DNA of 64,000 nucleotides from Agarophyton chilense. Lineage: Eukaryota > Rhodophyta > Florideophyceae > Gracilariales > Gracilariaceae. The first letter of the stretch is position 1; each line of letters opens with the position of its first letter. The stretch spans positions 620,001 through 684,000 of the forward strand of contig JARGXX010000075.1 of the NCBI GenBank assembly GCA_030374765.1, in the 5' to 3' direction. The notes under the pieces were generated by a model that saw nothing but the letters and a program-made list of their open reading frames with translations, had not been told where the DNA came from and did not search any database. Shown in pieces: positions 1 through 64,000 of the stretch. A program made the translations under genes and the position numbers.

Positions 1-840
1 GTGAAACAGCATAATATCAAGATTTACATCGCGAATGTTGTAGAGAAGATGCTGAAGCATACGTCCTGCATAAAGTGCCCTCACTCCGCATAAGTATTTC
101 CCTTTTCCTGGACTTTCCGCTTTTCTTTGGCTACTGCTATACGATGTCATGTTTTTGTCGTTCGCGAGAAGGACGCTTTCTTGGACGAGCGCTTCCGTGG
201 GCATTGTGTTTTGTTGTCTTTGCTGAAAAATTCATAAAGCAAGAACGATATTATTTACATCTGCCAGTATGCGCAACTGAATGCGCCTCGCTCTTTGCCA
301 AGAAGAAGATGACATTAAGTGTAACCCCGTGGTATACGTGTTATACGTGACATAAATAGTTGAGAGTTTGGCTTTATCGGCGAATTAACGATTGCTCAGA
401 ACCGACGTGTTAACCTGCGAAGAAGAAATGCTTATTTAAAAATGGCTACACATGTTTTCCAAACAGCTTAGATTTTATGGCAATTCCAAGAAGAGATAGT
501 CCAACCAACAGTTAACCAACAATTAACAACTAATTTCAATATATACAAAATCCGTGAGAGTTTATCACAGTATATGACTATAGAAACCTTTTGCAATTAT
601 CTTTTTAACAATACCGTAATCACGTGCAGGAAGCCATTCCAATTCTTCGATGTTTTTGAAAGCTTGTTTTCGGGCAATCGTACCCTTTCGTTTAAAGCTC
701 AATACAGAAGCAAACGTGCTACCCAACTCAAACTACGCCACGCGGTGGCGTAGCAAGGAGGGTTGCGGTCTGTGACGATTTAATACCTCTGACAATGTCT
801 GAAAATTGCTGGCGGTTAATTCTAAGCACCAAGCGTTTGC
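1..840. other. No gene recognised
   Basis: There are short open frames only, the longest being 91 codons on the plus strand at 75-350. None carries a motif I recognise, and base composition is mixed. I see nothing supportable here. Confidence 0.4.
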
Positions 841-1200
841 CAATTGTGTGCCGCCGTTTTAATTAGCGCATCTATTGCTCGACATTTGCGCGACCGCCTC
901 TCGTTCGTCCCATCTTTCGCAAGCCGTAGCTTGCGAGCTTTTTGCGCTATTCCCGCTCTTATCACGCTTCTCGCCTGCTCCCTCCGCCTTTCCGCGTCTG
1001 TTCCGCGCTTTGTGCGCGCTTGGGCCTCATTGCCTCTCTGTGCCTTTTCAGCGCTTTCTCGCGCTTTTTCTGCGCTTGCTCCGCTCTTAGGCCTCGTTTC
1101 CTCAACGCGCCTTGTCCGCGCTTGCCCGCGCTTTATCTGCGCTTGCTCGATCGCTCCGGTTCTGCTCTTGTACTGCGTCCTCGCGTGAGACGTCTCGTCT
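841..1200. repeat. Degenerate pyrimidine-rich low-complexity repeat (GCGCTT-type)
   Basis: The stretch repeats variants of a gcgcttgct / gcgctttc theme many times, with no clean period. All three plus frames stay open for 70-125 codons here because of this composition. Those frames overlap each other and look like products of the repeat rather than genes. Confidence 0.5.
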
Positions 1201-2493
1201 TTTCTTGGGCCCCGTCACTCCAAGCGCTCTCTCCGGCGACTGACGTGTGCAGGTTGGTGTTGCAGTCCCAGTTCATATATTCGTCGGACGTCGTTCTTCG
1301 GCGGGGCCAATGGTAAGCGCGGGGCGACCATATCTGTGCCTACACAGCTAGTGAGGGTGCAGCGTACCCACAAAGTTTCTCGAATAAATTGGAAAGCGGT
1401 GGAAATGCCCGTGTCACCGTGACTCCATAATGAGCGCCGGAACCTCATGGCTCATCTCCTCGATAAAAACGACATCGCCGATTTCTCCCTAGAACCTCAT
1501 CAGGCCCATCGGCACCCCGCGTACAGCCTTCCTCTTTCTGATCCTCAGAAGGTCGTTCGAATTTTCTTCGAGGAGCTCGTTAAGATCGTTGGGAATCAAA
1601 TTGTGTTGTTCCTTGAAGCAAGCCCTGACTAGGCGCTTTGGGCCTCCATTTTGCGGGAGCTTGGGCTGACCGAGCCCATTTACGATACGAATGACTATTC
1701 GTGTCATTGTTCTGGTTCAGGTTCGAACATTACCGCCGTTTGTTGGGACAATTCTCATACCTAATTTGTTTGGAATGACGAAGCCACTGACAACGATCAC
1801 TCTATTCTTCATTACACCATGTTTTTGGAATGCGCCGACGAAGGAATTCCAAACTGTGTGGAGAGCAATCAAGGGCGCTTCGTTCATGGGAATCAAATCC
1901 GAAAACTTGGCCACATTCCAAAATTCACACGTAGTGCGTGAAGATAAGGAAGCAGGTACGCCACTTACTCATGGCTTGTTCTCTTTCTCGAAGTCAGAGT
2001 TCCATTACGACGATGTATCGCGAAATGTCATATCGATGCGTTCCTTTTCAGGGTCGCTTCGACATTTGCATCCATACTGCCATACGAAATGCCCTGGATA
2101 TTCTCCTTTCAAATGACTCTGAGAAGTACTGCCAGTACTTCTGTGTAACTGTGCTCTTCTTCGAAACCGAAAATGAGCTTTCGCCGTGCATTCGCGACTT
2201 CCATGATACTCAGAATCATCTGCAACAATGAAATGTGGCTCTCTGACATGTCCTTCGTGATACCTGTCCGAATATTCGAGATTTTATTGCTCCTCCGTCC
2301 GATTTATATGTTCTGACCATGGACGGAATCAAAGGCTTAATCCACAGTCTGGTAATTGTGAAATAGTTCATAAAAGCAGGATCGTACCAAGCGGTTGAGC
2401 TGTTGCCTGGGCCTTCGGTTCTACAGTTCTTCGTTCGTTCCCAGTGGGGTCATTCGTTCCGCTCTTGGGCGTCGTAGCCCAATTTTCTGTGAC
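1201..2493. other. Eroded coding debris beside gypsy element, strand undecided
   Basis: Plus-strand frames at 1447-1632 and onward to about 1940 read as plausible protein with two in-frame stops. Minus-strand frames between about 2250 and 2000 also give a helical-looking, interrupted protein. The position is just past the 3' end of the minus-strand gypsy polyprotein. It could therefore hold the tail of that polyprotein, an antisense accessory frame like those in the two right-hand chromoviruses, or both. I could not align it with either antisense frame. Confidence 0.25.
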
Positions 2494-2844
2494 TTAAGGC
2501 GTTTTTGACGAAGGTGCTTGCACCAAGATAAGAGGCGATACTTCTTCTTCTTCTTTCTGCCCGTGAGGGATGGGAGCTGATATTGGCGATACAGAGTGTG
2601 GCACTTCACCTGACGGTTCAGTCTGAAGCGGCACCGGTGCTTCTTTGCGTGCACTCGTCTTCAATCGCATGGGGTCAAAGTCTAAGATACCCTTCCTGCT
2701 TTCAGGTTCCATTTCGGTTCTTACAGATGTATGCGTGCCACAAGGCATATTTTGCTGCTTCGGAAGCTTTCCGTAATTGGTATACATCACCCCTGGCGAT
2801 AATAGATCAGAATCTTTCTCCTCCGCTCGAGCAGCTGGTGGCAT
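2494..2844 (-). pseudogene. C-terminal tail of gypsy polyprotein
   Basis: This is an open stretch of 116 codons rich in Glu, Lys, Ser and Pro, ending in a run of acidic residues. It follows the integrase C-terminal region on the same strand and has no recognisable domain. A charged disordered tail is common at the end of gypsy Pol. The competing plus-strand frame at 2583-3035 is interpreted as its shadow. Confidence 0.35.
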
Positions 2845-2999
2845 TTCATTGCTCTCAAAGTCATTTGGGCTGTTACCTTACTCGTCCGCCGCATTGGCTT
2901 CATCAGTTTCAACAGATACATGGACTTCCTGTTACGGAACAGGCGCGACTTCAACGCTATCGTGCGATACAAGTTCTATTTCCTCATCTATCTCATGAC

Positions 3000-3960
3000 T
3001 ACGGTGTCATCCATAAAGTCCACCATCTTGAATGATCCAGCTGTTATCGGCAATAAAATATGAGGAGCTTTTTTCTGCTTATCAGGTCTTTCGACGTGTA
3101 CGAAAACATGACCTCCTACTCGGAACGCCAAATATCTTTTTCACATTCTAGCGTCATAGTTTGGCTTATAGCGAGGCTGAATTTTAGATAACTCTTTAGA
3201 CGCTTCTTCCGCTCTGCTCTTCAAGACATTCCTCCATTTCAGATGGTACTTAGCTGGCTTCGGCATGTGCAATCCTGTCTATTCGTCTAGCAGAACTGGT
3301 AATGCCGGAGTGTTACGTGAGAGCACGAGGTCAAATGGTGCAGTCTTCGTAAAGGTATGAACTTTCGTATTGTATCCGTAGCAAAGAATATCTGTAAAGA
3401 AGTCCCATTCTTTCGGTTGATCCGAGATGAAGAGTCATCGTTCTGATATCTGCATGCGGGTAAGAAACTCAACATGACCGTCTCAGTGCGGATGGAAGGT
3501 ATTGATTTACAGGTTTTGAATGCTCATACTTTGGTAACCATTTTGAAATAACTTCGCAATGAATTCATTACCTTCATCTGAAAACAGAACTTCTGGGGGT
3601 CCATATACGAAAACCCGGTGTTTGAAGAAAGCCTGTGCGATTACGGCTGGGGTGATCCGCTTCAGCGGCCCTTTCCGCACTAGCTTCAATAAGCAGTATG
3701 TGATTACGAATATGTACCGGTATCTTCGCTTTGACCGAATCAGTTCCCCTAGAATGCCAATACTGACGTATTTTAGAGGCGCTTTCGCCTGGAACAATAT
3801 CTTCGTTTTGGCTTCCTGTACAGCTTCATAAGATCGTTCGCACATATTGTACACAACTGCAGTGTATCATGGCAGTTCATTTCCAAGGTAGACAATTAAA
3901 GATCTTTTCTTAAAATCATGAACAATTTCGTTCTTCCTGGATGCCCAGACAGTCTGATGT
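3000..3960 (-). pseudogene. Integrase of gypsy element, frameshifted
   Basis: Three pieces can be read. A degraded zinc-binding region lies near 3960-3830. The catalytic core (3854-3507) carries the second catalytic Asp in FSDEGNEF, but the position of the first Asp reads GILGEL instead of DILGPL-type. A C-terminal part follows in other frames (about 3480-3000), ending in a GPY/F-like module around KAPHILLPITAGSFKMV. The element would have inserted cDNA into host DNA. Loss of the first Asp, together with stops, means no active enzyme. Confidence 0.7.
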
Positions 3961-4152
3961 AGTGGGACAGATAAAGTACTAGAATTTTAAAGACGTGCGG
4001 AATCACGATTTGATCATGCTTTTCGACATATCTTAGCAGTATTCGTCGTTAATAGAGTGAAAAACTGAGATCCTCCGCCCGTTAAGAAGATAGCGTATCG
4101 ACGCACAAAACGTATCAGTTTTATGCTCATTATGTACTTCAGAGCACGAGAT

Positions 4153-4750
4153 TCATTGTAGTTGATCTGAAGGATCAGTATCTGCTAAGGCAGGATACGG
4201 GTCTGCACCCCGTATGATCACCTTTTTTTCTTCTTCTGCTTCAGAAGGTTGTGAATGAATGTAAATGAAATGTATATCTTCATTGATTTTTTCTTCGGTT
4301 TCGCCAAATGTTCTGAGTCGCAATAGCGCATTTTCTTGGACATTGGCCAATCTCTTTTTGTAATTCATTCCGAAATATATTTCAGAAAGATGTAAACTCC
4401 ATCGTGTGAAACGGCTGGAGGGGTCTGTGGTTTGTAGCAACCATTGTAAAGACGAATGGTCCGTGTTGACAGTAAATTGTTCTCCTAAAAGATACAGTCT
4501 CAAAGTGGTTTAAGCCCAAACGACTGAAATGCCTTTTTTTCGGAAGCTGAATATTTTTTCTTTGCTATGTTCAGCGATCTGGATCAGTAACCGATGGGTT
4601 TGATATCACCATCAGGGTGTTTTTAGAAAAGGGCACAACCAACTTGGTACTCGCTAGAGACGGTATCAACCGAATATGGTAGGTTGGAGATGGGCAACCG
4701 AAAGGTCTGGGCTGTAATAATTTTGGTCTTCAGCGTGTCGAACGCTTCCT
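4153..4750 (-). pseudogene. RNase H domain of gypsy element
   Basis: The stretch 4503-4153 contains FTVNTDHSSLQWLL and a following SSRFTRWSLHLSEI segment, the classical end of Ty3/gypsy RNase H (TDH, then RWxxxLxEF). Upstream parts are in other frames and stops interrupt the domain. It lies between RT and integrase as expected. Its role was removal of the RNA strand during reverse transcription. Confidence 0.75.
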
Positions 4751-4857
4751 ATTCAGCTGGTTTTGACTGTTCCAACTGTAATGGCTATTTCTCACGCAAC
4801 ATTGTGTTGAGCAGTGCTTCTTTGTGCGAGTATCGCGGTACAAATCATCCATAGAAG

Positions 4858-5658
4858 CTACATATGCCGAAGAAAAATAATAAAATGTTTCTGTGTAGAG
4901 GGATGTTGAAACTTGCGGAGAGCCGCTGTTTGTGCTTCCTGAATGACGATCCATACCGTCTTTATCAAGTGTCCCAAGTAGTTGACGGTGCCAACGTACC
5001 ATTCGCACTTTTTGAACTTCAGGGTTATATCTGCGATTTGAAGTGCTTTGAGGATCTCATCGACATGCCTTAAATGGCTTTCCAAATCTTTGGAGAAGAT
5101 GATGTCATCCTCCAAAAAGAATAAATGTGTCTTCCATTCATGTCTTCAGAGATAAATGTCTAGAGCACGCTGAACAGCTGGTGCATTTGATATGCCCAAT
5201 GGAATCCTTTTGAAACGGTAGAAACCGTCGTGTCACGTGAATTTGGTCTTGTTCCGGTCTTAATTTTCTATTGACAACTGCCAAAAGCCTGAGTTGGCGT
5301 ACAACGTGATGAACTCGTTTTCTTCTCCAAAGCTTTTCATAAATTTGTCCATTTGGGGCAGCAAATATGCATCCCAAACTATAACTGCGTTCAGTTTTCC
5401 GTAATCGATACAGAATCTTTGAGAATCATCGAAATTTGAAACCAGAATTATTGGTGAGGCCCACGCAGATTAAGCTGCTTCTTTAACTACCTCTTCCAGC
5501 ATCTTGCTGACTTTTTCCTCCTCGATCTGAAGAATAGCAGGTCCTTCTCTGTCGGGTGGCTCGGAGATGGGTTGGGACCCTCGAACTACATCAATAGGAT
5601 GTTTCGTAGCGGATCCCTCGCCTAACTTCCCACTCCACAGGGAGGCATACTTCTCCAC
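4858..5658 (-). pseudogene. Reverse transcriptase of gypsy element
   Basis: Reading across an in-frame stop near 5470 gives the RT fingers (ASPIILV...FCIDYGKLNA), the palm (TLYANSGFWQL) and the catalytic loop (LEDDIIFSKDLESHLRHV), followed by KKCEW...YLGHLI. In the usual TLDANSG motif the Asp is Tyr, so one catalytic carboxylate is lost. The LEDD loop is also distorted from YxDD. The fold assignment is secure, and the enzyme is dead. Confidence 0.85.
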
Positions 5659-5661
5659 CAG

Positions 5662-6345
5662 TTACCTGATCTTCGTTCTGAAGTTTGGTGGCACATAAGC
5701 TAAGTCTATCTCATCAATCAGTGTTTCCGGATCCTTCGAAGCCTGCCATTGATCTTCAGACGGAGTTTTAAATTGTTCGTCTGTTTCACCGACATTGGTT
5801 AATCCCAATAATTCTAAGGTATAAATACGATTAGAGAACACCATTGTGGATTGAAGCAAAGCTGTTGGAACAACCTGACTTTTCGGGATTTGACAATCGT
5901 TATCGGTGAATTTACTCAACCGTATCCAAAAGGGTTTACCAGGTTCAACCTGAACATTGCCGTTAGCAACTAGCAATCTACTAGAATCGTTTATCCGAGT
6001 ATTTGGATCAATTAGCACGAGTCCGTGTCGCTCTGTTCTTACTTGATCCCATGTTTGGATCTGAGCCCTCATCATTGCAGTCCTCGATATTGAAATCTCC
6101 GGTGGGACATGTCCTTTGAATTTAACCTACTCCGTAGATGGTGGAAGAGGAGGTGCTTCACGGCAATAACGTCGCGGCTTGGTAAAAATAGGGACCGTGG
6201 ATCTGTCATCTTGTTCTACTAGTTTCCTTCGCGGGCGAATTGCTTCGAAAAACCTTTCGCAACAATCACACCCCGGCACCAATGGTGCAGCTAACGTCTT
6301 ACACACGATGAAGTCGACTAGGACCATGTAGCACCCTAGTCGCAC
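5662..6345 (-). pseudogene. Protease end and protease-RT linker of gypsy element
   Basis: The piece 6345-6127 reads as the C-terminal half of a retroviral-type aspartic protease (GCDCCERFFEAIRPRR, then the V-P-I motif before the linker). The next piece (6075-5662) is the linker between protease and RT, with VEPGKPFWIRLSKFTD. A homologous linker fragment lies at 60313-60421, showing that another member of this family existed in the region. The catalytic DTG of the protease was not found here. Confidence 0.6.
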
Positions 6346-7417
6346 TACGAGTCAAATTGTTCAAAGTACCTTTACAATATTTTTGTGTGAATCCCGGATT
6401 TAAGGTGAAGGACCGTATCGAATAAGTTCTAAGTCACTAGGAGCAAGGTCCAACATCTGTAAAAAAATTTGAACCTGCACCTGTATCCGGGATAGTCAAT
6501 CGACGAGGACAAGTCAACATAATCCTGTAAGAGCATATGTCAACATAGACCTTTTAATTTCTTTTAGACATTACAATGAGATAGATTTCCCGTTTTGACG
6601 GCCAATTAAAACGTCTCCAAGGACAGTTTAACTCAAAGTCAAACTGTACTTGCTTTCCGACATGCGGGTTACTTTCGTACGGGGGAAATTTGGGCGACCT
6701 CAAGAGAATCCTGGGCTTCCAAGCGCGGGAGCAGAGAGGCAAGCTCTGCCTGGTCAGCACTATAACATCGACTATTGCCGACCCCCTCGAGACTCCCTCA
6801 CTAATTTTTCTGTCTGCACCAGCCTATTTGCGTCAAGGGCTTTTTTACTACCAGGGTTTAGGGTTGTAGCCCTTCCGCACTCTGAATAACTGGCTAGTCC
6901 ACCTGACTCATTGACGTCTGGGAAAATCAAGTTAAGGGTTTCCAATACATGCTTACCGGTACGTCGCTCATTCCCTCTTCGGAAAGAGCTTCGTGTCTTC
7001 GCGATGATTCAACTCATATTATTTGCAAAGAGCGTTCATTCTGCACTCAAATAGTGTTGTCCATAATATGAATAGCATATGAAACCGTCACGACGGGCGG
7101 TCAAAATAGATTGCGAACCGTAGACCGTGTGAGTATCTACCCATCCGGGTTTGCCGTTCTTAAATTCTCCCGTCGTTGCATCGTATACGGAAGATACATA
7201 GAGCGACGGCCCTCCGTTTACAGAAGGGCTTATCTATCTTGAGACTACGAGTTTGGGAGGTCCACTTTGGGTACAGGTAAGTCCCCATATTCCATTAGAT
7301 GGATCTCTTTTTCATTTGAAGTACCCATCCTGGGGTACCAATGACGAATCAAATGAGTTTACTTGAGATTTTAGATGTAGCAGTTTCCTGTGCCAATTGG
7401 ATCTACCAATACAGGAA

Positions 7418-8281
7418 TCAAAAGCATTTTGATAGGCGGGGAATATCATGCGCTCTTGCTGCATTTCCTTCAGCTTGAGAAAACTCAACTAACTCCAAAA
7501 AGAGGATTCTTTCATGCTTCTCTCGAGCAACTAAATACTTGATACTCGGGTCCAACCAGTCAGTGTAATATTTAATCTTTTTATCCATTGAGTAAAGATT
7601 TCCAAAGCGCACTGTTAAGCCTTGAGGTGTACTCAGCTTCGCACTCATCAAACTTTTGGGTCATGTTTCTTAGGTCCAGGATCGCTTGACGTATTGCGTA
7701 TGAATTCGTGTGACTTCACGGCAAGTAATGAATTGCCAATGGCCGGAAGATAACGCCGCCTTTATCGGTTGTCAAAGATCCGCAAATGGAACGATGTTGC
7801 TCCAAATCGATGCCTTTCAGGAAGTTTCATGAAAACAAAAATGTCTGGGGTTCACTCATCTGAAAGGTGTCTGCTTTAGGAACGATCCTAGTGAAAAACT
7901 CGACATCGAGAATGGTATGTTTTCCATTAAATGTCAAATGAATAAGACCGATCTTCAATCGTTTGATGTGATCCTGTTTCTTTGTGGTTTCGAGTCCTAA
8001 GCGCTTTTTTCTCTTCAATTTCCGACTGTAGTACTTTTGATTAAGGACTTTCCAATGAAGCGAATTTGTGCACGGGAGAACCTTTAACTTTCTGTATGGT
8101 GAGCATTTTTTGCTAATTGATCACGAATACATGTTCTTCTACAGATATCGGGACCTCCAATGACCTTCATCAATGTCTTCGTCATGTCACGTAATTGCGT
8201 CGTCAGAATCATCCGTACTGGAGCTGTAATATTTCGTAGTTCACGAATCATCCCTCGAATGAGTGAGCACTTCCTCCACAT
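7418..8281 (-). pseudogene. Gag-like fragments of gypsy element
   Basis: Open pieces at 8281-8084, 8018-7827 and 7651-7418 lie on the strand and at the position expected for Gag. The last is charged and helical (LYSMDKKIKYYTDWLDPS). I see no zinc knuckle. The assignment rests on position more than on sequence motifs. Confidence 0.35.
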
Positions 8282-8925
8282 CCATGGTCAAGTCGAGTAG
8301 CGCCTCGGGCGTGTTCCCGTACCCTTTCATTAAATGGTTCAAATACTCACGTGTTGTATTTACTGATGCAGAGATCTGGTCACCATCGCCTTGACAAACA
8401 ATTACCTGTTGCGAACGGCGTAATTATTCGACCTCAGCGATGAGAGAAGCATTCTGTGATTTTAAAGTGACCATGCGCATGCGCAAAGCGCTTGACACAA
8501 AACTTTAGACGACGCACTTCTCTGCGCAAATCATCCTCTTCTAAAGGTCTGATGACCTAAGAGTCAACTACGGCTTCTGTGTTCTGTGGCGGCCGCGGCG
8601 GCCGCTGCCACAAGGGCCGGTAAATTTGAAGGATATATGTTATCATTAACCACTTGCGAACATTACATCGCCTAATGATACAGCCACTCTGCTGCTTCAC
8701 TATATGAAGCAAACCTCGGTTTCGGGGGTGGTCCTGCAGGACCAAGGCGACCAGTACTTGATTGTCTTTGTGTCGTCGACATCCGAGTCCAAACCTGCGT
8801 CCAAGTGTGAGCCAAATGGTGTCTTAGACTTCTGTATCACGTGTGCAACCACGATAAATGCGCAATGGCCTGAGGCGGTTCGATAAAACATAATAAAAGT
8901 AAGATAATACTTATTTTCAGTATTC

Positions 8926-9336
8926 TTAACGATTGTCGACAACTGCGCGTGGGCGGGGACGCGGTTGTGAAGTCGGTGTGGTCGGTTGGTCATCGTCGTC
9001 GTCGCTGACCGACGGCGTATCCGAAGTCGTCAAGTACAGCCGCAGCGCCTCCTGAATGTAGGGATGGTTATCGCCCAATGGATTGAGGCGAATTGGATGC
9101 GCCATTGGGCACTTGAGTTTTTCTGGCAGGACTGCGGATGATATGATCCCTGTTGTGAGCGCGAAGTGGGAGGGGCTTGGAATCCACAGAACAGGCCGAA
9201 GTGAGTGCATGAATGAGGGAACTCGCAGACATTCAAGTATGGCGGTGGAGGTAGAATGATTCCACTGGATTCCATTTATGGCACAAAAGTGAGCATGCAT
9301 TACAATTTTATAAACTTGACGTTCCCTTTTCTGCAA
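8926..9336 (-). CDS. Unassigned ORF with acidic and Pro/Arg tail
   Basis: This is a 136-codon minus-strand frame. The C-terminal half has a run of five Asp followed by a Thr/Pro/Arg-rich tail, which looks like a real disordered tail. The N-terminal half is less convincing, and an intron near 9130 is possible. A second frame continues downstream on the same strand (8700-8993). I do not recognise it. It may be a small gene, a gene fragment or chance. Confidence 0.25.
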   Translation of the reverse strand: MQKRERQVYKIVMHAHFCAINGIQWNHSTSTAILECLRVPSFMHSLRPVLWIPSPSHFALTTGIISSAVLPEKLKCPMAHPIRLNPLGDNHPYIQEALRLYLTTSDTPSVSDDDDDQPTTPTSQPRPRPRAVVDNR

Positions 9337-11201
9337 AGGACTGTTTAATCTGCGGCCGCAGAAAATAGAGCAGCTACTTTCGTTTCCAGCTCTTCCCGGT
9401 GGCGCCAGAACACCAAGTTACAAACGCCTATCGTCTTACTGCCATATTGTATGTCGCAGAAACAACACTACAACCCAATCTCCGCTCCATTCCTCCCCTT
9501 CCGCGGTCTTTAATCAATGCCTCCCCGACCCCCGCAGTTCTCCTAAACTTCCGGTCAAGAGTTTTCCTGCAAACTGCATGACGGAAATGTCGTCGAACGC
9601 GCAAAACTCAGAAGGCTCATTTCCCAATTCCGGCAGGCGGGTAGGACGAAAGTAAAGCTGGTGGACTGAGCAGTTTTTTTTAAATGGTAAATCTTACACA
9701 GACAACTTGAACGCCGTCTAGAAATGCACAACGTGCCGGTGCTGCTCCTTCGAATCCGATGCATCGATAGTCAATGCCACCCATTTCAGTAGACATCTCT
9801 TGAGGTGCGACGCAACTAGCAGACAAAAAAAGAAAGACTGGTACAAGATCCCGTTTGGGCAAGATACTATAGGAAACTCAGAAGTAGTTCGATGTGCTTC
9901 GGTGTATCTACTGTACCTACCACGCCATCGAAGAACCGCACACGTCTGATGATGAGGGAAAGCTCAAATCCTAATCTACATTCAGATGTTAAAGGGAAGA
10001 GGAAACCCCTGAAAACCAAAAATCTGAGTAAGAAGAGTTTGGATTCCTATCAGAAGCGTTCCAAGCTCGACGAGCTCCTCACCACTTTAGTCGTCAATCA
10101 TATGCTTCCCTTCTCCGTGCTATGCAGGAGGGAGGGAGAAGAAGGATTGTATTAATTAATACGGCTCTCGAATCTTGTTCTAGCAGAACAGGTACGTATG
10201 GTCGCTAAGATGTCTGGAAATAACCTTGACGCTTACTACGAATCGATGCAAGATCGTCTGAAAGGTTCTATTTGTGCTGCACCATCGCAGTGCTACGGGA
10301 CGCTTTTTTCGATGGGTGTACTGATTCAAATTTCGAGAGCGTTGTAAACGTCTTGCTGTCAATCATCGGCGTGGAGAGATCTTGACGCAGGTTCTTTCTC
10401 CGCTCTATATACCCTGGGACGCAATCCTGCAACGCCTTGTTCTATGCTGAAGTTGTGGCAAACGCTATGTCGAACTAATGTAAGATGACGCGCATCTGCG
10501 CGATAACGAGCGACAACACAATCTGCTGTGTGAAAGCCAAATAAAAAAATGTCTGAGAAGTACAATTACCTGACACCCTCTCAAGATCAAACGAATTTGG
10601 CGAATCTTCTGATTCCGGACATAGGTGCACTGCCGTGCATAAAGGAGATACTTCTCACCGTTTCAATCATGGTCACAGACTTGAGGAACCGTCACAAGTT
10701 GTACTTTCGTTTTAAAGAGTTGAAATGAAGCACACAACCTCACAATGCAGAACAGTGGCTACGTTGCCTCCATACAAGAGCTAGATAGCTAGATAGTTAT
10801 GAGAGGACACTCCCTCTTCGTGCTGCAGTCCTCCTCGTCAAAATGGCAACAACAAGGATTGCTAGCTCTGAAGGAATGCTTAGAGCATTTATAAGAAGCG
10901 AAGAAGTGTATGAGAAGCTCGTGGAATGCTCCGACTTTGCGTCCGCCCTGTATTGTACTCGGAACGAGAGCAGGCGTTCGTTGTTCGAGTACTCCGTGAA
11001 GGATAGTGCATTTTATGAGAAGTGTCGTGATGTGTATCACATATTGGGAATGGTTGGCAGATACCTGCGCATATTTGACGATGAGAGTTCTCTACTTTTT
11101 GATGTGCTTCCCGCCACCCGCTAGCTGGAAGGACAACTGCAGCAGCTTCCTCTCACGCCATTCTTCATTTTAGCGAGGAGGTATCACGTCCAGGGGGTTT
11201 A

Positions 11202-11648
11202 CAAATTCTGAAGAAGTAACGATTAGGGCTGAGTTCTGTAAGCCGCCAGGGCCTGAGGTATCTTACAGACGCCACGTGGACTGTCCGACCTCAGCTGGAC
11301 ACATTTAGAGTTTTATTTAGTGTGATAGAATAGCTTTACAGTGCTAGGAAGATCCCAGCGCCTCGCCATTGATATTTATTTGGCTCGAGGGACGATTCGC
11401 ATTTAGAATGAGGTAGGTACCGTTAGGATACTAAATTACCCCCTTTGGTACATTAGTCCCACCAATTGGGCTTCAAGCCATCGTTTTCGTAGCTTCGACC
11501 TGTAGGACTAGGCAGTAAACGCCCGCCAATTGCACCAAGTACTCTAGGAGTTCCGCCGTCAAGGATACGGACCTTTAGGACCCGCTCTACTACGCTACAT
11601 CAGTTAGAGACCGGTACGCTGACCTACCAGTCATTGCGTTACACAAAT
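11202..11648 (+). repeat. 5-bp target-site duplication CAAAT around solo LTR
   Basis: CAAAT occurs at 11202-11206 and again at 11644-11648, directly next to the two LTR ends. Five bases is a normal target duplication length for LTR elements. It fixes the LTR borders and shows a real insertion into the hAT sequence. Confidence 0.75.
11207..11643 (+). mobile_element. Solo LTR, family A
   Basis: This 437-bp sequence is closely similar to segments at 50152-50597 (+), 59867-60312 (+) and 49060-49506 (-). Shared landmarks include CCGCCAGGGCCTG near the start, AATTACCCCCTTTGGTACATTA in the middle and GCGTTACA at the end. No internal element sequence flanks it, so it is a solo LTR left by LTR-LTR recombination. 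The copies at 50152 and 59867 bracket gypsy chromovirus 1, which identifies the LTR family. Confidence 0.85.
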
Positions 11649-12383
11649 GCCGGCTGAAGGGGGTTGGGAGAAGGATTCCGCTCCTCAACACTTTTCATTA
11701 TGTCGCATTCTGTCTAGACGTCCGTAGCGCCACTGAGGATTTGTAAGTGTTTCAGTCTCACATACTGAAGCATATACGCTCTTTTTTTATGTCGAGTGGT
11801 TTTCGGCCTACTTAGAAGCTTTAGAGTACTGGTGGCGCTGATGGAGCAGTTCAACGACTTTTCCAAGAGTTCAATTTCTTGAGGCCATCTTGGACTACTC
11901 AGCTCGGCGAAACAAATGCAAGAGATGCACTTCTTGCCTACCGGAATACACCAACAGTTTATTGGATGCAAAACAAGGATAGGTCTTTGCTGCGTGCGTT
12001 TGCGCTGAGGACACAATCGATAAGTCCATGCTCTTCGAGCGTCGAAAGAAGTTTCAGCATGCAAGCAAGAATCAGAATACCGATCCGCAATCGTATTCAT
12101 CCAGAAAAGGTGAGTGATGCTCTTATGCGCTTTTAATAGCTCTCTTTTTATAGTAAAGAAAGCATCTGCCGAGAAACCTCAGCAAACGTACGCGAATGGG
12201 ACTCCAACCACTGCAACAAACGCGAATATCACGAACACTGCAAATGTGTCGTACTTTGGTAGTGGGTACGTTTCTGACGTGAAAGAAATTGAAGGGGAGG
12301 ACGGAATGGACTGGGAGAACGTGGGCGACGAAGACTTGCCATTACCTGAAGTTTCTGAAATGTTTTCTGTCTTGGATGGGTAG

Positions 12384-13311
12384 CGGTCAATACATTGTTT
12401 TATGTAAGCTCAAGCTTGTGGATAAAGGCGTTATGTAGAGAACTAAACGCGACTTCTCTGTTTCTATTTGTTAGGCTTATACACACGTAGACTTTCACGC
12501 TCCGACATATCGCAAGTAGATGAGTGTGTGACTATGGTCTGTTTGCCCACTGAAATACTTGAGGTCTTGAGGTAGATCCCATCATGTACCTTCCCCAAAT
12601 AGTACCTTGTCTCATGATCACGGGCACCACTGATGCAGACTGCAAGATGCTCCAAGGAATCTAATAGTGCCTAAAAGGGTTCCTACGCAAGATAACTATT
12701 CATGCACTTTCCAAGTATGCACTACCCCAGTTTCCCTCCGTCCAGCCTTACCACTTCTCCCACAGACGACGACCTCATATTAACACCCCCAAAAAGCCAG
12801 GCGTGTATCCTCGGACTTTATTACCCGCGAGTCACAAACCACAATCTTCATTGCAGAACGGGTGCATTCAACAGCCAAAAATACTGATACACTTCACTCT
12901 CACCTGAAAAGATGCGGCTTCTTGACTCCACTGATGGCGGGGGCGGAACTACGCACGGCCTTGGTGGCAACCTGCGTACGCAGGCCCTTACTCATGTGGA
13001 CTTACGGGCGGTTTGCTTGCTACGAGCCATTGCGATGTGTGGGCAGAAGAATAGAAATCTGAAAAAGTTTAGGGACTTGTGTTGATGAAGAACAGTGAGA
13101 GGCTGGAGAGCTGAGTGGGTGAGGGAGGGGTAGACGGTTGACAGCGAAGTGGCGGCGCTTAAGTATCAGTCTGTGGTAGACTTAAGAGTGTTTAGATTTC
13201 CTGAAGCGGTGAAAAACGTAGGACCCTTTATAGTTTACAGTCGCCCAGGTTACTTTGATTTTCGAATGAGACATGGTGTGTTTCTTGCAAACTCTGTTGC
13301 ACATTCGCGCT
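12384..13311. other. No gene recognised
   Basis: Short frames only. A minus frame at 12655-12464 and a plus frame at 12862-13062 look protein-like but show no diagnostic motif. This is probably more transposon debris. Confidence 0.35.
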
Positions 13312-13959
13312 CTACACGAAGACCCCGACCATCCTTAGAGAAACATGCGACCAAAAAAATGGAGTGAGTATCTGAATTGGTTCGTTCAGCTCTGTTGAGA
13401 TCTTCCAGTCTCTGCGTTCTATGATCTTGCAAAGAGCCTGCAGTTTCAGAAGATGCAACAGACATTCGGGAAATGGAGTAATCACAGCCATGAAAGTATC
13501 CAGGTACTCTATGGAGTGAAATGTAATTATCAACGCTATAGAGTTGAGGTTAATGTCCGTCTCGGGTGTAACTGCTCTCCATTTCTTGTCCATAAATCGT
13601 TTTGTTGCAATTGGAATAACACCATAGCCATACATGATAAGAGATTTTCCGGCAAACTTCCTATTCTTTATCTGCATCGGTAACTTGACATATTCAAAAC
13701 GGCATTCTGTACCGAGCTTATACTTGGAAGATGCATCAAACTCTTCACAATCACTGTCATCATAATGATGATCATCGTGACTGGTATGGTCATCGTGTAA
13801 TTGCTCTGGTTGATGACGATGTTCAGTAGGTGCTTGGGGCAAAGCTTTATATGGTTCGGAGACTTTTCGGTCAAGATTGCCGAGCGTGGCCTTAATCTGA
13901 TACTGTACGCTGATAGGTTGAAGCGAATGAATCTCCTTTGGAATCGAACCAGCAACCAT
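13312..13959 (-). CDS. Unassigned 215-residue ORF, His/Asp-rich middle
   Basis: This minus-strand frame is long for its AT-rich surroundings. Residues of roughly 50-75 are rich in His and Asp, encoded by a tcatcatgat-type imperfect repeat. The rest has mixed globular composition, including KNRKFAGKSLIMYGYG. Further minus-strand open pieces lie upstream (14376-14122, 14500-14309), so this may be the surviving end of a larger decayed gene or transposon. No family recognised. Confidence 0.3.
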   Translation of the reverse strand: MVAGSIPKEIHSLQPISVQYQIKATLGNLDRKVSEPYKALPQAPTEHRHQPEQLHDDHTSHDDHHYDDSDCEEFDASSKYKLGTECRFEYVKLPMQIKNRKFAGKSLIMYGYGVIPIATKRFMDKKWRAVTPETDINLNSIALIITFHSIEYLDTFMAVITPFPECLLHLLKLQALCKIIERRDWKISTELNEPIQILTPFFWSHVSLRMVGVFV

Positions 13960-14121
13960 TTAAAGAATGTCCGGTATATCTGAGGAGGGAGTGCGTTGAA
14001 GTTGTTCGGAGGCCGGTTCCTGTTCCTATCGGTGCGCATGCTGTACATCGCTGAGCAGATGCCAAGGTTGTTCCTGCAAAACAAGATCGTCCAGACGCAT
14101 GTGACCATGCTAATATTGAGT

Positions 14122-14500
14122 CTAAGAACCTTCTCGTTCTGGCTCTAGTTCAGACGCAACTTCAGTACCACTGTGCTCCACAACGACCTTTCCACCAGTG
14201 AAGACGGAGAGATCGACGGTATCAGCATACTGATGAAAAATGTCAGCATTTGACGTAGTCTGAAAATGGCTGGAGCGAATAGAATCTCTCTCACAAAGTG
14301 TAAGGTCGTTAGAGCTCTCCAGCTTGACGGGTGAGATAACAACACGAGCGTTGAGATAGAGAAACAAATCTCGCACGACCTATCGATCCTGCAATCGAAA
14401 CTTCCTTGAGTCCGGCAGCGTGTGAAACCAACGAACCAGCGGATAAAAGCGCCTCACTTTGAGATGCGGCGAGTCTGGCGTCGAAGCAATTTAGACGCAC
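14122..14500 (-). pseudogene. Unassigned eroded coding pieces upstream of the 215-residue ORF
   Basis: Two overlapping minus frames (14500-14309 and 14376-14122) have amino-acid composition typical of coding sequence and no clear start or stop logic. They lie on the same strand as the 13312-13959 frame and could once have been joined to it. No domain recognised. Confidence 0.25.
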
Positions 14501-14649
14501 TTCTCCTCAAACAAAGAACGAACGTATCGAAACGACGATCGCTTCTTATTGCAGCTGGCACGGATGAAAAGCAAGGATACTCACAACAAGGCGGAGAAGA
14601 TGTGGTAGGCGTGATCGGTAAAGAATTAAGCGTTGCGCAACGACCATGA

Positions 14650-15130
14650 GAACCCGAGGAATGGATACACCGCCGAAGCGACGGTGCACAAAGAGAGTTG
14701 AAGCGGACAACGAAGTCGCAGGAAGGAAGTGGCAGCGGAGAGCGACGGCATACAAAGAAAAGTGCTGCAGAGAACGGCGGCACAGAAAGGGAGAGGCGGC
14801 GGAGACCAACGGTCCGAACGAAGAAATGGAGTGGAAACTGCAGACAGACATTTACGGCTGGGAGCAACGGTGTAGAAAAGGAAATGCGAAGGAGTGCAAC
14901 GGCATGAACAAAAAGTCGTTGTGGAGAGCAACGGCACGTGCAAGGATGCGCGGGCGGGAGCTAAGGCACGGGAAAGGAGGCGTAGCGGAGAGCGATGTAG
15001 CAAACAAGGGGGCGCGAGAAGAGAAATGGTGCGAACTGGATTATACGGTGGAGAGTGACCTGTGGAAAAAGAGACATGGTGGAGAGTGCAGACAAAGAGG
15101 CGCGGCGGAGAGCTACTTCGCGGGCAGGGA
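14650..15130. repeat. Degenerate 32-bp minisatellite
   Basis: About 13-15 tandem units start with GAGAGC-AACGGC and continue purine-rich to a GTG/GCG end. Units I counted by eye, for example those near 14738, 14770, 14802 and 14900, are 32 bp long; a few are 29-35 bp. Because 32 is not a multiple of three and the purine strand lacks stops, it keeps 200-codon frames open on both strands (14646-15242 plus, 14626-15231 minus). I treat those as artefacts. Confidence 0.75.
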
Positions 15131-15262
15131 AGGCGTACTGGGGTGTGGAACCTTTTCCCCCGAGAATCACTGTTACTCGGGAATCGGAATAGGTGGGCTT
15201 GCAAGGGCAGAACAGGTTCTACCTCGTCCAATTGTAGTATGAAAGCACCTTGTGCTCTATAA

Positions 15263-17790
15263 GGTCACTTTACTAAGGTTCTTTCAATAAAAGAAAGTTT
15301 GGTCAATCTTTATTGGTTCAGTATCTGGAGAAGGAAACTCTAGTCTATTGTACTTCTGTACTGTGCTTTTGGGCAAAAATGTCACGATTGTTATGGGGGT
15401 GATGTTTGTCACGTTGGTGGCAATAAATATATTGTACGGCCTAAAAAATTTTCGAAGTCGTGTTACACTGGTGCCTGGCCAATATAACCATCCTCTGAAA
15501 AAGATTCGCGAGTGCCGTGACATACCACTGAACTAGGAACACAACGTGTTTTCTTAATGCATATTCTTTTCTGGTATCCTGTGCGAAACGCCGCTTCATA
15601 TCATACTTCTGACTATTCCACTCACTTAGGAGTCTCAACGGTGACTTCGCGATAACCCAACCCATCGGTTCTTCCGACATAGTAGAATAACACAGGTTCT
15701 TTCATCTCTAAACGCAAACCATCATCACGCTGCCATCATGCAGCCAGTGAACACGTAGCAAATCAATAGAAGGCCCAGCCCGACGACGAGCAATCATCGG
15801 GAGAGGCATCGATTTCTTTTTGTCACACACTCAATGACAACGATCTGTCGCTTTTTCTGACGAACACTGTAAGAAACCCGTATGGTATGGCTATAGGCAC
15901 GCTTCCAAAATTATCTGTAGTATGCTCATGTTGTGCTGAGTACCAGCAATTGGAGGCGTGTTGTGTTTCTTTAATACCTGCTTGTACGCTTGCTATTGCG
16001 CGATAATTGAGACAGTTTCATTGAAACTGTATTGGTGACAGTTATGTACGGAATATGAATTCTCACGGAGCACATAAGCTCCATTTGTCAGCCATGAACA
16101 CATTCAATTCTGGGCTGAATTGAATGCTTATGGTTTTGAATACTGTTTGGGTACGTTTGGAAGAGTGGAATCGAGTGCATTTGACAGAAGCAAATCTGCA
16201 CTTCTGCCTTGCCTTCGCGTACCTTCTTCAATTCGACTCTCGCTCCAATATAGAGCGGACAGTACAAACGCGGCCCGATAGCTTTAATTTAATTCTAGTA
16301 GTAAGCTAGGAGAGGACTGACACGACCCCTTCAAATGGGTCGTTTAAAGCGATTCGTAGAGAGGGATTTTCCTCATCGACCCTCAGAGACTAAAGTTTGT
16401 TGCAATAATCTTTAGCGCCTTGCTCTACTGCTGAATTCACTGAGCAAAAAGGTTGTAGACGTTCTTATATTTTGGGTCCCCTGTGGTATCAGTGGAAATG
16501 AATCAATGGACCACCTGGAAGCGCCCGAGCTTAATGGTGTAATCCCCGAACAAAAGAAAATACCGATAGGTTTTTCAGATGCATGATGCATCTTTTTCTT
16601 AATTGAAAAAGCAAAATCGCTTTAATGTCGAGACATGTGGGTATGTGTGTCGCAAAAAAAGAAAAGCAGAAATGCTTCTTGCTCAGTTTGCGACTAAACA
16701 TGCACCATCTCCGCATCCGTTCAGGTCCTATACAATAAAGGGACCCTTGTGGTGTGCTCGTTGGATAGCTGTGAAGAGACACAGACACGTTCTTCACCAC
16801 TGTCCACATAAATGCACCACCCGCCGTGACAAATTGCGAGCACCCAAACACAGAGATGAGATAAAACTCAGATAGACATGATGAAGCTATGACCGTCACG
16901 GCTTTTGGTCTTGTAAACAAGAGAGATATTTGCACTGATAGGACAACGGTCGCCCTGGAATCCTGGGCGACATTCCACCAAGAAGAAGAGCAAGCTATCG
17001 CATGGTATTTTAATCATGGCGAAGCAATTACGCTTTGAATGGCTGCGCCGTTGCGCGCATTGTTGTTTATTTTGTGTTGTCTTTCGTTTCGTTCGTTTTC
17101 TACATTTTGACCGGCGCACTCCGTACACTTGGAGCATTTCGTCATTTGTTTGAGTGTCCTCTAAGTATCATGGTCACTCAAATTAGATTCCACAGTTACT
17201 ACAGGACGCGACCGCAAGGAATATATTTCAATGCCTCATTAAAGCTGGTTTAAGCAGCCTTGCTTTAAATTCCCAGGCCTTTGGTGAAGACCAAGGTTGA
17301 CACAAACACTTTCTCGTCCACTGTTCCATTGCAAAAGACCATTTACAAAAAATTGTGTTCAGGCAACTAGAACAGAAACCCAACAAAACATAAGTTTCCT
17401 TGTGAGAAAACGGCTGGAGCGGACTCGATAATTTCAAGGTTGACCTTCAGCTTCAGTGGATGCATTGGTTTTCGAAACGACCGCAAACTGCATCGTCCAT
17501 CCTGTCGAACCTATAATGGCTGCTCGGTGCGATAATACTGAAAAGCGCCGCCCATACTAACCTAAGACAAAGTGGGGCCGTCGCACGAAGCAAAGGGACT
17601 TAATCAACTTCCATTGAGGCGATGCGATTGCCTTTCCATTCCCCCTACCCAGAAGCACTGACGCTCTACGGCGTTATACTCGACATTCTCCGACCTGCTT
17701 ATCATCAGGAACCAGACCTCTTCGAACACCGCCACAGAGAGCACCAGCCCTTGCGCCCATTGTCATTTGATAGCTGCTATATTTTCAATT
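15263..17790. other. Gene-poor stretch with eroded fragments
   Basis: Minus-strand frames at 15680-15441 and 15523-15284 read as plausible but unidentifiable protein. Everything else is short. No LTR, RNA gene or repeat array was seen. The last part (about 17600-17790) is the 3' flank of the ARM-repeat gene. Confidence 0.35.
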
Positions 17791-20229
17791 TCACTCTGGC
17801 TTACCCTGGGGAGTTATGCTTTCAACTGGAAGCAGCGCCACCTGCTCTCCCCTTATATTCTTCAATGCTTGCTTCGCTCCCATTAATACCATTGGGCTGC
17901 TCATTCCTGATGATGACAGAGACTTCAGCAGCGGAACGGCTCCGCTTTCGCGAAGAGCTTCTCTAGTTATCCCCGGTGAGAACGCTATGTTATTAACTGC
18001 AATCATACAATATAACAATGTATCTCCCGCTCTTTCTCCCCTCCCTCCATTTCGAGAAATCATTTTGACAAGCCATGGAATGGCTCCACTTTTCACCATT
18101 AAACCATGAACCTCGGCGACCTGCGAAAGCTGGCTAATACATCGAGCAACATCACAAGAAAGCGTGTGATCGTCCGCAGCCGCTTTGAGTAGTGACCCAA
18201 TCACATTAGCCTCGGCAAACGCCGTAGCCCGTGCTGGTGCTGAAGATATATCCGTCAACACACTTACTGCATATCGACGTGCATCTCCAGTTGATGTCGA
18301 CACAACCCTAACTAAAGGTAGTAACGCACCACTCTGGGCTACCATTACCTTCGTGACTCCACCAAGTGAAAGGTTGTACAAAGCTCTAGCAGCTTCTTTT
18401 CGAGCGTCGCCATCCTTGGACGATAGCGCTATTAGCAATGTTTTAATCCCTCCGTGAGCAATTTCCACTTGCAGGTCAGCATTCCTCGCAAGATTTGCGA
18501 AAAAAGTCGCAACATGACGCGCGTCTTGTTCCAATGACGGCCTTCTCATTACTGCCGACAAAGCCCCACGAGAAACAATGAGTTGCGATAAGTCACTCCA
18601 GGCGCTCAGTGAGCTGAGAGCTTTTGTGCATTGTTGAAGGAAGTCGGTGTTACCTTTCTTCACTCCGAGAACCAGAACTTCCAACACACCCTTTCCAACC
18701 ATTTCCTTCGCGACGATTTCATCATTACACATTGCACTTACTGCGCCCAGTGCAGCTCTGTCTCCCCGAGCAACACCCCCATTGACAAGTTGCCCGCATT
18801 GCTGGGCAACCAGTTTTGCTAACTTCTCTGGTACGACAGATTTGCTTCCATCTTCTCCAAAGATGGTTATGATCACCCGAGAAACAGCGCGTAATATAGC
18901 TTGGTTCTTATCCGCCAACAGTTGAGAAAAAGCTTCGTATGCTGGTTCTAAACGTCTTCGAATGAGATCTGCTTTCTTATGTGGTGTATTCATCAAATCC
19001 CCGAACGCTAGCACAGAGAATACTCTAGTTTGTGCCGACGCAGCCTTCATACCATGCCCCAGAGCATCAGCAACATTTGCGACCACTAATTCCCGATGTA
19101 CTTTTGCAATGTCTTCATCCTTTTCAGCATGACTGTGCCGAGCAAGGTTTCGGATACCGCCGCACGAATAGGATTGAGCTATAGCATCGTTACACTGGGC
19201 AAAGGAAATTAGCGCTTTGTGGGCATTCGATTGAACAACCGGTTGCGCGGCGCTTTTGCTCAAGGCGCTCACAGCAAGAATAATGTGACGTGCGGTTTCG
19301 GATTGAAGTTCGTCTTTTTCTAAAACTTTTGGGGTTAATTGGCGAAGCATGTCGCAAAGATTGCGCAAAAGACTTGTCTCCAGCAAAGAACCGTGCGTTT
19401 CTGTGTCCCGAGCAAGGTTGGCGACACATCGTGTGACGTTATATGCCAGACCATTTTGCATATCCAACGGCTTGGAAGGGGTTTGTAGATCAATATTCAA
19501 ATAGTCTATGACGGCATCTCCAGGGGTTGACTGATCATCAAATGGAGTACTTTTTTCTCCGACCTGTTTTGGTTGAGTTGCTGCCTCTTTGCTGGAGCCA
19601 AATGAGAAGGATCGATAAATCCAATCTAACCAGCCTTCCCTCATTCCCGCGGCGCTTTCCGCAACGATGCGATCCAAGATCGACACAATATTTGCTTTGA
19701 CGAAGAATTCATGCGATTCATGCTGTTTTGAAAGATCGGCTAGCAATCTTACTATATTGAGACGGAGAGGAAGTTGGTGCTCTTTCTCACACACAAAGAG
19801 CGCATCTCGCAATGCTGATACAACATTTGCTTTCAACAGTTGAGAATGGTTGTGTATATCGTTAACTAGCAGTGCAAGCGTATGAATCGCGCGAGCGTCG
19901 CCTTCACTGACCTCTTCGAGTAAGGCTGTGTACTGCGAGGGTGGACTCTTCAGTGACGCAAAAGTACCGCCCTCATGTCGAGATTTGGGCGGCGCAGGAA
20001 CGGTATTGAAGAAGGTTGGTGGCTGAGTTTGGGGGACAGCCACATCTGCATCACAGTACGCGAAGACGCCAACTGCTGCGGCGGTAGTTAGCAAAGCGAT
20101 ACCAGGCACCTCAGAAGCAGAGCCACTGCGGGTACGGTTTGAGTTGCTTGATGATCTTCGCGCATGTCGAGCAAGAAAACATGCAGCCGTGCGAGATAGT
20201 CGGGAGAACGATTGCATTTCCCTGATCAA
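17791..20229 (-). CDS. Armadillo-repeat protein with probable mitochondrial anchor
   Basis: The product has 812 residues in one exon. The first 35 residues are rich in Arg and Ser and lack acidic residues after position 4, like a mitochondrial presequence. A hydrophobic segment at about 41-58 (VPGIALLTTAAAVGVFAY) could anchor the protein in a membrane. From about residue 95 to 790 it is all helical ARM/HEAT-type repeats, recognisable from periodic LxxLxxx...N-(I/L)-(A/S) motifs such as AARALYNLSLGG and ISQLSQVAEVHG. ARM proteins are scaffolds for protein binding; no enzymatic domain is seen. Two ATGs (residues 1 and 5) are possible starts. It is transcribed divergently from the MBL gene, with 675 bp between starts. 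The partner and exact function are unknown. Confidence 0.85.
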   Translation of the reverse strand: MIREMQSFSRLSRTAACFLARHARRSSSNSNRTRSGSASEVPGIALLTTAAAVGVFAYCDADVAVPQTQPPTFFNTVPAPPKSRHEGGTFASLKSPPSQYTALLEEVSEGDARAIHTLALLVNDIHNHSQLLKANVVSALRDALFVCEKEHQLPLRLNIVRLLADLSKQHESHEFFVKANIVSILDRIVAESAAGMREGWLDWIYRSFSFGSSKEAATQPKQVGEKSTPFDDQSTPGDAVIDYLNIDLQTPSKPLDMQNGLAYNVTRCVANLARDTETHGSLLETSLLRNLCDMLRQLTPKVLEKDELQSETARHIILAVSALSKSAAQPVVQSNAHKALISFAQCNDAIAQSYSCGGIRNLARHSHAEKDEDIAKVHRELVVANVADALGHGMKAASAQTRVFSVLAFGDLMNTPHKKADLIRRRLEPAYEAFSQLLADKNQAILRAVSRVIITIFGEDGSKSVVPEKLAKLVAQQCGQLVNGGVARGDRAALGAVSAMCNDEIVAKEMVGKGVLEVLVLGVKKGNTDFLQQCTKALSSLSAWSDLSQLIVSRGALSAVMRRPSLEQDARHVATFFANLARNADLQVEIAHGGIKTLLIALSSKDGDARKEAARALYNLSLGGVTKVMVAQSGALLPLVRVVSTSTGDARRYAVSVLTDISSAPARATAFAEANVIGSLLKAAADDHTLSCDVARCISQLSQVAEVHGLMVKSGAIPWLVKMISRNGGRGERAGDTLLYCMIAVNNIAFSPGITREALRESGAVPLLKSLSSSGMSSPMVLMGAKQALKNIRGEQVALLPVESITPQGKPE

Positions 20230-20904
20230 GCGAGATACGAGATTCTGGAGAGTGTGAACACGTCACTCGACGAGACGGAGAAGACAAGCGCATGATCATC
20301 CGCTGCAGCGATAACGGGGATTGGAATGGATCGTGCTGTGCGGCCACTGCTCTCCAGGTAGAGCTGTGGGACGAGTCACACCGGGCGACGGCGTCTGTCG
20401 GCGACTTTGATCCGCTCACCGATCACACGTGGCCCAATGCATTTTTGCAATACCGAGAGGATCGTGCGCCGTGATGCATGAGATGCAAGATGGCAACTAA
20501 ACTTAACGCCAATTTCATCTTCTACAACACAATCCACACACTGCGAGATGATTGGTTTTGCCTGTAACATACGTCAAGACACGTATATGCTCAAACGAAC
20601 ACGATGGTGATCGACTCGTGGCCTTCGACCTCAATGCCCAGCGCTCACCGCAAAGCATTGGCCGGCTGAGTACTAGAGCGATGTCGCCAGTAATATACCG
20701 AAGCTTGTACGAAGCGTAGTTGTCACCGCCTTCGTCAGCATCGCTCAGGTTTTTTTAACGCTATTTAAAGTCTGACAGCTGCACCAGGCACACACCATAT
20801 CTGCCACCGGAGCGCGACTACGCGCAACTAAGCGAAGCAGTCCATCCTACTGCTTTTCGCCTTGCACCCTTTGCCCATCATCTCCAGAGCGAATTCCGAA
20901 TATC
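20230..20904. promoter_or_regulatory. Shared divergent intergenic region, ARM gene / MBL gene
   Basis: This is the only upstream space for two genes reading away from each other, so it must hold both promoters. A TTTAAAG-type AT-rich patch lies at about 20763-20770, 135 bp before the MBL start. No defined element was identified. Confidence 0.4.
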
Positions 20905-21921
20905 ATGGAGGGCCTTGCGTTCACGACCCCGATGCCTTCGAGAGGCATAGCTAACACACGAAGCTTAAAATCGTATCAATATCCTCCCGTATGTGCTGCG
21001 TATCGTTCTCGTCGCCCGGAGAACGTTGAAGGAAACATATTCGTAGATTCAAGCTGTATTGATTGTGATATCTGTCGATGGCTAGCCCCTACCACTTTTT
21101 CTCGTGCAAATTCGCAGTCTGCGGTTCATACTCAACCGCAAAACGAGAAAGAAAGAGTGCAGGCACTACGCGCTTTGGTTTCCTGCCCTACGAGCAGCAT
21201 CTGCCAAGAAAAACCAGAGCCCCTCACAGAGAAAGTCTTTCAGTCGTTTCCAATCCCGGCTACAGACGTGAACGGCCATGAAGTACCGGGCGTTTACTTT
21301 AACGGCTTTGCTTCCAAGTTCTCGTTTGGGGCTTCCAGTTGGCTGGTGGTGACGTCGGATACGGCAGTCATATTCGATTGTCCACGATTCTCAGAGAAAT
21401 TGGCGAGAGGCATCGAAAACGTTATTGGTAACCGAAAGCTCTATCTCGCACTTTCGCACAGGGACGATGTATACGGACATGTTAAATGGGCAGATCGACT
21501 AAGGTGCCTACGTATAATGCATGTTGCGGAATGCAACAAGTCTCAGATGACAGATCAGTGTGAAATCAAGTTACATGATTCTGATTTCCCGTTTACCATA
21601 ACAGACGGACTCACTCTGTTGCACACACCGGGTCATTCCCAGGGGTCAATGTGTATGTTGCATGAACAAACAAAAAGTTTGTTTACAGGCGATCATGTAG
21701 CCTTCTCAAGTAAGATTGGGAGATTAGTGGCATTCAAACCTTTTAATTCTTTCAGTTGGGACGCTCAAATCCAAAGTGTAGCCTCTCTAACAGATGTTGA
21801 TTTCAAGTACATCTGGCCAGGGCACGCGCGAAAAATAGAATTTGCAGATCAGCAGGAACGTCGACTACTGTTTCAAGCCTTAGTTGAGCGGATGAAAGCT
21901 TCCACGGAGAGTTTCGTCTAA
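20905..21921 (+). CDS. Ferredoxin-like domain fused to MBL-fold hydrolase
   Basis: The product has 338 residues. After an N-terminal segment rich in Ser, Arg and Pro that could be a plastid transit peptide (1-35), residues 40-100 form a small ferredoxin-like domain with Cys51, Cys54, Cys57 and a distant Cys94-Pro, the pattern for one Fe-S cluster. Residues 125-330 are a metallo-beta-lactamase fold. They include SHRDDVYGH (His185, Asp187/188, His192), HTPGH (His244), FTGDH (Asp263) and WPGHA (His307). The HRDDVxxH form replaces the canonical HxHxDH and is typical of the cyanobacterial, algal and plant branch that carries the N-terminal ferredoxin domain. The substrate is unknown. An AATAAA lies at 21923-21928, immediately after the stop. 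Confidence 0.9.
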   Translation: MEGLAFTTPMPSRGIANTRSLKSYQYPPVCAAYRSRRPENVEGNIFVDSSCIDCDICRWLAPTTFSRANSQSAVHTQPQNEKERVQALRALVSCPTSSICQEKPEPLTEKVFQSFPIPATDVNGHEVPGVYFNGFASKFSFGASSWLVVTSDTAVIFDCPRFSEKLARGIENVIGNRKLYLALSHRDDVYGHVKWADRLRCLRIMHVAECNKSQMTDQCEIKLHDSDFPFTITDGLTLLHTPGHSQGSMCMLHEQTKSLFTGDHVAFSSKIGRLVAFKPFNSFSWDAQIQSVASLTDVDFKYIWPGHARKIEFADQQERRLLFQALVERMKASTESFV

Positions 21922-22493
21922 CAATAAAACCGGGAAGAGTAATGAACCACGACGATAGCGATGATCGAATCCTTTTCTGCCGTCGACAAGGTCTCGTGAA
22001 CCAATGTCCTCTGTCTTTATGATGAGATAACTTCATGTTCCAAAAAAAGCTCAGAGCTTAACAGATTCTGCAAGAGTTCTTGAGGGGAATCCAAACGACT
22101 ACCTCATTTTTGCAGAGGATCGGTCTTTTTCGGATACTGCAGCACCATTCCGATGATTCCAATTTCGAAACTTTCAGTAGGTGTTGTAACTCGACGTGAG
22201 AGCTGCACTCCCTCTAAAAAACATGAATTTCAATACACGAGTCCCGTGTAGAGAAGCAACTCTAGCTTCTTCAAAGTTCGTGCAACAGCAGAAACCCAAA
22301 ATCGAAGAAAGTTGATACTTCCAAACGAACGACCTCTACATTGGAGACAGCTCAAAACTAGCCCCGTAAGATGCTGACCGATCTCGCCAAAAGCTGTTTC
22401 TTACAAGAACTTTGTTGCTTCATGCACATACTCAACTGGTTTGCTTGTACACGAGGGAGAAAGACAAACAGAAAACACTTTTTGCGTAAACAG
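21922..22493. other. Convergent intergenic spacer
   Basis: This is 572 bp between the stops of the MBL gene (+) and the histone-fold gene (-). It contains an AATAAA next to the MBL stop. No gene or structured repeat was seen. Confidence 0.5.
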
Positions 22494-24365
22494 TTATCCC
22501 TCACCTGTATCTAACAACTTCACTTCTGCCTTCACTGGTGAAACAGAAGCTATTGGAACTGAAGAAGTAGACGCGGTTTGCAAAGATGGGCCTTTGTTTT
22601 TCGGCCGGGGCGCCCGTTGAACTTTTTCAATCCTACCACTTGCAATACCGTCCTTATTGGAGGTCTTTTTACGGTATACAACACGTGCGGGAACCGTAAT
22701 GCCCCCAAGAACATCCAAACGAACAGATTCACAGAGATAGCCCAGGATAAATGGTTCGCCGTCTAACTTCACATCTTCTTCCGTTATGGGTGCATCCTGC
22801 CCTTTTACGCCAAATTTGATGTCATTGGGTCCTGGCTCATTCGTAAGCTCCGCACGCACGGTAGCGTCAATAGCCTTAACCTCCTCAGGGTCTTGAAAGA
22901 GTGCAGCACCTATCTTGTCGTTGAGCACTTGATGTTCAAGTCGTTTTTCTGCCTCTCTCACTCTGTAAGAAACACGTTGGCTGTCGCATTTCACATAATA
23001 CACCAACTCAAGGATGCTGCCCCTTGCACCCGATTCGCATATAATCTTATATTCGTCAATTCTCTCTGCAGCAGTTTTTCGCCTTCCTCTCTCTTCAGAC
23101 TGTATATCGGCGTCCAAACCTTTGTCTACGTTTTCTCGGACTGTGCATAAGCTGGAACCAATTTGCATGATAAACTCTTCAACAATGTCTGCCAAGAGGT
23201 TCATTGCGTTCGCGGTGATATGTGAATACCCAGCGTGTGCCAACAGTAGAGCACAAGCAGAACGAGTCATAGCGTCATATCGATCTTGAGGGGTGGAGAG
23301 AGCTGTACGCTCCGCATCATTGAAGATTTCTACAACGTCTTTACGTCCCTTTTTGACTCGCAGTCGCGGACTCTTCGCACGAGGACTAATTTGCGATATG
23401 ATATTTTCCTTTTTTGCAATTGGGTTTCTTCGCCTCTCCATAACTTTACCCACGACCGTTGAACGCCATGAATGAAAACGACGCAAACAATAAACATTTT
23501 TGGCGATGGGATGGGTAGGTCCCAAAATCTCTTCTAGTGAAGCCGGTGGAGCAGGAAAAGGGGCGGGGTTCGGAAAAATAGGAGCGCGAGGACGCTTACG
23601 AGGCGGATGCACATTTGTTCCGGATGTATGCAACGACTTGAACTCACTGGCGGACAGGAGTCCGGTTAGCAAGGCGTCAGCTTGCGACAGGATGAGAGTT
23701 CGTTCACGACAGGCTTGTGCGCATTTTCTGGCAGTGGTGACTGAAGCTTCCAATTGTTGCCGTATTGGGGCAGGCGGTTTCTGTTTGTCAATTAAAGCGT
23801 GTAGAGAGTTTGCAAGGTGATCCGGCTGGCGAAGCTCTCTCATTCGCGCATTAGTCACAATTGCTTGCAGCTCGGAAAGTAGTGGTGCACACACTTGGCT
23901 GTCAGTAGACGACGAATGCACGCACTCTGAGAGCTGTTCAAGTGCCTTTTCTGCGAGAAGCACAGTTGAAATTGACTCGAACTGGGACGAAGAAACAGAT
24001 GATGATGTCTGAGAAGCGGGTTCCCCAAGTAAAGTGTAACAGGGCAGCGAGGGATCAGCTATGGTCTCATCCTGAAACAGGGAAGCTGGTGTGGTGTAAC
24101 CGCCATCATCACCTTCCATGATTCCTACATCGGGCTCATACCTTGGGTTGTCTGAATGGCGGATGGAAATGGAGTCCAACAGAGCGTGGGACAGCGCACG
24201 GCGCAGATTAACGCTTGAAGGAGAGAGGTAATGACTCTGCCACGTTTCTGAAGTATTTGCTGCTTGCTGCGCTGCTGAAATATCGGAGTTAGATAAAGTG
24301 AATGACAAGTGTGACAAAGAACCAAACAGGCGGCGGTATCGCTCCAGTACGTAGGCAGTCTGCAT
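22494..24365 (-). CDS. Histone-fold protein, SPT7/SUPT7L-like SAGA subunit candidate
   Basis: The product has 623 residues in one exon. Residues about 358-410 (DRYDAMTRSACALLLAHAGY, then ANAMNLLADIVEEFIMQIG) match the bromodomain-associated (Bromo_TP) histone fold. That fold is found in SAGA subunit SPT7/SUPT7L and in TFIID TAF3/TAF8. The location of the fold in the middle of a long, partly disordered protein, rather than at the N-terminus, favours the SPT7/SUPT7L type. A proline-rich stretch with a basic PPRKRPR signal (254-275) and KSPRLRVKKGRK (331-342) suggest nuclear import. No bromodomain is seen. The C-terminal part (450-570) is structured but unassigned. It is divergent from the zinc-finger gene at 24784. 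Confidence 0.6.
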   Translation of the reverse strand: MQTAYVLERYRRLFGSLSHLSFTLSNSDISAAQQAANTSETWQSHYLSPSSVNLRRALSHALLDSISIRHSDNPRYEPDVGIMEGDDGGYTTPASLFQDETIADPSLPCYTLLGEPASQTSSSVSSSQFESISTVLLAEKALEQLSECVHSSSTDSQVCAPLLSELQAIVTNARMRELRQPDHLANSLHALIDKQKPPAPIRQQLEASVTTARKCAQACRERTLILSQADALLTGLLSASEFKSLHTSGTNVHPPRKRPRAPIFPNPAPFPAPPASLEEILGPTHPIAKNVYCLRRFHSWRSTVVGKVMERRRNPIAKKENIISQISPRAKSPRLRVKKGRKDVVEIFNDAERTALSTPQDRYDAMTRSACALLLAHAGYSHITANAMNLLADIVEEFIMQIGSSLCTVRENVDKGLDADIQSEERGRRKTAAERIDEYKIICESGARGSILELVYYVKCDSQRVSYRVREAEKRLEHQVLNDKIGAALFQDPEEVKAIDATVRAELTNEPGPNDIKFGVKGQDAPITEEDVKLDGEPFILGYLCESVRLDVLGGITVPARVVYRKKTSNKDGIASGRIEKVQRAPRPKNKGPSLQTASTSSVPIASVSPVKAEVKLLDTGEG

Positions 24366-24783
24366 TGCGTCAGTGGCTGTGCTTGAGGGAATATGAAACG
24401 AATTGAGGCGGAGAGCTGAGATGATGAGCGCTCAAGAACGAAATATCAAATGCATGCGCTGCGAAAGTGGGCCAAAGAAAAGAACGCCAAGGAAGGTGGA
24501 CGCACATTCTCCTATGCTGCACGTACGGAGGTGCACGGCGTGAGCCACTCCGCCTTGTTCGTTTCCATCGTCGGCACGCCATGGTGGCGCACAGGTGGTG
24601 ATTATGCTGGGCAGTGGCGAACACGTGGAAATGAGTGTGAATAGCAGGGCCGAACGGGACGGGGCGGAGGACCATTTCCCACGTGGATCATTGCGTGGCG
24701 GACCGCCTCGTCTTACAGCCAGCAGCAGGGTTTGGGCGCACAGTTGCTTGCTCGCTCTGTAAGATGCTCGTTGGCGCGCTTCG
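24366..24783. promoter_or_regulatory. Shared divergent promoter region
   Basis: There are 418 bp between the starts of the histone-fold gene (-) and the large zinc-finger gene (+). It contains GC-rich tracts. Frames on both strands here are short and overlap, and I regard them as non-coding. Confidence 0.4.
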
Positions 24784-27700
24784 TTGTTGGAGAAGGTGGC
24801 GCTGTTTACGTTCACGATCACACCCAAAGCCTCAGCTTGCCGTTCCGGCATCGTCCCTCTTCGACGTCCGCGCTTCTCCATGACCGACGTGCCCGCTGTC
24901 ATGACGCAGACCCCCGAGAGCCCCCACGCCTCGAAACGTCGCCGCCGCGTGGAGCCGCCCGCTCCACCCTGGAGGGCCCCCGATTCTTCCTTACACACCC
25001 CCGGCGCGCTTTTCGTCCCGCCAATCGACGTGGCCCTGTCTGATCCCTCCTTGCGTCCCGCAGCCGTCGTCGTCCCCGACGAGCCTTCCGTTCAGCCTCC
25101 TCCACCCCACGCAGCCCATACCACCCCTGACCCGCCTTCGCAACCAGTTCCGCTTATAGCGCCCGACGCCAAGGAGAAACTGCGCGCTGTGCTCAAAACA
25201 CTTGAAATCGACCCTCGTGCACTCACACGCGTCATCAATATGAGCTCCATTCTCGGTCAAACACCAAACATTAGACCCGCACACGCCCTGGTCCGCAAGA
25301 TAGTTTCTGCGCTCGCCTCACTCGTTTACCCCACACATCCGCCAACTCTCATTGACATGTTTGACACCCGGGCCCAGGCAAATGCCAGTGTGCAAGAAAA
25401 ACTTATTTCTAATGTCATCACAGCCATGAAGGCCACCAAGCGAGGCACAATAGCGCGCAGATACGTCCGGAGCGTTCTGTGTGGTAGTATGTCCCGCGCA
25501 GAGGTTAATCGCTTGCTTGGACATGATGACGAGGCCCCTGGCCATGAAGAAGAAAGTGACGATGGCAAGGAAGACACTCTCAAAATGACAGGAAAGACTT
25601 TTAGCAGAGCTCGTCGTGACTGGGAAGTACTACTGGAATGCGGCGAGCTGCAGCCTGCCAAGTACGGTCGAACAAAAGTCCAAGACGAATCACTGCGTCA
25701 CCTGCTTTCTTTTCTGTTTTCACCCGACAACTTAGTCCTCGTCTCGTGGACTGCGCTTCGAATCGTTGTCGACGACAAAATGATCCAGCTTCCTGCTGTT
25801 ATGGTAGCTAAGAACGGAAGTCTTATGCATCAAGAATACTGCAAAGCTCTCGAATCATCCGCTTCCAACCCTCTCTCACGCGGTTCCTTTTATGCAGTTT
25901 TGAATGCTCTTACACGCAAAGAATTGAAATGGCCTGTGCCTCTTGACAATGCAACGCGCACTTTGGTGAAAGACCCGCTGGTCCTTGTAAGAGATATCGC
26001 CATTCGCTTTGTTCCGTATGAAGAACGCACCGCATTTCTTCGCGAGGTTGACAAAGTGGAGTGGTTTTTGATGCATTCTTTTGTAGAAAGCCACCTCGGT
26101 ACCGACGACTCTGGTTTTCACGATATAAGCTTTGCGCTCAAATGTTCAAACTTGCTAACTGATGTACGAGCTACGCGAAAACGTGACAGCGAATGCAAAG
26201 GATGTGTCTTTCCATTTGCAGCGATAGATTCCCTTTTACGAACGGCTCCTCCCACTGAGATCGACGCCGTGAAAGAGATCACTGAAGCTTGCCGCCGAAA
26301 GTTTATCTCATACATGTGCTACCTTTGTCGAAAGACGGTCCAGAATACAGCCATCGACAACGCCATTCATGAGATCCGTTCGAAGAAGATGCGTAACCGA
26401 CTTGTTGTTTTTATGAGCTTTGAGCATCCCCATGCTCCATCGATAAAAGTTGGAAAGGTTCCTGTCCTTGATGGAGCTGCACTACATGGAGCCACCGTGT
26501 TTTTCTTTGAGCAAGGGAATGATTTCGAAACGGGAAAGGAGGAACTAAAGCATGTATTTTACGATCATTTCATAACAGCAGGGGAAATAGAAGATGCATC
26601 GATCATGACCTTTGTAATTGAGGCTCTTCTTCACCGCATCCGCCTTGATTTTCCGGAAGCGGATGAGCTCATGTTTGTGACAGATAACACCCCAATCTAC
26701 AAGAATTGCATTTTTGCTTGCTTTCTCCCGCACATTTCGCGATCACATGGCTTCCGTGCAGTTCGTCTTTTACATTCCTGTTCGCAAATTTGTGAATCTC
26801 TCTTAGACGCCCATTTCGAACATATCATGAAGGTCCTTCGCGCTCGATGCGGCGAAGAGATCCTCCCAACGATCGAGCAAGCGTTGACCACAATCAATTC
26901 TGATACCGTACTCTTAGATACCGCTGCCGGTCACATCGTGCTTGACCGAGAGTGCCAAGAGTACGCCTCTTACATAAAATTCCTGAGATCTCAAGGCTCC
27001 GAAATTCCCGAGCTTAGAGACGCCAATGATATTGTGTACCAGGACTGGCAGACATCAGAAGATTATAAAGCAAACGAAAACCATCTGGTTAAAGTACGTG
27101 TTCACGACTTTGGAGGAATCAGCAAAGGGTCTTTTGTGGAGATCGGTGACGGTTTTTACCAGAATTTGCTTCAACCCCATCAAACGCGAGTTGCGGAGTT
27201 ACTGGACACAGCCGCAGACAATTCGAACACGCCCCATAATGTTGATGGTCAAAACAGTACAGCTGGAATTGGGGCTCCAGGATTTACAATCTTCACGCAG
27301 TACGATGGTGAAAGGCAAAAATCAATAAGTCTCGTTGAAACTGATGGAGGAAACCCTCGGCACCCCAACAATGTAGGTGCAAACCCAGCAGGTTATCCCA
27401 TCGATATTAATATGAAGCCTTCGACAAATCACTCCACAGTGGTGGAGTGGACTGGTTCTGTCACCCATGTTCGTGTTTTGGTTGTTGGGCGGCAGATCAA
27501 CATTAGAGGCATAAAGCTTTCATCCCTTCCACATGGAGTTACCGGAGGCCTGCTGGTTGATACAATCAGTCGCATCCGATCGAAAAGCAGCGATTCGGTT
27601 GCATCAGTTGATAATCTTCAGAAAGACGAAACAACCACGACTCCTTTGGCAAAGACGGGCATTGCAGGGAGAAGTTGTCATGAGTGCAACCGGAGTTTCA

Positions 27701-28437
27701 AGAGTGAGCGTTTCCTTCAGTCTCACCAGTGCAAAGGCCCTCCGGTCGACAAAGACGTTTCTGCCCGTGCCGTCGTTTTAGCCACAGAAATGTATCGTGA
27801 TCGTGAATTATCAGCTTTTTCCGATCCGTCCGCGTACCTTTGGGCTGGCTCGCCGTTGATTGGGGGTGAAGAGCACCAGACAATATCAGGCTTAAACTAT
27901 GGATGGGCCAGAGAGCTGGAGTTGGAAGAAGTTGTAGAAACGAATGCAATGTTGGTGTACAAGAGCGATGTCTCTCAATGGTTGGACGAATGCAAAGGAG
28001 AAGCTGAATTACCGCCGTCAGTGTTTCGAGATCGTCTTGTTGGAAAGTATCCACGGCGGCTTGAAATTGATATACCTTCTCTTCAAGCTATTGACGGGTG
28101 GTGTAAGCTTCGTAAGGCGTTGTGGCGCATACAACCGTTTTGCCAGATGGGACATGATGGGACACCCATCATGGCCTACGGGGAAGAAACAGACAACGGT
28201 AGCGGGAAGTCAAGGATGAAAGCTCGATATATTGCAAAGATCACTGAAATGCATGAGCGTCAACTTGGCTTGGATGACGCAAACCGGCCAAAACCCCGAC
28301 ACATGTTCAAACAGTTTGAAGATTTTTTCAAGGATGATCAAGGGCGTCTACCCCCAGACTTTCCAAATCAAAAGCAAGTCATCAACAAGATCAACGCCCT
28401 AAGATCAAAGAGCAAGCAAAAGCTTGAAGCACGGTAG
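24784..28437 (+). CDS. Large zinc-finger protein with transposase-like (DDE) core, intact
   Basis: The product has 1217 residues in one uninterrupted exon; an internal Met at 24880 (followed within 20 residues by a KRRRR signal) gives 1185 residues and may be the true start. The N-terminal 120 residues are Pro-rich. The core at about 535-690 resembles an RNase-H-like transposase domain: MSFEHPHAP where related proteins have an acidic residue in a DYKM-type motif, VTDNTPIYKNC with an Asp at about 632, and SLLDAHFEH with an Asp at about 675. A C2HC finger (CHECNRSF...HQC, about 964-980) follows. The C-terminus (PKPRHMFKQFEDFFKDD...) is a conserved type of ending in large eukaryotic proteins of this kind. 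No terminal repeats are seen nearby. It may be a domesticated transposase; the family assignment is from memory and unsure. Confidence 0.75.
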   Translation: MLEKVALFTFTITPKASACRSGIVPLRRPRFSMTDVPAVMTQTPESPHASKRRRRVEPPAPPWRAPDSSLHTPGALFVPPIDVALSDPSLRPAAVVVPDEPSVQPPPPHAAHTTPDPPSQPVPLIAPDAKEKLRAVLKTLEIDPRALTRVINMSSILGQTPNIRPAHALVRKIVSALASLVYPTHPPTLIDMFDTRAQANASVQEKLISNVITAMKATKRGTIARRYVRSVLCGSMSRAEVNRLLGHDDEAPGHEEESDDGKEDTLKMTGKTFSRARRDWEVLLECGELQPAKYGRTKVQDESLRHLLSFLFSPDNLVLVSWTALRIVVDDKMIQLPAVMVAKNGSLMHQEYCKALESSASNPLSRGSFYAVLNALTRKELKWPVPLDNATRTLVKDPLVLVRDIAIRFVPYEERTAFLREVDKVEWFLMHSFVESHLGTDDSGFHDISFALKCSNLLTDVRATRKRDSECKGCVFPFAAIDSLLRTAPPTEIDAVKEITEACRRKFISYMCYLCRKTVQNTAIDNAIHEIRSKKMRNRLVVFMSFEHPHAPSIKVGKVPVLDGAALHGATVFFFEQGNDFETGKEELKHVFYDHFITAGEIEDASIMTFVIEALLHRIRLDFPEADELMFVTDNTPIYKNCIFACFLPHISRSHGFRAVRLLHSCSQICESLLDAHFEHIMKVLRARCGEEILPTIEQALTTINSDTVLLDTAAGHIVLDRECQEYASYIKFLRSQGSEIPELRDANDIVYQDWQTSEDYKANENHLVKVRVHDFGGISKGSFVEIGDGFYQNLLQPHQTRVAELLDTAADNSNTPHNVDGQNSTAGIGAPGFTIFTQYDGERQKSISLVETDGGNPRHPNNVGANPAGYPIDINMKPSTNHSTVVEWTGSVTHVRVLVVGRQINIRGIKLSSLPHGVTGGLLVDTISRIRSKSSDSVASVDNLQKDETTTTPLAKTGIAGRSCHECNRSFKSERFLQSHQCKGPPVDKDVSARAVVLATEMYRDRELSAFSDPSAYLWAGSPLIGGEEHQTISGLNYGWARELELEEVVETNAMLVYKSDVSQWLDECKGEAELPPSVFRDRLVGKYPRRLEIDIPSLQAIDGWCKLRKALWRIQPFCQMGHDGTPIMAYGEETDNGSGKSRMKARYIAKITEMHERQLGLDDANRPKPRHMFKQFEDFFKDDQGRLPPDFPNQKQVINKINALRSKSKQKLEAR

Positions 28438-29799
28438 CAACTGTAACATCAATGAGTGCTGTGGAAGTGCAGTTCAGGAATGATTTGGTGTTATTCTCGT
28501 CACCAGCACAAGAGATAAATCGGTGGAGAAGCCATTATTATGTACTATTTGGCGATACCTACCATTTACTGTACAAGTGCACCAACCTTTCTCTATTCTT
28601 TACACTTGGATCCGGGACTTTTCGCAAGAAGAACGAATTCTATTCTGTCTGGAGGCCAATATCAACCAGATGAATCGCTGAACATCTTGTAATGATGCTA
28701 TGAAGAATACTTTTTACGGAAGTGATAGGCGTATCTTTCGTGCTGCTTTGACTAGTCAGGCGAAAACACTTGGTCCTGGAGAGAGGCTCGTTTTCCAGTT
28801 GTAACCCTTGGCTCATGCTTAAGGGCTTCTACACGAATGAAGCGCGGCAAAATGACTAGAGCAACTAATTCAATTCTTGTAAATAGAATGACCACACACA
28901 TGAAAACGAGAATCTACCTGCCAATCTCCTTTTTTGTACCACAGCCGAGCATTGTGTTGCTCACTCACACAGGAGTCCAGCTGAAGACCCGGCCACCCAT
29001 CAAACGTCAATCGGCGTAGTAGATACCATCTACAATCCGTAACCGTGAGCATCAGATGCCGTGGGCGTTTTTAGACTCATAAGGCTTCTCTTATCGATGA
29101 ATAATCACCATGATGGTGGTCCTCCACATCGATGAACACGCAAATCGACCGCTTCAGCAAGCTTGAAGAAATCTGGTCTTAACCGACATGCAACGTTACA
29201 AATTCTTCGGACTAATTTGCAGGCTCGCCTTCCCGGCCGCATCGCAAATGAGAGTAAATCCCGCCAAATAGCTCTAGAGCTTTGCTCTAATCCTTGTGCG
29301 TGTCTCCCCAAAGCCCAACGTGCTTGCTATGGTTTCCACATAAATTCCCTACCGATTTTGACAATATTGAATGTTGTGCGTTGTCAGGTCTTCGTGCTCC
29401 GTCTTAGATTTCATTACAGCGGATAAGACAAAGTGAGCTTTTTTTTTCCTCTATGGGAATCAAGCACGCTCTTTGGTTAGGAATTCAAGATGCACAATCA
29501 CACATTTGATGCGGAGCTCACTCCCATTAGGAACATCCCAAAAACGACAGACTCGTGGTTTATTACCTTTGTTTTCTTTAATCGCATTACAGGGCGCTAA
29601 CAAAGGTTTCAGGAGCACTCCCTCCTCCATCCCTTCTCCTTGGTAATTTCATAAGCTCCATTTAGATCAGGGCGCGGGGTGTAAAGAGTTGCTCAGATCA
29701 TGGAAGCCTTAACCACCTTCTACAGCGGACCCTGCCTTGTCCTTAATACGCTGTGTCCGTGTATCATAAAGCTTGGCCTTCTTCCTTACTGCCCTGTTT
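28438..29799. other. Intergenic, no gene recognised
   Basis: This is 1.36 kb between the large zinc-finger gene and the small minus-strand ORF. Frames are short (under 90 codons) and without motifs. No repeat or RNA gene recognised. Confidence 0.45.
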
Positions 29800-30204
29800 T
29801 CATGCACGTCTGAAAATCATGTAAAGCTCTGTTTCAGCGTCCTCATCAGCATTCAAAGCCACATCCATTAAAATGTCCAGCTCGAGAATAATTCTCGACC
29901 GTGCGTCAAACATATATCGACTGTTTGTATGCTCTGGTAATGAAAGCCATGCCTCATTATTCCACGCGTGGAGTTTGGAGAATCGGCGATCTCTTCCAGA
30001 ATCTACTCCATTTTCGCAAGAGCTATCTCCGTCATTGCCCCATAGCACAAAGGAAGCTTCGCTTTCCCATTTTAACCATCTTCCATCGCACGGCAGTTCA
30101 GAATAGAAACAGAAAACAAGCGCGGATTCCTCTGAGTCCATGGAGCAGGTGATGTCCATTTTGAGCTCTTGCCTGAGCACACCACCATAATTCGCCACCG
30201 CCAT
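29800..30204 (-). CDS. Hypothetical small protein
   Basis: This 134-codon frame ends in acidic, helical sequence (ILELDILMDVALNADEDAETELYMIF). It lies directly downstream of the RING-H2 gene on the same strand with 33 bp between them. Composition is globular, rich in Trp and acidic residues, with no signal peptide or membrane span. I do not recognise it. The tight spacing and good composition favour a real gene over chance. Confidence 0.4.
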   Translation of the reverse strand: MAVANYGGVLRQELKMDITCSMDSEESALVFCFYSELPCDGRWLKWESEASFVLWGNDGDSSCENGVDSGRDRRFSKLHAWNNEAWLSLPEHTNSRYMFDARSRIILELDILMDVALNADEDAETELYMIFRRA

Positions 30205-30237
30205 CTAACCATCAACTCCCTCCAAACTCTCCAAAAG

Positions 30238-30975
30238 TCATAGGCTTTGAATACTCATCAAGTTTTGTTCATCATGCGGCAATCGACAAATGGGACAAGC
30301 ACGATGCCTATCCCGAGCAAGCCAGTTCTTCAAACAATCTGTATGAGCCAAGTGCAAACACTGTCCCGTACTGACCCTCCTTTCGCCCAGCTCCTCGAGG
30401 CAAATGGGACAAACATGTCTCCGATGTTTTATGCCCGCTTTAAAACCTACAATGTCCGAGAAAGAAGAACTCGCATGCTGTCCATTCGAAGCGCCAGAAA
30501 TCCCGCTCAAATCACCAGATGGGTCGCTCTGTACAGTGTGCCCTCCTGAACTTCTGACCACCACATCTGGTACTGTTACTTGACGGATTACGTCTCCTCG
30601 ATTCGTTGTACAGTTTCTGGAAGGGCTGAGGTTGTTTTCAGTCGTTAAAGACTCTGTTCCTGTTCCGGGAGTTTGCCATTGATCATATGCTACGGACTCT
30701 ATTGATGTGAGCGCATTTCCATTTGTAGCTTGTGTTGGGCGTAGGAAGGTCCGACCCACTCCTATCTTCGCTACCGCTTTCACACATTGCCATATACAAC
30801 CCAGAACGACTACTGTTACGAATATGGTTATTATGACCGTCACCACCATATCTCGAACAAGTCTGGCACTATCACTGGAAGCGTTCTGATGGGAGCAACG
30901 AGTTTTCCGAAGATGTAAAGGTACGTACGTAAATACAAATTTCCCGGCACAAGAGGGTCTTTGAACACTTAACAA
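30238..30975 (-). CDS. Membrane-anchored RING-H2 E3 ubiquitin ligase
   Basis: The product has 245 residues. One strong membrane helix at about 43-63 (MVVTVIITIFVTVVVLGCIW) is followed by a Ser/Thr-rich linker and a C-terminal RING-H2 domain at 189-230. The ligands are Cys189, Cys192, Cys206, His208, His211, Cys214, Cys227 and Cys230, the complete C3H2C3 set, with a Trp (218) before the last pair as usual for binding E2 enzymes. This layout (short N-terminus, one helix, cytosolic RING) matches ATL-type ligases of plants and algae. Substrate and membrane are unknown. Confidence 0.85.
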   Translation of the reverse strand: MLSVQRPSCAGKFVFTYVPLHLRKTRCSHQNASSDSARLVRDMVVTVIITIFVTVVVLGCIWQCVKAVAKIGVGRTFLRPTQATNGNALTSIESVAYDQWQTPGTGTESLTTENNLSPSRNCTTNRGDVIRQVTVPDVVVRSSGGHTVQSDPSGDLSGISGASNGQHASSSFSDIVGFKAGIKHRRHVCPICLEELGERRVSTGQCLHLAHTDCLKNWLARDRHRACPICRLPHDEQNLMSIQSL

Positions 30976-31954
30976 ATAGGTTATGGCTATAGCACCTGGG
31001 CAGCTGAGAAAACTTGCATTCCCAACAAGCCTCCCCGTTTTGATTGGTTGCCAGTACCAGAGTCGGGATCAGCAGCGAAAAGCAGCTTGCATATCCACCT
31101 GAGGTTCATGTCCCTTTCTCTTCAACACTCTTTTGGTCCAGGAGGTGGTCGACGGAGCATATGAAAGTGTGCGCTGGCAAGATTCTGTGCATCCAACGTC
31201 CATACTTTGTGGAGCAACAAGGCACTTTAAAAAACAGCTCTTCTTTTCAACTCAACTGGATTTTGGGGAACAACGTACGGCATGACATGACCTGATCGTG
31301 CAATACAGTACCTTTGTACAGAAACATTAGATACTCAGTGAATGGTGGTTGGTTTTCGAGAGCGAGGTCTGGCTCTTATCTTACCGTTTGCACCAATACC
31401 ACTTTCGTAGAAGCAGTTTCCGATACAAGTTGCATGAAGCGCGGTGTCCAAGGAAAATTTTGCAAATCTTCAGCATTGGGGAGAAAAGAAGTCTCAGTAG
31501 CATGATAGTCGTAAAAACTCTTCGTCAGTAGTTAAATGGTCGAGCTTCTTCAGATAGATACAGAAATAAAGCGGCATTTGGTTCGGCATTTGAGGCATTG
31601 CGAATGCTCTCGTTCTGCAGAAACCCTGGACATTCATTTTTTTGTCCCATACGGTGTTTGGTGTTTTGGTCCGAAAAGTATCCCTTCACCTTGCCCTTCA
31701 GCTAGCTCGTGATTTGTCCCGTTCGCTCTTCGCAGTGGCAGTCACGAAGATCAGAGTAAAGATTTAAGGTTCGTTTGTGTGACTCATTTTCCAACACGTA
31801 TGTCTCTCTGCGGTCCGATTTTTTTGGCGAACAACGATTTGGTTCTACAGTGACCCTCGACCGAGTGTAAGAGATAAGCACATAATCATACAATCGTTGT
31901 AACTGTTGTTCTCTTTCGCTCATCACCATTGCTCGTGAGTTGAAGACTGCAAAC
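30976..31954. other. Intergenic upstream of asparaginase-type gene
   Basis: This is about 980 bp between the divergent RING-H2 and asparaginase-type genes. It should hold both promoters. Small frames at 31044-31531 have no recognisable features. Confidence 0.4.
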
Positions 31955-33145
31955 ATGCCTCCTGTATCAAAATGGGCAATCGCGGTTCATGGGGGTGCTG
32001 GAGTTATTTCACGCGATACCGTGGCAAAACCATATGCTGAGGCACTGGACAACGCATTGCAAGCTGGACAAATTGTGTTAGAGACAGGAACGGCGTCTGC
32101 GCCTTGGGACGCAATCGGACTCAAGCCGCCACCGCTTGCTCTGGCCGCTGCTCTTGCAGCCGTGGAATCCATGGAAGCTTGTCCGTTATATAACGCAGGT
32201 TCGTCCACAACTAAATCGCCCCGTTTCCCTACCGGTGGAGCATCATTTCCTTAAACTTTCAAAGTCTAACAGTAGTTCTTGTGCGTGCACTCATGTAGGT
32301 CAAGGTGGTGTCTTGAATGATCGCGGCTTTGTAGAGAACGAAGCCGCCGTAATTGACGGCACTACAAGACGTGCAGGATCTGTCTGCGGTTGTATGTACA
32401 CACAATATGTTTCTCAGCTATGTTTATCACTTCTAACCTTGCTACTTTGCTTTTGATCTAATTGCATTATACAGTGCGTACGGTGAAGCATCCCGCCAGA
32501 CTTGCCACTGTCGTCCACTCTTTGAGTACACACCAAATGATTGGGTTCTCTGCGGCGGAAAGACTCGCGGACCGCTTCCCGGCCTTCATTGAAAGGGCAG
32601 ATCCAGCCTGGTTCATAACCGATCTGAGAAAATCTAGCCTCCTCAGAGCGCGGGAACAAAACTCGAGGTCATTGGATCACTCTGGGGGAACAGTTACAGA
32701 TCGCATCGAAACAAGTATCCACGATAGTATCGACAACGAAGGTGAAACTGTAGGAGCAACTGTTTGTGATGGAATCGGTAATGTTGCATGTGTTACTTCG
32801 ACTGCAGGAGTTACAAATAAGTGGGAGGGTAGGATTGGAGATACTCCGCTAGTAGGCGCAGGTTCATACGCTTCTAATGAATCTTGTGCATTGTCAGGAA
32901 CGGGGTGGGGTGAACAGTTTATCCGGTTCTGCGCGGCGACCAGAGTCGCCCTCGCTGTTGAATGGTCCCGCTTGTCCCTCAAGGATGCTATGTACGAAGT
33001 GGTCCACAATGTTTTCCCGGATGATACTGGTGGATTCGTTGGGGTAACCCCTAGTGGAGAGGTGTGTATGGATTTCAATAGCGTTGGTATGTTTCGAGGA
33101 TGCCGGACCTGGCGAGGGGAAGATTACGTCAAAATCTGGGATTAG
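31955..33145 (+). CDS. Isoaspartyl peptidase / L-asparaginase (Ntn hydrolase), 3 exons
   Basis: The exons are 31955-32198, 32299-32388 and 32475-33145, giving 334 residues. Introns of 100 bp (gttcgt...tgtag) and 86 bp (gttgta...tacag) obey GT-AG, and splicing restores the family sequence YNAG|QGGVLN and SVC|VRTVKHPARLA. The start AVHGGAGV near residue 10, PLYNAG, and the catalytic ETVGATV segment match plant-type asparaginases. These cleave themselves before a Thr, which then acts as the nucleophile; here it is about Thr203, codon at 32747. The downstream GRIGDTPLVGAG and SGTGWGEQFIR motifs are kept, so the enzyme looks active on Asn or isoaspartyl dipeptides in protein repair and nitrogen recycling. 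An upstream in-frame ATG at 31940 would add five residues. It is convergent with the TBC gene. Confidence 0.85.
32199..32298 (+). other. Intron 1 of asparaginase-type gene
   Basis: This 100-bp intron has GT at 32199 and AG at 32297-32298. Reading through it meets a stop near 32252. Removing it joins YNAG to QGGVLND in the frame conserved by the family. Confidence 0.8.
32389..32474 (+). other. Intron 2 of asparaginase-type gene
   Basis: This 86-bp intron starts GTTGTATG and ends TATACAG after a pyrimidine-rich stretch. Removing it restores the RAGSVCVRTVKHPARL sequence expected for the family. Confidence 0.8.
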
Positions 33146-33324
33146 TAGTATGAATTGGTGAGAAAAGTAGGCTACTTGAAAACCCTATCCGGAGTCTTAG
33201 GCATTGTCAATCAACGCGAAGCTCGCATTCTGCCCGAGATTCTTCGCAATTTGACCAGAGGAAATCAATAATGTACGGGAGTTTTCATGATCATCGTGAC
33301 CGTCATGTGGAGATGCTGTGGAGC

Positions 33325-34974
33325 CTATGATACTTTGGAGTGGTCTGTTGATCGCAAATGACATCGAGTTTTCGTGCGTTTCTCTGCTTCGACTCCTTGG
33401 CAAAGCTTTTCGTGTTCTGACTGGCATTCTTTGAAAAGATCCTTAAACTTCTTTTTTGTGACGATGCGCACAGACCGAATAGTATGAATCAGAGTGTCAG
33501 CATCAATTTCTTCCCCAGGTATGTGACTGAGAAAATATGCCAGTTCTTCAAACTTCATTCTAAGTAGTCGAGGCATAAAGAGGCGAAGAAGACCTAAAGC
33601 AGCACGAAAGATTGCGACATCGCCATCGAGAACATATATGTCCCATATTCGAGTCACTAAATCCAAAGGCAATGCACGGCAGTACAGAGACATGATCCAA
33701 TTGATCATGTACAGATCAGAATTGATTCCGTAGGTCTTGAAATGGGTGTAAAGAGCTGGCATTTCCTCATGGAGCAGCTTGTCATGAACCGCAAGATAGA
33801 AGCGAACTTCTGGCATCTTGATTCTGAAGAAGTGCAAAAAGCAGCTTTTGTGAAGCAGCATGTTGCAAAAGCACGAAAATGCCTCAAAGGGATCCATGTA
33901 AAGCAGGAGAACCGCCGCTACGAATGACATTCCCTGACTGTAGCCAACTTCTGGCTTCAAATACAAGAAAGCTTCTAAGACATCACGTAGAGCGAATTCA
34001 TAGTGACTTCCCTGTGCATGGAAGAAACTAAGCTCAGGAAATGTTCGAGGTAGATCGAGCATGATGGCCTTGTGAGCGCTGCGTTCACTTTCCAACATAG
34101 GCTCTGCTAGACCTCCCCCGCCACCTACATCGCCATCTGCATTCGCAACCGCCTCACGCCGACGAAGAAAATCGCGACGCCCTGTACATGCCCTTTCTTT
34201 GAGAACATCGAAAAGCTCTTCGGATATGCTTAGAGGGTTTCCGATGGCGCATTGCCATACCCGACCACGGACAGTCGGGGGAATTCCCTTAAACACAAGC
34301 GAACGCACGCGCGCGGTTTGACGCTTCTTGTGCCAGGATGGGAGTATGGAAGTGAGCCACTCATCAGTTAGACGCCCATGTCTGTCTTCTGGAGTTTCGT
34401 TTGGATCGGTTCGAGAGAACGCAGATGAGATGGACTTTCCAGCATTTGCTGTGGATTTTACACCGGCTTTCTTCACTCCTTTCCAACGCTTCTTCAGTGT
34501 CGTGAGCATAGCGTTCGATGAAGCGGGGCGACGTTTGGCAGACGGGACGTGTGTAAAATGTTCGCAAGAAGAACTTGCAGCTGTTGATACGCTGACTTGC
34601 GTACTTGACAGTTCCATACTGGTACCAGAAGAATGGAAGTAGATGCTATCTTCGTGGTCGTCATCGATTTCCAACTCAGCTCCAAACGTATCTTGTGATA
34701 CTGTAGCAGAGCTTGCACTCGCCTGATCATCCGAAGAAGCTGACGGACTTTCAGGCAATGCAGAAAAGTCAAACGAAGGAGTGAGGTTCATTGCGTTGAG
34801 CGACAGTGCAATTTCGGGAAGGGAAGGATAAGTAGACTCTGTGCCATGAGGTGTTCCCGGTTGGTGTGGTGAGTGGTCAGAAAGAGTGTACACAGAATAG
34901 TTATCGGGGTTGTGGTGCGAGTCCGAATCCGAGAGCTCGTCGTACGGTACATTTTCTGGGGATGTGAATTCCAT
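33325..34974 (-). CDS. TBC-domain Rab GTPase-activating protein (TBC1D12/14-like)
   Basis: The product has 549 residues in one exon. The N-terminal 220 residues are Ser- and acid-rich, probably disordered and possibly phosphorylated. The TBC domain spans about 229-460. It has GIPPTVRGRVWQ (motif start), IMLDLPRTF with the arginine finger Arg310 in IxxDxxR, and GYSQGMSF with the glutamine finger Gln347 in YxQ. Both catalytic fingers are present, so it should speed up GTP hydrolysis by a Rab GTPase. The ending VTKKKFKDLFKECQ resembles TBC1D12/14-type proteins. It lies close to a Rab GDI gene (36780-38177), but no functional link is implied. Confidence 0.9.
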   Translation of the reverse strand: MEFTSPENVPYDELSDSDSHHNPDNYSVYTLSDHSPHQPGTPHGTESTYPSLPEIALSLNAMNLTPSFDFSALPESPSASSDDQASASSATVSQDTFGAELEIDDDHEDSIYFHSSGTSMELSSTQVSVSTAASSSCEHFTHVPSAKRRPASSNAMLTTLKKRWKGVKKAGVKSTANAGKSISSAFSRTDPNETPEDRHGRLTDEWLTSILPSWHKKRQTARVRSLVFKGIPPTVRGRVWQCAIGNPLSISEELFDVLKERACTGRRDFLRRREAVANADGDVGGGGGLAEPMLESERSAHKAIMLDLPRTFPELSFFHAQGSHYEFALRDVLEAFLYLKPEVGYSQGMSFVAAVLLLYMDPFEAFSCFCNMLLHKSCFLHFFRIKMPEVRFYLAVHDKLLHEEMPALYTHFKTYGINSDLYMINWIMSLYCRALPLDLVTRIWDIYVLDGDVAIFRAALGLLRLFMPRLLRMKFEELAYFLSHIPGEEIDADTLIHTIRSVRIVTKKKFKDLFKECQSEHEKLCQGVEAEKRTKTRCHLRSTDHSKVS

Positions 34975-36085
34975 TAGAATGGAAGTTCATGGAGCGAACG
35001 ATGTACAGGGCGGCTGAAAGCGAGAGCAGTGAACGAATCGAAGCTGATGGATTCTGACACAGCGATGGCCGCAGCAATGAGGCCGCGGAGGAGATAGATT
35101 GGCAGGTATATGGCGTTTTGCTGAGAAACGGGCGCGGGCTGAGCGCAGCCTCGCGCACAGGCTGGCCGGCCCCAGTTATCAACGAGCATTCGATACGCGA
35201 CTCGAAAACGTAGGACACTGTACGCGGGCATGTGTACAGAATGGATGGAGTTCACTTTCTACTACAGTAGCTACCTAGCCAGTCCGTGAGCTACGAAGGT
35301 ACTTTACATCAAAATATTACGCAATTGAAAATTTCATGACATCATACCGCCCAACTCTCTTTCCGTTCTTGTGTTTAACCAAAAGCTTGAGAAACGCATC
35401 CCTGTTCGCACATTCCCAGACTTTCGGCGCGCTTGCGAGACATTTCAATGATCAACAAGATGAAACTATTAAAGCGCCAAAGCCAGCGCACCCGCCAAGT
35501 CATCCGCAACAATATCTGCAACTAGCTAGGGTGTGTGTGAACATCAGCTACAATAGATCAGGTGTGTAAAATCCGGAAACAATTCAATGCGACCCGTGCC
35601 CCCCCTCTCTGATCGGTTCCTACATTCCGGATCAAGAAGGTTTCGCTTGTGACCGTCTTTCATACCGCCAATCATACCAACCAATTACCACTACACCAGA
35701 TACCCTTCTCGACTAGGGTATTTTGGAACACCTTTCACTTTCGACCGTGTTCTTGAGACTACAGCACAAACAATTGAATCACAATTTCACTCAAAATGTT
35801 CCCAAAAGTCTCATGGGCTTCGCACTACAGTGCACTAAACGAGCTCGTCCGCCCCCTGCTGCTCATCCCGCCCCCACGCCGACGTTATATCATAGAACCA
35901 TGCACTGGGGTTGGCAGTTGCGAAGGTAGAAGGCAAGCGCTACCACCGCTATCTTCCGTCATTTTCTTTTTCCTTGCGGCATTGGAGTGAATAGGAGTTT
36001 CGGAGGGTGTCGCAGCATACTAGATTTATGCAAATAAGTCGGTGAATCTGTCACGAGTAAACCAGTTCCAGAGCCGTCCATCGCC
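34975..36085. other. Intergenic, divergent TBC / RAD51-like
   Basis: This is 1.1 kb between divergent starts. No gene, repeat or RNA recognised. It must hold both promoters. Confidence 0.4.
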
Positions 36086-36757
36086 ATGAACTTTTCACCG
36101 ACCAACGGAACGTCTCCATCCTATGAAGACACCGTTCCGACCATGCACGCGGAGTTGGATGCTGTGCTCCTTGGAGGCGTAGCGCGAAGTTCCCTCTCGG
36201 AAATATACAGCACAAGCTTTCACCCTACGCAGCTTTTGCACACAATAGCTGTTTCATCCTGCAGAGGGCGCGGCGCACTTCTGATCGACACTCGAGGAAC
36301 TCCGGCCTCCCGTTTACTACAAATAGCAAAAAGCAAAATGCTCACCATCAAGGGAAAGATATCCATTATTCGCGTTTTCACTTTCGCGGATGCATCCACT
36401 CTCATACACACCTTGCCGACCTGGCTTGAAAATGTGGGAGGCGTCGATCTGATCGGTCTCGACTGCATTGCCGATCTTTTCTACACCTGCATCGATAATG
36501 CTGCTAAGAGGATGGAAGGATTCGCTCTTCGTCTTCGCCAATTAGCAATTCAATTCAACGCTGCCGTTGTGATTACTAATGCGGCACGCATACATCAAAA
36601 TCAAATCATGACTGTCATGGGTGAACAGTGGCATCACGTATGCGCCAGTCGGTTTCACATGCAACAACGCCCAAACTGTATAACAATTGTCAAGAGCATG
36701 TTGACGGAATCGAAGAGCATTCCTTATCAACTGACGGAGGCTGGCGTAGTTGATTAA
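36086..36757 (+). CDS. RAD51/RecA-like paralogue with degenerate Walker A
   Basis: The product has 223 residues. The order LLGGVARSSLSEIYSTSFHPTQLL matches the LGGGxxxGxxTEIxGxxxxGKTQL start of RAD51-family ATPases, but the Walker A loop (about 41-49) reads STSFHPTQL and has lost Gly, Lys and Thr. A Walker B-like strand is kept (DLIGLDCIADLF, Asp126), as are the later AVVITNAARI (like VVVTNQV) and MGEQWHHVCASRF segments. It is about the size of the smallest RAD51 paralogues (XRCC2/RAD51D type), which act in complexes that load RAD51 on single-stranded DNA. ATP binding is probably lost. It is convergent with GDI, with 22 bp between stop codons. Confidence 0.65.
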   Translation: MNFSPTNGTSPSYEDTVPTMHAELDAVLLGGVARSSLSEIYSTSFHPTQLLHTIAVSSCRGRGALLIDTRGTPASRLLQIAKSKMLTIKGKISIIRVFTFADASTLIHTLPTWLENVGGVDLIGLDCIADLFYTCIDNAAKRMEGFALRLRQLAIQFNAAVVITNAARIHQNQIMTVMGEQWHHVCASRFHMQQRPNCITIVKSMLTESKSIPYQLTEAGVVD

Positions 36758-36779
36758 GTTAGGAAACCGAATTTACTTG

Positions 36780-38177
36780 CTACTGCACACTACCTCCTTC
36801 GGGGCCGCTGGTAAGCACCAAGTCTGTACCGAAAATCCTTCTGTATACGTCGAACACGTCGTCGACAGTGGTTTCAAAGTGGGTGGTAGCATCATAACTC
36901 TTGGTGATGAAGCACTGATCGCGCTTTCCGCTCTCTTTGGGCTCATATACGTCGTCCACACTTACAAAAGACTCGATCACGTTGTCGAGCAGCTCAACGC
37001 CAGGTCGCAGCTCTTCCTCCGGACTGTCAGTTTCGACGGTTGTCGACACCAAGCCCAAATACATACCCTCTGGGGTGGTACGGTGATTGAAGGACAAGAC
37101 CAACACATAAATGTCGCTCTTTCGAGGAGGGGAAATCTGACTGGCAGGGATGATAATTTGGCATGAGGAGGACTCGCGCGTGTTTGGTGGAGGAGAATCC
37201 ATCAAGCAATACTTGCGAACGACGCGACCAGTCTTATTCACGCTATCGGGGAAATAAGAAGGATCACCTGCGACAAAGCGGCATTTGGCAGCTCGATCTC
37301 CGGAGCGCACACCAACTGCAGCGCCTTGATCGTTGTACAAAATTTGATTGACAGGCGTTTGAAGCATGTATGTACCACCGTGTACGGCGGACAATCGAGC
37401 AAAAGCCTGCGGGAGCTCCCCCAGCCCATACAGCGGATAAAGGTACGGTGAGCTTCCGTGGCGAGCAAGCGATGTAGCGTACAGTTGAACTTTGAGAATT
37501 GTGGGCTCTGCTGGTTGGTTGAGATAGCTCTCGTCTCGGTAAAGAGCAAGCGCGTGACCAATGAAACTGATGGTGTCGGGCTGGAGGCCGTAGTACTTGT
37601 AGAGTTCGGCCATGGTGATTGTTTTGAGGTCAAGGTCGTCATGTGTGGACACATCGGCTGGATCGTAACTGTGGACGAATGAGAAGAACATTCGACAGCG
37701 GTTCTTTTCGAAGAGACCCATGATACTGCTGGTCATGGCCTCCTTGGGAGTGGCCGGGACCTTGTGGGGGCGGTCCCCGCTGAAGACGAAAGAACCTTGA
37801 GTGAGTCTGAATTCCAAGTAGCGAGTGACGCCAGTGTGAATGAGCATACGGACCATATTGCCGCCGGCCATGATGAACTTGGGAACGAGATCGATGTTGT
37901 AGTCGCGCGACTTGGTGATGAGATGCTCGGGGGCGGGCAGCTCTGGCAGGAACTTGGCATACATTTGAGCGAGGTTGAGGGAGGCACAGGCGGCGCCGTA
38001 GTAATCATTGCGGTCGCAGTGGAGCACACGCAGCCCGGCGACGGACAAGATGCCGGAGAGAATGCATTCGGTTAGGCCGGTGCCGAGCACGACGGCGTCA
38101 TAGTCGCCGTCAGCGAGCTTGGAAAAAGCGGTTCCGTTGATGGTGACGGTATCGGACGCGTCGGATGAGGCGGCCAT
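36780..38177 (-). CDS. Rab GDP-dissociation inhibitor
   Basis: The product has 465 residues in one exon. After a 25-residue N-terminal extension, DYDAVVLGTGLTECILSGILSV and VLHCDRNDYYGA (about 26-62) form the dinucleotide-fold start of the GDI/REP family. NIDLVPKFIMAGGNMVRMLIHTGVTRYLEFR and YLYPLYGLGELPQAFARLSAVHGGTYML are typical GDI signatures. GDI extracts GDP-bound, prenylated Rab proteins from membranes and recycles them. The length (about 445 without the extension) fits GDI and is shorter than Rab escort proteins. Its start is 234 bp from that of the SF3a60 gene, read in the other direction. Confidence 0.95.
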   Translation of the reverse strand: MAASSDASDTVTINGTAFSKLADGDYDAVVLGTGLTECILSGILSVAGLRVLHCDRNDYYGAACASLNLAQMYAKFLPELPAPEHLITKSRDYNIDLVPKFIMAGGNMVRMLIHTGVTRYLEFRLTQGSFVFSGDRPHKVPATPKEAMTSSIMGLFEKNRCRMFFSFVHSYDPADVSTHDDLDLKTITMAELYKYYGLQPDTISFIGHALALYRDESYLNQPAEPTILKVQLYATSLARHGSSPYLYPLYGLGELPQAFARLSAVHGGTYMLQTPVNQILYNDQGAAVGVRSGDRAAKCRFVAGDPSYFPDSVNKTGRVVRKYCLMDSPPPNTRESSSCQIIIPASQISPPRKSDIYVLVLSFNHRTTPEGMYLGLVSTTVETDSPEEELRPGVELLDNVIESFVSVDDVYEPKESGKRDQCFITKSYDATTHFETTVDDVFDVYRRIFGTDLVLTSGPEGGSVQ

Positions 38178-38411
38178 GTCTGCTGACGGAGAGCGGGAGG
38201 ATGAGAGGGGGGCGGAGGGTTGCGGGTGGAGGCGATTTTAGATGGAATTGGAAGGAGCAGCGTGAAAGATGATTGTGGAGTTTAGTTCTGTAGCGGCGGC
38301 AGAAACGTGTGCACGTGTGGAAAGGCTTGCGAGCAGGCTGGTATACAAAGCAGCTTTTGGGTATCTGTGGAGGCGTGGGCCGAGAGAGGCGACGAAGGAG
38401 CGCGGGAGGCG
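38178..38411. promoter_or_regulatory. Compact bidirectional promoter, GDI / SF3a60
   Basis: This is the 234-bp gap between two housekeeping genes read in opposite directions. It must contain both promoters and 5' untranslated regions. No TATA-like element is obvious. If SF3a60 started at the upstream ATG (38307) the gap would be only 129 bp. Confidence 0.45.
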
Positions 38412-39839
38412 ATGGGCGGCGGCGAAGAGGCCGAACCGCCGCAGCAGCAGCTGGAGAGGCTGCGCCAGCTGCACGAGGACGTCGAGACGCTCACGCGGCT
38501 GGCGGCCGCCGCGCTACACTCGCGTTCCACGCCCGCCACGCCGCACCGTCGCCTTGCCGCCGCACACGCGCCGCTGCGTTGCGCCCGCGACGCCGAGCAG
38601 CTCGCCGCCGATCTCGTCGCGCTTGCTGCGTCACGCGCCGCCGCCCTTCGCGCCTACTACCGTCGTCCGCTCCCACTCCCCCCTTCCGACCCGCTTTCCT
38701 CCTTCTATGCCCGTCTGCGCGACTTGCGCGATGCGCATCGCGCCCGCGATCTGTCTGCCGCTCTTTCTGTCGACCATGCGCTCGTGCTGGAGGCCTACCA
38801 CCCGCCCGCCTTCTCTGGCGAAGAGTGTCACGGTAGGTTTCTCGACCTGTTGCAGCACTATGCCTCCTTTCTCAACTTGACTCAACACAAGTCTGTCGTC
38901 GAATATGATCAGTACGTGCGTGAGCACGTCTGTGCTTTCTCCGCCGTTCCACCGGCCGTGCGCACCTCGCGACCGTACCAAACGTATCTCTCCACTTTGC
39001 TCTCGTATCTCACCGACTTTGCTCGCAGGGCCCATCCACTGGACCACACTGACGCCCATCTTTCGAGCGCTCACGACCACGCCCGCCGCCAGATTGAGCA
39101 CTCTTTATCTCAAATTGCTGCAACTTACCCCACATACGAACAGCTTTTGCAGCACCACTCGCCGCAACACCTTCGTGATCGCCTCCTGCAGTTTGCCCTC
39201 AAGTGCGGAGGACGTCCGCAAGACCGCGCAAAACGACTCCTCACTGCTGCCCGAGAAGTCAAGTACGGACGCGCCGCCGTGTTGGAACGCGTTTTGTCGT
39301 TTGCTTTGGACAAGCTCTTGGCGCCGGAGCGTGCCGCCACTGTAGCAAACATCCAGAAGCGACTGGCATTGAGCTATCCTGAGATTGAGGCTGAGCGTCG
39401 TGCCATGGACGCACTGGCCGACGCTGTTGAGTTGCACGATGTTGACCAAGCGGAGACCACTGTGTACAACCCCAAAGATCTACCGCTTGGTTGGGATGGA
39501 AAGCCGATACCCTACTGGATGTACAAATTGCATGGCCTCAATCACGAATTTCGTTGTGAGATCTGTGGTAATGCTACTTACAAGGGTCCCCGCGCGTTTG
39601 AGCGCCACTTCACTGATACTCAACACGTTCAGGGCCTGAGGCGACTGGGTATTGGCTACTCCAAGGCCTTCATGATGATCACTAAGATTGATGACGTCTT
39701 GAAGCTTCATGACAAAATGCACAAATCCCAACGACATGCCAAGTTTGACGAAGATAAAGAAATGGAATTTGAGGACCGTCACGGCAATGTGATGAATCGG
39801 AAGACCTATCATGATTTGCTGCGTCAAGGATTGGTGTGA
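38412..39839 (+). CDS. Splicing factor 3A subunit 3 (SF3a60/Prp9) homologue
   Basis: The product has 475 residues from the ATG at 38412. The same frame opens earlier at 38307, but its extra 35 residues do not look like this family. The N-terminal half is helical and Ala/Arg-rich, with the YxxFLxL...YxxYL organisation of SF3a60. The C-terminal signature LPLGWDGKPIPYWMYKLHGL is followed by a matrin-type C2H2 zinc finger (CEICGNATYKG...HFTDTQH, about 381-405). The protein ends EDRHGNVMNRKTYHDLLRQGLV, as does the human protein. SF3a60 is part of the U2 snRNP and helps recognise the branch point; the gene fits with introns existing in this genome. GC content is very high in the first 500 bp. Confidence 0.93.
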   Translation: MGGGEEAEPPQQQLERLRQLHEDVETLTRLAAAALHSRSTPATPHRRLAAAHAPLRCARDAEQLAADLVALAASRAAALRAYYRRPLPLPPSDPLSSFYARLRDLRDAHRARDLSAALSVDHALVLEAYHPPAFSGEECHGRFLDLLQHYASFLNLTQHKSVVEYDQYVREHVCAFSAVPPAVRTSRPYQTYLSTLLSYLTDFARRAHPLDHTDAHLSSAHDHARRQIEHSLSQIAATYPTYEQLLQHHSPQHLRDRLLQFALKCGGRPQDRAKRLLTAAREVKYGRAAVLERVLSFALDKLLAPERAATVANIQKRLALSYPEIEAERRAMDALADAVELHDVDQAETTVYNPKDLPLGWDGKPIPYWMYKLHGLNHEFRCEICGNATYKGPRAFERHFTDTQHVQGLRRLGIGYSKAFMMITKIDDVLKLHDKMHKSQRHAKFDEDKEMEFEDRHGNVMNRKTYHDLLRQGLV

Positions 39840-42430
39840 GAAGCTACAACATCCCCAATACAGATAGCGACCTGTCCCAAGCTGAAGTTCTGGCTCTCTG
39901 TCCTGTACTCGCTTGCTATTTCGCCTTGCTACATCACAAACATCCAGCTCAGTGCCAAGACGACGAATGGTTTTTGTCAGCAACCTTTACGAAGCGTGAA
40001 TGGTTGTGCAGTGTCTTTTCGTGAATAGAGCGTGCCTATTGTGGATGTGCACGGTTCCTACTTCATGCTCACCGTTTCGCCCGAAGGGTGCCGACAACGG
40101 CTGTTTTGGTTGTGTTTTCTAGCCCGAGGTTGTCAAGGAGATACACGCAATTCATGATCGGTTTCTCGCCTTTCTTTCAGTGGTTCATCAGACGGTGCAG
40201 GTCGACATTATCGCAATGATCTCGCTTATCAGTTCCCCTCGTTTTCGGAGTTAGACTGTAGTATCTAAAACTTACAACCTCTTGCAAGTGAGGAATTGTA
40301 TGAAAAACATGTGGTGATGCTGTTGACCGTGTCAAGTTGACATCAGCCCAATACTGCCTGCAGTGGGAACATACCTGTACGACGTTAGCGTGAAGTGCTA
40401 GGATATGATTGGGCAGCCCAAGAAGACAGATTTTTCACACTCTACGCACATAATGAGAGTAACACGCATATGCAATATACCTTCTTTCTATTCCATGGAA
40501 CTCCTTGCTCCAATAAACCTTTTTAAATAAGCATTTTTTTCTTTCCAGATTAAGAGCATGGTGTTGACACCATAACTGTAAAGGGTACTGCGCGGATGAT
40601 AACAAACCCTAGGGGGACACAAACGGAGGAAATGCTCTCGTAAGTACGTACCAACCCAAACGGGAACTACAGACTACAGTAAAACGGGAGTCTACAGGAA
40701 GCCAAAAGTATCGAATAGGAGCCCACGTCGGTATACAAACGTAGACCGACGTGGCAAAAGAAAACACCAACAAGAACTAGTAAAACCAGTCAATAGCAAG
40801 TAAGAGCGTGAAGAGAACAAAAACGATGGAGAAAGCCAACAGCACGTCCAAACTCTTTAGTCTAGTGCACTAAAAAGGACTTATCCACGAGTCGGAGCAT
40901 TCACAAGCCCAACAAAAGGTCAGTACTGCACGAACGATTGTCAAAGGAAGGCGGGAGACCGGACAGTCAGACGGGAGAAAAAATGGATGAAAAACTTTGA
41001 GACGATGAAACGAATAAATACTAAGTTTAGAAGTAAAGATTTGGGATAGTTGTCTCCGGGGAAGTGGTCTTCCTAGACAGTTATCAGCTCAAGTGGTCTA
41101 GGAGTTTATATACCTTAAAATAATGCAGATTATAAAATATATAACTATGTAGCAGTGCTTGGCGCACAATTGTACACCTCGCGAGCTAGACCATTCTGTC
41201 GGGCAATGATGCTCCCTAATAAGGGCATGCTAAAATTATCTGAGTCGTAGGAAACCACCTTCACGAAAGGTGCACTTCAAAACTTACAAAGAAGAGACTA
41301 AATCATGATGTCTGTCGACTTGGTGAGCCTTAACAGAAAGTAAAGACATGAAAGGAATGAGTAATATTTGTTTAAGTAACGTAGATTAAACGAGTGACAG
41401 CTTGATACGACCCACAACTGAATAGAAAGCAATATATTTGATGCTTATTCTTTTTATGTTCAATCGGAGCGTAAATAAAGCGGCTTTTGAAATCGAGATC
41501 CGTTCAAAACGAACATTTTGCGACAAGCTCGTCAAGAGTCCATTGTTCTTTGCAAATCTTTCTTCTATCTCGCCGAGTTCATTACTTAGGCAAAAACATA
41601 GTGGAAGTAGTATTCGTGGGATACCATCATAGCAACGAAAGTGAAGGCCGGAGCACCGGAAGAGGGTCTTGGTACTGGTATATTCTTCCATGAACCTTGT
41701 GTGTGCCATTTCTAAAGTCTGAAAAATTGACTCAGACCATCCTTGACAATGAAATTCAGCGGAAATAAAACTTTTCCGAATTTGAACGGCCCGATTGGAT
41801 GAATTTGATATAATCGTTTTGAAATAAACTTCTTGATTTTTTTGAAACGGTATACAACTAAATACTTATGTCAATAGTTCCTAGGGGTACACCTCCCTTT
41901 CTCAAAATTTTGAATTTGTTGGAAAAGGCAACATTTTAGTAATTAGTGTCACGTGTACCCCGTTAACGCTGGAGTTACACTTTGTATCATTTTCTTCTCT
42001 TCTTAGAGCAAAGGAAATTTCAATTTTGCATGCTAGAAATGAATGATATCATTCATGTCTCGTCTATGTTTCACAAAATGCAAAAAAAAACTATGTTGAA
42101 GACCCCCGTCCCGCTTATTGCTTGGCGATATTCCTAGCTCCGGTCTGCTGTGCACCTCTCCTTTTGAACTCCACCCCGCATTAAGTACCAAATAAAATAT
42201 TTGGTGATGGCACCTTACAGTGTACATTGAATACAGTACTTCCTAATTAAATTTCTGCTGTCCAAACCTTTCCATGAAATAATTCTTCTCATAACTTCTC
42301 GTAATCGAGTATAGCCCAAGCAATAGCTTATGAATGCCTTATCGCGACTTCGTAGTATTTCGATCGGTCGAACTCAGGTGCATCCAGAATACTAAACCTC
42401 ATAATCCAGTATAAAGAAATAAAGTCGCCC
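39840..42430. other. Gene-poor AT-rich stretch
   Basis: No frame above 107 codons and no motif recognised. From about 41000 to 42400 the sequence is distinctly AT-rich with homopolymer runs. I see no LTR pair or inverted repeat. Confidence 0.45.
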
Positions 42431-43010
42431 AATCTCTTTGCTGCCATTTCGAAGCCCAATTACATCATCATCGACTCTGCAAAGCCCGAGTTCGAATCGA
42501 AAAATTCTGTTAGTGCCAACACCGTTGTATCCATTCTCGTCGCTGCCAATCTCGCCAGTGACACACACGACTCCGACAAACCCGCCGTTAAGACACTCGC
42601 TGCCGCCAAACCTGCCTCTGCTACTACTGTCGCTGACAAAGCGGCAACTGGCGACTGATACCCCTGCTACGGCCACATCCTCCTCCGAGATATTTATCCC
42701 CGACAAACCCACAACACTCGCAACCGCAATGACCGCCCCTAGCTTCGCACTTGGTTACAGCGTTATTCAGAATATTGAAGAGTGGTGCAGTAGTAGAGTC
42801 AAGCCTAGGTCCTAAATCATTGACAGGTTAGATTTAGCTTTACTTGAGGCCGAGGTTGTGTCCGGTGTAGAGTACATGAAAAAAAGGTCTTCAAGACGAA
42901 AGCCTTCATTTGTCACAGCCAGAAAAAGCGGCGAAACGAGCGGGATGGAGAAAAAAAGAGTAGCTTTGTTGATTGTTGATGACCTGTTAAAAATATAGAC
43001 AACAGAATAC
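42431..43010 (+). pseudogene. Unassigned eroded coding strip
   Basis: In plus frames an Ala/Thr/Lys-rich protein can be followed across stops and one frame change (KPEFESKN..., later EIFIPDKPTTLATAMTAP, then LALLEAEVVSGVEYMKKR and ALLIVDDLLKI). The composition is clearly protein-like. It ends directly at the copia element's outer border, so the element may have inserted next to or into it. No family recognised. Confidence 0.3.
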
Positions 43011-43012
43011 AA

Positions 43013-43127
43013 TGTGGCGAGGAAGCTATAGCTCAGTTTACTCGTGACTGCGCCGACGGGCGGCTTGTCTCTGTATGGTCTCGGCTACAGGCATGTGACT
43101 CGTGTCGTCCGTGTGTGCGGTCTGGCT
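43013..43127 (-). repeat. 3' LTR of copia element
   Basis: This is a direct repeat of 47181-47295. Shared landmarks are GCGAGGAAGCT, GACTGCGCCGAC and CTCGGCTACAGGCATGTG, with scattered mismatches. It lies directly after the RNase H end of the polyprotein, as a 3' LTR should. At about 115 bp it is short for an LTR. Confidence 0.7.
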
Positions 43128-43229
43128 GAAGCGAGGTCTCTCATCAGCGTGAGAGGGTTGTGCGGTATGACAGTCCCCAGCACTCTGATGAGAGGCCTCT
43201 CGGGGCGGGGAGATGATGTTGAGCTTTGT

Positions 43230-43436
43230 GCAAAGCTTGGGAAATTGGAGCTTCTTCAGCGGTTTTGTAAAGAGGTCGGAGAGCATGGTGGAGCTCGGTA
43301 CAGGTGCACGCTCTCTGGGAGGGGTTCTGAAGGACTTAGTAATTTTCCCGAAACATTCGGATGCGCATGGCGTAGCTGCAGCGCGCCGTGGCCCCGACTT
43401 GGGTGCAACTGACACACGTGTAACGTGGTTGGCCAA
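43230..43436 (-). pseudogene. C-terminal end of copia RNase H
   Basis: The minus frame contains SSTMLSDLFTKPLKKLQF, the copia RNase H ending (xADxxTKPL...F). It stands about 100 bp before the 3' LTR. The upstream part of RNase H is absent. This anchors the 3' end of pol and proves the internal deletion. Confidence 0.7.
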
Positions 43437-43961
43437 GGAGAGGCTGGCACAGCATCGCTGGATATGTTCTCTATTTATTTAGATTTATTACACTAGGTTA
43501 GGGAGTTTTCTACAGTACTCTACACTATATAGTGCCAGGGCGATCTCGTCCTGACACTCAGTAAACTTCCCCAACCAGGGTTCTTGGCTCTAAGTCTTTT
43601 TCCGCTTTCGCGAGTCTTCCACACTCTACGGAGGTGAAGCCGCGTTACTAACGGTAGACTTATCCACCCTGCGTCAACAGGAGACTCACTGCTGTTAGCG
43701 TGTATATCTTTCATACCACTGCCGTGTTCTCGCCCCAGTATTGGGTTTGCTACATATTTCTTTTGGCTCTCGTGGCCCATGCCCCCGATCGCCCCCACTG
43801 GGTGGTCCCCCCTTCATCACTTGCCCACTCCCGTGAAATACAGCTCATACCTGGTCTGCTCCCTTCTAGCATCCCGCACTCTCCCCGCTTGGCGTGCCGG
43901 TGAACCTCGGCCTTACACCCCGACTTAGTCGTGTTCACTCCGGAGAGGCTCCGTCGCCGTG

Positions 43962-44330
43962 CTACCATCCTTCGAGGAAGACTCGGACATCTTCGTGTGT
44001 TTCCGCCGCCCTTGGTGTTGCACTACAATTCGGGTCAAAATGTACGAAAGGTTTTATTCTGTCCCCCCGGACTTTGCAGCGACCACGGTATCGATCTATA
44101 CGGCCGGTGTCGGTGCGTTTGTACTGGTATGTCACTTTCAGTGGAATGAGTTTGATGTGGGGGGCCAATTCTGAATCGGGCTCCATTCAATTGTTCCAGT
44201 GTTATCAAGTGTATCTAATTTTGTGTCGTGGGCTGCTGCCCAGTGTGTGGTGCCCGCGTGTTGGCGGGGATGTGGAAGGGATTTAGGTGGTGGGGTGTTA
44301 GGATCTACGGTGAGCGGGACAGGTTGTCTG
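43962..44330 (-). pseudogene. N-terminal piece of copia reverse transcriptase
   Basis: Across one frame change the strand reads HWAAAHDTKLDTLDNTGTI then IKLIPLKVTYQYKRTDTG and YRGRCKVRGDR. These match the copia RT beginning (W..A...EL..L...GT; P.KWVYK.K....G.I.RYKARLVARG). The catalytic palm is missing, so the RT is dead. Confidence 0.7.
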
Positions 44331-44451
44331 ATATGGGCGGCAGCATGAAAGGCGTGGAATTTGTGATAGAGGGGGTCAAGCTGGTGATATTATGGTTGAA
44401 AGTAGATTTCTCGAAGGTGTTGGTAGTTGTTGGTGCGGAGGTTGAGTGCAA

Positions 44452-45236
44452 TTATGTGGGTCGGTGATATATTGTGCATAAAACGTGCTGGATTTGCACG
44501 GGCTTCGAGTATCTTCTTGTGGTGCTGGTAATTCGGGAAAGTGCCCAGCTGCCGATAGCAAATAGTTTCGGTATTTGAGGGGCTTGATTGTACCAGGATT
44601 GGAATGGCGATGTGCCGGTGTTGTCGTGGATTGTGATGTTGTACTTATACATGACGTCCTTCATAGCGTCTTCCCAGAGGGAATAGTTCAGGTTTGAATG
44701 GTGTAAGGCTGCGCGTGTGGCGATGACCATTCTGCGGTACATAAGTTCGGCCATGGAGTTTTCTTGTGGTTGATGCGGGGTGTTTGAGCGATAGTCGATC
44801 CCATGAGAGTTGTACAAATTGCTCATTTCGTTGCTTTGGAATTCCTTTGCGTTGTCGGTTCGGTGGATGGTCAGGGTGTTGTTTTGTTATGAAGGACATG
44901 GCCAGCGGGGTTGTTTGTTAGACTGAGGAGTGGTCGGAGATAAAAAATGGAATTGAGGAACCGGTTCTTGGCGTCTATGTAAGTGACGAAGTGGATGTTG
45001 CCGTGCCGTGACGAGGGTTTGAATGGTCCACAAGTGTCACTACTGATATAGGAACCGACGGGGTATTCGCGTTTCGTAGGTTTGTGAGGGTGGGGGGTCT
45101 GTTTGGGGGAGGGGTGTGGACCCGGTGAGCTGGGGGGGGTGGGTTTTGGAGGGTTGTGGGGAGGATTGGGAGAGTGGGGGCTTTGGCCATGTGTTGGAGT
45201 TTGTTGAGGTTGATGTGTATCAGTATGACATTCCAT
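44452..45236 (-). pseudogene. Copia integrase
   Basis: Two frames together give the core. The first catalytic Asp is in SSDTCGPF, the second in TDNAKEFQS, and the Glu in QENSMAELMYRRM. The following SLWEDAMKDVMYKYN and TSPFQSWYN match the copia integrase C-terminal side. A Pro- and His-rich insertion lies before the core, including a 15-bp tandem repeat at about 45371-45415. Frame changes interrupt the gene, although the DDE triad itself is kept. Confidence 0.8.
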
Positions 45237-45604
45237 TGGAAGAAGGTGTGGGCGCGGGGAATAAGGGGTGGTGTGGTGCTGGGAGGCTGGATTTGTTGGA
45301 GACGTGGGGCGCTAAATGGAAGTGGTCGTGATTTGGAAGAGAGTGCTGGGGTTTGTCGGAATATAAATGTGGGTGGTTTCGCTTTGGGTGGTTTCGCTTT
45401 GGGTGGTTTCTTTCGTGTGCGAGTCTTGGGTTTGTGACTATGGAGAGGTACTGTGCCAGCGCCGAGGGCACGCTGAGGGGTAAAGGAGGCCTGTCAGTGT
45501 AGTATGTATGCATGTTTGCGCCAGGGAGCAGTGGAAATAGGGAATGGTTTGAGAGGGTGGTGCAGATTGAGTATATAGCCAGAGTGTGGTGTGAAAAGAG
45601 CCGC

Positions 45605-46243
45605 TCAGAATTGAAGAGCTGTGTCGCTGACAGACAAGAGGTTGGAATGCTGCGATTTGGTTGCGACGCATTTTACGCGGAGTGGGGCGTGCTTAGGGTG
45701 CAATTGGATCTGTTTGGGGCCGGAATGTTTACATGGGGTTGTGTGGTTAGTGGCAGTGAGTAAAGAGACTGATTGTTGTACCGCAGGCAGAGATGGGGGA
45801 GGTGCACGTATATGAATGGGGTGCGCGGCGGAGTCAAAGATGAACGTACCTTCTACCTTGTTGTTGATGTGTTCCTCGCGAAGTGGTTCCTCTTTTTCGG
45901 CATCGCCTGGTTGTGTGGCATATGCATAATGCGGTGGCGGGAAAGGAGCGAATGGTAGTAAAGGGAAATGTCGGTAGGGTGGTATGGCGTCGGGTTGGGC
46001 GGCAACGGCTTGGTTCACACGGGGTGCGGGTGATTCAGCGTTGGCGTTTGTTGGAATGCGGTTGAATTTTGGGTGGCGCCTGTCTCTGCATTGTTCATCT
46101 GTATGGTTGGGAGGGAATCTCATGAATTGTTGGTGAAATGAGCAAGGCCTGGCTGGTGCTTGGATTCGATCATTTCGTTGCGGCAGAAATGGTGCGTTTG
46201 TTTTGTAAGGTTTCGCGTGTGGGGGGGATCGGACCTGTCGCAT
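45605..46243 (-). pseudogene. Copia Gag C-terminus and protease
   Basis: This is a 212-codon frame. A Pro-rich, His-containing region is followed by FIFDSAAHPIHI, which occupies the place of the copia protease active site (normally LDSGAxxH). Gly is replaced by Ala in the catalytic triplet. Variants of LSVSDTALQF follow. A classical CCHC knuckle is not intact. Confidence 0.55.
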
Positions 46244-46292
46244 AAAGTGTAGAGCTTGGAGGGGTTGGAGAGACCATGCTATAAGATTTGAG

Positions 46293-47176
46293 TCAATTAT
46301 AGTTATGGAGAAAGTCTTTGATAGTGTCTGGGTTGATAGCCATTAGCTGGGGGGCGATTTCTATAGTGTCTTGGTTGAATCGTAGGCCGTCGATGAGAAA
46401 TTCAACGGAAGTGGACTCGTCCAAGATATTTGGGTATTGTGCTGCGATCATTCGTGTACGTAACGAATGGTGTTTTTCAACGTAGTCGTCGATGGACATG
46501 TTGGAAGTGAGGTGTAGATTTTCCCCTTCAGATTTTAGGTATCTGTGTTAGTTCTTTGTGTTTGTTCGTAGGTGATCCATGATCGCTTTTAGCAGATCTT
46601 TGGGAGTCGAGTCCGTTCCGACATTCAGAAGATTCAACATTTTTGACAGAACGGTGGAGAGAATCAGAGCGCGTAAAGTGTGCTTGTTTTTCTTAAACTG
46701 CTGAGGCTGGGCAGGGTTGGCGGGTTGATCGGGGTGGATGTAAGGTGGTAGAGTGCATCCATCGTTGTTGCGCTGGACTCAAGCGCCATTTTCCAAAAGA
46801 CTGGATTTTGGCCTTTTAACTTGGGTACATGAAATTTGTTATCCATGTTGATTGATGTATTGTTCTGTACGGTATCTATTGGTTGGGAAGTATCGGATTC
46901 TGTGAGATGGGTTAATCTGAGGAGATGTTTCGCAAGATGGCGATCGGTAGTCTGATCCTGTTGACGCTTGTAGCGTTGGGTGCGAAGACTTTGAGGCTCC
47001 GTGGGGTAAATTGATTGTGGAGAGCGTACGTGTTGAACAAGATAGTACAAGAGGGAGAAAGAAGAAAGTGCGTTGCGTTTCAATGGGGGAGGGGGGGGGG
47101 GGAGGTAAGACGAGATAGAGGGTTGTGATGTGGACGAGAAGGGGGCGGGATATTTAAGTTGTAGCGCAGGGTCCAT
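46293..47176 (-). pseudogene. Copia Gag N-terminus
   Basis: KFHVPKLKGQN...MALES near 46840-46770 matches the start of copia Gag (KFxIxKLDGxNYxxWK). The piece 46499-46293 (MSIDDYVEKHHSLRTRM...VEFLIDGL) matches the later Gag helix (YxxxxxxLxxxL...ILxGLP). A leader of about 100 codons precedes it after the primer binding site. Confidence 0.65.
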
Positions 47177-47180
47177 AACC
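47164..47180 (-). promoter_or_regulatory. Primer binding site of half-tRNA(iMet) type
   Basis: Read on the minus strand, directly after the 5' LTR end (GCAACA), the sequence is GGTTATGGACCCTGCGC. Its complement, AGGGTCCATAACC, resembles the anticodon arm of eukaryotic initiator tRNA-Met (GGGCCCAUAACC). Drosophila copia and yeast Ty5 are known to be primed by an internal iMet tRNA end in this way. The match has differences, so the call is by similarity. Confidence 0.6.
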
Positions 47181-47295
47181 TGTTGCGAGGAAGCTCTAGC
47201 TCAGTTTTCTCTGGACTGCGCCGACTGGCGGCTTGTCTATGTACGCTCTCGGCTACAGGCATGTGTCACGTGTCGTTTGTGTGTGTGTTCTGATA
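47181..47295 (-). repeat. 5' LTR of copia element
   Basis: This is a direct repeat of 43013-43127, ending (minus strand) in CTCGCAACA next to the primer binding site. See the 3' LTR for shared landmarks. Confidence 0.7.
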
Positions 47296-49059
47296 TACAA
47301 AGAACAGACTAACTGAGGATCGGCAAAGCTTGCTCATTAAATGTGGCTAAATCGTAATTCAGGCGTGAATAGTAGGTTTGTGGGTTTGCTTATTAAAAAT
47401 GAGACGGTTCGAAAGCGGTCAATGTTCCCAAAATAAAGGAAAATTTTTGGTATTTTAGAAAAGTCTGAAAAAAACATCTTGCATGTTTGGTTCGGGATTT
47501 TTGAAACGGGTGAAGTGGAATTACTGTTCCTTTTCATTTAAGGAGAGACGTATCCCGGTAATGTCAGCGGTAGTGCTCCAATTGTGAGATCTTGTAGAGG
47601 GTTACTAAATACTCGAGTCGTAAACGCAGCGGATTGAAAACCTGTACGTCAGTCTCAACGCCTCAAAGAGAGATTAAGGGTGGTGAATCTTTATCTGATG
47701 ACCAAACCAAATCCGTGCAGGATATCCAAATTTTATGAAAAGCATCTAAGCGACTTTTGAATTATTAAATTTGTTTTCATGGAAGATTTGGAGAGAACAC
47801 AGAACATAGTGACAAAAAACATGAAGAAATTTAAGGACCGGCTGAAACAATAAAAGAAAAAAAGCTAAAGCTGAAAAAGCTTCCGTGAAATTCAGAGAGA
47901 TTTTGGAAAACGTTGTAATCGCTACTAATAATAACTCTGCCTAAGAGTTCGACAGTTAAGAAGAACACAAACTGATGTTGGTTAGAAGAGAACTTTTTCA
48001 AGTTGGAGATGGTGAATATGAAGTTTTGGGTTTCTTTCACTATTAAATCGTTTTCTCAGCAATATACTTCTGTTGAAAGTGTTTGAGAGGCCGAAAATAT
48101 TTGAAAAGCCCTCAATAATTGTTTCTTCTATTTGAATACAGTGACAGCTCGCTACGCTCGTACTATAACGCTTCTCATTTTGTCTAAGTAATACTGACAA
48201 GGAAAGAAAATTTTGGCAACAGCAATCCAATTTTTAATCCGAAGCTATATTGTTATAAACTTCCACGCGATGGAATACGATCGACTTCACTAAAAAAAAT
48301 TAAGTCCCAGCCAGCTCACCCGCACTCCCCAACAATAAATCCTAGACCAAAAACCCATTTAAATCCCACAACCAGGTCCACTCCTACTTTTCAAATTGAA
48401 CTTCCTACCTCTGATATATGTTCCATGATCCAAGTTAATTTTCTAAAAGACAATTTTCTGTGAGGAAGAGTTTTTCAGAAAACCGATTCCAAGCGTCAGA
48501 AATTTGCGAGTTGGGTGTATAGTTCTGAGTAACTTATTTAAAGTCTTTTTGGCTTAATGTCCCACATTAAGCATCAGACCCTCAGACCATTATTGGAGCT
48601 GCACGTTGAAAGATGGGAACGAACTGGTGTAAACCGCTTCGAATGACTTACGTTGGGCAGGGGATAATTCTTGAGTGCTGATAAAGTTTTTGTGGTTGAA
48701 TGTAACCGTTTAAAAAAAATTACCGCTTTGCCAACGTCCTTGACATTTAATTTCTTGGTTGGCTAGCCGAGCTTTTTTCCAGCTCTACTAGCCCGCCTTA
48801 AGCCAAATTCTTAATCAGTGCCCGGTAATCTTTCGCCTTCGCTCCACAGAAAGACTTCTTAGTTCTCTTAACCTCTCCTTCACTTCGAATAATTTCTTTT
48901 TTCATATACTGTAGCTGGATATCTTTTGGTATTGATGAGATAATACAGCAGAGGTTTTCTGACCATTTTCTGGCAGTGATATTCAATCCAGATTCAGAAA
49001 GACCCATTGATAGGGGTAACCGCATTCGAACGTAGAATCAATCTCTCCTACGTACTCCT
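47296..49059. other. AT-rich gene-poor stretch
   Basis: No motif-bearing frame. A 75-codon minus frame at 49025-48798 (KWSENLCCIISSIPKD...KRTKKSFCGAKAKD) looks protein-like but unidentifiable; it ends just before the solo LTR. No repeats recognised. Confidence 0.35.
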
Positions 49060-49506
49060 TGTAACGAAATGACTGGTAGGAGAGCGTACTGGTCTCAACC
49101 TGAGGTAGCTTGGTAGAGCGGGTCCTAAGGTCCGTATCCTGGACTGTGGCACTTCCAGAGGGCTTGGTGCAATGGTAGGTCGTTATCTGCGTAGTCCTAC
49201 AGGTTAAAACTACGGAAAAGATGGCTTGAAGACCAATTGGTGGAACTAATGTACCAAAAGGGGTAATTTAGTATCCTAACGGTGCCTACCCGATTCTAAG
49301 GGAGAAGCGTCACCCGAGCCAACTAAATATCAATGGCGAGGGGCTGAGATCTCCCTTGCACTGTAAGGCTATTCTATCACAACTAAATAAAATAAAACAA
49401 TTCTCTAAATATGTCCAGCTGAGATCGGCCAGTCCACGTGGCATCTATAAGATACCTCAGGCCCTGGCGGCTTACAGAACTAAACCGTAATCGCTCCTCC
49501 TTCACA
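49060..49506 (-). mobile_element. Solo LTR, family A (minus strand)
   Basis: This is the reverse complement of the family also seen at 11207, 50152 and 59867. It is 447 bp from TGTAACGAAATGAC (its 3' end, complement of ...GTTACA) to CTCCTTCACA (its 5' end). Flanks are CTCCT (49055-49059) and CTTCT (49507-49511), a target duplication with one change. No element body adjoins it. Confidence 0.8.
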
Positions 49507-50151
49507 CTTCTTCGAAACTAAGAAACTAAATAATTCCAGCGAAAGGATTCCTCCCCGATGCCTTGCAAGATATTGCTGGCCAAGCCTTTGGGCGTCGTTC
49601 TTTCTATCTTATTCCCGATTTTCGCCTTGATTTTATCCCCACTCTCAAGGTTTCTTTCCACCTTTTTTGGTGGTTACTTTGCTTCTTTCGTGGCGCCAGA
49701 AACCCAACTACTTTTAGTTGACGATACCACTACTGTCGATTGGTGACCTCTTTATAGGAGACCATTCACACGTTTCGTGGATCGTATCGCTTCTTCTCTA
49801 CTCTTCCTGTTTGTAGTGAAGTTCAGCCTTTAATTTAGACTCCGGCTTAGTCGTGTTTCGCTGGAGAGGTTCTTTTTCCTAATCTACCCTCTTCAGGTGT
49901 AAAACCAAACATGTTCGTGACTGGTTTGTCGTGCAGCAATGCAGCAAAAAGTGATCTCCCAACTTATAAGAACGTTGCACTACTTGTGTGTGACTGGTTC
50001 TCTTTTGAGACAATGTTCTCAGATTCCAGGCATTTCTGTCTCGTTTTCTCCAGTCTGGAACTTTTGAACTGGAAACCGGTGGATTAACTACGGTACCAAT
50101 CCGGTAGATGTCCTAACCCGAACCACAATTTACGGGTAATCGCTCCGTCAT
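49507..50151. other. Spacer between solo LTR and chromovirus 1
   Basis: No gene recognised. A segment near 49845-49870 (CTTAGTCGTGTT..CTGGAGAGG) recurs at about 43922-43952, inside the deletion scar of the copia element. This hints at another old repeat family of unknown type. Confidence 0.35.
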
Positions 50152-50597
50152 TGTGAAGGAGCAACGATTAAGGCTGAGTCCTGTAATCCGCCAGGGCCTG
50201 TGGTATCTTACAAAAGCCACGTGGGTTGGCCGACCTCAGCTGGACATATTTAGATAAATATTTTGTTTTATTTAGTGTGGTAGAATAGCTTCACAGTGCA
50301 AGGGAGATCCCAGCGCCTTGCCATTGCTACTTACTAGGCTGGAGTGACGCTTCTCCCTTAGAATCAGGTAGGCGCCGTTAGAATACTGAATTACCCCCTT
50401 TGGTACATTATTTCCATCAATCGTTCTTCAAGCCATTGTTTCCATAGCTCCGACCTGTAGGACTGTGCAGTAAACGCCCGCCCATTTCATTAAGTACTCT
50501 GGGAGTGCCGCCGTCAAGGATACGGACCTTAGGACCCGCTCTACCACGCTACCTCAAGTTGGGACCAGTAGGCTGACTCACCAGTTATTGTGTAAAA
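50152..50597 (+). repeat. 5' LTR of chromovirus 1 (family A)
   Basis: Starts TGTGAAGGAGCAACGATTAA and ends near TTATTGTGTAAAA, where sister copies end GCGTTACA. Same length as the 3' copy (446 bp). Diverged from it at many sites. Confidence 0.8.
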
Positions 50598-50600
50598 TTT

Positions 50601-50614
50601 TGGTCTCCCGACTT
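50601..50614 (+). promoter_or_regulatory. Tentative primer binding site of chromovirus 1
   Basis: TGGTCTCCCGACTT lies three bases after the 5' LTR end, the normal place and starting with TGG (complement of the tRNA CCA end). The matching tRNA was not identified. Confidence 0.4.
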
Positions 50615-50662
50615 AGAGAATCCCTTAGAAATAATTGAGCGAACCACTGGAAAAAAAGGATT

Positions 50663-52680
50663 ATGGGGATTCTAGAATTTGGTTTAATTCCCCAACGGAC
50701 CAGAAGTACAGAAGCAATCGCCATTATGCATGCAGGAAACACACCCAGCCACCCATACCATAAGGCTTCTACGGGAGGACAAGTTGCCACTGCAACTCCG
50801 ACGATGTCGCCTGAACCACAGGTTGATACTGTTAGCGAGCGCAGTAGCACGAGAAGCCTGCCGCAAGAAGTACTGACTCCCCTGGACGACCCTGAAAGGA
50901 TTCGCCGAGAACCCACGGTGACAGCGTGTTTGCGAGAACACCTCACCAGGGCCACTTCTAGGCCATAAGCATCCCAAGGGGAACCCTGTACGATCGAAAG
51001 AATTAGAGATAACATTCCCGCGGGGCTTGCCGAACTTCTCTGGCCCCGACTCCGTGAGCTCTGCTCAGCCCATATGGATTCCATTGTGGACATGCGACTC
51101 GCTACGGCGATCGCTGACCATACGGATTACCTCAATACGCGAATAGTTCGTAAGGTAGTGGAGTTGGAGTTATTCATAGACTCCCTCCGACAGGCGGTTC
51201 AAGGAGCAGTCACCAGCCAGCCAGTCAGGAAATATGGTCCCTAAGACCACTCCACAAATCAACCATCTAGCTTCCATTTGGAAACCACCTACCGAGCTCC
51301 CAGGAGTGGCGGTATTACCCGCCCCTCGCCGGGAGCACCATTCAGAAAATTCAATGGAAAGACAATCTTGGAGGAGAGGAGAGGCTCTGCGTCTAGAAGA
51401 GAGACAGATTGTCTTTCCCAAAAAACAATATAAGGTACAGTGACCTCACGGCTCCATTCGGATCTGATAAAGAGATCGGTCCTTTAGGTCCCTATTCCGC
51501 TGGAAAGAAACGAAGTAACCGCAGGAAAAAGAAGAACAGAAAGAGCAAAAGAATAAACCATTCTGACACGAGTGATTCCGATTCGGACTCACCCGAAACG
51601 ACCGACTCGGAAGTGGATGAGGCTGCCTTTCGAGACCTCAAACCAATTACAACAACTAAGAAACTTCTACTTAAGGTTTTCGACTACCGGAATTACCGAT
51701 TGGCCGACCGGTCTCCAAAGTATTCTGGTTCTGTGGCTCGAAGAGTCGCCAAATGGGCAAAACGGATGCAACCAACCATTATGGACAAGTTCTCAAGTTC
51801 CCATCCCATTGCTGCCCTTAGGTTTCTCAGTTTGTTCCGTACGGCCTGCGATTAGAACGGTGTCCACGAGGGCGCCGCCCTGTACTTTTTCCAATTCTTC
51901 CTTACAGGACAGGCGCGTGACCGAGTGGTTTCGAAGATATCTGGCACAAGAGACCTCGTGGATGCTCAAGACCGTGCGCTCCTCAGGTCATACCCTCACG
52001 TTGTTCATTACCTCTTGGAAACTTACGCCACGGATGACGTTATCATGGATTCCCACCAGGAAGTAATATACTTTAAACAGAGCTCCAACACGACCGAATC
52101 GGCTTTCGCGGACGACATATGGAAGAAGTCTTACCGATGTGAAAACTTGTTCTCCGAAGGATGGCTTGAACTTCACTTCATCACGGGATTGCTCCCTGCC
52201 ATTCGGACACATGTGTGCAATTACCACACGGAAAACCGGCGATACTCCTTCCGAAGGCTCTTTACATACGCTGAGGGTTATGGTAAAACTTACAGGACCT
52301 CCAGGCGCAACGCTGATATAACCAGAAGACACGCAACTCCATTGCGGAAACCTAACCAGGCCCATTTGGTTAGCTCCACGGAGTTGGACATGGATGCATC
52401 ACTCCATTGCGCCGATTCGGGAGATTTCCTCGCGGTCAGTTTCAGTGCTCCTCCATCCGGGCCCCCATCATACACCTCCCAGGGAACTACAGCAACCACT
52501 GGACCACCCACACCTAAGTATTCTCCGTTTCCAGCCCGCAAAGACGTTTTTGTTCGCTCCCCAAGGGCCTGCTTCCTCTGCCTGTCACTGAGCCAACCTT
52601 GTGAATGTACGAGGTATCTGCCGGAGAACGCACGAAAAACCGTCCGAGCCCTAAGGGAAGAGAGTTACCGGGTGGGGTGA
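50663..52680 (+). pseudogene. Gag of chromovirus 1
   Basis: Open pieces at 50663-50968, 51409-51855 and 51925-52680 follow each other with frame changes and a TAG at 51853. The second contains a Lys/Arg-rich then Asp/Ser-rich stretch, then a helical region RVAKWAKRMQPTIMDKFSS typical of Gag. The third ends in CFLCLSLSQPCECTRYLPE, a degraded CCHC-like zinc knuckle. Gag packages the RNA in virus-like particles. Confidence 0.6.
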
Positions 52681-53085
52681 TCCGAAGAAATGTACAACAG
52701 GGCTCAGTGACGAACCACAGGGACACCTGGAAGCTCACGCTATTGCACGCCTCCGGATACTCCTATCAAAGCCCCATAGGTCCACGCCATTGTAGATCCT
52801 ACGGACAACCCCGTGGAAGAACCCTATCCTCAGGAAGAAACGGAAACCCCATCGGAAAACTCCTAGAGGGACAATTCGAGGCAAATCCTCCCTCTTTAAG
52901 CTCCTGCCTCAACCAATGAGACGGGCATGAGCCAAAGAGCTTTTCACCTCCCAATAAAAACCACCCACAATAGATCGCTCAGAATGAGCCACAATTGGAA
53001 CACAGTAACGACCCGGTCTTTATCCTCAGGAAAGAGAACTATAAATTTCGAGTAACCGTAGCACTTCGTTCCAACAACTCTTGAG

Positions 53086-53918
53086 TGACCACAGCTGTAT
53101 TGGACACAGGCGTTGGTCCCAACTTGGTCCATCCTAAGCTGCCCCCACTGGGTTGGCAAGATTTCATTTAGGCAAGGAAGACCCCAAGGATTACCGATGC
53201 GTCTCGTAGACCAATAGGTATTAAAGGGATAGTACCACTTTACCTCCAGGTAGGACAATTCAAAGTCCCCACGTGGTTTCTTGTATGTCCTAACTTTGGC
53301 GCCGAGGTAATCCTAGTGACCTCCTTTATCGTTCAATACATCAAGGCCACTTATCCAGGCCTTAGGAAAGTAGCGTCCTACCACGCACCTTCCATCTCCA
53401 TAACTGGTTCAATCCCAGGGCCAGAAGCTAACTGCAAACGAGCGGTTGTCTCCGAAAACACGAAGTCTAATAAGGCTCGCCTTTCAAAGGCCATAACGAT
53501 ACCGCCGATGACCCAAATCGCTGTATCGGTCCATTCCCAGTTCTCAGGTCTCGTAACGTTTCAGAACCACCCGAAAACGGTTCTGAAGCACCTCACCTTG
53601 ATGGCCAATGGAGTAATGGACATCCACCTCAACAGGTCCTTTTCGGTCACAATCAGCAACTTCCGAGATAAAGCCGTGCGGTTGCCTAAAGGTAAAGTGA
53701 ATGGTTTCTCTCTACCCGCGCCCGTGACCATTAAGGAAGCCCGAATAGATAACCTTGGGACTCCCACTCCCGCCGAGGACGTCGACTCTTGGGAGTGGAC
53801 GGTCGCCATCGACGCAGAACTCGAGTCGTTTAGGCCCCAGGTACTTGATCTCCTCAAGAAATACCAAGCCATGTGGTCAGGTAGATTTGGCACAATCAGA
53901 GCCTACACACCACATTGA
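53086..53918 (+). pseudogene. Aspartic protease and protease-RT linker of chromovirus 1
   Basis: AVLDTGVGPNLVH near 53105-53145 is a retroviral-type protease active site with the DTG triplet kept. A TAG interrupts at about 53167, and CPNFGAEVILVTSFI ends the domain (usually ILGxxF, Gly lost). The linker to RT runs to 53918, where a frameshift moves the reading to the RT frame. Confidence 0.7.
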
Positions 53919-54570
53919 CCTTCAGGATGATGCTAGGCCACAATTCCAGCCCCCATACCGTACAGGCCTTAAGGATAGGGAAACTGTCGCCGACCAGATG
54001 GACAAGATGCGCAAAGCTCAAGTCATAGAGCCGGCACCTTCTCATAAATCCGAATGGGCAAGTCCCTTTGTCCTTATGACGAAGAAAGATGGCTCCGTCT
54101 GGTTCTGTGTCAACTACAGGAAGCTGAACGCAATAACCAAGAGGGGCTCATACCAGACAACCCGCATGGATGACTGTCTGGATTCCTTAGGCGAAGCTGT
54201 CGTATTTACGACACTGGGCGCTAACTCCGGATATTGGCAAATCTGTTTGGCCGAAGATGCGAGAGCGCTGACAACCCTTACCTCCCATGAAGTTCTGTTC
54301 CGATTTACTCGTATGACATTTGGTTTAAAGAATGCACTAGCAACTTTCCAAGGGGTAATGGACATCACACTGTGCAGAGTCCAATGGAAGTTCGCCGTGG
54401 TCTATTTGGATAACGTTTTAATCTTCTCACGGAACGTAAAGGAACACCTTCGCCACGTGAACAAGGTTCTAACAATTCCAAAGAACGCTGTAGTAACACT
54501 GAAACTCCGCAAATGCACTTTCTTCCAGGCCTCAGTGGAGTATCTCGGTCACGTCGTCCTCCCAGGATAG
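53755..54570 (+). pseudogene. Reverse transcriptase of chromovirus 1
   Basis: A nearly complete RT: HHIDLQDDARPQFQPPYR, ASPFVLMTKKDGSVWFCVNY, TLGANSGYWQI, MTFGLKNALATFQ, YLDNVLIFSRNVKEHLRHV and FFQASVEYLGHVV. The fold is unmistakable, but TLDANSG has become TLGANSG and YxDD has become YLDN. Two of the three catalytic aspartates are therefore lost, and it ends in TAG. The copy could only move with enzyme supplied by another element. Confidence 0.9.
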
Positions 54571-54576
54571 CTAAAG

Positions 54577-55220
54577 GTGGCCACACGGACCACAATTGCT
54601 ATTCGCCCGGCTAAGCCTCCTAGGACCCACACGGAACTGCGATCCTTCGTGCGCTTGTGCAATGTCTACCGACGTTTCATCCAAGGATTTGCTAAAATAT
54701 CGGCCCCTCTCAACGCCATGTTGAAGAAGGAATCACCTTCGAAGTTTGAATGCCGTACCGAGGACCAATATCAGGCGTTTCAGACCCTAGAGGACAAATT
54801 GCTGAGCCCACTCATATTGGCTTTAACAAACCATAGAGGCCCTTTGTCCTGGATACAGACACCTCTGATACCCAAGTGGGATGTGCACTGCTACAGGAAC
54901 AGGAGTCACCGAAGGACTATCGACCTATTGGATACTGGAGCATAACGCTCACCAGCGCGGAGCGAAACTGCAGTACTCCCGAAAACGAATGTCTAGCCAT
55001 CGTATGGTCCGTATTGACACTCCTTCTGCAGCTCGAGGGAACTAGGTTTACCATTAGGACAGACCACGATTCACTCCGCGGGTTACTCAATACGACCGAT
55101 GCATCAAGTCGCCTCGCTCGGTGGCGCCTCAGGCTGTCCGAATATCACTACTAGATAACCTATGGGCCAGGCGTCAAGCACCAGGGAGCAGATGCCCTCT
55201 CGCGAATCATTACCGATGGA
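54577..55220 (+). pseudogene. RT connection and RNase H of chromovirus 1
   Basis: SFVRLCNVYRRFIQGFAKIS starts the connection region. After a frameshift at about 54860-54880, RNase H continues with LTSAERNCSTPENECLAIVW and FTIRTDHDSLRGLLNTTDAS, then RWRLRLSEYHY, a TAG, and GVKHQGADALSR. The first catalytic Asp (VLDTDTSD) is also readable at about 54848-54870. Confidence 0.85.
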
Positions 55221-55235
55221 ACTGATGACAATTCA

Positions 55236-56582
55236 TTGGACGACCTAATCCCTACGCCCTTTACAGACGATGGACCTCAGGACTATACGGAAACGGATGA
55301 CCTTATGGGTAAGGTGCAATCGGAGGATCTTGAGGTAAAGGACAACGAAGTATACCTATTAGACTGGAAGACAGTACCGCCCAATTCGACACCACTTCAG
55401 GTTAATGCGATAGCCCCGGAGAAAAAAGAGCTCCTCCCTATAACTCTTGAGAAACTCCTACAGGCGCAGGTCGAAGACGAGTACTGCAAGGAAACAGCCC
55501 AATTGGTACGAACCCCTGGATGCATATTCGGCTATTACCAATTTGGACTACTATGTCGCCGCTTACCGCTGAATGGCGCACCCCAACGGGTAATACCAAC
55601 TTCGCTAAGGGCTCGATTCCTATACCTCGCCCATTTCCCTCGCTTGGCTGGTCACCCTGGAGGCCTACGAATGTACCAGACCCTACGGAAGTTCTTCTAC
55701 TGGCCACTAATGGCGCAGGACCTATGGAAACCTGCACGGAATTGCACATCGTGCCCACAAATCTGAAGGTCTCGCGCCAACCATCAGACCAAATTGAAGC
55801 TCTTCCCCGCCGCAGGTTTGATGGAATTTGTCGCGATGGACATACTTGGGACTCTGCCTAAGTCGTCCCATGGAAAACGGGTTGTCTTTGTTGTAACCGA
55901 TAGGTTTACCACACTTACCCCAGCCCTACGCCTAGGGAAGACAACGGCCACGGATGCTGCCACGGCCTTCTTGTCCCACTTGGTATATCTATGTGGCATG
56001 CCACTCTATCTCCTTACGGATAACGGCAGCCAGTTTGCATCCAAATTCTTCTTACACGTTTGTGCGACCTTAGCTATCAAACATGTGACCACCACGTCGT
56101 ACCACACGCAAACCAATGGCCAAGCCGAACGCTTCAACCGCACCCTTCTGGACCGATTGGCACACTACGTATCGGAACACCAATTGGACTGGGACGACTA
56201 CGTTGAGCCATTGGTTTATGGCTACAACACGCAAGTGCACGCTTCCAAGGGAACAAAAACTTTCGATTTAAGGCTAACTAGATTGAAACCGCCGATAGCT
56301 CTTGACCTGAAGGAGTCTATCATGCCCCAGGGCATAACCAAAGAGATGATTCCTACCCAGGCGAAGCGCTACTCGCGCCGACGCATCGACCGCATTATCC
56401 AATCGGCTAGAACTGCATTGACCAAAGTCCAACGGCGTTACAAGGTCAATTTCGACAAGGCAGTTTGTAGCACACCGACCTTTTGGAAAGGAGAACTTTC
56501 TTACCTGGACCGGCCACCGAAGGACGATGAAGAACTCGAGGACACTACGCGGGAGCTCTTACCCCGCTCTACGAGACCATAA
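55236..56582 (+). pseudogene. Integrase of chromovirus 1
   Basis: The zinc-binding HHCC part (HFPRLAGHPGGLRMYQTLR...CTSC) ends at a TGA at 55764. The core follows with the full catalytic triad: Asp in FVAMDILGTL, Asp in LLTDNGSQFAS and Glu in NGQAERFNRTL. Further down, RRYKVNFDKA and WKGELSYLDRP lead into the C-terminal module. The core frame (55794-56582, 262 codons) is uninterrupted and is the best preserved part of pol. Confidence 0.88.
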
Positions 56583-56889
56583 AAATTCCATGAGACAAAT
56601 CAACATACCATTACGTTCCTAACTGAAGGCCTACAGGAAACCGTATCTATTGATCGGGTGACACGGCCCCCCAGCTCCCCCGCATCATCAAAGTCCCAGT
56701 TCGCTGGCCCAACGGAATCACTACGACCTCAGGTCAACGCTCATGCCCCCACACCCCCATAGGTAGTTCCTGCAGACCCGACTAGCCCCATAGACTCGAT
56801 GGTTAATCCAAACGACGACGACCCATCTCTTCCATCCGACTCCGATGGATTCGCCCCTCTGGACCACACTCTTCTGTCGGAGAATTAAT

Positions 56890-57180
56890 ACCAACCGGAA
56901 CATTTGATTGAGCGTATTACCTCCGCTGGTCGGGGAGAAGATGGAACTATGCGCTATCGTGTCCGTTGGTTCGGCTAAACACCTGAGGAAAACAATTGGC
57001 AAGAGCCTGAAACCATTCCGGCTAATTTCATCGCCCGCTATTGGCGCAAAATCGGCAGCACGGAGCGCAGCCTTCAGGAGGGGGCAACCATTGGTCCGAA
57101 TAATTCCAAAACGCGTCCCAAACCGCCTCCCGACACGAAGGTTCGCCGTAGCTCCTGCATCAGAGAACAAATTCAGTCCT
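56890..57180 (+). pseudogene. Chromodomain at the C-terminus of chromovirus 1 Pol
   Basis: In another frame than the integrase, 56890-57055 reads HLIERITSAGRG...MRYRVRWFG, a TAA, then TPEENNWQEPETIPANF. This is the chromodomain pattern (I-L-x-x-R ... Y-x-V-x-W-x-G ... T-W-E-P). The Trp is kept, but the first aromatic-cage position is not aromatic. Chromodomains steer integration of chromoviruses to marked chromatin. Two stops flank and cut it. Confidence 0.75.
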
Positions 57181-57677
57181 AAGGTGACACCTGAAGAAGA
57201 CCCGAGACGCTCTTAAAGTTGGACGCCGTCCTGGGGCACGCACGTTTGAGATACAAGAACGACCTTGGGAAAGCACAAGTATTACTTTTGTTTGACAAAC
57301 TAGTTCCATGATCTCAAGGTTCGCAGAAGCGCGCCTAACACCAACAGGACTCACTGGGGCGGTGCAGGAGTAACTCCGTCGTCCTCATTGGACCCTGCAA
57401 GAGCGAAATCGGGACTAGGGTCACACAACGAGCCAACTGGACCAATAGGACCGGACCCAGCGAGCCGGGCACGCTTCTTCGGCGGAGAGTCACCTAAGGA
57501 ACTATCCTCACCATCGGAAGCCTCCTGGTCACTCAAATTTAGACCATACCGGGTATCTAAGTCGGCAATAACCCTTTAGGACATCACTTGGGCATTTTGA
57601 TGCAGGATATTGACCATGGCAGTCTTCATATCGTGACACTGTTGGATATCCGCGGCGTAGCGCGCCGAGCGGCTCGC

Positions 57678-59641
57678 CTAGGAGCAAGATTCCCTCAGGA
57701 CTTTCGCAAGGTCCATCGAGGCAGTGATACAGACGGTACGGTAGACATGACAGAGATCCGCAGCTGCAGCTGTGACCAAAGCAGGAAAGTGTGGCAACGG
57801 AGAGGACGAAGCGATGTCGACGCCCCCATAAGACGTTTGAGCCAGCGCATCACCTACAGGACTTTCGGCCACGACAGTAACCTCTCCAGGAGGGATGTCC
57901 ACATAGGAAACGGGGGGCTCATAAGGGAGCTCATCCTGAGGAGCAGCGCACGGAGAAGGTGGAGGAGGGGAAGCGGTTGGCAACACAACAGCGGACTCAA
58001 CGGGAGGATTAACGACCTCTACGGGTAGGACGAAGGGATCTTCACCGAAGGATTCCCCATCGGACAAACCAGCAGAAACCAATGGCGTGGCTTCCACATC
58101 AGGCTCGAAGCGCAGGGGATCGAAACCAATGGCCTTCGGATAGTAATCGGGCAAATGACGCCTCGGAATATCCGATGGTTGATTCCTCAAAGGCTTGGCG
58201 GGATAGGCACGAGCATCGTCCCAACCCTGAGGATGTAGCGAAATCGGCGTGAATGAGTCGGTATCATGGTCATTCCAAAGCAACCCGAGAGTCTTGCCCC
58301 TCTCAACCTGCAGAACATGATCCAAAAGGGCCTCGGTGTCCTCGACATCGAACTGGGTCCCACGAACAATATTCTGGATGCACAGGTTCCTTGGGAAACG
58401 GATCATGATGTCCGGGACCGGGATTGGGCGATCTCGAGAACCGGGTATGTTCTCGTCGTACCATACCCTCCAATCCACTGAACGGACATTACCACGGATT
58501 TCGTACTTCGCGGTATCCAGGAAGGCGATGAGAAAAATTACGCCGAACTCAACGAAGAGTACCTGCCAGGATAGCCACGACCTCCGGTTATTGTCTTCGC
58601 CCATGAGTTGGGACTGGTGGTATGCCACCACAGACGGCGTTGGAACCAAAGGGAGCGGCGAGACACGCCAATAAATGGCCCATTGGTTATCATCCTCGTG
58701 GGAAAGCGGAAGATATAACGGAAGACGTTTGTATGCGCTCATGTCGTGGAAATCCACCTGATGCCAACAAAAGAAGAACCCAAGGGATTGACGCAAACGA
58801 CCATCGGGCTCGTGCATCTCGTTCCAAGAGACCCTATTGGACATCCGAAACAGGCGGTCGTACGGCGGCCGGAAGCACATAAGCGCCAAGAGGTTGTGAC
58901 CTGCGGGAGGGAATCGCACATGAGGCGAGATGAAGTCCAGGTATAGGACCTAAAGGAGTTTGTTCACCCTGAGCTGGTACTCGGCTTCCTCCTCGCAGTG
59001 GACGTATGGAATGTTCGCTTGGATAAGGGTGCAACAGGGCGTCGACGAAAGTGGATCCACGGGACAATGCCTCCATCGTTTATACCACGAGACGCTGCGC
59101 GCGTTCTTGCTGCCCCTCCGGAAATCGGGTATCTTGGTAAACCTTCGGGCGTCGAGATACATTTGACAGAATCCTTGGTATTCTTACACAGAGAACGGAA
59201 GAATGGCATGACGCACCACCCGCGGGTTTCGTCCGATGGTATGGCCATAGCGGTCCCCGGGGTGCTCATGAAACATTTGGTATCCCGAGGAGCTCCCTGC
59301 TTGGTTGTCAGAAGCCATGGTGCCGCTGCCCACAGGCTGGTCCGCCGGGAAACGGATGGGGAAGCCGACGGAGGCGACATAGTCCGAAAGGAGAACGGCG
59401 TATCCGACGAGCTTATAAGGCAAGTTCGGCATCGCGCGCGACGAATGGAAAATTACCACGATGGGAGGACGGGGTGACAGAGTTGACCTGAACGGACTGA
59501 CAGTTGTGAACCACGGTGGACGAAGCATGGAGGGTCGCCAAAGGAAGAACAGAGACTAAGGAAGATCCCAATGACCATCAGAGGAGAAGAACCCAATGGA
59601 TCGTCTCGGCAACGCGACGGAGGAATGCGCTGGCGATGCAC
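57678..59641 (-). pseudogene. Antisense accessory gene of chromovirus 1 (degraded)
   Basis: Reading against gag-pol, the frame 58919-57678 is open for 413 codons. Upstream pieces (59162-58950, 59380-58964, 59528-59184, 59641-59453) continue it in other frames toward the polypurine tract. It aligns by eye with the antisense frame of chromovirus 2 along most of its length. Examples are LRQSLGFFFCWHQ with RSRFGFLVFYQN; LYLPL with RYVPLP; PTPSVVAYHQSQLMGED with LPPVVSYLGSYLIED; and SWYKRWRHCPVDP with SWDRRRRVAVPVH. The C-terminal third is acidic and Pro-rich. No signal peptide or known domain. Confidence 0.7.
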
Positions 59642-59852
59642 CTATGGCCAGCGCTCACTGCGCGCGGAAGTTTCATTTTTTAGGCAAATTAATTGCCCTT
59701 CGGCGCCAATGGTCAGCTCATGCTTCCCCGCATCCCCGCAGGCGATGATGACGCGACTTCTCGTCGCGCCCAATGGTACCGGGAGAAACAAATTGATCGC
59801 GTCCCTGGGTCAATCATGAGGCCATCTGAACTTCGCCGTGATCGCTGAATCC

Positions 59853-59866
59853 TAAGGAGGGAGATA
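59853..59866 (+). promoter_or_regulatory. Polypurine tract of chromovirus 1
   Basis: TAAGGAGGGAGATA directly precedes the 3' LTR, where plus-strand DNA synthesis is primed. The same 14 bases occur at the matching place of chromovirus 2. Confidence 0.8.
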
Positions 59867-60312
59867 TCTGAAGGAGCGATGGTAACGGTTGAGCTGTGTA
59901 AGCCGCTACGCCCTGAAGGATCATACAGACGCCACGTGGACTGTTCGACCTCAGGTGGACTCATGTGGATTATTAATTTATTTTAATTAGTGTGATAGAT
60001 AAGCATTACAGTGCCAGGGAGAGCCCAGCGCCTCGCCGGTACTATTTACTTGGCTCGGGTGACACTTCTCCCTTAGAGTATGGTAAACCCCGTTAGGATA
60101 CTAAATTACCCCCTTTGGTACATTAGTTTCACCAATTGGTCTTCAAGCCATCTTTTCCGAAGCTCCGACCCTTAGGACTACGCAGTAAACGTCAGGCCAT
60201 TGCACCAAGTACTCTGGGAGTGCCGCCGTCAAGGATTCGAACATTAGAACCCGCTTCACCACGCCACCACCGGTTAAAACCCGTACGCCGGCCCACCCGT
60301 CGTTGCGTTACA
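59867..60312 (+). repeat. 3' LTR of chromovirus 1 (family A)
   Basis: 446 bp, from TCTGAAGGAGC after the polypurine tract to GCGTTACA. Homologous to 50152-50597 and to the two solo LTRs. Confidence 0.85.
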
Positions 60313-60421
60313 GAATTAACTCAAGTCGATGACACATACAAAGAATTTCAAACTCAGTCTGGGGATCGATGGAGAAATGCGAAGGATCCTTAGAGCATGG
60401 ATTATGAACCAGATCTAGCAC
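60313..60421 (+). pseudogene. Fragment of a third gypsy pol (protease-RT linker)
   Basis: The plus frame reads ELTQVDDTYKEFQTQSGDRW and continues WRNAKDP. This aligns with LTNVGETDEQFKTPSEDQW and QASKDP in the linker of the left-hand gypsy element (5662-6075). It is squeezed between the 3' LTR of chromovirus 1 and the 3' LTR of chromovirus 2, so at least one of them inserted into an older element. Confidence 0.6.
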
Positions 60422-61306
60422 TGTAGGACAACGCTTGGAGAAGAGACACCACGAAGATGTTCGGGATCTTCCTCTATTGAGATAAAAGCCTCAGGCGGAG
60501 GAGACGCGTCCCAGCGGAGCACAGAAACAGAGCCACTCTGGAAAGGCACGACGGAGTCGGGTGTAATACCGAGGCCAATCCGGCGGGATATACCTAGAGT
60601 GTTTAGGTGAGCACGGCACAGTCCGGGGTGTGACCAATCCTAGGCGGAGCGGTACCACGGCGATTGTCGGAAAAGGAGCGAGGTAACATTAGTATGGGGT
60701 GGACGAGCGGGGTGAGTGGTGCGGCCACTCACGAGAGCCAAAAACGAAAACAAGAGGAAACGGGGGCGAAACCCTATAAAAGGGCGAGACTACGACAAGT
60801 GTCGGCGATTAAATATGAACCCACGGTGGTGGTAGCACTCTGGTCGACAGAGGGGTGGATGAAGTAACGTGCCACGGGCGCTCACGCAGTATACGGTGAA
60901 GACGCGCCGAAGGCGAAAAGTTCAGAGCCAAGACTCCCTCCTTGGGATCCCAAGAGGGTGTTTACTGGGGAGCAGTGCTCAACCTCCTATGTAGTGTGGC
61001 GCGAGGCTCCTGACAGTCGGCGCGCGCCCGAAAAATAGACAGTAAATAGCGATAGCGTAGCCAAATAAATACTAAAAATTACTAAATAATACTAACCATT
61101 AGGTAGAATCCGGGCCACGTGTGGCACGCCTCGTACTCGAGCGTTGGCATCCGTGCAGTCCACGTGTTCCACCCGTGTGCACTTCCGGTTCTACCCGGCC
61201 GTCAGCACGCAATAGCGGTCTAGCTTGTCATAGCCCAAGCTATTCCTCAAGCGGGCGAAACTTCTAAGTCCTGCGAAGTAACCCCCATGAAGGGCATTGT
61301 CCTTCA
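60422..61306 (-). repeat. 3' LTR of chromovirus 2 (family B)
   Basis: Plus-strand ends are TGTAGGACAACG and CATTGTCCTTCA, an imperfect inverted repeat (10 of 12) with TG...CA ends. The inner end touches the polypurine tract. 885 bp long. The other LTR is outside the window. Confidence 0.7.
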
Positions 61307-61320
61307 TATCTCCCTCCTTA
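61307..61320 (-). promoter_or_regulatory. Polypurine tract of chromovirus 2
   Basis: The complement is TAAGGAGGGAGATA, immediately inside the 3' LTR on the minus strand and identical over 14 bases to that of chromovirus 1. Confidence 0.8.
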
Positions 61321-61341
61321 GCTGACGAACACGCCGTCGAC

Positions 61342-63186
61342 ATGGCGGGGAGGCAACGGTCCAACCGGCATAAGAGCGAGCCGCGTAACTCGTCCAGCGA
61401 CCACTCGACTGTCGAAGGCAGAGCTGCATCACCGAACGACAATCGCAAAAACGCGGTAACCACTCCTCGAACTTCGAGCGCTCTTCCGCACCGTACGCCA
61501 ACTTCCAGCGATCACATCCCGATACCTCAGCGACCAGCACTCCCGATGAACGGTGGTAACAGTCCCCGCCAGGGTTACTTCTCCGGTTTCCATGCGGCTC
61601 CCCTTCCGCGGGGGAGTGCCTCCTCAACCGCGCCGAGCCGATCCCGGGGTCCCGTTGAAGCTTCAAGCCACATCACTCCTGCGGAGCGCACCTGGCCCAG
61701 TTATGACGAGCTCGTCGGGTTAAACCCGCGTCAACATGCGGCGATTCTCCGGAGAGCTCCGTGGTTCCATCTGACAGCCGTCTTCGACGAAGAACTTGTG
61801 GCTGCGTATGCTGATGGCAATGCGCGACTCCCGGGCGAGCTGCCGGATTTGATCACCACTTCGTGGGACCGGCGACGCCGTGTGGCGGTTCCCGTTCACG
61901 CGATTCTGCGGCGAAGGCGCGAGTCGGCGGAAGAGGCGCATTGTACCTTCGTCCGCATCGGCTACTCACGGATCAACCGGGAAAACTTTCAATACCCCAT
62001 CCGCGATGAATTCGGCTTCGACCTACGGATGTACCGGACTCAGGGTGAGATCGGCTATTGTGACTGCCTTGCGGCGTTGGAAACTTAAGCATGGCGCGGT
62101 CAACCGCGAGCCCGTCAAAAAGCGATCTGCTGGGTCCGTCCGATCATTCGTGAGTCTCGATATCGGTGGTTACAGAACTTCGTCCGCAAGGAGCGTCGGG
62201 GCAGGTCCCGCTTTGGGTTCCTTGTCTTTTATCAGAACACGGAGATAAACCGAACTAGTCCCTTTTACCAGTTTGGGCGATATGTTCCCCTGCCTGGGTG
62301 GTGGTCCTCCGTGGAGGTGTGCCAGGGATGTTACGTGGAGTTGCCTCCAGTCGTCTCCTATCTGGGCTCGTACCTAATCGAGGATCCGCACTCCGGCTTA
62401 TAGTACGTGGTCCTAACCGAATGGGCAGTCCGCGCCGCAGCATACATCTTGTGGGAAGCCTACGACCAGTATCGACTGTGGTATCTTCCTCCGCGTTTGC
62501 GTGGTTACATCCGGCAGCTGGACCTTCAACTCCCTCTTGGAGGTGTCAATAACGCTGATGAAGCTCAGGAGCTCATCGACATCAGCGGGCGTGTCGACTG
62601 GGCTGTCGTGCCTGTCCGGCAGAGCGGCCGTGGTCAAGAAGCCGGTGGGGCTGATCGGTCTCCGGGGCGACGCTCGCCGTTGGCGGGAGATTTCATCTTC
62701 TTTAACCCATGGGAGCAGCAAGGGATCTCCGAGGCGGAGGTGTCGGCATTCCGGATGGCTCCGCGAGGCATACCATACGGGCACCCCGTGGGGTTTGTCA
62801 ACTCAGATGACTTCTACTACGCCTATGGCGGTGATGATCTCCCGGAGGAGGCGGGCGCATACCGTGGCGACGAGGTCATGGAAGACGTGGTAGACCCCGA
62901 TGGTGCCGATACTACGGCGCGGCCGGCGCAGGGAGCGACTCACGCAGGTGCGGTGGTCGATCCAGTGGCGGCGCCATTGCCGGACGAATCGGAAGTTGTC
63001 GAGGTTCCCATACGCCCAGAGGCGATCGTGATCTCCCAGCTCCTTTGGGGTGTTGGACTGAACGCCCAAGCGGCGAGCGGCGACATCAGTGCGATGAGAG
63101 ACGCCCTCGCGGCACGCCTGGCCGGTGGGAGTAACCGTTCTAGCGATTCGGGTGGCGCGCACGGCAGTCCGGGTTATTTCAACTAA
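61342..63186 (+). CDS. Antisense accessory gene of chromovirus 2 (two in-frame stops)
   Basis: One plus-strand frame runs from the ATG at 61342, 21 bp from the polypurine tract, to a TAA at 63184-63186. That is 615 codons broken only by TAA at 62086-62088 and TAG at 62401-62403, with no frameshift. The N-terminal 110 residues are Ser, Arg and Pro rich (disordered). A globular middle contains SYDELVGLNPRQHAAILRRA, RSRFGFLVFYQN and LPPVVSYLGSYLIED. The C-terminal part is acidic with Ala/Pro linkers and a final helix (ISQLLWGVGLNAQAA). No signal peptide, membrane span, zinc finger or catalytic motif seen. It faces pol tail-to-tail with 191 bp between stops. Homologous to the degraded frame of chromovirus 1. 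Function unknown. Confidence 0.7.
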
Positions 63187-63377
63187 TCCTTTGTGATCTT
63201 GGTTATTATATTCCGCTGTGCGGTAGTGTGTGCAGAAACTTCGAAAATAGTAAACTGCTTCCGTCTATGACGTTTTTGTTTTCTTTTTTCTCTTCCACTT
63301 CTTCTGAGTGTCCTTCTCCAGGTCTTCTGTGCATCTTCTCCTTCTTCCAAGGGTCCTTATCCAGATCTTTTGTTCCT

Positions 63378-64000
63378 TTATCCCCATCGGGTGTCTTCTT
63401 GTACCACTTGGGCTCGGTCTGTGGTAGCCGGCAAAGCCGTGAAAGTACGACGATGATACTGTACCACCTTTGACCGAGGTGGGTGCTCTATCGGTTCGTC
63501 TGAATCCCATTCGGGGCCGTACCCGTACCAACGAACCAAGTATTGGAGATACCCCTTTGGGTGGTAGGAGTGCTCCAGAATGCGTCCGACCACGAACTCT
63601 TGTCGGTAAACTTCCCGGCCATCCCGTATGACGGTGTCGCTATTTCCGGGTGGTACCCGTCCTGAGCCAGGGCGTACCGAAGTGATCACGCGTTGGGCGG
63701 CTTCGCTCCAGTCAGGCCGTGTAGCGCGCAAGGCAGTCCTCGGCTGAGTAGAATGTCGACCCGACTTCGGCGGTTCATTTTCTCCAAGTGCCGGACTTCT
63801 TTCGGCGCTTCCCACTGCGGTTGGAGGACCCACACCAGCGGGTAACCCGGGTGGTCGTTCCACTAATCGGCGTGGTGAATCTCGCTTCGGCGGTGAGATT
63901 CGCTGGGGCGGTGGCGCATTGTCGCATCTCTCTGTACCACGGCGAGATTCCGTGTAGTCACGTGAGCGTTCCAATGGCTGGCTGTCCGGCGTCGGCGCCG
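63378..64000 (-). CDS. C-terminal Pol of chromovirus 2 with chromodomain (partial)
   Basis: The frame is open from the right window edge to the TGA at 63378. A Pro/Arg-rich linker leads to a chromodomain at about 63600-63440: EFVVGRILEHSYHPKGYLQY, then LVRWYGYGPEWDSDEPIE. The three aromatic-cage positions are Phe (in EFVVG), Trp and Tyr (in RWYGY), as needed to bind methylated lysine of histone H3. No stop in about 200 codons, so this end of pol appears intact. The integrase should lie just beyond the window. Confidence 0.8.
   Translation of the reverse strand, partial: APTPDSQPLERSRDYTESRRGTERCDNAPPPQRISPPKRDSPRRLVERPPGLPAGVGPPTAVGSAERSPALGENEPPKSGRHSTQPRTALRATRPDWSEAAQRVITSVRPGSGRVPPGNSDTVIRDGREVYRQEFVVGRILEHSYHPKGYLQYLVRWYGYGPEWDSDEPIEHPPRSKVVQYHRRTFTALPATTDRAQVVQEDTRWG

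Follow-up and report, generated by a model that had tools for sequence, protein, structure and literature searches.

An antisense gene between the chromodomain and the 3' LTR in chromoviruses of the red alga Agarophyton chilense

Antisense accessory genes have previously been known from angiosperm elements that are not chromoviruses, from some retroviruses and from one fungal element. The closest described systems are the aORF-3R genes of Retand/Tat-type elements (Grande gene23, RIRE2 and Retand ORF4), which resemble the gene reported here in their antisense orientation, their place between pol and the 3' LTR and their many copies. Retand elements are angiosperm non-chromoviruses, whereas the red-algal elements carry chromodomains; and 97% of Retand clusters encode TRP28 (PF04195), whereas the red-algal antisense protein matches no Pfam family, TRP28 included (no TRP28 match at E values up to 1). 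The antisense protein of Grande is described, in sections of PMC7264820 and PMC11963269, as nuclear and expressed from its own promoter, whereas the promoter of the red-algal gene probably lies in the LTR, given that only 24-79 nt separate the start codon from the edge of the LTR in four families. Two other systems are similar in arrangement. HBZ and other antisense genes of the HTLV type have their promoter in the 3' LTR, according to part of PMC7264820, which is the location that we infer here. The same part of that source places an antisense ORF between pol and the 3' LTR of Boty, an LTR element of the fungus Botrytis cinerea, that is, at the same place outside plants. A search of the open-licence literature, with subscription papers mostly outside its scope, found no paper describing the red-algal gene.

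Here, we have analyzed a window of 64,000 nucleotides of the A. chilense genome, in which a first-pass annotation had reported an antisense gene between the chromodomain and the 3' LTR of two chromoviruses. Both frames, their LTRs and the opposing pol genes could be located, in agreement with that report. The features are as follows:

50154..50593, plus strand: 5' LTR of element 1 (77.7% identity to 59869-60308)
53908..56663, plus strand: pol of element 1 (RT, RNase H, integrase), disrupted by frameshifts and stop codons; Pfam RVT_1, RT_RNaseH, Integrase_H2C2 and rve, and tblastn
56889..57050, plus strand: chromodomain-like stretch of element 1 with one stop; recognised by visual reading of the translation, with hand-counted coordinates; family copy L014 has a Pfam Chromo match
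57360..59318, minus strand: family-1 antisense gene of element 1, interrupted by stop codons; tblastn to intact copy L012
59854..59868, plus strand: polypurine tract of element 1, adjoining the LTR start
59869..60308, plus strand: 3' LTR of element 1, CACGTG at about 59933; LTR pair identity 77.7%
60422..61306, minus strand: 3' LTR of element 2, CACGTG at 61116 and 61161; 94.4% identity to its 5' LTR outside the window (L039, 6033-6918)
61307..61320, minus strand: polypurine tract of element 2, adjoining the LTR edge
61342..63186, plus strand: family-2 antisense gene of element 2, in-frame stops at 62086-62088 and 62401-62403; ORF list and match to L002
63381..64000, minus strand: C-terminal end of pol of element 2, chromodomain at about 63483-63596; Pfam Chromo, and pol in L039

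In element 1, the domain order identified by Pfam on the plus strand was RT, RNase H and integrase (H2C2, rve). Its antisense frame, read from 59318 to 57360, could be aligned in one stretch to residues 1-643/644 of L012 with 75% identity and internal stops. The earlier assignment of this gene to 57678-59641 was right about the minus strand but not about the limits: 57678 is a premature stop in this copy, whose longest open piece is 57678-58949, and the sequence upstream of the conserved start showed no sign of constraint. For element 2, which extends past the window end, the earlier coordinates and the orientation opposing pol were upheld. The protein of this copy shares 88.8% identity with that of the intact copy L002 over 650 columns, and its minus-strand chromodomain was matched by Pfam Chromo at E 4.2e-5 and 23.8 bits, slightly below the cut-off of 25.1. 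The window contains a third pol of chromovirus type (2994-6555, minus strand), a decayed copy beside which none of the antisense proteins of families 1-6 found a match. Rfam had no match within the window.

Judged by domain order and chromodomain, these elements are chromodomain-type Ty3/gypsy elements. Pfam Chromo was detected at E <0.1 in five of the eight frames scanned; the three without a match were L002, L035 and the DDE_1 frame L006. Among those frames, L014 of family 1 exceeded the cut-off with 28.8 bits, and two family-2 matches lay slightly below it (23.8 and 23.3 bits). Matches above the cut-off were also observed in loci of families 5 and 6 (43.3 and 40.8 bits, respectively), and the chromodomain at C98:936840, which adjoins a family-3 gene, scored 37.1 bits; that of family 4 was recognised by eye. 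The pol sequences of families 2-4 could be aligned to one another. A candidate for a further chromodomain lineage, L077 (C113), proved uninformative either way: beyond its chromodomain lie a same-strand frame of 206 aa and, after that, a family-3 pol fragment.

The existence of other copies in the same genome, set beforehand as a test, was borne out by at least 99 protein-level matches for the family-1 frame and at least 66 for the family-2 frame, window copies included, and the gene is present in six lineages (families 1-6). Intact proteins are about 610-650 aa long (both window copies contain stops), and intact frames of 667, 658, 748 and 698 aa, measured stop to stop, were found outside the window. 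The position of the gene was also consistent with the expectation that copies lie beside retrotransposon parts and end tail-to-tail with pol: of the 38 loci retrieved for families 1 and 2, 36 had an LTR upstream and 36 had the pol C-terminus downstream on the opposite strand (two loci lacked the former and two the latter), and in two further loci, L023 and L036, pol was additionally matched on the same strand as the gene. When at least 294 antisense-gene places were compared with the chromodomain matches listed (at least 150), 10 pairs within 2 kb were tail-to-tail, one was on the same strand and none was on the upstream side, against random means of 0.7, 0.7 and 1.2 and a highest random tail-to-tail count of 3. 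The distance from start codon to LTR edge was 35, 79, 35 and 24 nt in families 2, 3, 4 and 5, respectively. Thus, the proposed start beside the polypurine tract holds for element 2, with its 35 nt, but not for element 1, since the start in intact copy L012 is about 530 nt away from the tract. It should be noted that the LTR edges of families 3-6 were read from one end, the second LTR being absent from the fetched stretches (L040, L041). CACGTG was present in the U3 of the LTR in all six families.

We examined selection on the protein using the 30 best-scoring of the at least 99 family-1 copies, with variants called shared at a minor count of at least 5. Shared variants were distributed over codon positions 1, 2 and 3 as 50/45/137 (p 9e-16), and singletons as 526/525/529 (p 0.99). 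Within codons 105-640 the nonsynonymous/synonymous counts were 50/113 for shared variants versus 775/221 for singletons (ratio 0.13, p 1.9e-31); with the pol C-terminus as a yardstick the same ratio was 0.48. In the L012 frame, constraint sets in near codon 105, upstream of which the ratio was 1.09. Singletons look neutral, as is expected when dead copies drift, the active lineage having kept the protein. There is purifying selection on the protein at the lineage level in family 1. A dN/dS near 1 among young copies had been named in advance as evidence against a gene, and on this point the outcome was mixed: the shared variants of family 1 were constrained, but among the younger families the signal was weak in families 2 and 3, although family 3 leaned in the direction of family 1, and the few shared variants of family 4 (minor count at least 5; 6 nonsynonymous, 2 synonymous) revealed no constraint. 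Family-4 variants present in at least two copies numbered 19/25/27 by codon position, and its singletons leaned to position 3 (154/156/202, p 0.013). Long antisense frames are still open in families 3 and 4, and the seven family-3 copies listed had 0-1 stops in the gene frame, compared with 8-22 in each of the remaining five. Taken with the many copies, the fixed position and the intact frames, the codon-level selection in family 1 agrees with the original proposal of a conserved accessory gene under selection and not a chance frame.

The antisense proteins of families 2-6 are clearly homologous. Those of families 1 and 2 had been said to align over most of their length; similarity was confirmed, but over partial length and at 21-24% identity (BLASTP, 251 columns, E 4e-4). 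Profile alignment with family 1 by hhalign covered 160, 198 and 165 columns, with probabilities of 80, 62 and 89% and E values of 1.4e-5, 7.8e-5 and 2.1e-6. Identity of pol was 38-76% in the four lineages compared, and identity of the antisense protein drops alongside, with faster divergence (36-49% where pol has 59-76%). Homologs were found in Gracilariopsis chorda and A. chilense, the named ones coming from Gracilariales only. No credible relative could be found in Pfam, NCBIfam or PHROGs (the Pfam matches shown, FhuF_C at E 0.25 on the opposite strand of L002 and DUF3905 at E 0.12, were far below cut-offs), in PDB sequences (best E 0.4 and 1.4, none with a 10-row profile) or in IMG/VR scanned with profiles A3 and A2. 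An AlphaFold2 model of the G. chorda homolog P0005 from an 8-row alignment was unusably poor (mean pLDDT 38).

On the basis of these results, the antisense frame is almost certainly a protein-coding gene. The overall explanation that we favor, with some confidence, is a genuine accessory gene of red-algal chromoviruses that is inherited with pol, would be transcribed antisense from the LTR and may code for a nuclear regulator. That the LTR drives the gene appears reasonably probable, because the start codon lies so close to the LTR edge in families 2-5. Antisense transcription would start inside the 3' LTR, and U3 would act both ways, driving gag-pol in the sense direction at the 5' LTR and the opposing gene at the 3' LTR; the two start regions would flank the CACGTG box. 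With lower confidence, the product would be nucleic-acid- or chromatin-associated and would regulate the element's own expression or integration, acting, kinship apart, in the manner of HBZ of HTLV-1 or Grande gene23; a nuclear regulator is a tentative proposal by analogy. A bolder version, which we regard as speculative, is that a single bidirectional U3 promoter centred on CACGTG and an antisense protein serving as DNA-copy sensor or feedback switch on the same LTR arose in red algae, separately from Grande/Retand in angiosperms and from HTLV. Since the antisense frame is readable from the DNA copy and never from genomic RNA, the protein would signal that a DNA copy had been made or integrated.

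Other roles have to be considered. The protein might aid nuclear entry or site choice of the preintegration complex instead of controlling transcription, as suggested for plant antisense ORFs in part of PMC7264820. The gene adjoins a chromodomain-bearing pol, and family 1 has an NLS-like motif near the C-terminus (PPKKRARL, with 17 of the 30 copies retaining KKRAR) in a stretch whose constraint was not significant (ratio 0.67, p 0.34); however, no such classical motif is found in families 2-5, where arginine runs occur in families 2 and 4 only, and we consider this role unlikely. Counteracting host silencing of the element is similarly doubtful: the divergence faster than that of pol resembles an arms race and copy number is high, but there is no domain match or other sequence pointer to the silencing machinery, and purifying selection in family 1 is strong. 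An envelope-like or particle protein is improbable. The gene occupies the env position and hydrophobic 19-residue stretches reach a Kyte-Doolittle maximum of 1.8, but the value drops to 0.9 in family 3 and the most hydrophobic stretch shifts place among families; being antisense to gag-pol, such a gene would not be expressed from genomic RNA. The low, partial-length identity of families 1 and 2 might also reflect a captured host gene or unrelated look-alike frames, which we think quite improbable, as six lineages have place, orientation and similar length in common, families 2-6 are homologous and linked to family 1 by hhalign, and no host homolog appeared among the best ~8,000 candidates scored in a search requiring shared 5-residue words. 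Finally, it is very improbable that the antisense RNA matters rather than the protein (dsRNA control of the element, raised for plant antisense ORFs in part of PMC7264820 and in line with the lack of constraint among the few shared variants of family 4), because RNA pairing alone would preserve neither the antisense codon structure followed by family-1 shared variants, which largely refutes it for that family, nor the frames still open in families 3 and 4.

Thus, the accessory gene reported here extends the known cases to chromoviruses of a red alga, with a protein without recognisable kinship, at least 294 places and direct evidence of selection in one family. The data suggest that the same arrangement has been invented repeatedly, and they provide a second system for asking what antisense accessory genes do. 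They also suggest, at the level of sequence, that a number of Gracilariales proteins annotated as hypothetical may belong to mobile elements.

The two chromoviruses of the window (chromodomain-type Ty3/gypsy elements) each carry a frame that opposes gag-pol between the chromodomain and the 3' LTR. RT, RNase H and integrase lie on the plus strand in element 1, and element 2 is on the minus strand. The relevant features are as follows:

50154-50593, plus strand, 5' LTR of element 1
59869-60308, plus strand, 3' LTR of element 1
59318 to 57360, minus strand, antisense frame of element 1, aligning in one stretch with residues 1-643 of the 644 of L012, an intact family-1 copy
60422-61306, minus strand, 3' LTR of element 2
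61307-61320, minus strand, polypurine tract of element 2
61342, plus strand, ATG of the element 2 antisense frame

Both window copies, which represent lineages of the antisense gene termed family 1 (element 1) and family 2 (element 2), contain stops inside this frame. Intact frames were found outside the window: measured stop to stop, family 1 has frames of 748 and 698 aa, and family 2 has frames of 667 and 658 aa.

The first-pass annotation had placed the gene antisense beside chromovirus pol, and this arrangement was borne out when the genome (79.8 Mb, 135 contigs) was searched for copies. The pol C-terminus lay downstream on the opposite strand in 36 of 38 family-1 and family-2 loci (exceptions L019 and L008), and an LTR lay upstream of the gene in 36 of the 38 (exceptions L021 and L033); L023 and L036 additionally had a pol match in the same orientation as the gene. 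The same arrangement was observed in L040 (family 3) and L041 (family 4) and, judged by chromodomain position, in L076 and L078. We also compared at least 294 merged antisense-gene places with the 150 chromodomain matches listed. Among these matches, 10 pairs were tail-to-tail within 2 kb (389-696 nt apart), one shared a strand (1444 nt apart) and none lay upstream; the corresponding averages under random placement were 0.7, 0.7 and 1.2, with a tail-to-tail maximum of 3. Since only listed matches were paired and the chromodomain set favours other lineages, this test informs orientation rather than gene frequency.

Named homologs came only from Gracilariopsis chorda (hypothetical proteins) and Agarophyton chilense (unnamed products), and on that ground the host is taken to be a red alga of the Gracilariales. 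Genome searches with two database homologs, P0007 and P0008, revealed two younger families (3 and 4); in one of these searches, 54 of the 77 matches listed had no stop within the matched stretch (rows counted by hand). Among loci fetched in rank order, frames reached 622 aa or more in 12 of 18 family-3 copies and 651 aa or more in 8 of 17 family-4 copies; L070, fetched among the family-4 rows, belongs to family 2 and was excluded from the later family-4 set. Three stretches adjoining other chromodomains were inspected, which yielded family 5 (L076, intact, 611 aa), family 6 (L078, interrupted by a single stop in frame) and a locus, L077, that was uninformative. A common core with 32 invariant columns could be aligned across 10 sequences, namely the family 2-6 proteins plus five homologs from the databases; at least two of the ten are partial.

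Among families 2-4, identity was 59-76% for pol and 36-49% for the antisense protein. The RT-to-integrase part of element 1 was 38-49% identical to pol of families 3-4, and the family-1 antisense protein was 21-23% identical to the others compared. By these identities, the antisense gene tracks pol while evolving faster. BLASTP gave no meaningful match between the family-1 and family-3 antisense proteins; for family 1 against the remaining families, a BLASTP E of 4e-4 and hhalign probabilities of 80, 62 and 89% weakly suggest a relationship, to which equal place, equal direction and similar length also point.

Selection on the protein, as claimed in the first-pass annotation, was shown for family 1 and is suggested for family 3. 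In the 30 family-1 copies sampled (L009-L038, the best-scoring 30 of at least 99 matches), singletons were spread evenly over codon positions (526/525/529), as expected for dead copies, and variants with a minor count of at least 5 were distributed 50/45/137. Scored against the background of L012, the shared-to-singleton N/S ratio was 0.13 for codons 105-640, a purifying signal, 1.09 before codon 105 and 0.67 in the last 108 codons (p 0.34); it was 0.48 for the pol C-terminus of the same loci. The change from 1.09 to 0.13 indicates that constraint begins near codon 105, a methionine in the L012 frame. A start there gives the 644-residue protein, similar to intact frames of families 2-5 (608-650 residues from the first methionine). 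With a minor count of at least 3, the ratio was 0.57 in family 2 (8 copies; p 0.28), 0.52 in family 3 (18 copies; p 0.08) and 1.2 in family 4 (17 copies; 17/7 vs 327/165), shared variants being few in families 3 and 4 because their copies differ by only 3-4% on average. Family-3 variants in at least two copies were skewed to codon position 3 (12/13/34; p 4e-4), as were family-4 singletons (154/156/202; p 0.013).

A start beside the polypurine tract had also been proposed. This holds for element 2, and the distance from ATG to LTR edge, measured at one locus per family, is 35 nt in family 2, 79 nt in family 3, 35 nt in family 4 and 24 nt in family 5 (in families 3-5 the edge was placed from the tract and the TG start alone); it does not hold for family 1, in which the distance is ~530 nt (L012: edge 631, ATG 1159). 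A CACGTG box was found in the U3 of all six families: in 9 of 17 family-1, 4 of 5 family-2 and 14 of 15 family-4 copies whose tract was recognised by pattern (13, 3 and 2 copies, respectively, were unscored as the pattern was unmatched), and in the one locus scored for each of families 3 (L040), 5 (L076) and 6 (L078). With 22 such hexamers in the 64-kb window, chance occurrence in a 250-nt U3 is about one case in twelve, and occurrences across families are non-independent because the families are related. In several, an AT-rich stretch that may represent the sense TATA box was visible by eye beyond the CACGTG. The U3 with its box could act as a bidirectional promoter.

Several further observations were made around these elements. 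An inverted element-1 LTR copy at 49060-49511 (minus strand), ~0.65 kb ahead of the 5' LTR, is likely a solo LTR or another copy's end. A third, decayed chromovirus-like pol (2994-6555, minus strand; 33-43% to families 3 and 4) showed no recognisable trace of an antisense gene of its own, if it had any. At L039 6033-7089, the element 2 5' LTR, which lies outside the window, is followed by a second LTR piece (171 nt, 92% identical), and inspection by eye showed no target-site duplication, the picture that insertion into another LTR, or recombination with one, would give. No TGG primer-binding site was seen by eye directly after the family-2 LTR (L039 5990-6034), and the palindrome AACTTCGAAGTT lies there; thus, priming may be unusual. 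A DDE_1 endonuclease frame (L006 4073-4867, plus strand; Pfam E 6e-28) lies near a family-2 copy, and the GC skew of window 44001-48000 (0.39) far exceeds that of the remaining 4-kb blocks.

No recognised domain was found in the product among Pfam, NCBIfam, PHROGs and PDB sequences. In all five proteins examined, from families 1-5, part of the C-terminal third is acidic (-8 to -17 net charge in one 60-residue block), and the first 120 residues are basic in families 2 and 4, not in family 3. The family-1 protein contains PPKKRARL, which has the form of a classical NLS; KKRAR is present in 17 of 30 family-1 copies. A nuclear regulator would be the likeliest reading of the product, purely on the analogy of Grande gene23 and HBZ as PMC7264820 describes them.

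PMC7264820 also names a fungal element with an antisense ORF, and angiosperm elements are known to carry such ORFs in the interval from pol to the 3' LTR, a location shared with the red-algal gene. In Retand, a non-chromovirus lineage, TRP28 is encoded in 97% of clusters according to PMC11963269, whereas Pfam found no TRP28 in the red-algal gene.
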